Shown here in pieces: positions 1 to 33,950 of a stretch of 33,950 nt of DNA. Both the position numbers and the translations under genes were made by a program. Source of the stretch: a bacterium (lineage in GTDB: Bacteria; Verrucomicrobiota; Kiritimatiellia; CAIKKV01; CAIYGI01); contig JANYBP010000054.1 in assembly GCA_025360745.1 (NCBI GenBank), forward strand, positions 1 to 33,950, given 5' to 3'. Positions within the stretch are counted from its first letter, which is position 1. Every line of letters begins with the position of its first letter. The notes below the pieces were generated by a model. That model was not told the DNA's origin. It did no database searches and saw only the letters and a program-made list of their open reading frames with translations.

Positions 1-133
1 TTCTCATTATGGCCGCTAGAATACGGACGACACGGAGGTCGTCCCTCCAAAAACTTGGGAATCACGGGTGTTTTCGTGAATGGAGGGACGACCTCCGTGT
101 CGTCCGGACCTGCGCAAGAGGCCATAATGCGAA
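1..133. repeat. MITE-like palindromic element, left copy
   Basis: The element is bounded by inverted ends: TTCTCATTATGGCC at 1-14 and GGCCATAATGCGAA at 120-133, which pair with one mismatch. Inside are two hairpins that are themselves inverted relative to each other: GGACGAC, loop ACGGAG, GTCGTCC (25-44), and GGACGAC, loop CTCCGT, GTCGTCC (86-105). A second copy forms the right end of the window (33819-33950). No coding capacity is seen, so it would need a transposase in trans if mobile; that is inference. Confidence 0.8.
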
Positions 134-182
134 TTGCTGCAGCGCTTGCCTTGACGTTTTGCGCCAGGAAGGCGGAGTCATT

Positions 183-2597
183 ATGCGCGTTACGACCGAT
201 CGGAGATCGCTTATGAAACGAGACACCATAGCGGCCGCCATGCTCGTCATGCTGGCGGCCGGGAGTTCCTTCGCGGGAGGCGGGATGAACATGGATCAAT
301 TCGCGGCGAAGCTGATCGCGCTCAACACCACGGTGCTGAAAGCGAACGAAACCAAAAACGCGGACTCCATGCTGCTGAACGACATCCTGGCCCGCACACG
401 CGCCGCCAACGCCCGGCAGACGGCGGCTTTCGAGAAGGTGCGGACCAGGAGCGACTGGGAACAGTTCCGCGACGAACGCCTGGCCGCCATGCGCAACACC
501 TTCGGAGCGCGGGATTCGTCGCGCCTGGTTATGCCGCCGTCGCCGCCCCCGGTCACCACCACCGCCACGCTGCCGTGCGATGGCTTTCAGGTGGAAAATC
601 TGGTCATCGCCGGGCGGCAGGGCCTGCCGATCACCGCGAACCTGTACGTGCCGGCCCGGCCCGCCACCAATATGCCAGGGATTCTCCTGGCCCCCAGTCA
701 CCACAATCCGAAATGGCAGGGTGAATTGCAGGACATGGGCATGACCTGGGCGCGCAGCGGCTGTCTTGTGCTCGTGCCCGATCTGCCCGGCCACGGCGAA
801 GCGCGGCAGCAAATCTACGGCGGGCGCGAAGACTACCGCTGGCGCTACTACATGGGCATGCAACTTTATGCCGCGGGCGAAAGTCTGATGGCTTGGATGG
901 TGGCCGACCTGCGCCGCGGCCTGGATGTGCTGGCCGCCCGGCCGGGCGTGGACCCAAAGCGCCTGATCGTGATCGGCTCCGTGGCCGGCGGCGGCGATTT
1001 GGCGGCCGTGCTGGCGGCCACCGACAATCGCGTGACCTGCGCCATTCCCTATAACTACGGCAGCCCGGTGTTCCACGCGCCGGAAGCGCCGGACGGCACG
1101 GCCTGGGTTGACCATGCCGGCGGCAGCGATTTCGACACGGTGCGCTGTCTGCGCAATAACGCCCGCGACGGCTTCAATCCCTGGCTGATCGTGGCCGCCT
1201 GCGCGCCGCGCTACACGGTGTTCGCCAAGGAGTTCGACTGGCAGCCGGACGGCGACGAGGGTTTTGCGCGGATCGCCGGCGTTTTCGACCTCTACGGCGC
1301 CCGCGATCGCCTGAACTCGACCCACGGCCACGGCAACGGCAGCCAGCCGCTCAATGTCGCATCGCACTGCAACAATGTCGGCCCGTCGCATCGCGCGAGT
1401 CTCTACCCGCTGCTGGCGCGCTGGCTCAAGATGCCGGTTCCGGTGGAGTTCAAATCGCGCCTGACGCCCGAGCAACTGACCTGCCTGACACCGGCGGCGC
1501 GCCTGCAGTGGCAGGTGCGGCCGGTGTACGAACTGCTGGCCGAAATGGCGGCCAGTCAATTGCATACGGCGGCGAAGTCGAGCCGCGACGAGTTGCGCCG
1601 CGCCTGGGCCGGGGCGCTGGGCGAGGTGACGCCGGCCGCGCTCCCGGAGCTTAAACGCCGCGAAATTGTCGAGGGCGACGGTTTCGGCGCCGAACGTCTG
1701 CTGCTCTCCGTGGAGCCGGGAATCCTGGTGCCTGTCGTGCTCTTGAAACCAGCGGCGGCGCCGGGCGCCGCGCCGGCGCGTCCGCCCGTCGTGATCGCGG
1801 TTGCGCAGGCCGGCAAGGATGCCTTCCTCTGCAAGCGCGCGGCGGAGATTGCCGGCTTGCTGTCGCGCGGCGTGGCCGTCTGTCTGGTGGACGTGCGCGG
1901 CGTCGGCGAAACCGCGCCCTCCGGCGATCGCGCCTGGTATTCCAGCACCGTGGAACTGACCTCCATGGATTTGATGCTCGGCCAGACCGTGCTCGGCGCC
2001 CGCGTTCGCGATCTGCGCAGCGTCCTGCGCCACCTGCAATCGCGTCCCGATCTGGACGGCCGCCGGGCGGCGGTCTGGGGTGAGTCGTTCGCGCCGGTCA
2101 ACTCGCCGGATTTCGTGGATCCACCCATGAAAGACGGTGTCTCCGCCGCGCTCGCCGAACCCATGGGCGCGACGGCGGCCTTGCTGCTGGCGCTGTTCGA
2201 GGACGATGTCCGGGCCGTGGTCGCGCGCGGCGGTTTGACCGGTTATGCCGCCTTGCTGGACGGTCCCGCCTGCCATGTCGTAATGGACGTCGTCGTGCCG
2301 CGGGCGATCGCGCTTGGCGACCTGGCCGCTGTCGCGGCGGCCATCGCGCCGCGGCCGCTGAAACTGGAGATGCTGGTCGATGGACGCAACCGCCTGGCCG
2401 CGCAAGATCGCATCGAGCGCGATTTCGCCAGCGCGCGCGGCCTACGGCGAGCATGCCGGGGTCTTGACCCTCTCCCCCGCTTTCCAGCCCGACGCCGCGG
2501 AATGGCTAGCGAAGGAACTGAAGCAGAAGCCAGAAGCCGGAAGTCAGTAGTCAGAAGTCGGAAGTCAGAGGTCAGAGGTCAGAGGTCTGTCTTCTGA
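183..2597 (+). CDS. Secreted two-domain alpha/beta hydrolase (acetyl-esterase-like), probable frameshift near the 3' end
   Basis: Exported protein with a signal peptide (basic start, then AAAMLVMLAAGSSFAGG) and two alpha/beta-hydrolase modules in tandem, as in acetylxylan-esterase-like carbohydrate esterases. In module 1 the nucleophile elbow reads VIGSVAGGG, with Ala near residue 268 where family members have Ser, so it may be inactive. Module 2 has a conventional elbow, WGESFAP, with Ser near residue 635. ATG 183 has GGAAGGCGGAG upstream; ATG 213 with GGAG is an equally good start. After the GC run at 2431-2440 the open frame becomes Arg-rich and runs into heptamer repeats until TGA 2597. 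A shift there instead gives a coherent tail (AYGEHAGVLTLSP) ending at TAG 2550, and it restores a GxH motif that is the likely catalytic His. So the true end is probably 2550. Substrate unknown; an acyl ester on a polysaccharide is likely. Confidence 0.75.
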   Translation: MRVTTDRRSLMKRDTIAAAMLVMLAAGSSFAGGGMNMDQFAAKLIALNTTVLKANETKNADSMLLNDILARTRAANARQTAAFEKVRTRSDWEQFRDERLAAMRNTFGARDSSRLVMPPSPPPVTTTATLPCDGFQVENLVIAGRQGLPITANLYVPARPATNMPGILLAPSHHNPKWQGELQDMGMTWARSGCLVLVPDLPGHGEARQQIYGGREDYRWRYYMGMQLYAAGESLMAWMVADLRRGLDVLAARPGVDPKRLIVIGSVAGGGDLAAVLAATDNRVTCAIPYNYGSPVFHAPEAPDGTAWVDHAGGSDFDTVRCLRNNARDGFNPWLIVAACAPRYTVFAKEFDWQPDGDEGFARIAGVFDLYGARDRLNSTHGHGNGSQPLNVASHCNNVGPSHRASLYPLLARWLKMPVPVEFKSRLTPEQLTCLTPAARLQWQVRPVYELLAEMAASQLHTAAKSSRDELRRAWAGALGEVTPAALPELKRREIVEGDGFGAERLLLSVEPGILVPVVLLKPAAAPGAAPARPPVVIAVAQAGKDAFLCKRAAEIAGLLSRGVAVCLVDVRGVGETAPSGDRAWYSSTVELTSMDLMLGQTVLGARVRDLRSVLRHLQSRPDLDGRRAAVWGESFAPVNSPDFVDPPMKDGVSAALAEPMGATAALLLALFEDDVRAVVARGGLTGYAALLDGPACHVVMDVVVPRAIALGDLAAVAAAIAPRPLKLEMLVDGRNRLAAQDRIERDFASARGLRRACRGLDPLPRFPARRRGMASEGTEAEARSRKSVVRSRKSEVRGQRSVF

Positions 2598-2603
2598 CTT
2601 CTG
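2524..2603. repeat. Heptamer array: nine forward units plus short inverted arm
   Basis: Nine in-phase 7-bp units, 2524-2586, follow the pattern C[A/G]G[A/T][A/G]G[T/C] (CAGAAGC, CGGAAGT, CAGAGGT and so on). They are followed by the inverted version CTTCTGACTTCTG (2591-2603), so the ends can pair. The likely natural stop of the upstream hydrolase (TAG 2548-2550) lies inside the unit CAGTAGT. Confidence 0.85.
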
Positions 2604-2628
2604 TCGCTTTTGTCGCTTTTGTCGCTTT
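2602..2628. repeat. Three tandem copies of a 9-bp unit
   Basis: TGTCGCTTT is repeated three times without error (2602-2610, 2611-2619, 2620-2628), directly abutting the heptamer array. No function is evident. The T-rich strand could help end transcription of the upstream gene, but there is no good GC stem directly before it. Confidence 0.85.
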
Positions 2629-2684
2629 TTGATTGCCCCCTCCGGTCGCCCAAGTTATGATCCCCCGCGTGGTGGGGGCAATGT

Positions 2685-2720
2685 CGGTGAATCGGTGAAT
2701 CGGTGAATCGGTGAGTCGGT
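2685..2720. repeat. Tandem 8-bp repeat upstream of the dehydrogenase operon
   Basis: CGGTGAAT occurs three times in a row (2685-2692, 2693-2700, 2701-2708), then CGGTGAGT (2709-2716) and a partial fifth copy. The array ends six bases before a perfect TATAAT hexamer, so the repeat units occupy the -35 region. Confidence 0.85.
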
Positions 2721-2731
2721 GGTCATATAAT
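2703..2731 (+). promoter_or_regulatory. Candidate promoter of the dehydrogenase-aminotransferase operon
   Basis: A perfect -10 hexamer TATAAT lies at 2726-2731, 75 bases before the dehydrogenase start. The -35 position falls in the 8-bp repeat and matches poorly (GTGAAT at 17-bp spacing), which suggests an activator or an alternative sigma contact. The assignment rests on the -10 box alone. Confidence 0.45.
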
Positions 2732-2806
2732 ACCCAGTGTAGCGGGGGAATATTTTGTTTTTTCGAAGCGCAAGGATTTGACGGGGACACCCGGGAAGGA
2801 ACCACG

Positions 2807-4192
2807 ATGAAAGAGATGATTCAGGAGTTGGTGCAACGCGCCCGCGCGGCGCAAAAGATCGTTGAGTACTGGCCGCAGGAGCAGGTGGACATGATGGTCG
2901 CCGCGGTCGGCTGGGAACTTTACAAGGAAGAGAACGCCGTGCGTTGCGCGGAACTGGCCATTCGCGAAACCGGCATCGGCATCTACGCGGACAAGCTGCT
3001 CAAGCATCGCAAGAAGACCCTCGGCACCCTGCGCGACCTGGCCGGCGTGCGGACGGTCGGCGTGATCGAGGTGGACGAGGCCAAGGGTCTGATGAAGCTC
3101 GCGAAACCGGTCGGCGTGATCGCCGCCATCACCCCGGTAACCAATCCGACCTCGACCCCGGCCGGCAACGGCCTGGCGATTCTCAAGACCCGTAACGCCG
3201 TGATTTTCGGCCCCCACCCCCGCGCCAAACAGGCCACCGGGCTGGCGATCGAACTGATGCGGGCGGGTCTGCGGAAGGCCGGCGCGCCGGAGGATCTGGT
3301 GCAGGTTCTGCCCGAGGCCTCGAAGGAGGCCGTGCAGGCCCTGATGCCGGCCGTGGATCTGGTGGTCGCCACCGGCGCCGGCGCGCTGGTCAAAACCGCC
3401 TACTCCAGCGGCACGCCGGCCTACGGGGTCGGCGCCGGCAACGCCTGCGTGGTGGTGGACGAGACGGCCGTGATCGCGGACGCGGCCAAAAAGGTTTTTC
3501 TAAGCAAGACCTTCGATCATGCGACCTCATGCTCGAGCGAGAACTCGCTGATCGTGCAGGAGGGCAGCTGGGACGCCATGCTGGCGGCGCTGAAATCGCA
3601 CGGCGGCTACCTCTGCAATCCCGCCGAAGCGGCCAAGTTGAAGGCGGCCATGTGGCCGGACGGCGCCCACCTCGATCCGCGCATCACCGCCCACGCCGCG
3701 GGCGAGATCGCCAAACTGGCGGGCTTGAACGTGCCGGAAGGCACGCGCTTCCTGATGGTGCTGGGGACGGAACCGCTGGCCGACGACCTCTTTGCCCGCG
3801 AGAAACTTTCGCCCGTGCTGACCCTCTGGAAGTACGGCCAGTTCTCCGAGGCCGTCGCGCTGATCGAACGCATCACGCGCCAGTGCGGCTACGGCCATTC
3901 CTGCGGCATCCACAGCACGAACGACGCGCACATCCTGGAACTGGCAACGCGCTGCCACGTCAGCCGCATGATGGTCAACCAGCCGCAGTGCTACGGCAAC
4001 AGCGGTAACTACGACAACGGCATGCCCTTCACGATGACGCTCGGGTGCGGCACCTGGGGCGGCAACATCACCAGCGAAAACGTCTGCTGGAAGCATTTTC
4101 TCAACACGACCTGGGTGTCGCGGCCGATTCCGCCCGTCCTGCCGGACGAGCAGAAACTGTTCGGAGCGCTCTGGGCAAAATTCGGCAAGTGA
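2807..4192 (+). CDS. CoA-acylating aldehyde dehydrogenase, sulfoacetaldehyde dehydrogenase (SauS)-like
   Basis: 461-residue soluble enzyme expected to oxidise an aldehyde to an acyl-CoA with NAD(P). The catalytic cysteine is Cys242 in FDHATSCSSENS. The C-terminal half has LSPVLTLWKYGQFSEA, CGYGHSCGIHST, YDNGMPFTMTLGCGTWGGN and KHFLNTT, the pattern of the acylating branch (EutE/AdhE N-domain) and, from memory, closest to sulfoacetaldehyde dehydrogenases of the SauS type. Succinate-semialdehyde or malonate-semialdehyde dehydrogenase (acylating) remain possible, because substrate cannot be read from motifs alone. ATG 2807 follows GGGAAGGA at good spacing; the longer upstream frame has no support. 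The gene is followed after 19 bases by a class III aminotransferase, implying that an amine is deaminated to the aldehyde this enzyme uses. Confidence 0.85.
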   Translation: MKEMIQELVQRARAAQKIVEYWPQEQVDMMVAAVGWELYKEENAVRCAELAIRETGIGIYADKLLKHRKKTLGTLRDLAGVRTVGVIEVDEAKGLMKLAKPVGVIAAITPVTNPTSTPAGNGLAILKTRNAVIFGPHPRAKQATGLAIELMRAGLRKAGAPEDLVQVLPEASKEAVQALMPAVDLVVATGAGALVKTAYSSGTPAYGVGAGNACVVVDETAVIADAAKKVFLSKTFDHATSCSSENSLIVQEGSWDAMLAALKSHGGYLCNPAEAAKLKAAMWPDGAHLDPRITAHAAGEIAKLAGLNVPEGTRFLMVLGTEPLADDLFAREKLSPVLTLWKYGQFSEAVALIERITRQCGYGHSCGIHSTNDAHILELATRCHVSRMMVNQPQCYGNSGNYDNGMPFTMTLGCGTWGGNITSENVCWKHFLNTTWVSRPIPPVLPDEQKLFGALWAKFGK

Positions 4193-4211
4193 TCCGGGAG
4201 AGATAGAAAAT

Positions 4212-5507
4212 ATGGAAACGAAGACCATGGAAACGAAAAAATTATACGACGAGTATCTGATTACCAGCATGGTGGCGGGCTTCGAGCCGATCGAGGTCGA
4301 GCGCGCCTCCGGCTGTTCGATGTTCGGCAGCGACGGGCGCGAATACCTGGACTGCTTCAGCGGCATCTCGGTGGTCAACGCCGGCCACGGGCACCCCAGG
4401 GTGCTGGCCGCGGCCAAGGCGCAGATGGACAAGCTGGTCCACTGCTGCACCTACGTCTATTACAGCCCGCGCGCCGGCGAGTTCGCCAAACGCCTGGCTG
4501 AGGTCACGCCCGGCCGCCTGCAGAAGAGCTTTTTCGGCAGCGGCGGCGCCGAGGCCAACGAGGGCGCGATGCGCCTGGCCAAGCAGTTCACCAAGCGCAA
4601 AGAGCTGGTCTGCCTGACCATGAGTTTCCACGGCCGCTCCGCGGGCACGCTTTCCATCACCGGCAACCGCGGCCGCAAGAAGGGGTCGGGACCCTACCTC
4701 TCCGGCGTGGCCTTCGCGCCGGCGCCCTACTGCTACCGCTGCCCGTTCAAGCTGACCTATCCCGGCTGCGGCTGCGCCTGCGCCGAGTTCATGGATCACG
4801 TCCTGAAGTACCAGACCGCCGGCGATGTCGCGGCCTTCATCAGCGAGCCGGTGATGGGCGAAGGCGGCATCCTCGCGCCGCCCCCGGAATACCTAAAGAT
4901 CGCCACGGACATCGTGCGCCGCGACGGCGGATTGTACATCGCCGACGAAGTGCAGTGCGGTTACGGGCGCACCGGCAAGATGTTCGCCGTCGAGCACTAT
5001 GGCGTCGAACCGGACATCCTCTGCGCGGCCAAGGGCATCGCCGACGGCTTCCCGCTGAGCGCCTTCATCGCGCGGCCGGAGGTGGCGGGGGCCTTCACGC
5101 CCGGCGACCATCTCTCGACTTTCGGCGGCAACCCGGTGAGCTGCGCCGCGGCGATCGCCAATCTCGATGTCATGCGCGACGAGGATCTGCCAGGTAATGC
5201 CACGCGCCGCGGCGACCAGATCATGGCCCGCCTGCGCGAGTTCCAGCAGAAGTGCCGCCTGGTCGGCGATGTGCGCGGCAAAGGTTTGATGATCGGCGTC
5301 GAGCTGGTCACGGACGCCGCGCGCACGGCGGCGCCCGCCGAGGCCAAACAGATACGCGAGCTTTGCCGCGAAAACGGCGTGCTGGTGGGGCTGGGCGGCG
5401 TGATGGCCAACGTCATCCGCATCCAGCCGCCGCTCACGATCACCGAGGCCCAGGCCCATCACCTTTGCGACGTGCTCACCGATGTGCTGAAACGCCTGGC
5501 CGGCTGA
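4212..5507 (+). CDS. Class III PLP-dependent aminotransferase (candidate taurine or omega-amino acid aminotransferase)
   Basis: 431-residue fold-type I aminotransferase of the ornithine/GABA/omega-amino acid class. Visible motifs are GSGGAEANEGAM for cofactor phosphate (109-120), SFHGRSAG (138-145), EPVMGEGG (212-219), the pyridine-binding Asp245 in IADEVQCGYGRTGK, and the Schiff-base lysine Lys274 in LCAAKGIADGF. A Cys-rich insert (PYCYRCPF...YPGCGCAC, 172-190) occurs in a subset of this family. It is co-transcribed with the acylating aldehyde dehydrogenase 19 bases upstream, so the likely reaction is removal of a terminal amino group (taurine, beta-alanine or GABA) to give an aldehyde. The start region carries a direct duplication of ATGGAAACGAA (4212 and 4227), giving two in-frame ATGs; GGGAG lies 11 bases before the first. 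No transporter or regulator accompanies the pair. Confidence 0.85.
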   Translation: METKTMETKKLYDEYLITSMVAGFEPIEVERASGCSMFGSDGREYLDCFSGISVVNAGHGHPRVLAAAKAQMDKLVHCCTYVYYSPRAGEFAKRLAEVTPGRLQKSFFGSGGAEANEGAMRLAKQFTKRKELVCLTMSFHGRSAGTLSITGNRGRKKGSGPYLSGVAFAPAPYCYRCPFKLTYPGCGCACAEFMDHVLKYQTAGDVAAFISEPVMGEGGILAPPPEYLKIATDIVRRDGGLYIADEVQCGYGRTGKMFAVEHYGVEPDILCAAKGIADGFPLSAFIARPEVAGAFTPGDHLSTFGGNPVSCAAAIANLDVMRDEDLPGNATRRGDQIMARLREFQQKCRLVGDVRGKGLMIGVELVTDAARTAAPAEAKQIRELCRENGVLVGLGGVMANVIRIQPPLTITEAQAHHLCDVLTDVLKRLAG

Positions 5508-5809
5508 ACGCCAGCCCTCCGTTTCATAGGGCGCTTCGGGAGCCAGCCGCGGGAGGTGCGCAGCGGCGGCGCGCCCGGCCCCAGCTTGTTATTGCGGTTG
5601 TGTGCGGATCGAAGACGGCGCTCTCGGCGAGAGCGCCCTACCTTTCATTTAACCACGGCACTGAAGCATTAGTTGTCAAGGCCGTTTCCGCTTAACTGTG
5701 TTCCCGCTTGACTGTCGCCGTCAAAGCGCGCATGGTCTCGCCTGTCGCCGCATTCGAGCCGGTGCGGCGGCGCAACTCGAAATAGGCTTTATTTCAAAGG
5801 AGACGGACG
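5508..5809. other. Intergenic region with hairpin and possible operator
   Basis: About 300 bases without a convincing gene. It contains a GC-rich stretch opened by TAGGGCGCT (5527) and closed by AGCGCCCTA (5632-5640), with a perfect hairpin at the right end (see 5617-5637). Nearer the next gene is an inverted repeat TTGAC, 7 bases, GTCAA (5708-5724), which could be an operator; support is weak. Confidence 0.5.
5617..5637. repeat. Perfect 9-bp-stem hairpin (REP-like)
   Basis: GGCGCTCTC, loop GGC, GAGAGCGCC. There is no T-tract on either side, so it is not a standard Rho-independent terminator, although it may stabilise the 3' end of the upstream operon. It looks like a dispersed extragenic palindrome; only one full copy is present here. 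Confidence 0.7.
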
Positions 5810-8002
5810 ATGCCGCGGATCAAGACCAAAAGTGATATAAAAAAGTCGCTGATTGTGTTCGCTCTGGGTTGTTGCTCGCTGTTTCCGGCCGGCGCAACGC
5901 GGGCCGCCGGGGAAGATCCCTATCTGACCTATGTGCGCAACGCCCCCGAATTCAAGGCGGTGCGCCAGGATCCCGCCGCCTGGACGGCCCGCTGGAACAC
6001 CTGGGTTTACATGCCGTGGCGTTTCAAATGGACCATCGGCACGGGCGACGAGGGCGGACAGTTTTGCAAGGACTACGGCTTCAACGGCGGCTTCACGGAC
6101 CATGGCGACACCAGCGTCCTGCCCTGGCTGGATAAGTGGAATCTGAAGTTCTACAACGATCACACGGCGGCCAAGGGCTACCTCTGCCTGCAGGACAAAG
6201 ACGGGTTCAAGAGTTTCAAGCGCGATGCCCGCGCCATCCGGCGCGGCGCCAAGGGCGAGGCGGCGCTCGACGCCGCCCTGCTCCAAAAGCTGAAAGCGCT
6301 CGTGACGGGCAACGTGAATAAACTGAAGAAGAGCCCGGTCCGCATCGCTTATGCGCTGGACGACGAAGTTTCCAGCGGCTCCTTCCTCAAGCCGATCCCC
6401 TGGCGCATGAACGCCGACGACAAGGCTTACGAGACCTGGCTGGCCGGATATTATGGAGTCAATCCGCCCGCCGCCCAGTACGTGACACCGGACTTCCTCC
6501 AGCCCCAGTATGGCCGCAAACTCAGCGAGCTGGACTTTTCCCCGCTGCTCGACCGCATCACCTATAACGATTCGCTGTGGGCGAATTTCCTCGGCGATCT
6601 GGTGGAATGCTCGAACACGGCCGATCCCGAGACACCCTGCGGTTTCGTCGGCGGTCAGACACCCAACATGTGGGGCGGTTACGATTACGTGAAATTGACC
6701 AAGAAGATCCAGTTCATCGAGGCCTATCTGGGGACGGCGCAATCCATCATTCGCTCGCTGGGCCCGAAGATTCCGCAGGTCACGACCCACTTTCACCAGG
6801 ACAAGGCCGACGTCGCGAGCGACATCTGGCAGACCTGGTGGTGCCTGGCCAACGGAAACCGCGGCATGATCGGCTGGGTGGACGGCTGGTTCGACGACAA
6901 GGTTCCGCGGAAATGGCTGAGCGAGTACAAGGACACAAACAAGGAGGTCTCCTCTGTTCAGGGAATGAAGGTTGCCGGCGCCAAGTGGATTCACGACGGT
7001 GTGGCGATCTATTATTCCCAGGCCTCGATCCAGGTGTCGTGGTGCCTGGATATCGAAGCGCATGGCAAGACATGGGGCAATCGCGGCGACGATGCCGTGC
7101 ATGGAACCTGGTCCAACGTCCGCACGGCGTGGGAATACCTGCTGACAGATTCGGGCATTCAGTACAACTGGGTCGGTTATGACGACCTGATCCTGAATGG
7201 CGTGCCCAAGGAGTTCAAGGTGCTGATCCTGCCCTCCTGTTACGCCCTCTCCGACATCGAGGCCAAGCGCATCCGCGACTTCTGCGAGGCCGGCGGCACG
7301 GTGATTGCCGACTTCGCGTGCGGCATCTTCGATCAACACGGCAAGGGACGCAAGGCCGGCGCGCTTGACGATCTGTTCGGCATCAAACACGACGGCAACG
7401 AAACCAAGAAGGACTTCTTCGCCGGCTCGCTCTGGGTGGAAACCAACCAGGACAAAGGCTTCAGCGGCGGCACCCGCAAACGTCTGGAAACGCTTTCGCC
7501 GAAACTGCAGGACGGCTTCGCCGTGGCCGAGCCGAAACTCGGCGTCAAGCATACCATGAAGGTCGGCATGGGCACGGCGGTCTACCTGAACCTCTCGCCG
7601 CAGCGCTACCACCTCTACCGCGAGGAAGGCAAGACCGACGACGCCCAACGCGCCGTCTTCACCGGTCCCGTGCTGGCCGCGGGCATCAAGCCCTGGGTCA
7701 AGGTCACCGCCGCCGGCAAGCGCCCCACCAACGTCGAAGCCACCTACTTCACGAAAAACGGGCGGACGTGGGTCTTTATCCTGCAAAACGCGCGCGTGAC
7801 CTCCACCGCGCTCGGCGATACGAAGACCGAAGGACTGACGGGCGGACGGCTTCCGATCGAAGTCGAATTCCCGGGCGTCCTGCAGGGCGTGGTGGATGAG
7901 CGGTCCGGCAAGCAACTCGGCGCCGGATCGAAATTCAAACTCGAACTCCCCATGGCCGAGGCCGTCATGCTGAGCTTCGCGGGCACACCCCCGGGCCGCT
8001 AA
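5810..8002 (+). CDS. Secreted GH42-like protein with beta-galactosidase trimerisation-type domain
   Basis: 730-residue exported protein. A basic start (MPRIKTKSDIKK) is followed by a hydrophobic stretch to about residue 30 ending GATRAAG, a typical signal peptide. The body (about 35-450) looks like a TIM-barrel glycosidase rich in Trp and Tyr. Acidic residues in YALDDEVSSGSF (Glu186) are candidates for catalysis, but I cannot identify the acid/base and nucleophile pair with confidence. About residues 469-515 (FKVLILPSCYALSDIEAKRI, then AGGTVIADFACG) resemble the Rossmann-like trimerisation domain of GH42 beta-galactosidases. A beta-rich C-terminal part follows. AAAGGAG sits seven bases before ATG 5810. 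Probable role: cleaving polysaccharide outside the cytoplasm; exact family and substrate unknown. It converges on nagA, which handles N-acetylglucosamine 6-phosphate. Confidence 0.7.
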   Translation: MPRIKTKSDIKKSLIVFALGCCSLFPAGATRAAGEDPYLTYVRNAPEFKAVRQDPAAWTARWNTWVYMPWRFKWTIGTGDEGGQFCKDYGFNGGFTDHGDTSVLPWLDKWNLKFYNDHTAAKGYLCLQDKDGFKSFKRDARAIRRGAKGEAALDAALLQKLKALVTGNVNKLKKSPVRIAYALDDEVSSGSFLKPIPWRMNADDKAYETWLAGYYGVNPPAAQYVTPDFLQPQYGRKLSELDFSPLLDRITYNDSLWANFLGDLVECSNTADPETPCGFVGGQTPNMWGGYDYVKLTKKIQFIEAYLGTAQSIIRSLGPKIPQVTTHFHQDKADVASDIWQTWWCLANGNRGMIGWVDGWFDDKVPRKWLSEYKDTNKEVSSVQGMKVAGAKWIHDGVAIYYSQASIQVSWCLDIEAHGKTWGNRGDDAVHGTWSNVRTAWEYLLTDSGIQYNWVGYDDLILNGVPKEFKVLILPSCYALSDIEAKRIRDFCEAGGTVIADFACGIFDQHGKGRKAGALDDLFGIKHDGNETKKDFFAGSLWVETNQDKGFSGGTRKRLETLSPKLQDGFAVAEPKLGVKHTMKVGMGTAVYLNLSPQRYHLYREEGKTDDAQRAVFTGPVLAAGIKPWVKVTAAGKRPTNVEATYFTKNGRTWVFILQNARVTSTALGDTKTEGLTGGRLPIEVEFPGVLQGVVDERSGKQLGAGSKFKLELPMAEAVMLSFAGTPPGR

Positions 8003-8010
8003 GATCGGGT

Positions 8011-8066
8011 AAAAGAAGCCAGGCCGGATTGTCGCCGTGGAGGCGACATTCCGGCCTGACTCTTTT
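8011..8066. terminator. Bidirectional intrinsic terminator between convergent genes
   Basis: A stem of about 16 bp with one mismatch: AGGCCGGATTGTCGCC (8021-8036), loop GTGGA, GGCGACATTCCGGCCT (8042-8057). It is flanked by AAAAG on the left and TCTTTT on the right. Read from either strand it gives a GC stem followed by a T-tract, so it should stop both the GH42-like gene and nagA. Confidence 0.85.
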
Positions 8067-8071
8067 CACCC

Positions 8072-8146
8072 TCAACGATAGCCCGGCAGAAATTCTTTTT
8101 CGGCCAGGAACAACTCTTCCGTCATGCGCTTGATAATGCCGATCAT
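8072..8146 (-). CDS. Possible 24-codon small ORF after nagA
   Basis: This reading frame starts two bases after the nagA stop (TGA, CC, ATG) and ends just before the terminator stem. It encodes a 24-residue amphipathic-looking peptide (MIGIIKRMTEELFLAEKEFL...). Stop-to-start closeness would allow re-initiation by ribosomes leaving nagA. There is no separate ribosome binding site and no known family, so it may be chance. Confidence 0.25.
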   Translation of the reverse strand: MIGIIKRMTEELFLAEKEFLPGYR

Positions 8147-8148
8147 GG

Positions 8149-9330
8149 TCAAGCCATGCCGGCGCTGCGCATCCAGCCTTTTGCAGGAAGAGTCGAGCGC
8201 TTTTCCCCGCCAATGTAGGTGACAACGGTGGGTTTCTCGGACATCGTGAAGTCCAGCACGCAGAAATCGGCCGCTTTGCCCGGCGCGAACTGGTCGGTAT
8301 CCAGACCCATCATTTTGCGCGGCTGCAGCGAATAGCGCCGCCAGACCTCGCGCCAGGAACAACCCAGCATTTCCGCGGCGCGAAAAACCCCTTCCAGCGG
8401 GCGTAGCGCCGAACCCGCAAAATTACTGGCGCCGGGCTTGCGCACCACCTGGTCCGGGCCGACCTCCACCTCGGTCTTCCCCATCATGAAGCGGCCGGGA
8501 GGCGCGCCGGCCGGATGCACGGCGTCGGTGGTGTACCAGAAGCGCGCAGGATCCACCACCCGGTGCAAAATCCGGAACAGCGGCGGAGACACATGAATAC
8601 CGTCCGGTATCAATCCCGGATGCAGCGCCTCGGCCTCGATCACACGCCATACGATGTTGTCATGCCGATCCAGCGTCTGCGGGCAGCCATTGCCCAAGTG
8701 GGTGAACGATACCGCCCCGCCACGCACGGCGGACGCAATTTCCCCGGCGGAGGCATTCGTATGGCCGAGGCTCACACGGATGCCAAGCGAAACGGCCAGC
8801 GGAATGATATCGAGCACGCCGGCCTGTTCCGGCGCCACGGTCAGCAGTATCGGGGCGTCCCCGGCCGCCTCACGCAATTCGCGGATATGCGCCGGCGTGG
8901 GGCTGACCATCTTTTCCTTCGCGTGCGCACCGCAAAAACCCGGAATCGGCGACATGAAGGGCCCCTCGATGTGCCAGCCGGCGATCGCGGCGCGCAGTTC
9001 CGGGTGCTGGTTACACCACCCGCGCACGCGCCGCACACGGCCGACAATCTTGGCCCAATCGTCGGTCGTGAAAGTCGGGAAAAACTGGGCGCAACCGTCG
9101 CGATGCATGGTCCGGACCGCCTTGAGCATCTCCTCCGCGGTCAACTTCGGAGAACTGAACGCCACGGCTCCATAACCATTCACCTGCAGGTCGGTCAAGG
9201 CGGGCGCGATCCAGATGTCAGACGGGGCGTCAGACGGTTCGAGCGACACCAGCTTTCCTGATCGCCACGTAACCCGCAGACCCTGTCCGGCCGCATAATC
9301 CCTCGCCAAAATCGTTTCGTCCGTCTTCAT
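8149..9330 (-). CDS. nagA: N-acetylglucosamine-6-phosphate deacetylase
   Basis: 393-residue amidohydrolase that converts N-acetylglucosamine 6-phosphate to glucosamine 6-phosphate and acetate in the cytoplasm. The metal ligands of the single-metal NagA type are visible: Glu122 in WHIEGPF, His190 in VSLGHTNAS, His211 in FTHLGNG. The catalytic Asp269 is in YTTDAVHPAG. LTDLQVNGYG near residues 46-54 replaces the HxH motif of two-metal enzymes, as in E. coli NagA. The usual THLFNAM is THLGNGCPQ here. ATG 9330 is chosen because it follows AGGGGG and starts the conserved sequence; a TTG at 9369 is in frame but less likely. No nagB or transporter is adjacent. The gene serves amino-sugar recycling (peptidoglycan) or use of chitin-like or host glycans. 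Confidence 0.85.
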   Translation of the reverse strand: MKTDETILARDYAAGQGLRVTWRSGKLVSLEPSDAPSDIWIAPALTDLQVNGYGAVAFSSPKLTAEEMLKAVRTMHRDGCAQFFPTFTTDDWAKIVGRVRRVRGWCNQHPELRAAIAGWHIEGPFMSPIPGFCGAHAKEKMVSPTPAHIRELREAAGDAPILLTVAPEQAGVLDIIPLAVSLGIRVSLGHTNASAGEIASAVRGGAVSFTHLGNGCPQTLDRHDNIVWRVIEAEALHPGLIPDGIHVSPPLFRILHRVVDPARFWYTTDAVHPAGAPPGRFMMGKTEVEVGPDQVVRKPGASNFAGSALRPLEGVFRAAEMLGCSWREVWRRYSLQPRKMMGLDTDQFAPGKAADFCVLDFTMSEKPTVVTYIGGEKRSTLPAKGWMRSAGMA

Positions 9331-9490
9331 GAAAAACGCGCCCCCTGATCGTTGCCACTCCACGTTCAAAGCAACAATTCGTTATTTTAAAAATCAGCTC
9401 AAGCAAACGACTTCAAAAGTATCGAAACCGCCCCCGCACGACAAGCGGAAAGCGCGCAAAGCTGGAAATCCGAGCAACTTCTCAGGTATT

Positions 9491-9525
9491 CAGAAGTCAG
9501 AATTCAGGAATCAGGAGTCAGAATG
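9491..9525. repeat. Heptamer array, five degenerate units
   Basis: CAGAAGT, CAGAATT, CAGGAAT, CAGGAGT, CAGAATG: the same 7-bp family as at 2524, all in the forward orientation and without an inverted partner arm. Confidence 0.75.
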
Positions 9526-9586
9526 AAACAGGATCTGTGCGCGTTGGCGCATGGGCGAAAACGCTGAGCGGCGAGGAAGGCGGGAA

Positions 9587-9735
9587 GAGAAGATGAACTA
9601 CGAAAGGCGCGAAATGCGCGAAAGGGAAAGAGGCGCCACTAGGAGCACGAAGGGACTGTGCAAGCGAAGAAAATCCGGACAGGATGAACAGGATTTACGT
9701 GGATGTGAAGAGATGGAAGGGTGGAATTGGCCGGT
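9587..9735. repeat. Composite dispersed repeat, copy 1
   Basis: The order is GAGAAGATGAACTACGAAAG, then GCGCGAAAT-type words, a spacer, a 24-bp core at 9676-9699 (GGACAGGATGAACAGGATTT inside it), then GGATGTGAAGAGATGGAAGG. The same blocks in the same order and orientation recur at 13202-13320; the 24-bp core is identical there. No coding capacity is supported. Confidence 0.8.
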
Positions 9736-9767
9736 CGCAGCGCTCACCGGTTGAGGGAATTTAGTTA

Positions 9768-10130
9768 CTAATCGACGGGAAGGGCGTGTTTCTTGTCTTT
9801 TATTGAATAGGAACAGGTCGGTTTCTGGGACAATCGGTTCGGAGAATAGACGCCGCCGCAAGGGCAGCGAAATGCGGACCACCCATGTCGAATGTAATTG
9901 GTGGTCAACTGGGCAGGGGTCACAACCACGCCACTGATGAAGCTGTCGTTGGTCATGAGATTGTGGTCAAGCGCGTACATTGCCTTTGCCAATTCGATCT
10001 GCCGGAGGTTGTTGCGACACGCATGATAGGGCTGGCGTTGGTACGGGCTGCGGCAAAGAGCCGGGGCAATCAGGAACGCCACAACGACAACAGCGAGAAA
10101 CACCAGAAACAAACCGACTTGTCGCGTCAT
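9768..10130 (-). CDS. Membrane-anchored pseudopilin-like protein
   Basis: 120-residue protein with one N-terminal hydrophobic segment (about 5-26, LFLVFLAVVVVAFLIAPAL) followed by CRNNLRQIELAKAMYALDHN. The C-terminal half ends CPCGGVYSPNRL...PTCSYS. This combination (C-NNLRQI-AK-A, then CP-GG-Y and P-CS) is a pattern I associate with prepilin-like proteins of PVC bacteria. It lacks a clear type IV prepilin cleavage site, so it may simply be anchored by the N-terminal helix. It is the last gene of a minus-strand group of three, 95 bases after the lipoprotein gene. Role unknown; surface or periplasmic. Confidence 0.6.
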   Translation of the reverse strand: MTRQVGLFLVFLAVVVVAFLIAPALCRSPYQRQPYHACRNNLRQIELAKAMYALDHNLMTNDSFISGVVVTPAQLTTNYIRHGWSAFRCPCGGVYSPNRLSQKPTCSYSIKDKKHALPVD

Positions 10131-10225
10131 TTGGTTTGCCGTTCGGTCACATTGAAGGTTTCGGCGTCCCGTTTGTGGGGCGATTCATACCTTCCTATTT
10201 TGGGATCGGCTCTTTCTCTTTTGCG

Positions 10226-10678
10226 TTAATGAAAGTCAATGAAAGTCGCTGATTTCTTGGTGACACTCAACCTGCAATGCTGCTGAAGCGCCAAAACTTC
10301 CAGAACAAAGAGGAGCGGTTGGTGGCGCACTTCCGATGACACCGTGATGGTGGCCAGGGCTGGCCGATTGGTGACGGCAACCGCGATTCGAATGCCGGTC
10401 TGCTCTGACAGAACCTCACACGCGGTGGTCAGGGGACAATCGCGAAAATCGACTTCGGGAACAATGACCCGTTCAAGGGCACGTTCCGCAGGCGACCACG
10501 TTCTCTTGGGGTGGTCAGGGCGCGCACAACGCAACGTAGTGCCGGAACAACCCGAGCAACCCTTGCCCGAGTCGATCACCTTTTGCGGATCTACGATCAC
10601 GGGAGGCCCGGAAAATATCATGCACCCAGCGCCTAGCGTCAGAAGCGCTATGCTCAGCATTGTTGTGTTCGTCTTCAT
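10226..10678 (-). CDS. Putative lipoprotein with STN-like (secretin/TonB N-terminal) domain
   Basis: 150-residue protein with a lipoprotein signal: MKTNTTMLSIALLTLGAGC, lipobox LGAGC with Cys19. A short Cys/Gly segment (GKGCSGCSG) follows. The domain from about residue 72 reads VDFRDCPLTTACEVLSEQTG, then ATITVSS, then LLFVLEVLALQQHCRL. That beta-alpha-beta spacing is typical of STN domains in secretins and TonB receptors, here as a stand-alone unit on a lipid anchor. The start codon overlaps the stop of the upstream gene by four bases (ATGA), so translation is probably coupled. Known STN proteins act at the outer membrane; a link with the pseudopilin-like neighbour is an inference. Confidence 0.6.
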   Translation of the reverse strand: MKTNTTMLSIALLTLGAGCMIFSGPPVIVDPQKVIDSGKGCSGCSGTTLRCARPDHPKRTWSPAERALERVIVPEVDFRDCPLTTACEVLSEQTGIRIAVAVTNRPALATITVSSEVRHQPLLFVLEVLALQQHCRLSVTKKSATFIDFH

Positions 10679-11193
10679 CTATTTTGCCGAACGTCGCCTC
10701 TAAAGGACCACGAGTTTGTGAGTCGTACCGTACAAAAGTTGGTCGATCTCTCTTTCAGTTTTTCATTGCCGACGCGCACACTGATGACCTCCCGGAAAAT
10801 GGCGAGGGCGACTGGAGCCGCACAAGCACCAGAACCTTTCGCGAGGGCAGCGACTACGTTTACAAAGGCCGTCTGTTCTTGGAACTGATGCTTACGTCGC
10901 AGTTGCCGCTGTAAGGTGGCCAACATTCCAGAAGTAACGATTCGGAAGTACAATTCACCTCTCACAAGTTCGCGCCGTCGTGCGGCATCTCCAAGAGTGC
11001 GAATATAGTCGTCGCCCATCGACCACCCGTCCAGATATTCGATGTATACCGACAGACAAACGCCAGAGCGGATTTCCTGTCGCCACGCTTCGCGAAGGTT
11101 AAGCAAATCGTCCTTCCGGGTGGTACGGCACAGACGCATCAGTCGTTGCGCCTGCGGACCCTCTGCTCGGAAAATTGTCAGTATCTGTTTCAT
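10675..11193 (-). CDS. Hypothetical protein, first gene of the three-gene group
   Basis: 172 residues, not recognised. It is soluble-looking, Arg/Leu-rich and probably helical (EGPQAQRLMRLCRTTRKDDL..., RRKHQFQEQTAFVNVVAALA), without signal peptide or clear motif. ATG 11193 follows AAGAGATGAG, a weak ribosome binding site. The gene begins 12 bases after the attC-like site on the same strand and ends in an ATGA overlap with the STN lipoprotein gene. The overlap argues that it is a real coding region; the absence of known motifs keeps confidence moderate. Confidence 0.5.
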   Translation of the reverse strand: MKQILTIFRAEGPQAQRLMRLCRTTRKDDLLNLREAWRQEIRSGVCLSVYIEYLDGWSMGDDYIRTLGDAARRRELVRGELYFRIVTSGMLATLQRQLRRKHQFQEQTAFVNVVAALAKGSGACAAPVALAIFREVISVRVGNEKLKERSTNFCTVRLTNSWSFRGDVRQNR

Positions 11194-11204
11194 CTCATCT
11201 CTTG

Positions 11205-11268
11205 ATCGAACGTTGGCGCTGTCGGCCGGAAGCGCTTGCGCGGCGTACCGACCGACGCTTGGTTAGGC
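11205..11268 (-). other. attC-like integron recombination site
   Basis: Read on the minus strand it begins GCCTAAC (a perfect RYYYAAC box) and ends GTTCGAT, which misses the GTTRRRY consensus at one base. The 64 bases between can fold on themselves: the inner arms containing GCGTCGGTCGG and CCGACAGCGC are partly complementary, as in attC hairpins. The 172-residue gene starts 12 bases beyond it, as expected for a cassette. A minus-strand frame ending with TAA inside the GCCTAAC box would fit the tail of a preceding cassette. No integrase is present in the window. Confidence 0.4.
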
Positions 11269-11451
11269 TTCCGATATTCTGATCTGCATTCCTTCCAAGT
11301 TATCGTAACACCATCTGCACATGCCCTTTTCGGGGTCTGTCCGCGTCCCACCGAACAGTGCGGTCGTGGATCTGTATTCGCGCCTGAAGTGTCGCGAATG
11401 CAGGAAAAGGCTACGCCTGCGGGTGGCGAGCGTCAAGGTGATGCGAAGGGG
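11269..11451. other. Intergenic remnant, possible gene fragments
   Basis: No complete gene. On the minus strand a short open stretch reads KGMCRWCYDNLEGMQIRI and stops in the attC-like box; it has no start codon of its own and could be the 3' remnant of a lost cassette gene. On the plus strand a competing short frame from ATG 11321 contains SRLKCRECRKR, which looks like a zinc-ribbon fragment. They overlap, and at most one is real. Confidence 0.3.
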
Positions 11452-11585
11452 CGGAAAGAGGTGGAAGGTGGGAGGTGGATGGTGGAGTGTCAGAGGTCGG
11501 TGAATTCTGACTCCGACTTCTGGCTTCTGGCTTCTGACTTCTGACTTCTGGGAGACAACTCCGAATCACCTGGAACGCAAATAAC
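11448..11585. repeat. Composite element with heptamer array, copy A
   Basis: The order is GAGGTGGAAGGTGGGAGGTG (purine-rich block), CAGAGGTCGG (forward heptamer), TGAATTCTG, about six reverse heptamers (TGGCTTC/TGACTTC, 11507-11548), then GGAGACAAC...CCTGGAACGCAA. The same modules in the same order make up 14041-14310. The right end overlaps the last codons of hipA, whose stop is at 11566-11568. Confidence 0.8.
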
Positions 11586-12816
11586 TTAGCATCGCCGTGG
11601 CGCGCTCCATGGCGAGCCCGGCCACGCGATCGGCCATGGCGTCGTTGCCGGCCGCCTTGCGGATGCCAGGGTCTTGCAGCGCTTCGATAGTCTTCCTGCA
11701 AAGCGACGCCATACGTTCCCGAATCATCGGCCAGCCCAGTCGCGCTTCCTGCGCCATCTTCTGCCAGGGGGCTGGCGTGAACGCGTCGAGGGACTTGCAG
11801 TCGCCGATTCTCATCGCCGGAGTTTTCGAGAGTTCGGGCCAAGCAATGGTGCAGACCAAGTCATAGAATGGCGCGAGTCTGCGCTGGCCTTCGTGGTAGA
11901 GCATGGAGTAATTCTTCCCATGGGCATCGGCATTGCCGATGAGCACGTTAAATATCTGGGCATCGAGGAAGTCCCGGATGTCCAGCACCGGAGTGGTGGA
12001 CCATTCGCGCAGTAACTCAATGCACTCCCGGAGCATGGGCCCGCCCTCCTGCTGGTACTTGCGTTCCGGTGGAAACCCCAGTGCCTGACAGAAATCTTCC
12101 TGATGAAGACGCAGCACGGCGCCGGACGCAGCGACCGTCCGGTCGTACCTCCGGACAAGGATGCAGGGCTTTTTGCCGACAGTGCGGCGGTCGACGGTGG
12201 CGACCTTCAACCCGACGGCCTTCGCAAGCGACATGCAGAACCACTCGTTCGCCGCCAACCCTGGGAATCGCTCCGGCTCCGGCTTCAAAATGTGCGTGCT
12301 CGGCGTGTTGCCCAACGGGAGGGACAGGCAGTCCTCGCGCACGACGACCGGAAGTTTATCCTGTGCGCCGGCCAGCGAAAGCCGGACGCCTTCTTCTCCC
12401 GCCATCAATGGCCGGGCGGGGAGTTCGGCCACGATCTTCTGTAGTTCCTCCCCGGACAAGGAACGCAACCGCGTTTCGCCCACGGCGGGCGGCGCGACGC
12501 CTTCCTGCAACAAACTGACCGCACCCGCGCACTCGCCGCCGATGCGCTCCAGCATGGCGAAGTCGTTGCCTTCGCTGATACCCAGAATGGCGGCGATGCG
12601 ATGCCGCGGTTCCGCGTCGGGCAAAATACCGGCGAAGAAAGCGCGGGCCTGTTTGCCACTGAACGGGGCCTCTTGCAGTGGCAGCGACCGTGAGAGTGGT
12701 GACGCGTCAGCCCGTTCAAGCCACTCCTGACGATAGCGAAACTCAAGCAGGCCGCTATTGTCCTGTTCGAGGGCGCCTGCCGGTATCCCGTTCAAATGGA
12801 CTATCAACCGCCTCAT
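11566..12816 (-). CDS. hipA: HipA-type serine/threonine kinase toxin
   Basis: 416-residue HipA kinase, with HipA_N and kinase-like HipA_C parts joined in one chain as in the E. coli protein (440 residues). The P-loop-like segment RLSLAGAQDKLP carries Ser147, equivalent to the autophosphorylated serine of E. coli HipA. The catalytic loop is GNADAHGKN (Asp297, Lys301, Asn302) and the metal site is FYDLV (Asp319). Family knowledge: HipA phosphorylates glutamyl-tRNA synthetase or related targets and induces dormancy. ATG 12816 overlaps the hipB stop by four bases, so the pair is translationally coupled. The 3' end merges into a heptamer-containing repeat, which supplies the sequence just after the stop codon. 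All key residues are intact, so it is probably functional. Confidence 0.9.
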   Translation of the reverse strand: MRRLIVHLNGIPAGALEQDNSGLLEFRYRQEWLERADASPLSRSLPLQEAPFSGKQARAFFAGILPDAEPRHRIAAILGISEGNDFAMLERIGGECAGAVSLLQEGVAPPAVGETRLRSLSGEELQKIVAELPARPLMAGEEGVRLSLAGAQDKLPVVVREDCLSLPLGNTPSTHILKPEPERFPGLAANEWFCMSLAKAVGLKVATVDRRTVGKKPCILVRRYDRTVAASGAVLRLHQEDFCQALGFPPERKYQQEGGPMLRECIELLREWSTTPVLDIRDFLDAQIFNVLIGNADAHGKNYSMLYHEGQRRLAPFYDLVCTIAWPELSKTPAMRIGDCKSLDAFTPAPWQKMAQEARLGWPMIRERMASLCRKTIEALQDPGIRKAAGNDAMADRVAGLAMERATAMLSYLRSR

Positions 12817-13052
12817 GGCTGAGCGCTTTCTTGTGCGGCGCCATGAACGCTCGTCAGTTCGACACGCAGCCCCAAGGTGTTCAGCACCTGCAACACCTTG
12901 GCGACCTGGCAGGTTGGTTTGCCCTTCTCCAGATCGATCAGGAAGCGCAGCCCCGTACCGCTGGTCATCGCCAGTTCCTTCTGGGTGACGTTGAGCCGTT
13001 TGCGCATCGACCTTACTGAAGCGCCGAGTTCCTTTGAATTTTTTATGTTCAT
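12813..13052 (-). CDS. hipB: HipB-type antitoxin, Cro/C1-type helix-turn-helix
   Basis: 79-residue DNA-binding protein. The helix-turn-helix spans about residues 8-62 (GASVRSMRKRLNVTQKELAM...GTGLRFLIDLEKGKPTCQVA...VLQVLNTLGL), typical of HipB and other XRE-family antitoxins. The short C-terminal tail (VHGAAQESAQP) is disordered-looking, as in HipB. It should neutralise the HipA kinase by complex formation and repress the operon. Three copies of a TTACCG-N2-CGGTAA palindrome lie directly upstream, the nearest ending two bases before the start codon. The ribosome binding site is poor (GGTAACC), so repressor binding could also affect initiation. Confidence 0.88.
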   Translation of the reverse strand: MNIKNSKELGASVRSMRKRLNVTQKELAMTSGTGLRFLIDLEKGKPTCQVAKVLQVLNTLGLRVELTSVHGAAQESAQP

Positions 13053-13054
13053 GG

Positions 13055-13068
13055 TTACCGTTCGGTAA
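13055..13068. promoter_or_regulatory. hipBA operator O1
   Basis: Perfect palindrome TTACCGTTCGGTAA, overlapping the candidate -10 box and ending two bases upstream of the hipB start codon. A repressor bound here would block both transcription start and ribosome access. Confidence 0.8.
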
Positions 13069-13095
13069 GTTATTGGTTCTAATGGCGGACGTCAA
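13067..13095 (-). promoter_or_regulatory. Candidate hipBA promoter
   Basis: On the minus strand -35 TTGACG (13090-13095) is separated by exactly 17 bases from -10 TAACTT (13067-13072). The -35 box matches five of six consensus bases; the -10 box is weak. O1 covers the -10 box and O2 lies just upstream of the -35 box, the geometry expected for autorepression. Confidence 0.6.
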
Positions 13096-13104
13096 CCATT
13101 AAAA

Positions 13105-13118
13105 TTACCGTTCGGTAA
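13105..13118. promoter_or_regulatory. hipBA operator O2
   Basis: TTACCGTTCGGTAA, identical to O1, with its centre 50 bases from it. It lies upstream of the -35 box. Confidence 0.8.
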
Positions 13119-13152
13119 CATTGAGCTTTTGATCTCTACCGCCGCGCATAAG

Positions 13153-13166
13153 TTACCGATCGGTAA
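13153..13166. promoter_or_regulatory. hipBA operator O3
   Basis: TTACCGATCGGTAA, the same palindrome with one changed central base. Its centre is 48 bases from O2. O1, O2 and O3 thus form a nearly evenly spaced array upstream of hipB. Confidence 0.78.
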
Positions 13167-13176
13167 CATGAAAGAG

Positions 13177-13340
13177 GCGGAAGGTGGATGGTGGAGGCGA
13201 TGAGAAGATGAACTACGAAAGACGCGAAATTCACGAGGAGAAGGCGGGAGCGAAGGAATTATCGGACAGGATGAACAGGATTTACGGGGATGAGAAGAGG
13301 TGGAGGGTGAACTGGCGAAAATCCGGTCAGGATGCGCGGG
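13177..13340. repeat. Composite dispersed repeat, copy 2
   Basis: It starts with a purine-rich lead-in (GGAAGGTGGATGGTGG), then GAGAAGATGAACTACGAAAG (13202), GACGCGAAATTCACGA, the 24-bp core at 13263-13286 identical to copy 1 (9676-9699), GGATGAGAAGAGGTGGAGGG, and a degenerate partial core at 13325-13336 (CCGGTCAGGATG). It fills the gap between the hipBA control region and the higBA-type module. Confidence 0.8.
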
Positions 13341-13363
13341 GACGGAGGCGGAACGCAACCGGG

Positions 13364-13663
13364 TCACGCGTGGGCGGGAACGGCATGCAGTTCGAGGCCC
13401 AGAACCCGCATGACTTTGAGGATTGTATCGAAGCCCGGGCTACGTTCGCCCGATAACGCTTTGTACAAACTCTCACGTGACAGGCCGGCATTCCGCGCCA
13501 CCTCGGACATGCCCTTGGCGCGAGCAATGTCGCCCAGGGCCTTGGCGATGAAAGCCGCATCGCCGTTGGCCCCCTCCAAACAAGCTTCCAGGTAGGCTGC
13601 CATTTCCGCGGGGGTGCGGAGGTGTTCCGCGACATCATAACGGGTAGTGATCGTCTTGCTCAT
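13364..13663 (-). CDS. HigA-type antitoxin (addiction-module antidote family, HTH)
   Basis: 99-residue antitoxin: the N-terminus MSKTITTRYDVAEHLRTPAEMAAYLEACL and the helix-turn-helix MSEVARNAGLSRESLYKALSG (about 53-73), followed by FDTILKVMRVLGLEL, match the addiction-module antidote family paired with RelE/HigB-like toxins. ATG 13663 has GGAG nine bases upstream, so the longer in-frame extension is unlikely. It lies ten bases downstream of the toxin gene, giving the toxin-first order typical of higBA. It should bind the toxin and repress the shared promoter, probably at the GTAGCC-N4-GGCTAC palindrome. Confidence 0.88.
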   Translation of the reverse strand: MSKTITTRYDVAEHLRTPAEMAAYLEACLEGANGDAAFIAKALGDIARAKGMSEVARNAGLSRESLYKALSGERSPGFDTILKVMRVLGLELHAVPAHA

Positions 13664-13673
13664 AGTCTTGCTC

Positions 13674-13964
13674 CTACAGATTCCTTGCGAGGCGCAATGC
13701 CGTTTTGATATCGGCGCTTTGTGTGCGTTTGTCGCCACCGGCCAAAAGAATGACAATATCGCGACCCCGTTTCATGAAATACACCCGATAACCTGGTCCG
13801 TAATCAATCCGCATTTCGCAAACGCCTTCTCCGACCGGTTTGACATCGCCGGCGAGTCCTGCTGCGAGGCGCTCTATCCTGGCTTGCACGCGCGCCCTTG
13901 CGCGAATATCGCTCAGGTCATCCAGCCACCGCGCAAAGGTCTCGGTCTTGCGGATCGCAACCAT
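13674..13964 (-). CDS. RelE/HigB-like toxin (phage Gp49 type)
   Basis: 96-residue toxin of the RelE/ParE superfamily, Gp49/HigB-1 branch. Motifs: TETFARWLDDLSDIRARARVQARI (helical N-terminus), the strand VKPVGEGVCEMRIDYGPGYRVYF, and VILLAGGDKRTQSADIKTA. The central basic/aromatic strand and the GGDK-QS-DI tail are hallmarks of the family, which mostly cleaves mRNA on the ribosome. ATG 13964 starts only seven bases after the candidate -10 box and has no Shine-Dalgarno sequence, so the transcript would be almost leaderless. It forms an operon with the antitoxin that follows. Confidence 0.88.
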   Translation of the reverse strand: MVAIRKTETFARWLDDLSDIRARARVQARIERLAAGLAGDVKPVGEGVCEMRIDYGPGYRVYFMKRGRDIVILLAGGDKRTQSADIKTALRLARNL

Positions 13965-13971
13965 GAACAGT

Positions 13972-14000
13972 AGTGTAGCCGCGTGGCTACGCTTTGTCAA
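13972..14000 (-). promoter_or_regulatory. Promoter of the higBA-type module
   Basis: Minus strand: -35 TTGACA (13995-14000, perfect), 17-base spacer, -10 TACACT (13972-13977). This is the best sigma70-like promoter in the window. The start codon is seven bases past the -10 box. Confidence 0.8.
13975..13990. promoter_or_regulatory. Probable antitoxin operator
   Basis: Palindrome GTAGCC, GCGT, GGCTAC lies within the promoter spacer and overlaps the -10 box. Its position suits autorepression by the HigA-like antitoxin. Confidence 0.65.
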
Positions 14001-14040
14001 TATCCTTATTCTGCTCTGCCCTTATTCTGCTCGATGCGCC

Positions 14041-14310
14041 GGGGGCGGGAAGAGGTGGAAGGTGGGAGGTGGAGGGTGGATGGTCAGAGGTCGGAGGTCG
14101 GAAGTCGGTGAATTCTGCTTCCGTCTTCTGACTTCTGGCTTCTGGCTTCTGGCTACTGACTTCTGACTACTGACTTCTGACTTCTGGCTTCTGACTTCTG
14201 ACTTCTGGCTTCTGACTTCTGACTTCTGACTTCTGGCTTCTGGCTTCTGACTTCTGACTTCTGGGCGACAATACAGAAATTACCCGGAACACAAGATTGA
14301 AACCATCCCC
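14041..14310. repeat. Composite element with heptamer array, copy B
   Basis: Module order matches copy A at 11448: a purine-rich GAGGTGGAAGGTGGGAGGTG block, three forward heptamers (CAGAGGT, CGGAGGT, CGGAAGT at 14085-14105), TGAATTCTG, a long reverse heptamer array, then GGCGACAA...CCCGGAACACAA. It is expanded relative to copy A mainly by the number of reverse units. It occupies most of the 436-base gap between the TA module and addB; no gene is supported. Confidence 0.85.
14129..14261. repeat. Nineteen-unit in-phase heptamer array
   Basis: Nineteen consecutive 7-bp units with no phase slip, all TG[A/G]CT[T/A]C. Only the third and sixth positions vary: 17 units are TGACTTC or TGGCTTC and two end in TAC. 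On the plus strand the array has many TGA triplets spread across all three frames, so it cannot be read through. Confidence 0.95.
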
Positions 14311-14326
14311 GCAAAACTGTACGGTC

Positions 14327-14355
14327 TTGGCTGGGCTGGGCGGGGCGCTTATGAT
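14327..14355 (+). promoter_or_regulatory. Candidate addBA promoter
   Basis: -35 TTGGCT (14327-14332), 17-base GC-rich spacer, -10 TATGAT (14350-14355), about 45 bases before the addB start. It lies just beyond the composite repeat, so the repeat does not separate it from the gene. Confidence 0.6.
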
Positions 14356-14400
14356 CGAACGTGCGTTGGCAGGCGGCGGCAGGTCAATGCGGGGCGGAAG

Positions 14401-17214
14401 ATGGCGATAAAGAGAATATTTCTGGGCTGGGACCGGCCGCTTTGCGAAAGCGTGCCGGCCTATCTCATGGCCGGGGCGGGCGCGGGGTTGCTGGACCTGC
14501 GCGGCACGGTGCTGGTTGTGCCCACGCGCCAGTCGAGCTGGCGCTTGCACGCCGCACTGCCCTTGGCCGCCGATGCTCGCGGCGCCGTTTTGCTGGGACC
14601 GGAAATCGTGACCCCGCCGGTGCTGCTCGAACCGCCGCACAGCCCTGCGGTCGCCACAAATCTCCAAAGTCTGCTGGCCTGGTCCGCCATCCTTAAAGCC
14701 GTCAAACCCGGCGAACTGCCCGCCTTCATGGGCACGCGCGAAGGCCGCGCGCACGGCACGGCCTGGGCGCTGCAACTCGCGCGCCGTCTCCAGCTTTTAC
14801 GCGACGAACTGGCCGACGGCGGTCTGGCCATCGCGGACGTGGCCGCCCGTGGCGCGGAAATCGAGGAAGGCGAACGCTGGGCCGCCATGGCAGAGTTGGA
14901 GCGCCGCTATGCCGGACAACTCGAGAGCTGGCGCCTGCGCGATGCGCTGATGCTCAAACTCGCCCACGCGCGCCAGGGCCTACTCGCGCCAGAGGTTCGA
15001 CGGGTGGTGGTGGCGGCCGTGCCCGATCCCCCGAAACTTTTCATGACCTTGTTGAACCAATGGGCCGCCGCCGGCGGCACAGTCGAGGTGTTGCTGGCCG
15101 CTCCGGAAGCCATCTCCGCCGCCTTCGACAACTGGGGGCGCCCTCTGCCGGCAACCTGGCAGGCGCGCGCGCTCGCCCTGCCATCCGAAGACATCTGGCT
15201 TGAAGCCACGCCCGACGATCAGGCCGCGCGGATTGCCAAAGCCATCGCCGCCGGCTTGGGCGCCAAAGCGTCCGCTGCCGACCTGCGGCCGCAACTGGCG
15301 ATCGGCGTGCCCGACCGCGAAACCGTCGCCCCGCTACAGCGCGAGCTCGCCGCCATCGGCCTGCCGGCCTTCGATCCGCAAAACCGTCAGTTTGCCGATA
15401 GCGCGCTCTTCCGGCTGGTGCAAACGCTGCTGGCCCTGCGCAACCGGCCCGGCTACGCCGAAGTGGCCGCCTTGCTGCGCCATCCGGATGCGCTGGTGTT
15501 GTTCGATCGCCCCGCCGACCTGTTGCGCGAGTTGGATCAGTTGCAGTCCGAACATCTGCCGGTCACATTGGACGATATGCGCGCCGCTCCGCCACTTCTG
15601 AGCGGGGCCTTGGAGCGTGTCCGGGCCTGGCGCGGCGCGCTGATCGACTCCGACCTGGCCGCCGGTTTGCGAAAGGTGCTGCGGCAGCTATACGAACGCC
15701 GCCACCTCAAATCCGGCGAACCCGCGGATGCGGCCTTTCAGCAGGCCGTCGCCGCGTTCGACACGGGATTGAGGGAACTCGAAGCCGCCGCCGCCGCGGG
15801 GCACGCCGGCAATGAGGCCGCCGAGGCGCTGCTGGCGCGCTTGCAGGATGCCACCGTCAAGGGCGAGCGCCGCAATGAACTGCTCGATCTGGAAGGCTGG
15901 CTGGAACTGGCCTGGAATCCCGCGCCGCTGCTTTTCGTGGCCGGCATGAATGAGGGCTTTGTGCCCGACGGACATGTCGGCGACCTCTTTTTGCCCGACA
16001 CCCTGCGGCGACTGCTCGACCTGCGCGATGACAGTTTGCGCGTGGCCCGCGACGCCTATCTGCTTACCTCCCTGATTGAGCAACGCCGCGGACAGGGCCG
16101 GGTGATCCTGCTGGTGGGCAAGACCTCCAGCGCCGGCGATCCGTTGCGTCCTTCGCGTCTGCTCTTCCGCTGCCCCGACAAGGAACTTGTCGCCCGCGCA
16201 CGCTCGCTCTTCAAGGACCCGCCGCCTTCCCAGGCGGCCGAAGCCTATACGATCAGCTTCAAACTCGATCCCGCACTCCTGCCGGAAGACTGTATTGACG
16301 CCAGGCGCGCGCGGGAGTTGAGTCCCACCATCTTCCGGGACTACCTCGCCTGTCCGCTGCGCTTTTACCTGCGGCACGTTCTGGGCATGACCGCGCTGGA
16401 TGACCGCGCGCGCGAACCGGACGCGCGGGCCTTCGGGAACTTGGTTCACGAAGTGCTCGAAGAGATGGGCCGGGACCGCCGCCTCTGGGCCTGCGACGAT
16501 GGCGCCGAACTGGCGCGCTGGCTGGAACAACGACTGGCGGAACTGGCGCGCAACCGCTACGGCGCCCGGCCTTGGCTGGGAGTCGAACTGGCCATGGCCA
16601 GCGCCGCGCAGAGGTTAAAAGTCTTTGCGCAAAAGCAGCTCGCCTGGCGCGCGGCGGGCTGGGAGATCGTCCAGCATGAAGCGGGCAAGTCCCGCGAAAT
16701 CGGCGGCTTGACGGTCAAAGGACGCATTGACCGGATTGACCGGAACATTCAAACCGGCCTGGTTTGCGTGCTCGATTACAAGACCACCGACAAGACCAAG
16801 ACGCCCGCGGAAACGCATTTTGGCCCCGCCTGCGAAGATGACGATCTGCCAGCCGCCGGCATTTCGGCGGAACTGGCGGGCGGCGGCAGGGCTAAACGTT
16901 GGGCCGATCTGCAACTGCCGCTCTACCGCGAGCTGGTCCGGTCTGAGTTCGGACCCCAGGTGCAACTTGGATACTTTTGTCTGCCCAATGCCCTCGGCGA
17001 TACGGATGTCACACTCTGGGATGCTTACAGCGACGCCCTGCACGACTCCGCCATCCAATGCGCGGAGGCCGTGGTGCAGCGCATCAAGCAGGGCATTTTC
17101 TGGCCGCCGGTCAAACTCAAGACGGGTTATGACGACGATCTTGCCGGCGTACTGCCCGGCGACCCGGCCAAAAGCATCGTACCTCCCCCACCCCCGTGGA
17201 GGGCGGCAAAATGA
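14401..17214 (+). CDS. addB: AddB-like subunit: inactivated helicase fold plus PD-(D/E)XK nuclease
   Basis: 937-residue partner of a UvrD/AddA helicase in double-strand-break end processing. The N-terminal two thirds are helicase-like without a Walker A motif (VLVVPTRQSSWRLHAAL near 37-53; LLFVAGMNEGFVP near 518-530, a degenerate helicase segment). The C-terminal nuclease has LSPTIFRDYLACPLRFYLRH, His683 in GNLVHEVLEEM, Asp777 in KGRIDRID, the Asp792-Tyr-Lys794 core in VLDYKTTD, and LQLPLYREL (motif Q-x3-Y). The CxxC-containing C-terminal cluster of Bacillus AddB is absent, so it probably lacks the iron-sulfur cluster. The ribosome binding site is weak (GGCGGAAG touches the ATG). The stop overlaps the addA start by four bases (ATGA). 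Confidence 0.85.
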   Translation: MAIKRIFLGWDRPLCESVPAYLMAGAGAGLLDLRGTVLVVPTRQSSWRLHAALPLAADARGAVLLGPEIVTPPVLLEPPHSPAVATNLQSLLAWSAILKAVKPGELPAFMGTREGRAHGTAWALQLARRLQLLRDELADGGLAIADVAARGAEIEEGERWAAMAELERRYAGQLESWRLRDALMLKLAHARQGLLAPEVRRVVVAAVPDPPKLFMTLLNQWAAAGGTVEVLLAAPEAISAAFDNWGRPLPATWQARALALPSEDIWLEATPDDQAARIAKAIAAGLGAKASAADLRPQLAIGVPDRETVAPLQRELAAIGLPAFDPQNRQFADSALFRLVQTLLALRNRPGYAEVAALLRHPDALVLFDRPADLLRELDQLQSEHLPVTLDDMRAAPPLLSGALERVRAWRGALIDSDLAAGLRKVLRQLYERRHLKSGEPADAAFQQAVAAFDTGLRELEAAAAAGHAGNEAAEALLARLQDATVKGERRNELLDLEGWLELAWNPAPLLFVAGMNEGFVPDGHVGDLFLPDTLRRLLDLRDDSLRVARDAYLLTSLIEQRRGQGRVILLVGKTSSAGDPLRPSRLLFRCPDKELVARARSLFKDPPPSQAAEAYTISFKLDPALLPEDCIDARRARELSPTIFRDYLACPLRFYLRHVLGMTALDDRAREPDARAFGNLVHEVLEEMGRDRRLWACDDGAELARWLEQRLAELARNRYGARPWLGVELAMASAAQRLKVFAQKQLAWRAAGWEIVQHEAGKSREIGGLTVKGRIDRIDRNIQTGLVCVLDYKTTDKTKTPAETHFGPACEDDDLPAAGISAELAGGGRAKRWADLQLPLYRELVRSEFGPQVQLGYFCLPNALGDTDVTLWDAYSDALHDSAIQCAEAVVQRIKQGIFWPPVKLKTGYDDDLAGVLPGDPAKSIVPPPPPWRAAK

Positions 17215-20200
17215 ACGGCTTCAAAAACCGCGCCATCTCCGCCTCGGCCGGCACGGGTAAAACCTTCAGGCTGGCCCACCGCTATCTTGGACTGATGGCC
17301 GCCGGCGTCCCGCCCGATCGTATTTGCGCGCTCACCTTCTCCCGCAAGGCCGCAGGCGAGATTTTCGACAAGATCGTCGAACACCTTTGCGCGGCGGCGA
17401 GCGATGGCGGCAAACGCGCCCGCACCGCCGCGACCATCGCGAAAGAGGGTTTGTCCGCGCCGCCGGACCGCCCGGAGGCCTATGTCAGTCTCTTGCGCAA
17501 GTTGCTGGATCACGAACACCGCCTGCACATCGGCACGCTGGACAGTTTTATCCTCGGCGTCGTGCGCGCCTTCCCGATGGAACTGGGCATTCCGCCCGAG
17601 ACCAAGCCCATGGACGGCGATGGCGGCGAAGCTTTGGCCATGCGCCAGGACATATTGACCCGGCTCTTCGATCCCACGCAACGGCCGGGCAAGGAAAGCG
17701 GGCGTGAGGGCAGCGCCTTTCTGCGGGATTTTCGACTGGCCTGTTTCGGCCAGGAGACAAAAACGCTGGTCGCCATCCTCGACAGACTGATTTCCGAGCA
17801 CTATGGATTCTACCGTCAACACAACAAGACAACCTGGCGCTGGGGCGATCCTGACCGCATCTGGCAGCCCGCCGAACGGTGGTGGGAGGATCACGGGCAA
17901 AAATCCTCCGCAATACCAGACGGACTGCTGGAGGAGCTGGCCACCGCCTTCGGACCCGGCGCAAGGTCTGAAGCCCTTGGCAATGCCTGCGCCCTGATCG
18001 CGGCGGCCGGCATAACGCACGCCGCCGACAAACCGTGGCCCGATCTCAACGCAACCATTTTGGATAAACTGCTGCCGCTCGCCGCGCGCAACGAGAACCC
18101 GCTTGTCTCGTATTACAAAAAGGAATATTCGATCCCCGCCGGACTTTGGAACCCGTTGCGCCGCGCCTTGTGCAACTTGATCGGCGTGGAGGTGGAGCGG
18201 GCGCTGGCGCGGACCCAGGGCCTGCGCGCCGTGCTGGACCGCTACGAAAAACTCTACGACGACGCCCTGAGCCTGGACGGCCGCTATACCTTCGAGGATC
18301 TCTCGCGCCTGCTCGGCGCCGATGGGCTCAGCCCCAGCCGCACGCCGGCCGCTCCCAACCGTCTCTACATTGACTACCGCCTCGACGGCAAACTGGACCA
18401 CTGGCTGCTGGATGAGTTTCAGGACACCAGCGACACCCAGTGGGCCGCGCTGGCAAACCTGATTGACGAAGTCGTCCAGGATCAAAACCGCTCCTTCTTT
18501 TATGTGGGCGACGTCAAGCAGTCCGTCTACGGCTGGCGCGGCGGCAACCACCGCCTCTTCGGCGAGGTGCTGAAAAAATACGGAAATCCCGGTCGGCGCG
18601 CGATCGTCTCCGAGGCCATCGCCGAATGTCACCGGTCGCTGCCGGCGGTCATCGAGACCGTTAATATGGTCTTCGACGGCATAGCGGAGTGGAGGCCGGC
18701 GGGCGGCGACGATCAAGGACCGCGCCGGGAAGCGGTCGCGGCTTTCGCCGGAGTTTGGAAGAAGCACGAAAGCGCCCGCCTGGGTGAAGGCGCGGGTTTT
18801 GCCGCCCTGCTGGAGTACCTGCCGAAGAAAACCAGTGGGGCGACGCAGGCTGGCGTCGGCGGGGACGAGGATGGGTCCGACGATCCAGCCGAGTTTGAGG
18901 CGGTCGCAAAAGTGCTGGAGCAGTCGCAGCCCACCCGGCGCGGCCTCACGGCGGCCGTCTTGGTGCGCAGCAACAGGGCGGGCCGCGATTGCGTGGACGT
19001 GCTGCGCCGCCGGTTGCCCGATGTGCCGGTCGTGCATGAAGGCCAGGGCGGCATTGTGGACAATCCCGTGGTCACGCTGTTGCTGGCCCTGATCCGTTAC
19101 GCCGCGCATCCCGGCGATAGCGTGGCCAAACGTCATCTCCAGATGAGTCCGCTGGCCAAACAACCGGAATTACAGAACCTCGATGCCCTGCCCGGCTGCT
19201 TCCTGACCGCTCTGCATGAACGCGGTTTCGCGGGCGCACTGCGCGAGTGGGGCGAGCGCCTGGGCGCGCTCGACGCCTTCGGAAGACAGCGCCTGCGCGA
19301 AATGCTGGCGGCGGCGGAACAGTTCGACGCCGGCGGCGCGCGCGACCCCGACGCCTTCGCCGATCACATTCAGGCCTACCAGGTCAGAGCCAGCGCCGCC
19401 GCGGGCACGGTGCGCGCGATGACCATTCACCAGGCCAAGGGCCTGGGCTTCGATCTGGTGATCGTGCCTTTCGCCGCCAACGCCAGGAGTTTCGAAAAAC
19501 CCGGCGATCCGGAGTTGCTGGCGGGCGCCGATTGGGTGCTCGATCCGCCAGGCCATCAGGCCTTGAATGCCGCCGCCGGATGGCCATTGCGGGCCCTGGA
19601 CGCCGCCCGCGCGGACGCCAATTTTGCGCAATTCTGCGTTCTCTACGTTGCGCTGACGCGCGCCCAGCGGGCGCTCTACATGATCGTCCCCGCCAGGGCC
19701 AAACAATCGCACACCGTCCGCGAAGCGGATCTCCTGCGCGAACGCCTCGCGCCGGACGGCAAACCCGGCGCCGGCCCGGGCGGCCTGACGCAACTTTTTG
19801 CCACTGGCGACAGCGCGTGGTTCAAGCAACCCGGCAAGAACGTCCAAGCAACGCCGACCGTCCATCCACCCGCGCCGGTCTGCGTGACACAAGCCGCGGA
19901 AATGGCGCGCCGCGAGCCGTCCAAGGAGCAGGCCGAAGGCCGCACCTTCCCGGCGCACTGGCTCTTCAACGTCGAGTCGGGCGACGTGCGGGCCTTCGGT
20001 TCCGCCATCCATCGCCTCTTCCAAAAGATCGAGTGGATCGAGCACGCGGATATCGATCGCATCATCGCCGAGTGGCGTGGAGAATCGGCGGAACCCGCGC
20101 ATTTATTGGACAACGTAGAACAACAGTTCCGCGTTTGTCTGGCCAACCAGGAAATCCGGCAACGCCTGGCCAGACCAGCCGGCGCGGCGCAAACAGAGGT

Positions 20201-20504
20201 CTGGCGCGAAGCGCCCTTCGACCTGGTGCTGGAAACAGAGGGCGAAAGGCAGTTGATAAGCGGACGGTTCGACCGGCTGGTGGTGGAGCGCGACGCCGCC
20301 AACCGGCCGCTGCGGGCCACGGTTTTCGACTTCAAGAGCAATCGCGTCGATACCAAGTCCGCCTTGCGTGAAGCGGCCGAAGGCTACGCCCGCCAGATGG
20401 CCGATTACGCCCGCGCCGCCGCCCGCCTGCTCAACCTTCAGTCCGCGCAAGTGGATATCGTCATGCTCTTCACCCGCCAGGGGTGGATTTGGACGATTCG
20501 GTGA
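17211..20504 (+). CDS. addA: AddA/RecB-like UvrD-family helicase with C-terminal nuclease
   Basis: 1097-residue superfamily 1 helicase-nuclease. Walker A is SASAGTGKT (Lys17) and Walker B LLDEFQDTSD (Asp401, Glu402). Further helicase motifs are VGDVKQSVYGWRGG, TVRAMTIHQAKGLGFDLVI and LYVALTRAQRALY. The C-terminal nuclease has ISGRFDRLV, Asp1040/Lys1042 in VFDFKSN, and EGYARQMADYARA. All active-site residues of both engines are visible. ATG 17211 follows GGAGGG with seven-base spacing and overlaps addB; the in-frame GTG 17196 is less likely. With AddB it should unwind and resect broken ends to load RecA, and may also degrade phage DNA. Length and motif order match AddA (about 1,100-1,250 residues). 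Confidence 0.88.
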   Translation: MNGFKNRAISASAGTGKTFRLAHRYLGLMAAGVPPDRICALTFSRKAAGEIFDKIVEHLCAAASDGGKRARTAATIAKEGLSAPPDRPEAYVSLLRKLLDHEHRLHIGTLDSFILGVVRAFPMELGIPPETKPMDGDGGEALAMRQDILTRLFDPTQRPGKESGREGSAFLRDFRLACFGQETKTLVAILDRLISEHYGFYRQHNKTTWRWGDPDRIWQPAERWWEDHGQKSSAIPDGLLEELATAFGPGARSEALGNACALIAAAGITHAADKPWPDLNATILDKLLPLAARNENPLVSYYKKEYSIPAGLWNPLRRALCNLIGVEVERALARTQGLRAVLDRYEKLYDDALSLDGRYTFEDLSRLLGADGLSPSRTPAAPNRLYIDYRLDGKLDHWLLDEFQDTSDTQWAALANLIDEVVQDQNRSFFYVGDVKQSVYGWRGGNHRLFGEVLKKYGNPGRRAIVSEAIAECHRSLPAVIETVNMVFDGIAEWRPAGGDDQGPRREAVAAFAGVWKKHESARLGEGAGFAALLEYLPKKTSGATQAGVGGDEDGSDDPAEFEAVAKVLEQSQPTRRGLTAAVLVRSNRAGRDCVDVLRRRLPDVPVVHEGQGGIVDNPVVTLLLALIRYAAHPGDSVAKRHLQMSPLAKQPELQNLDALPGCFLTALHERGFAGALREWGERLGALDAFGRQRLREMLAAAEQFDAGGARDPDAFADHIQAYQVRASAAAGTVRAMTIHQAKGLGFDLVIVPFAANARSFEKPGDPELLAGADWVLDPPGHQALNAAAGWPLRALDAARADANFAQFCVLYVALTRAQRALYMIVPARAKQSHTVREADLLRERLAPDGKPGAGPGGLTQLFATGDSAWFKQPGKNVQATPTVHPPAPVCVTQAAEMARREPSKEQAEGRTFPAHWLFNVESGDVRAFGSAIHRLFQKIEWIEHADIDRIIAEWRGESAEPAHLLDNVEQQFRVCLANQEIRQRLARPAGAAQTEVWREAPFDLVLETEGERQLISGRFDRLVVERDAANRPLRATVFDFKSNRVDTKSALREAAEGYARQMADYARAAARLLNLQSAQVDIVMLFTRQGWIWTIR

Positions 20505-20511
20505 GATGACT

Positions 20512-20547
20512 GTAACACAATACAACTTTATTGTTGTATTATGTTAC
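20512..20547. promoter_or_regulatory. Large inverted repeat, likely operator of the AbiE-type module
   Basis: Left arm GTAACACAATACAAC (20512-20526), spacer TTTATT, right arm GTTGTATTATGTTAC (20533-20547): 15-bp arms with one mismatch in an AT-rich pocket of otherwise GC-rich DNA. A -10-like TATTAT (20537-20542) lies in the right arm, and a related half-site ATATTGTAG follows. AbiEi antitoxins are known to bind inverted repeats and repress their operon; this site fits that role. A terminator for addA is less likely because the stem is AT-rich and no T-run follows. Confidence 0.7.
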
Positions 20548-20595
20548 TCAATATTGTAGTTTCTCGCTTCACCGAATGGGCATGAGGAAAGCGCG

Positions 20596-21378
20596 ATGAA
20601 CAAAGACGAACAAGCGACGATCGTGGATGCCGTGCAGAAGGCTATTGTCAGGTTGGTCGCCACCAGTCCGGCGGGCCACAATTTGATCCTGATCGGCGGG
20701 TTTAGATACCGGTTTCTCGACCAAAGCGTGCGAATCTCCAAAGACATAGATTACCACTGGGCGGGAGAAATCGAAGAAAAGCAACGAGAACTGATTGGCA
20801 TGTTTAAAAAACGGCTTTTGCCTGTGCTGCGCCGACAATTCGGGTTTGCCGGGAGCGTGGCAGCGGCAACCGGGCCCGAAGCCGACTCCCCCGCCGTGAG
20901 AACCGTTCTCGTTGCGGTATGGAAGGTAGGCGTTGCATACAGCCGGATCGAGATTCCTGTGGAGGTCACGCAGATACGTTATTCGGACAAGATGGAAATC
21001 CGCACGGTGGATGGTGTCGTTTACCCCACTTTTTCCGACGCGGACATGGTCGAAAGCAAGATCGTGACCATCTTCAACCGACGAACGATTGAGCATCGCG
21101 ACTTGGTGGATATTTTTTTGTTCGGAAACAAACTGGTTTCGCGATCCCACGAACGCGTGGCGAAAAAATTAAAAACCTTGGGAATAGCGCGCTCAGTCAT
21201 AGAGGAAAAAATGCGAGATCTGGATCGGCACGCCGCTTATCATGGCAAGGCCATTCAGACGATCATCAATACGCAGCTCGATCCCGAGGCGGCTAAAAAC
21301 ATCGACGCGGCTGGCGGCGGAGCGTTGGTGCTGAAGCGTGCGACAGCGACGATCCGTAACATCGTCATGGCAAAATGA
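20596..21378 (+). CDS. AbiEii/AbiGii-family nucleotidyltransferase toxin
   Basis: 260-residue protein with the nucleotidyltransferase signature of type IV toxins: LILIGGFRYRF (Gly34-Gly35), then VRISKDIDYHW with Asp50 and Asp52 as metal-binding acidic residues. Glu123 in IEIPVEVTQI is the likely third, and Lys155 in MVESKIVTIF plus RDLVDIFLF (168-176) are typical of the AbiEii fold. Family knowledge: these enzymes modify tRNA or use GTP to block growth during phage infection. ATG 20596 follows GAGGAAAGCG at suitable distance. The stop overlaps the next start by four bases (ATGA), and the next gene encodes the AbiEi-like partner. The classical order is antitoxin then toxin; here it is reversed. 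Confidence 0.8.
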   Translation: MNKDEQATIVDAVQKAIVRLVATSPAGHNLILIGGFRYRFLDQSVRISKDIDYHWAGEIEEKQRELIGMFKKRLLPVLRRQFGFAGSVAAATGPEADSPAVRTVLVAVWKVGVAYSRIEIPVEVTQIRYSDKMEIRTVDGVVYPTFSDADMVESKIVTIFNRRTIEHRDLVDIFLFGNKLVSRSHERVAKKLKTLGIARSVIEEKMRDLDRHAAYHGKAIQTIINTQLDPEAAKNIDAAGGGALVLKRATATIRNIVMAK

Positions 21379-21968
21379 AAACTTCCGACTGGATGAAGTT
21401 TCTGGACTTCCAGAACCGGCGGCATGGAAAAGCGCTTTTTCGTGTCGCCGAACTTGCCAACGCGACCGGCCACGCCCCGCACGCATTAAATGTCGAGTTG
21501 GGACGTCTGGCGAGCAAGGGTGCGATCGCCCGCTACGCTACGGGCGTGTACGGACTGCCGGGGCGCGCAACTCCGGAAGAACTTGTTACGGTACTGGATA
21601 ACGGCGCTTACATCACGGGAGCCTATGCCCTGAATCGCCAGAACTTGATAACCCAAGCGTCCTCCGAGATCGTCTGCTTTACGAACCGCCGCCACAACCG
21701 CTCCCGCGCGAGAACGACCCCGTTCGGAAAAATAGTGTTTGTCCGCGTCGCCTCCAATATCTACCGTAAACCGGCTGAGGGCGCTCTGGCGCCACCCGAG
21801 CAGGCTTTTTGTGATTTTGTCCGCCTGACCCAGAGACAGGGGCTTGACCCTTCCACAATCGTCACGTTCCGGGGCTTGAACACATTGTCGAAAAGCCGCC
21901 TGTCCGCCGTACTGAAGCGCTATCCGCTGACAGTTCTGAGAAAGGCGAACCAACTACTCGGAATCTGA
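21375..21968 (+). CDS. AbiEi-like winged-helix antitoxin
   Basis: 197-residue protein with an N-terminal winged helix (RVAELANATGHAPHALNVEL...RLASKGAIARYATGVYGLPG, about 23-64), then the AbiEi C-terminal region (ITGAYALNRQNLIT, FGKIVFVRVASNIY, PEQAFCDFVRL). The FxxxxR-A-NG-Y type recognition wing (here ARYATGVYGLP) is characteristic of type IV antitoxins. It acts as a transcriptional repressor, likely through the inverted repeat at 20512-20547, and counters the upstream nucleotidyltransferase without needing stable binding. It is translated by coupling to the toxin gene. The C-terminal part is a little shorter than in streptococcal AbiEi, but no truncation is obvious. Confidence 0.75.
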   Translation: MKTSDWMKFLDFQNRRHGKALFRVAELANATGHAPHALNVELGRLASKGAIARYATGVYGLPGRATPEELVTVLDNGAYITGAYALNRQNLITQASSEIVCFTNRRHNRSRARTTPFGKIVFVRVASNIYRKPAEGALAPPEQAFCDFVRLTQRQGLDPSTIVTFRGLNTLSKSRLSAVLKRYPLTVLRKANQLLGI

Positions 21969-22079
21969 TCCGCTCTCCGCTTGAACGCCTACCCCGCTTG
22001 AGTTGCGCCCGTGGGGGGGCGTGTGTTATCTAGTTTGGCCGCCGCGCGGTCGATCGCGCGGTGGTGGGAAAACACGCTC

Positions 22080-23189
22080 GTGACTGAACGAGAAGCATAT
22101 ATCGCCTTGAACATGCTGCCGGGCATCGGTCCCGTCACCGTGCGCAATCTGGCGCAGACGCTGGGGTCGGTGGCCGCGATCTTCAGCGCGCCCGCCGAAG
22201 AATTGCTGAAAGCGCAGGGGGTCGGACGCGAAATTGGGGCGAAAATCGCGGCGGCGCGCGGCGCGGCCGATCCGGCCGCCGAAGAGGCGCGCGCGGCGGC
22301 GCTGGGGGCGCGGATCGTGACCCGCGTGGACGCCGAATATCCCTCGCGGCTGGCAACCATCCACGATCCTCCGCTGGCGCTTTACGTGCGCGGAACGCTG
22401 GAAAGCCGCGACACTCACGCCATCGCGGTCGTCGGCTCGCGCTCGATCTCGCATTACGCCCGCGAAGTGGCCGAGCGGCTGTCGGCGTGCCTGGCCCAGT
22501 GCGGACTGACCATCGTGAGCGGGCTGGCGCGCGGGCTCGACACCGCCGCCCACCGCGGCGCGCTGGCGGGCGGCGGTCGTACGCTGGCGGTGCTGGGCGG
22601 AGCGATGGACTGCTTTTATCCCGAGGAAAACCGGGCTTTGGGCGATGAAATAGCCGCGCACGGCGCGGTGCTCAGCGAATACCCGATGGGACGCGCGCCG
22701 GACCGCACAACCTTCCCGTACCGCAACCGCGTGGTAAGCGGTCTGTCATTGGGCGTGGTTGTGGTAGAATGCCGCACGACCAGCGGGGCCATGATCACCG
22801 CGGCGCAGGCGATGGAACAGGGACGCACGGTTTTCGCCGTGCCGGGCCGGGTGGATATGCCCGGCGCCCGCGGCCCGCACCGCCTGATCCGCGACGGCGC
22901 GCGGCTGGTCGAGTCGGCCGACGACATTTTGGAGGAGTTGGAGCAACTCCTGCCGGCCGCGGCGCGCACGCAGGCCGCGGCCGCGGTCCGTCCGGCGCCG
23001 ACCTTTGGCGCCGACGAGCGGCGGGCGCTGGATATTTTGGAAAACGAGGGCGAAATGGGCGTGGACGACCTTGTGCGGCGGTTGAATCTGCCCGCGGGCA
23101 CGCTGGGGGCGCTTTTGATCGGGCTTGAAATCAAGCGCGCGGTGCGTATGCTGCCCGGTCGGCGCGTGGCCCGCGTGACGGCCAGGTAG
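22080..23189 (+). CDS. dprA: DNA-processing protein DprA (Smf)
   Basis: 369-residue cytoplasmic protein that protects incoming single-stranded DNA during transformation and loads RecA. An N-terminal helix-hairpin-helix region (YIALNMLPGIGPVTVRNLAQ) leads into the Rossmann-like DprA core: AIAVVGSRSISHYA, SGLARGLDTAAHRGAL, AVLGGAMDCFYPEENR, FPYRNRVVSGLS and VVVVECRTTSGAMITA. A C-terminal winged helix (LDILENEGEMGVDDLVRRLN) is present, as in long DprA proteins. GTG 22080 is chosen because the conserved sequence begins there; an in-frame GTG at 22011 has no ribosome binding site. topA follows after 22 bases, a common dprA-topA arrangement. No com genes lie nearby. Confidence 0.88.
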   Translation: MTEREAYIALNMLPGIGPVTVRNLAQTLGSVAAIFSAPAEELLKAQGVGREIGAKIAAARGAADPAAEEARAAALGARIVTRVDAEYPSRLATIHDPPLALYVRGTLESRDTHAIAVVGSRSISHYAREVAERLSACLAQCGLTIVSGLARGLDTAAHRGALAGGGRTLAVLGGAMDCFYPEENRALGDEIAAHGAVLSEYPMGRAPDRTTFPYRNRVVSGLSLGVVVVECRTTSGAMITAAQAMEQGRTVFAVPGRVDMPGARGPHRLIRDGARLVESADDILEELEQLLPAAARTQAAAAVRPAPTFGADERRALDILENEGEMGVDDLVRRLNLPAGTLGALLIGLEIKRAVRMLPGRRVARVTAR

Positions 23190-23211
23190 CGCATATTTGA
23201 AGGAGAAAACG

Positions 23212-25749
23212 ATGTCCAAGAAACTGGTAATTGTGGAATCGCCGGCGAAGGCGAAGACGATCAATAAAATTTTGGGCGGCGATTTCCAGGTCAAAGCCTC
23301 CATGGGCCACATTCGCGATCTGCCTAAGAAGAGCCTGGGCGTGGACCTGGAAAACCATTTCAAGCCGGAATACGAAGTCTCGCCAGATCGCGCCAAACTG
23401 GTGAAGGAACTCCAGGCGCTGGCCGCCGACGCGACGGATATCTATCTGGCGCCCGATCCTGACCGCGAAGGGGAGGCCATCGCCTGGCACCTCGAGGCGC
23501 TGCTGAAACCCAAGGCCAAGCAGGCCGCCTTTCATCGCGTGACCTATAACGAGATCACCCCGCGCGCGGTGCGCGAGGCGTTTGCCCATCCGCGCGAGAT
23601 CGACATCCGGCGCGTGGATGCCCAGCAGGCCCGGCGGGTGCTGGACCGCATCGTCGGCTACAAAGTCAGCCCGCTGCTCTGGCGTCGCATCTACCGCGGA
23701 CTCAGCGCCGGACGCGTGCAATCGGTGGCCCTGCGCCTGGTCTGCGAGCGCGAGCGCGCCATCCTGGCCTTTGTATCCGAACCTTACTGGATCATGGGCG
23801 CCGAAGTGCGCAAATGCGTCGCGCCGCTCGATCCCTTCACTGTGCGCCTGGCGCGCATTCGCGGCGAAAAGGCCGAGATCAAGAGCGAGGAACAGGCCGC
23901 CACGGTGCGCCGCGAACTGGAGGCGAGTTCGCTGCGGGTGCGCGGTGTGACCACGCGCGAGCTGCAGCGCCGCCCCTATCCGCCCTATATCACCAGCACG
24001 CTGCAGCAGGCCGGTTCGGCCAACTTCGACTTTGCCCCGGCGCGCACGATGAAACTCGCGCAGCAGCTTTACGAGGGCGTCAACCTGGGCGAAGGTCCGG
24101 TCGGACTGATCACCTACATGCGTACCGATTCGGTGGCGGTGTCGCAGGACGCCGCGGCGGAGTGCCGGACGCTGATCGGCGAGCTTTACGGCGCGTCTTA
24201 TCTTCCCGAAAAGCCCAACGTCTACCGCTCCCGCGGCAACGCGCAGGAAGCCCACGAAGCCATTCGCCCGACCGATGTGCGCCGCACGCCGGAAAAAATG
24301 GCGGGCTTCCTGAGTCCGGACGACTTGAAACTCTACGGTTTAATCTGGCAGCGCTTCGTGGCCAGCCAGATGGCGCCGGCGCGCATCCGGCAGAATACGG
24401 CGGAGATCGAGACCGAAACCCCGGCCGGGCAAACACCCGCGTACCTCTTTCGCGCCACGGCCTCCGAGGTCGTTTTCGCGGGCTGGACGAAGGTCGCGGA
24501 CGACGCCAAAGCCAGGCGCGCCAAGCAACGCGAGGCCGAGAAGGACGAGTCCGCCACGGACGCCAGGGATGACGAGGACGACGAGGTGGCGCGCCTGCCG
24601 CCGCTCGTGGCCGGAGAACCGCTGGACCTGCTGAAGTGGCTGGAAGAGCGCAAGGAGACCCAGCCGCCGGCGCGCTTCAACGAGGCCTCGCTGATCAAGA
24701 CGCTCGAAGAGAACGGCGTCGGACGCCCCAGCACTTACGCCTCGATTCTGGCCACGCTTTTTGGACGCAAGTATATTTTGAAAGAACGGCGCGCGCTCGT
24801 TCCGACGCCGGTGGGCTTGCGGGTCAACGACCTGCTGGTCGGTTCGCTGGGCAAACTTTTCGAGGTCAGTTTCACCGCCGAGATGGAAAAGGAACTGGAC
24901 GAGGTGGAGGAAGGCGGACTGCTCTGGACCAAGATGCTGGAGGATTTCTACACCAAGTTCCAGGCCTGGATGGCCGACGCCAAGGGGCCGCCGGTGGACC
25001 TGGATAAATTGCGGGTTTTGATCGCGGCCCTGGGCCAGGTGCAGACCTGGGCGCCCGCCACCAAACGCGGCAAGCGCGCCTACAGCGACGACGGTTTTGT
25101 GGCCTCCGTGACCAAGCAGATGGAGACCGGCGAAAAGGCCATGTCCGACCGCCAGGTGGAGGCCATGGCCCGCCTGGTGGTGCGCTACAAGGAGCAGATT
25201 CCCGACGCCGAGGCGGCGCTGCATAAGGCGGGGCTGGAACGCCTGCTTACCGAACCGGCCGCCGAACCGCCCAACGCCGCCACGCGCCGCAAGATCGTAT
25301 TGCTCGCGGGCGTGCAGATGGAACCGCCGACCAAACGGCGCGGGCGCGTCTATGACGATGCCGCGTTCTTCAGTTCGCTGCGGCGGCGGGTCGAGTCCGA
25401 CCGCAACCTGACGCCCGCCCAGCTCGGCGCCCTCAACAAGATCGTGATCAAGTACGCGGATCGCATTCCCGACTTCGACGCCCAGCGCGATACGCTGGAA
25501 TTGGGCGAGGCCGGCGCCCCGGCCGCGCCCGATCCCGAGACCGAGGGCTGGCTGCGGCAACTCTCCGCCGTGACCGCCTGGGCGCCGTCAACCACCAAGG
25601 GCAAACGCACCTTCGACGACAAGGAGTTCTACACCTCCCTCTCCCGCCAATTTGCCTGCAAGAAGAGCCTCTCCCCGCGCCAGAAAGGCGCGCTCAAAGC
25701 CATGCTCAAGCGTTACTCCAAAACGGCGGAATCGCAGGCTGAGGTCTGA
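23212..25749 (+). CDS. topA: DNA topoisomerase I (type IA) with unusual C-terminal repeats
   Basis: 845-residue omega protein that relaxes negative supercoils. The Toprim domain is at the start (LVIVESPAKAKT, LAPDPDREGEAIAWH) and the active-site Tyr302 is in LITYMRTDS. RVDAQQARRVLDRIVGY and YRGLSAGRVQSVALRL are standard. No zinc-ribbon cysteines are found. Instead there are three degenerate repeats of about 65 residues (about 603-669, 695-762, 780-840) with the pattern W-x-P, K-[RK]-G-[KR]-x-Y/F-x-D-D-x-x-F-x-x-S, LS-x-x-Q-x-x-A, RY. ATG 23212 follows AAGGAG. The stop TGA (25747-25749) falls inside the first unit of a heptamer array. Neighbours are dprA and, after an inserted TA module, a Xer recombinase. 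Confidence 0.93.
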   Translation: MSKKLVIVESPAKAKTINKILGGDFQVKASMGHIRDLPKKSLGVDLENHFKPEYEVSPDRAKLVKELQALAADATDIYLAPDPDREGEAIAWHLEALLKPKAKQAAFHRVTYNEITPRAVREAFAHPREIDIRRVDAQQARRVLDRIVGYKVSPLLWRRIYRGLSAGRVQSVALRLVCERERAILAFVSEPYWIMGAEVRKCVAPLDPFTVRLARIRGEKAEIKSEEQAATVRRELEASSLRVRGVTTRELQRRPYPPYITSTLQQAGSANFDFAPARTMKLAQQLYEGVNLGEGPVGLITYMRTDSVAVSQDAAAECRTLIGELYGASYLPEKPNVYRSRGNAQEAHEAIRPTDVRRTPEKMAGFLSPDDLKLYGLIWQRFVASQMAPARIRQNTAEIETETPAGQTPAYLFRATASEVVFAGWTKVADDAKARRAKQREAEKDESATDARDDEDDEVARLPPLVAGEPLDLLKWLEERKETQPPARFNEASLIKTLEENGVGRPSTYASILATLFGRKYILKERRALVPTPVGLRVNDLLVGSLGKLFEVSFTAEMEKELDEVEEGGLLWTKMLEDFYTKFQAWMADAKGPPVDLDKLRVLIAALGQVQTWAPATKRGKRAYSDDGFVASVTKQMETGEKAMSDRQVEAMARLVVRYKEQIPDAEAALHKAGLERLLTEPAAEPPNAATRRKIVLLAGVQMEPPTKRRGRVYDDAAFFSSLRRRVESDRNLTPAQLGALNKIVIKYADRIPDFDAQRDTLELGEAGAPAAPDPETEGWLRQLSAVTAWAPSTTKGKRTFDDKEFYTSLSRQFACKKSLSPRQKGALKAMLKRYSKTAESQAEV

Positions 25750-25801
25750 GGTCGGAAGTCAGAGGTCGGAAGTCAGAGGTCGGAAGTCGGAAGTCGGAGG
25801 T
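25746..25801. repeat. Heptamer array, eight forward units at the topA 3' end
   Basis: Eight in-phase units: CTGAGGT, CGGAAGT, CAGAGGT, CGGAAGT, CAGAGGT, CGGAAGT, CGGAAGT, CGGAGGT. The first unit supplies the topA stop codon. There is no inverted arm. Confidence 0.88.
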
Positions 25802-26217
25802 CGGCGAAGAACGCGCCGGTGCGGACGACTTGTTACGCCGAAATGGGCTATTGCACCGGTCGGTAGAGACGCACATTCTATTCACCGATACGGAACAATA
25901 AGATTGTTTGGCACAGCCGCATACATCGGACTCCGAGGTGTCAGGGGTACGTTTCATGACGCACGCTCTGGCATTTGTCGGTCCGTTTGGCTTGGGACTC
26001 TTGTGTGAGGACCTTTGCCAGAAGTTTTTTGTCAAAGGATCTGCTTGAAGTGCAACTGGCAACGCCGCGCGCAGTAATGGGTCAGTGCCGCAGGTTGGCG
26101 TTTCGTGGCGCAAGCGTCCCGCTTGCACAGTCCAATCCAGAGGCTTACCCCACAGGATCAGTCCGCCGCGTCACTTACCCCTTACGCAATCTTTTTGAAG
26201 GGGCTCTCAAATAGCAG
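25802..26217. other. Intergenic region between topA and mazEF-like genes
   Basis: About 415 bases with no convincing gene; short frames exist but lack ribosome binding sites and recognisable composition. It contains one perfect palindrome at 26110-26126. The base composition is lower in GC than in the flanking genes, consistent with inserted DNA. Confidence 0.5.
26110..26126. repeat. Perfect extragenic palindrome
   Basis: GCAAGCG, loop TCC, CGCTTGC. It has the same architecture (GC stem, 3-base loop) as the hairpin at 5617-5637 but a different stem sequence. No T-tract follows. Confidence 0.65.
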
Positions 26218-26246
26218 TTGATCCTGAAATGGGTATGATGTATAGT
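26218..26246 (+). promoter_or_regulatory. Promoter of the mazEF-like module
   Basis: -35 TTGATC (26218-26223), 17-base spacer, -10 TATAGT (26241-26246), 28 bases before the antitoxin start. Confidence 0.7.
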
Positions 26247-26252
26247 CATACC
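26232..26252. promoter_or_regulatory. Probable mazEF-like operator
   Basis: Inverted repeat GGTATGA, 7 bases, TCATACC, spanning the -10 box. It is positioned for autorepression by the ribbon-helix-helix antitoxin. Confidence 0.7.
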
Positions 26253-26273
26253 GCAACCATCAAGGAGGCGCTT

Positions 26274-26516
26274 ATGGCAGTGGCAAAGATCGCGATCACT
26301 CTCGAACGTGACATTCTCGGCGAGCTTGACCGGCTTGTGAGACGGCATGTTTTTCCCAATCGCAGTCGCGCCATTCAGGAAGCCGTCAGGGAGAAGGTGA
26401 CGCGCCTTTCCGTCAACCGGCTTGCCCGCGAATGCGCCAAACTCGACGCCAGGTCTGAGCAGTCGTTGGCCGAGGAAGGTATCTCTGGAGAGGGTGTCGC
26501 ATGGCCAGAATACTGA
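26274..26516 (+). CDS. Ribbon-helix-helix antitoxin (MazE/CopG-like)
   Basis: 80-residue antitoxin. The N-terminal strand [21 protein letters not shown] and helix [16 protein letters not shown] form a ribbon-helix-helix DNA-binding fold of the MazE/CopG type. The acidic C-terminal tail ([19 protein letters not shown]) is the expected toxin-binding part. ATG 26274 has AAGGAGG six bases upstream; an earlier in-frame ATG lies within the promoter and can be excluded. The 3' end overlaps the toxin gene by 16 bases. The palindrome across the -10 box is its likely operator. Confidence 0.88.
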
Positions 26517-26872
26517 GGGGCGACATACTTTGGGCCGATCTTAACCCGGTCAAGGGGCATGAACAGGCTGGACTTCGTCCGGTGTTAATCCTCAGCCCGG
26601 AGATTTTCAACGAGCGGTCCGGCACGGTGATTGCGATGGCGCTCACAAGCCAGCCACAAAGAGCAGGCTTCCCATTGACTCTTGAAATCAGCAGTTGTCC
26701 CCTACCTAAACCGACATGGGTAAAAATCAGCCAAATACGAACCATCTCCGTGGAACGTCTTGGGAAAAGCTTGGGCCACGTCTCGGATGACGAGATGAGC
26801 CAGATCATCGAGGGGCTCAACGAAATCATCGGTGAAGGCGCTCCCGGTTATCGACGCTCGCGCTTCCGTTAG
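26501..26872 (+). CDS. MazF/PemK-type endoribonuclease toxin
   Basis: 123-residue toxin of the MazF/PemK family. The start [30 protein letters not shown] is diagnostic (RGD-W-x-DL-P-x-G-x-E, RPVL). Then come [17 protein letters not shown] and [17 protein letters not shown], with the conserved Thr/Ser-rich strand and the catalytic Arg in the RPVLIL region. Family knowledge: it cleaves mRNA at short sequence motifs. The gene overlaps the antitoxin by 16 bases with GGAG upstream of ATG 26501. It sits between topA and xer, where no TA module is expected in the usual dprA-topA-xer order. Confidence 0.9.
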
Positions 26873-26930
26873 AGTGATGACCAGTGATTTTCAAAGATTC
26901 GGTCGTTTACCGGAAGCCATGAGTAATAAC

Positions 26931-26965
26931 TGTTCACTGTTTACTGTTCACCGTTCACTATTCGC
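26931..26965. repeat. Second heptamer family: TGTTCAC array
   Basis: Four in-phase 7-bp units, TGTTCAC, TGTTTAC, TGTTCAC, CGTTCAC, then a degenerate fifth (TATTCGC). It has the same period as the TGACTTC family but a different sequence, and lies 25 bases before the recombinase start. Confidence 0.75.
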
Positions 26966-26989
26966 CTGTCGTTATCATCGGGAGACAGC

Positions 26990-27967
26990 ATGCCTGGCGA
27001 CTGGATAATCACCGACGATGTGCTGGTGGCGCGGTTCATGGCGCACCTGGAAAGCGAGCGCAACGCCTCGAAGCACACCATCGCGGCCTATCTGGGTGAC
27101 CTGCGCCAGTTCGCGGTGTCGCTCTGGGGTCACGACGCCTTTCCGCCCTTTGCCTGGGATAAGGTGGACCGTTTTGCCGCGCGGCGCTTTCTGGTGTCGT
27201 TTCAAAAAGACGGCCCCCACGCCTCCACGGCCGCGCGCAAATTGTCGAGCATGCGGGCCTTTTATCGTTATCTGGAACGCGAGGAACTGGTTTCGGTCAA
27301 TCCCTTTTCGTCGGTGAAAGCCCCCAAGCGGGTGCGGCGTCTGCCGGATGTGCTCTCCGAGCCTGAAGTTGTGCGGCTGCTGGAAGGACCGCCACAGGCC
27401 TGCGCCGCGGCGCTGGCCAAGGCCAAGCGTCCGCTCAAACTGGTCGCCGCCTACGGTTTCATGCGCGACCAGGCAATCCTGGAAACACTCTACAGCACCG
27501 GCGCGCGGGTGAGCGAGCTGGCCGGGCTGAACGATCAGGATGTGGACAGTTTGAGCGGCATGGCCAAACTGCGCGGCAAGGGCAAGAAGGAGCGTCTGGC
27601 GCCGCTGGGCGCGCCCGCCTGCCGGGCCCTGCGCGCGGCGCAGGCGCAACGCGACGCGATCTGGCCGGCGGCGGCGCGGACACGGGGGGCCCGGCCGTTA
27701 TTCCTAAGCCTGCGCGGCACGCCGTTGACCACCCGCTCGATGGAGCGGATCATGAAGCGCTACCTGCTGGCCGCCGGGTTGAATGCGCGCCTTTCGCCCC
27801 ACGCCCTGCGCCACTGCTTTGCCACGCACCTGCTGGAGCGCGGAGCCGATCTGCGCAGCGTGCAGGAGTTGCTTGGCCACGTCAGCCTTTCCACGACGCA
27901 GATTTACACGCATGTGACCGTGGAGCATCTGCGCCGGGCCTACGAAGCCGCGCACCCGCATGCCTGA
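26990..27967 (+). CDS. xerC: Tyrosine recombinase XerC/XerD
   Basis: 325-residue site-specific recombinase for chromosome dimer resolution. The N-terminal SAM-like domain (FMAHLESERNASKHTIAAYL) is followed by the catalytic domain with all residues present: Arg173 in STGARVSEL, Lys in LRGKGKKERL, His271 and Arg274 in SPHALRHCFATHLL, His297 in LLGHVSLSTTQ, and the nucleophile Tyr306 in IYTHV. The FATHLLERGADLRSVQELLGH run is nearly invariant in Xer proteins. GGGAG precedes ATG 26990. Context next to dprA-topA supports a housekeeping Xer rather than a mobile-element integrase. XerC or XerD cannot be decided from one gene. Confidence 0.88.
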   Translation: MPGDWIITDDVLVARFMAHLESERNASKHTIAAYLGDLRQFAVSLWGHDAFPPFAWDKVDRFAARRFLVSFQKDGPHASTAARKLSSMRAFYRYLEREELVSVNPFSSVKAPKRVRRLPDVLSEPEVVRLLEGPPQACAAALAKAKRPLKLVAAYGFMRDQAILETLYSTGARVSELAGLNDQDVDSLSGMAKLRGKGKKERLAPLGAPACRALRAAQAQRDAIWPAAARTRGARPLFLSLRGTPLTTRSMERIMKRYLLAAGLNARLSPHALRHCFATHLLERGADLRSVQELLGHVSLSTTQIYTHVTVEHLRRAYEAAHPHA

Positions 27968-28013
27968 CGCGCTATCAGCGTAGTCGTTCTCAAACCCGCG
28001 TCTTGCAGGAATT

Positions 28014-28096
28014 CAGAAGTCAGAAGTCAGAATCCAGAATGAATTCCAACCCAAATCCTTCCGAATCCTGACTTCTGACTTCTGACTTCTGACTAC
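28014..28096. repeat. Head-to-head heptamer arrays (potential cruciform)
   Basis: Four forward units (CAGAAGT, CAGAAGT, CAGAATC, CAGAATG; 28014-28041), a 27-base spacer, then four reverse units (TGACTTC three times, TGACTAC; 28069-28096). The two arms are complementary over most of their length, giving the clearest palindrome of this family. It fills the gap between two convergent genes (xer and ftsB) and could act as a terminator-like structure, although no T-run is present. Confidence 0.88.
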
Positions 28097-28109
28097 TTCT
28101 GCGATTTCT

Positions 28110-28400
28110 TCAGCGGTTTGTGCCGACAACCTTATAAAGCGTTTCACCCGGTTTGACCCGGCCCTGTTCGCGGGCGATGCGCTCGACGAATTCGGGGTCG
28201 GTCTTGAAACGCTGCTGGTTTTGCTCCAGTTCGCGAATCTGGCCGCGCACTTTTTCGTTGTCTTCGGTCAGGGTGAGACGCCGGGCCTGCAGATCCTGAA
28301 AGTTCCGGCACTTGGGCATGAAAAGCGCCACCAGACCGATGACCATCAGCACGGCGGTCACGATCCATGTACAACGCCGGATCAGCGCCCAATAGTTCAT
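28110..28400 (-). CDS. ftsB: Septum formation initiator, FtsB/DivIC family
   Basis: 96-residue bitopic membrane protein: short cytoplasmic start, one membrane segment (about 11-29, [19 protein letters not shown]), then a periplasmic coiled coil ([20 protein letters not shown]...ELEQNQQ) and the conserved tail [24 protein letters not shown], a FtsB/DivIC signature. It joins FtsL and FtsQ (DivIB) in the divisome. The start is one base after the eno stop (TGA, G, ATG), so it is co-transcribed with eno. The eno-ftsB order is widespread in bacteria. Confidence 0.88.
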
Positions 28401-28401
28401 C

Positions 28402-30919
<2,518 letters not shown>

Positions 30920-30923
<4 letters not shown>

Positions 30924-31879
30924 GTGCGATGATATCCCTTGTACCAGTTCACAAAGCGCGGGATGCCCGCCACAATGGGGGTGGTTGGTTCGAAGTCGAG
31001 CAGTTTGCGGGCCTTGTCGATGTCGGCATAGGTGGCTTCCACGTCGCCCGGCTGCATCGGCAGCAGTTCCATGCGCGGTTCCACACCCAGCGCCTCGCCA
31101 AGGATGCGGATCATGTCGAGCAGGTTCTCGGCCCGATGGTTGCCGAGGTTGAAAATCGTGGCGCGCTCCGGCAGCGGGCGCACCAGCGCCGCGCTGACGC
31201 CGCTCACGATGTCGTCCACAAAGGTGAAATCGCGCCGCATCATTCCATGATTGAAGACCGGGATCGCGCGTCCCGCCAGCATGGCCTCGGTGAAACTCCA
31301 CATGGCCATGTCCGGACGGCCCCAGGGTCCGTAGACGGTGAAAAAGCGCAGGCCGACGGTTTCGAAGCCGAACAAATGGCTGTAGGTATGGGCCATCAGC
31401 TCGTTGGCCTTCTTGGTGGCCGCATAGAGACTGATCGGCCGATCCACGGGATCGCTTTCGGAGAAGGGCAGTTTGGTATTGCCGCCGTAGACGCTGGAAC
31501 TGGAGGCATAGACCAGCCGCGGCGTTTGCGCATGGCGGCAGGCCTCCAGCATGTTGACGAAACCCTCCAGGTTGGATTTGACGTAGACTTCGGGATGGGT
31601 CATCGAATAACGCACACCGGCCTGGGCGGCCAGGTGGCAGACCACGTCGAAACGTTCCGCCTTGCAGAGCGCGCTCAGCCGCGCCGCGTCGCAGAGGTCG
31701 GCCTCCACCCCGCTGAAGCCGGCCTGTGGCTCAAGCTGCGCGAACCGGGCGCGTTTGAGGGCGACGCTGTAGTAATCGTTGAAGTTATCGAGCCCCGTCA
31801 CGCTGTGCCCGCCGCGCAGCAGGGCGGAGGCGACGTGATACCCGATGAAGCCCGCGCTGCCGGTGACTAGAATCTTCAT
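30920..31879 (-). CDS. UDP-glucuronate 4-epimerase
   Basis: 319-residue extended short-chain dehydrogenase/reductase. The NAD-binding motif is VTGSAGFIGYH (5-15), followed by GLDNFNDYYSVALKRAR, a signature of UDP-glucuronate 4-epimerases (LspL/CapI/GAE group). The catalytic Tyr152 and Lys156 are in ISLYAATKKANE, with SSSSVYGG before. FFTVYGPWGRPDMAMW and RRDFTFVDDIV are further hallmarks of this group. It converts UDP-glucuronate, made by the dehydrogenase eight bases upstream, to UDP-galacturonate. The stop overlaps the aminotransferase start (ATGA). The adjacent dehydrogenase makes this substrate assignment stronger than for an isolated epimerase. Confidence 0.9.
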
Positions 31880-31887
31880 TATGCGTC

Positions 31888-33261
31888 TTAGTGATGAGTG
31901 AGCGGCTTTTGTCCGATGGGCAGGACATTGAAACCCAGCGCATGCAGCGCGGCATGATCCAGGCAATTCCGGCCGTCGAAAACGAAAGCCGGTTTTTCCA
32001 TCGCCGCGTAGATGCGCCGGTAGTCCAGCGTACGAAAGGCGTTCCACTCGGTAACCAGCGCGATCGCGTGGGCGCCGCGGGCGGCGGCATAGGGATCGGC
32101 TTCGAAAGTCACGCGATCGCCGTAGACCGCCAATTCGAGCCTGGCATTGGGCAGGGCCTGCGGATCGGTTACCACCACCGAGGCATGTTCCGCCATCAGC
32201 GCCTGGCAAACGCGCAGGGCCGGGCTTTCGCGGACATCGCCGGTGTCGGCCTTGAAGGCAAAACCGAAGACGGCGATGCGTTTGCCGGCGACCGTGTTGA
32301 ACATCGCGGCAACCATGTTGCGCACGAAGCGGTCCTCCTGGTATTCGTTCATCAGCACCACTTGTTCCCAATAACGCGCGACTTCGCCCAGTCCGTAATG
32401 GTCGCACAGGTAAACCAGATTCAGAATGTCCTTCTTGAAACAGGACCCGCCGAAGCCGACGCTGGCGTTGAGGAAGCGCGGGCCGATGCGCGGATCCATA
32501 CCGATCGCGCGGGCGACCTCGCCGATGTTGGCCTCGGTGGCTTCGCAGATCGCCGAGAGCGAGTTGATCGAACTGATGCGCTGGGCCAGAAAGGCGTTGG
32601 CGGCCAGCTTGGAGAGTTCGGCCGACCAGACATTGGTGGTCAGAATGCGTTCGCGCGGCACCCAGTGGGCGTAGACCTCCGCCAACGCCGCCACAGCCCG
32701 GCGGCCCGACTCGGAATCGTGACCGCCGATCAAGACCCGGTCGGGCTGTTCGAGATCGCGCACCGCCGTGCCCTCGGCCAGGAACTCCGGATTGGACAGC
32801 ACTTCAAAATGCACGGCCGCGGGAGCGGCGCGCAGAATCCGATCCATGGCCTCGGCCGTGCGCACGGGCAGCGTGCTTTTTTCGACGACAATCACATCGC
32901 GCCGGGCGTGCGCGAGGATCTGGCGCGCGGTTTTTTCCCAATACTGCAGGTCCGCCGCGCGGCCCGCGCCCTCTCCGAAGGTCTTGGTCGGGGTATTGAC
33001 GCTGACGAAAATGATGTCGGCCTCGGCGATACCGGCGGCGACATCGGTCGAGAAGAACAGGTTGCGATTGAACGAGGCGGCGACCAGTTCCTTGAGGCCC
33101 GGCTCGTAGATCGGTGGCTCGCCCGACTGCCAGGCTCGGATGCGCGCGGCATCTATATCCACGATCAGCACCCGGTATTCCGGGCACTGGCGGGCGATCA
33201 TGGCCATCGTCGGCCCGCCGACGTAACCGGCGCCGATGCAAAGAATGGTTTTGGCGCTCAT
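31888..33261 (-). CDS. ugd: UDP-glucose 6-dehydrogenase, animal/plant-type
   Basis: 457-residue enzyme that oxidises UDP-glucose twice to UDP-glucuronate with NAD. The Rossmann motif is CIGAGYVGGPT (8-18), the catalytic Cys274 is in GFGGSCFKKD, and SVNTPTKTFGEGAGRAADL, LSNPEFLAEGTAVRDL and ELSKLAANAFLAQRISSINS are very close to human UGDH as I remember it, unlike the shorter Ugd of enterobacteria. The catalytic Cys number (274) nearly equals that of human UGDH (276). ATG 33261 lies seven bases after the upstream stop, without a clear ribosome binding site, so it is probably translated by coupling. First enzyme of the UDP-uronate operon. Confidence 0.93.
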   Translation of the reverse strand: MSAKTILCIGAGYVGGPTMAMIARQCPEYRVLIVDIDAARIRAWQSGEPPIYEPGLKELVAASFNRNLFFSTDVAAGIAEADIIFVSVNTPTKTFGEGAGRAADLQYWEKTARQILAHARRDVIVVEKSTLPVRTAEAMDRILRAAPAAVHFEVLSNPEFLAEGTAVRDLEQPDRVLIGGHDSESGRRAVAALAEVYAHWVPRERILTTNVWSAELSKLAANAFLAQRISSINSLSAICEATEANIGEVARAIGMDPRIGPRFLNASVGFGGSCFKKDILNLVYLCDHYGLGEVARYWEQVVLMNEYQEDRFVRNMVAAMFNTVAGKRIAVFGFAFKADTGDVRESPALRVCQALMAEHASVVVTDPQALPNARLELAVYGDRVTFEADPYAAARGAHAIALVTEWNAFRTLDYRRIYAAMEKPAFVFDGRNCLDHAALHALGFNVLPIGQKPLTHH

Positions 33262-33268
33262 CGAAGAC

Positions 33269-33700
33269 TTACGCGACCGCAAAGGTCCCCGGCTTGACCT
33301 TCTTGAAGACCTTCTTGTTGTTGTACAACAGCAGGCTCATGGCCCCGACGGGCCGCTTGGCCTCGAACACATGTCCGGCCTTTTGCATCGCCTGAACGAT
33401 TTCCGCGATCTTCATCGGCTTGCCCGCCTTGAGCATAAAATCCCGCACGCAATCACGCTGCGACGGACCGCTCCGGCGTTTCTTCGCGCGTTTGGCCCCG
33501 CCCTGCTTGACCCGCGGAAGCTTCGCCGCCGCCCGCTTGCCCCCAATGCCCAGCACGGCGGAAAGCGACTCATTGAGCGCCGCCAGCGTTTTCTCGCACT
33601 CCTTGATCGCGCCAAGGATTTTTTCGGCCTTTTGGGCGCGCGCTTTGAAATCGTCGGCGATCGCCAACTGTTGTTTGCGCAGTTCGTTTACAGCTTGCAT
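33269..33700 (-). CDS. Coiled-coil protein with HARE-HTH-like winged helix
   Basis: 143-residue protein. Residues 1-50 form a helix/coiled coil (NELRKQQLAIADDFKARAQ..., ECEKTLAALNESLSAVLG). Residues 52-78 are a Lys/Arg/Ala-rich linker likely to bind nucleic acid. Residues 82-143 (RDCVRDFMLKAGKPMKIAEI, MSLLLYNNKKVFKKVKPGTF) have the helix spacing and terminal F-x-x-x-x-x-G-x-F strand of winged helices of the HB1/ASXL (HARE-HTH) type. It lies seven bases upstream of ugd and is probably the first gene of that operon. A regulatory role is plausible but unproven. ATG 33700 is chosen over an upstream in-frame start because the AAAGCGAG segment precedes it and the conserved-looking helix begins there. 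Confidence 0.65.
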   Translation of the reverse strand: MQAVNELRKQQLAIADDFKARAQKAEKILGAIKECEKTLAALNESLSAVLGIGGKRAAAKLPRVKQGGAKRAKKRRSGPSQRDCVRDFMLKAGKPMKIAEIVQAMQKAGHVFEAKRPVGAMSLLLYNNKKVFKKVKPGTFAVA

Positions 33701-33818
33701 CGAATAGCTCGCTTTCTTTTGGGATGAAGTGCCACAGGCGCGAATGGTAACGCGCTTCCATTTTTGGAGCAAGAAGTAATATCGAAACCGTCAAGCCCGC
33801 CGATCGAAAAATCAGCAA

Positions 33819-33950
33819 TTCTCACTATGGCCACATGAAGTGCGGTCGGGACGGAGCCCGACCCTCCAAAAGCTCGAAAACCCGCCGTTTCGTCGCCTGG
33901 AGAGACGACCTCCGTGTCGTCCGGGCCCGAGGAAGCGGCCATAATGCGAA
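33819..33950. repeat. MITE-like palindromic element, right copy
   Basis: Ends TTCTCACTATGGCC (33819-33832) and GGCCATAATGCGAA (33937-33950). The left internal hairpin is GGTCGGG, loop ACGGAG, CCCGACC (33844-33863). The right half contains GACGACCTCCGTGTCGTC, as in the copy at 1-133. It has the same orientation and nearly the same length (132 bp) as that copy. Confidence 0.8.

Follow-up and report, generated by a model that had tools for sequence, protein, structure and literature searches.

A tandem-heptamer array between divergent genes is one arm of an inverted pair within a genome-wide intergenic repeat family

The heptamer array at 14129-14261 of the 33,950-nt stretch of DNA analysed here (the window) forms one arm, long and pyrimidine-rich, of an inverted pair; the partner, a purine arm, lies at 14052-14108 (Table 1). 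We consider it probable that the pair is an inherited intergenic inverted-repeat element, the right arm of which expanded by slippage in this lineage. It comprises two tandem-heptamer arms, purine-rich on the left and pyrimidine-rich on the right, that meet at GAATTC, and is one of a large family filling the spaces between genes. On its own the focal array is ordinary; the part worth following is the replacement of words at the level of whole elements, with the layout conserved.

Read in sevens, the focal array consists of 11 TGACTTC, six TGGCTTC, one TGGCTAC and one TGACTAC unit, corresponding to TGRCTWC with five invariant positions and a phase that never slips (GAAGTCA/GAAGCCA on the other strand). 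Direct reading thus bears out the first-pass annotation, which had described 19 in-phase heptamers varying at two positions, and a TRF call extends the array to a whole pyrimidine arm of 22.3 copies (14109-14263), or 22 units if the degenerate edge units are included. The further proposal that the A/G order could date duplications found no backing, with no autocorrelation of unit order at lags 1-7 and a longest repeated block of five units (p about 0.5). A readable A/G code and block duplications were accordingly rejected, as the order cannot be told from shuffled ones. We also rejected a protein-coding reading: although frames read through the array, it contains no gene according to our codon-usage caller, and the frame on the minus strand runs antisense to that of the nuclease gene. 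No Rfam family was found within the window, and a literature search for the exact sequence GAAGTCAGAAGTCA gave no match.

The purine-arm units are of the reverse-complement type of the pyrimidine-arm units, but the focal purine arm matches its partner poorly (4/7 positions). The predicted RNA fold of 14036-14275 reaches −106 kcal/mol (z = −6.8). For the focal arms the predicted fold is strong on the plus strand only, at −83.7 versus −32.8 kcal/mol, which we attribute to the many G-U pairs that turn into A-C mismatches on the other strand. The G-rich part of the region is limited to the outer purine arm and left flank (14040-14083).

Table 1. Positions of the focal pair, its neighbours, other arrays of the window and orthologous sites with different words. 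Positions are those of the window unless a locus is named.
Feature	Position	Strand	Remark
GAAGTCA-type array	2520-2587	+	read as C-terminal tail of gene called at 213-2597
Third paired array	11458-11551	.	GAGGTGG-type, then CTTCTGG
HI1420-type antitoxin-like gene	13364-13663		next after toxin-like gene
Gp49/HigB-type toxin-like gene (PF05973)	13674-13964	-	left neighbour
Sigma-70-like promoter match TTGACA-17-TACACT	13972-14000	-	faces toxin-antitoxin pair; consensus match only
Purine arm	14052-14108	+	about 8 units, GAGGTGG (outer) drifting to GAGGTCG/GAAGTCG (inner)
Inner degenerate in-phase units, pyrimidine arm	14109-14128	+	CTGCTTC, CGTCTTC
GAATTC	14110-14115	.	self-complementary hexamer where purine units turn to pyrimidine units
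Pyrimidine-arm core	14129-14261	+	19 in-phase TGRCTWC units
Weak promoter-like match TTGGCT-17-TATGAT	14327-14355	+	between array and nuclease gene; consensus match only
AddB-like PD-(D/E)XK nuclease gene (PF12705)	14401-17214	+	right neighbour
AddA-like UvrD helicase gene	17196-20504		next after nuclease gene
Unpaired GAGGTCR/GAAGTCR array	25741-25804	+	3′ end of topoisomerase gene
Second paired array	28009-28094	.	GAATTCA/GAAGTCA, then TGACTTC; between convergent genes
Orthologous sites, different words	L039 6077-6299 / L115 11957-12168
Orthologous sites, different words	L044 1915-2144 / L120 1094-1249
Orthologous sites, different words	L030 9670-9945 / L189 2258-2489

The focal pair belongs to a family that recurs throughout the genome. 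Our counts draw on about 878 kb from this genome and 757 kb from a sister species, with genes called by our own simple codon-usage caller, and include an unbiased sample of 40 contigs not picked for arrays (558 kb). In that sample seven is the smallest period at 55 tandem-repeat loci, versus two loci at period 6 and six at period 8, and a first-order Markov version of the same sequence holds no period-7 array. A search of the genome (3.0 Mb, 131 contigs) with the three-unit focal pattern gave 44 places, and one with the reversed control pattern gave none; together, pattern search and Markov control exclude a chance origin of the focal array. When multiples of seven are included, the sample holds 75 loci (52 intergenic, 5 partly intergenic, 18 coding), such that 57/75 fall at least in part outside genes, in a sample of which 86% is coding. 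Units fall into related word families that include GAAGTCA, GAGGTCG, AAGGTGG, AGGGTGG, GGGTTCA, GAATTCA, GAACACC and others. Since a 24-unit TAGGTGG array (L041 13791-13957, 98% match) is both longer and cleaner, the focal array is not an extreme case, and the window itself has at least six further period-7 places besides the focal pair.

Arms within the family follow a consistent layout. The sampled sequence contains 26 opposite-strand pairs with gaps of 4-391 nt, and adjacent arms run purine then pyrimidine in 26 cases and in the reverse order once; purine-first pairs outnumber pyrimidine-first pairs by 7 to 0 in the unbiased sample alone and by 8 to 1 in the sister. Similarly, arrays are purine-rich where the left gene is the nearer one and pyrimidine-rich where the right gene is (Fisher p = 1.6e-4 for the unbiased sample of this genome and 1e-6 for the sister). 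A general purine bias of intergenic halves was dismissed as the cause of this polarity, with values of 0.505 for left and 0.496 for right halves. Partner arms match at 5.46/7 unit positions versus 4.47 when permuted (p = 5e-5), and their duplex energy likewise points to a closer resemblance than between permuted partners (p = 0.008). The G+C content of partner arms is also correlated (rho = 0.44), and the match may be due in part to common base composition; it could also reflect selection for pairing. The lengths of partner arms are uncorrelated (rho = −0.08), as independent slippage predicts. Hairpins predicted across pairs have a median z of −5.0, and arms lie a median of 15 nt from a gene end. 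Per intergenic base, arrays are scarcer in divergent promoter regions and densest between convergent genes, the latter in an array-selected sample. Overall, a purine-left/pyrimidine-right layout with matched arms of unmatched length constrains any mechanism, and pure slippage does not obviously comply.

The focal pair sits between divergent genes and upstream of both, with about 138 nt separating the end of the focal array from the start codon of the next gene. Promoter-like matches flank the pair, one on each side, and both fall outside it. AddB homologues at 61-62% identity occur on contigs named Kiritimatiellae, among others, and one at 89-90% identity belongs to an uncultured bacterium (CAIYGI010000097.1); by its identical match coordinates this is evidently the same contig as C97 of the sister genome.

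Besides this genome, our search within the genus covered only that sister genome (G001), which has about 91% DNA identity. At the focal site it retains the right flank, the same right array boundary and a shorter pair, with GAATTC likewise near the centre; the compared stretch spans 106 nt in the sister versus 218 nt here, with 18 shared 9-mers. The left flank differs between the species, and the toxin-antitoxin region of the focal locus was not found in the sister. The first-pass annotation had offered recent expansion or selection for the unit as the origin of such regularity. Recent expansion gains support from the sister's orthologous right arm, which is much shorter and more mixed, and from differences between the species in the length, presence or make-up of other arrays. 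Selection for the unit is not supported at this locus, where units in the arm of the sister have drifted (CTTGCTC).

Elsewhere the differences go beyond copy number. At its 3′ end, the topoisomerase gene has an array of about nine units here and about four in the sister, and the GAAGTCA pair at 28009-28094, between a xerC-like gene and its convergent right-hand neighbour, is wholly absent from the sister, which has one TCAGCG in place of the two flanking copies found here. We compared 22 variable orthologous sites, several of which hold repeats of unrelated words in the two species. Arrays share no 9-mer at L039 6077 (GGTGTTC versus GAATATCC), L044 1915 (GGTGTTC versus GTTAGGCT), L030 9670 (GACGCAAAG versus GGAGTCA) or L035 8049. 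Inverted arms are strong in both species at L044 (z −6.1 and −7.1), with uneven support at L039 (z −2.6/−7.1) and L030 (z −0.7/−2.7). Boundary microhomologies at variable sites measure 2, 3, 5, 6 and 18 nt, and a target-site duplication of fixed length was rejected on account of this variation. Two processes thus seem to operate: copy-number change in an inherited pair at the focal site, and gain, loss or replacement of whole elements elsewhere.

The window carries four toxin-antitoxin-like or HipA-like modules (HipA, Gp49/HI1420, AbiEii-like and RHH/PemK; 11566-13964, 20596-21968 and 26229-26872), which adjoin heptamer arrays or, for the AbiEii-like module, occupy a site where the sister has an array. 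At window 20509-21992 an AbiEii-like toxin cassette is present here, in place of which the sister has a TAGGTGG/CGTTGAG array and no such cassette. The distance from the topoisomerase gene to the PemK module is 0.4 kb here (window 25770-26202) versus about 3.7 kb in the sister (L091 10808-14480).

Paired heptamer repeats of this kind are already known from Geobacter and Xanthomonas, and this bacterium, probably a Kiritimatiellae species, adds one more case. In Geobacter metallireducens, the name 'class 3 predicted global regulator binding sites' was given to multicopy sites of five tandem heptanucleotides (consensus MTYCTGA), in a set of site classes that are mostly paired and drawn switching strands, with a putative binding role (PMC2700814). 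When rotated to CTTCTGA, 11/19 focal units fit this consensus exactly, and the remainder are one or two positions off CTTCTGA. Opposite-strand pairing as in class 3 is likewise found here (14052-14108 with 14109-14263), albeit with a drifted purine arm. The class 3 sites differ in having about five units per site across 16 sequences from a different phylum, compared with 19 units in the focal array, and this genome uses several heptamer words besides the MTYCTGA-like one.

The heterogeneous heptamer arrays of Xanthomonas (GGGAATC) and Nostoc (GGGGA(C/T)T) are about 90% intergenic, with 70-75 inverted 'convergent' pairs per Xanthomonas genome, and the Xanthomonas study found no function for them (PMC4692102). 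Features common to Xanthomonas and this genome are intergenic inverted pairs whose purine-rich strand is the sense strand downstream of stop codons and the antisense strand upstream of start codons, a paucity between divergent genes, and length variation between close species (PMC4692102). In contrast, the Xanthomonas and Nostoc units have G tracts and form quadruplexes (PMC4692102), whereas TGRCTWC/GAAGTCA units have no GGG tract; the unit here is different from GGGAATC, and word families switch between species at some sites. A looser parallel is provided by TAACTGA direct repeats, which are abundant, intergenic and phylogenetically scattered among Beggiatoaceae, Cyanobacteria and Bacteroidetes, with up to 43 copies in some species; in the main species most of them immediately precede a start codon, and the 169 sets include one indirect repeat (PMC4679880). 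Those repeats use a single word, whereas the focal unit is different and lies farther from its start codon. As summarized in PMC4679880 and PMC4692102, Mrazek et al. 2007 found that, in the majority of the bacterial genomes examined, long repeats most often have a unit of seven, and proposed polymerase slippage favouring 7-nt units; going by these summaries, paired arms and word replacement at orthologous sites are outside that survey.

The Geobacter likeness raises the possibility that the arms are paired binding sites, on which a putative global regulator or nucleoid-associated protein would load and bridge the two. Nearly the same word in strand-switching G. metallireducens pairs (PMC2700814) and a single polarity genome-wide would suit such a role. 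However, a sequence-specific regulator would not tolerate different word families at orthologous sites of close species, the neighbouring genes are diverse, arrays are fewer in divergent promoter regions per intergenic base, and the source itself treats the regulator label as putative (PMC2700814); we regard this reading as tentative and on balance unlikely. It is rather doubtful that the pair acts as an RNA hairpin, that is, a REP-like terminator or 3′-end stabiliser for transcripts from both sides. The strong predicted hairpins, at the focal pair and over pairs generally, the closeness of arms to gene ends and the density between convergent genes (per intergenic base, array-selected sample) all argue for it, but the focal pair lies upstream of both neighbours, a search for terminator-like sites with a U run gave none, arm lengths are not balanced, and several sites are empty in the sister. 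A phase-variation switch, in which copy number would alter expression of the nuclease or the toxin-antitoxin genes, draws on the placement of the array between two divergent promoter-like matches and on its different length in the two species. We consider it very unlikely, because the array is outside both matches, neither between a −10 and −35 nor in a reading frame, and the family also adjoins housekeeping-type genes such as those for topoisomerase and a xerC-like recombinase.

At otherwise intact sites (window 27981-28109, L085 2280, L117 9659 and others) one species has a whole pair, loop included, that the other lacks, as expected of a mobile paired element that, like REP/BIME, is moved in trans by a transposase or some other enzyme. 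REP/BIME elements have palindromic units of 20-40 nt and are associated with a Y1-type transposase gene; here, in contrast, the units are 7 nt and non-palindromic. The genome does contain three Y1_Tnp-type matches, two above cut-off, but of two inspected loci the first lacks tandem arrays and the second shows just a weak GAGGTCG stretch of 3.9 units, adjoining a 40-bp repeat. A Y1 transposase/REP origin was therefore rejected, as the matches are not tied to heptamer arrays. The variable boundary repeats also argue against a fixed target duplication, the loops are unrelated to each other, and deletion between short direct repeats would leave identical empty sites, such that mobility of this kind appears quite improbable. 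Addition templated by a reverse transcriptase was rejected for lack of an RVT_1 match in the 94%-complete genome. The remaining concern is assembly: the array and a short read are of similar length, hence its copy number may be wrong, and in what may be a short-read assembly the exact number is uncertain. An artefact of collapsed or expanded reads is nonetheless extremely unlikely to account for the array's existence, because the independently assembled sister has an orthologous array with the same right boundary; furthermore, the unit variants are distinguishable and the family is genome-wide.

We return to an inherited inverted-repeat element, probably with a slippage-expanded right arm. The common ancestor of both species would already have carried the element, whose right arm would then have grown in this lineage by slipped-strand replication, aided by potential fold-back of each strand, with the arms changing copy number independently. 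Its presence between genes is tolerated, and a hairpin may form from its DNA or RNA; an essential role at this promoter-side location probably does not exist.

Slippage alone does not account for unrelated words at the same orthologous sites of close species, nor for the recurrence of the same words at many loci and in distant taxa. (GAAGTCA)3 occurs in 13/289 genomes of a phylum sample and in 9/58 relatives, and (GAACACC)3 in 8/97 genomes of the class. Among IMG/VR contigs, which may include host DNA, (TGACTTC)3 matches 51 stretches versus 0 for its permuted word, and (GAACACC)3 matches 13 versus 2, with one permuted control per word. It is conceivable, if unlikely, that an unrecognised process writes paired heptamers between genes from a common vocabulary (GAAGTCA, GAACACC, GACGCAAAG, GTTAGGCT and others), swapping words, keeping the inverted purine-first layout and drawing on words common to distant phyla. 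Together, this genome and its sister make a usable test system, in which the same flanking genes enclose pairs that are longer, absent or respelled.

The gene at 213-2597 reads through its heptamer array (window 2520-2597) into a basic C-terminal tail ending RSRKSVVRSRKSEVRGQRSVF, and the sister's topoisomerase appears likewise to read into its own array. Close behind the array at 2520-2587 lie a nine-base CTTTTGTCG array (window 2598-2629) and an eight-base TCGGTGAA array (window 2684-2721). At L076 6672-6854 and L058 5446-5687, the loops between heptamer arms contain additional inverted repeats that are not built of heptamers, an arrangement resembling nested palindromes.
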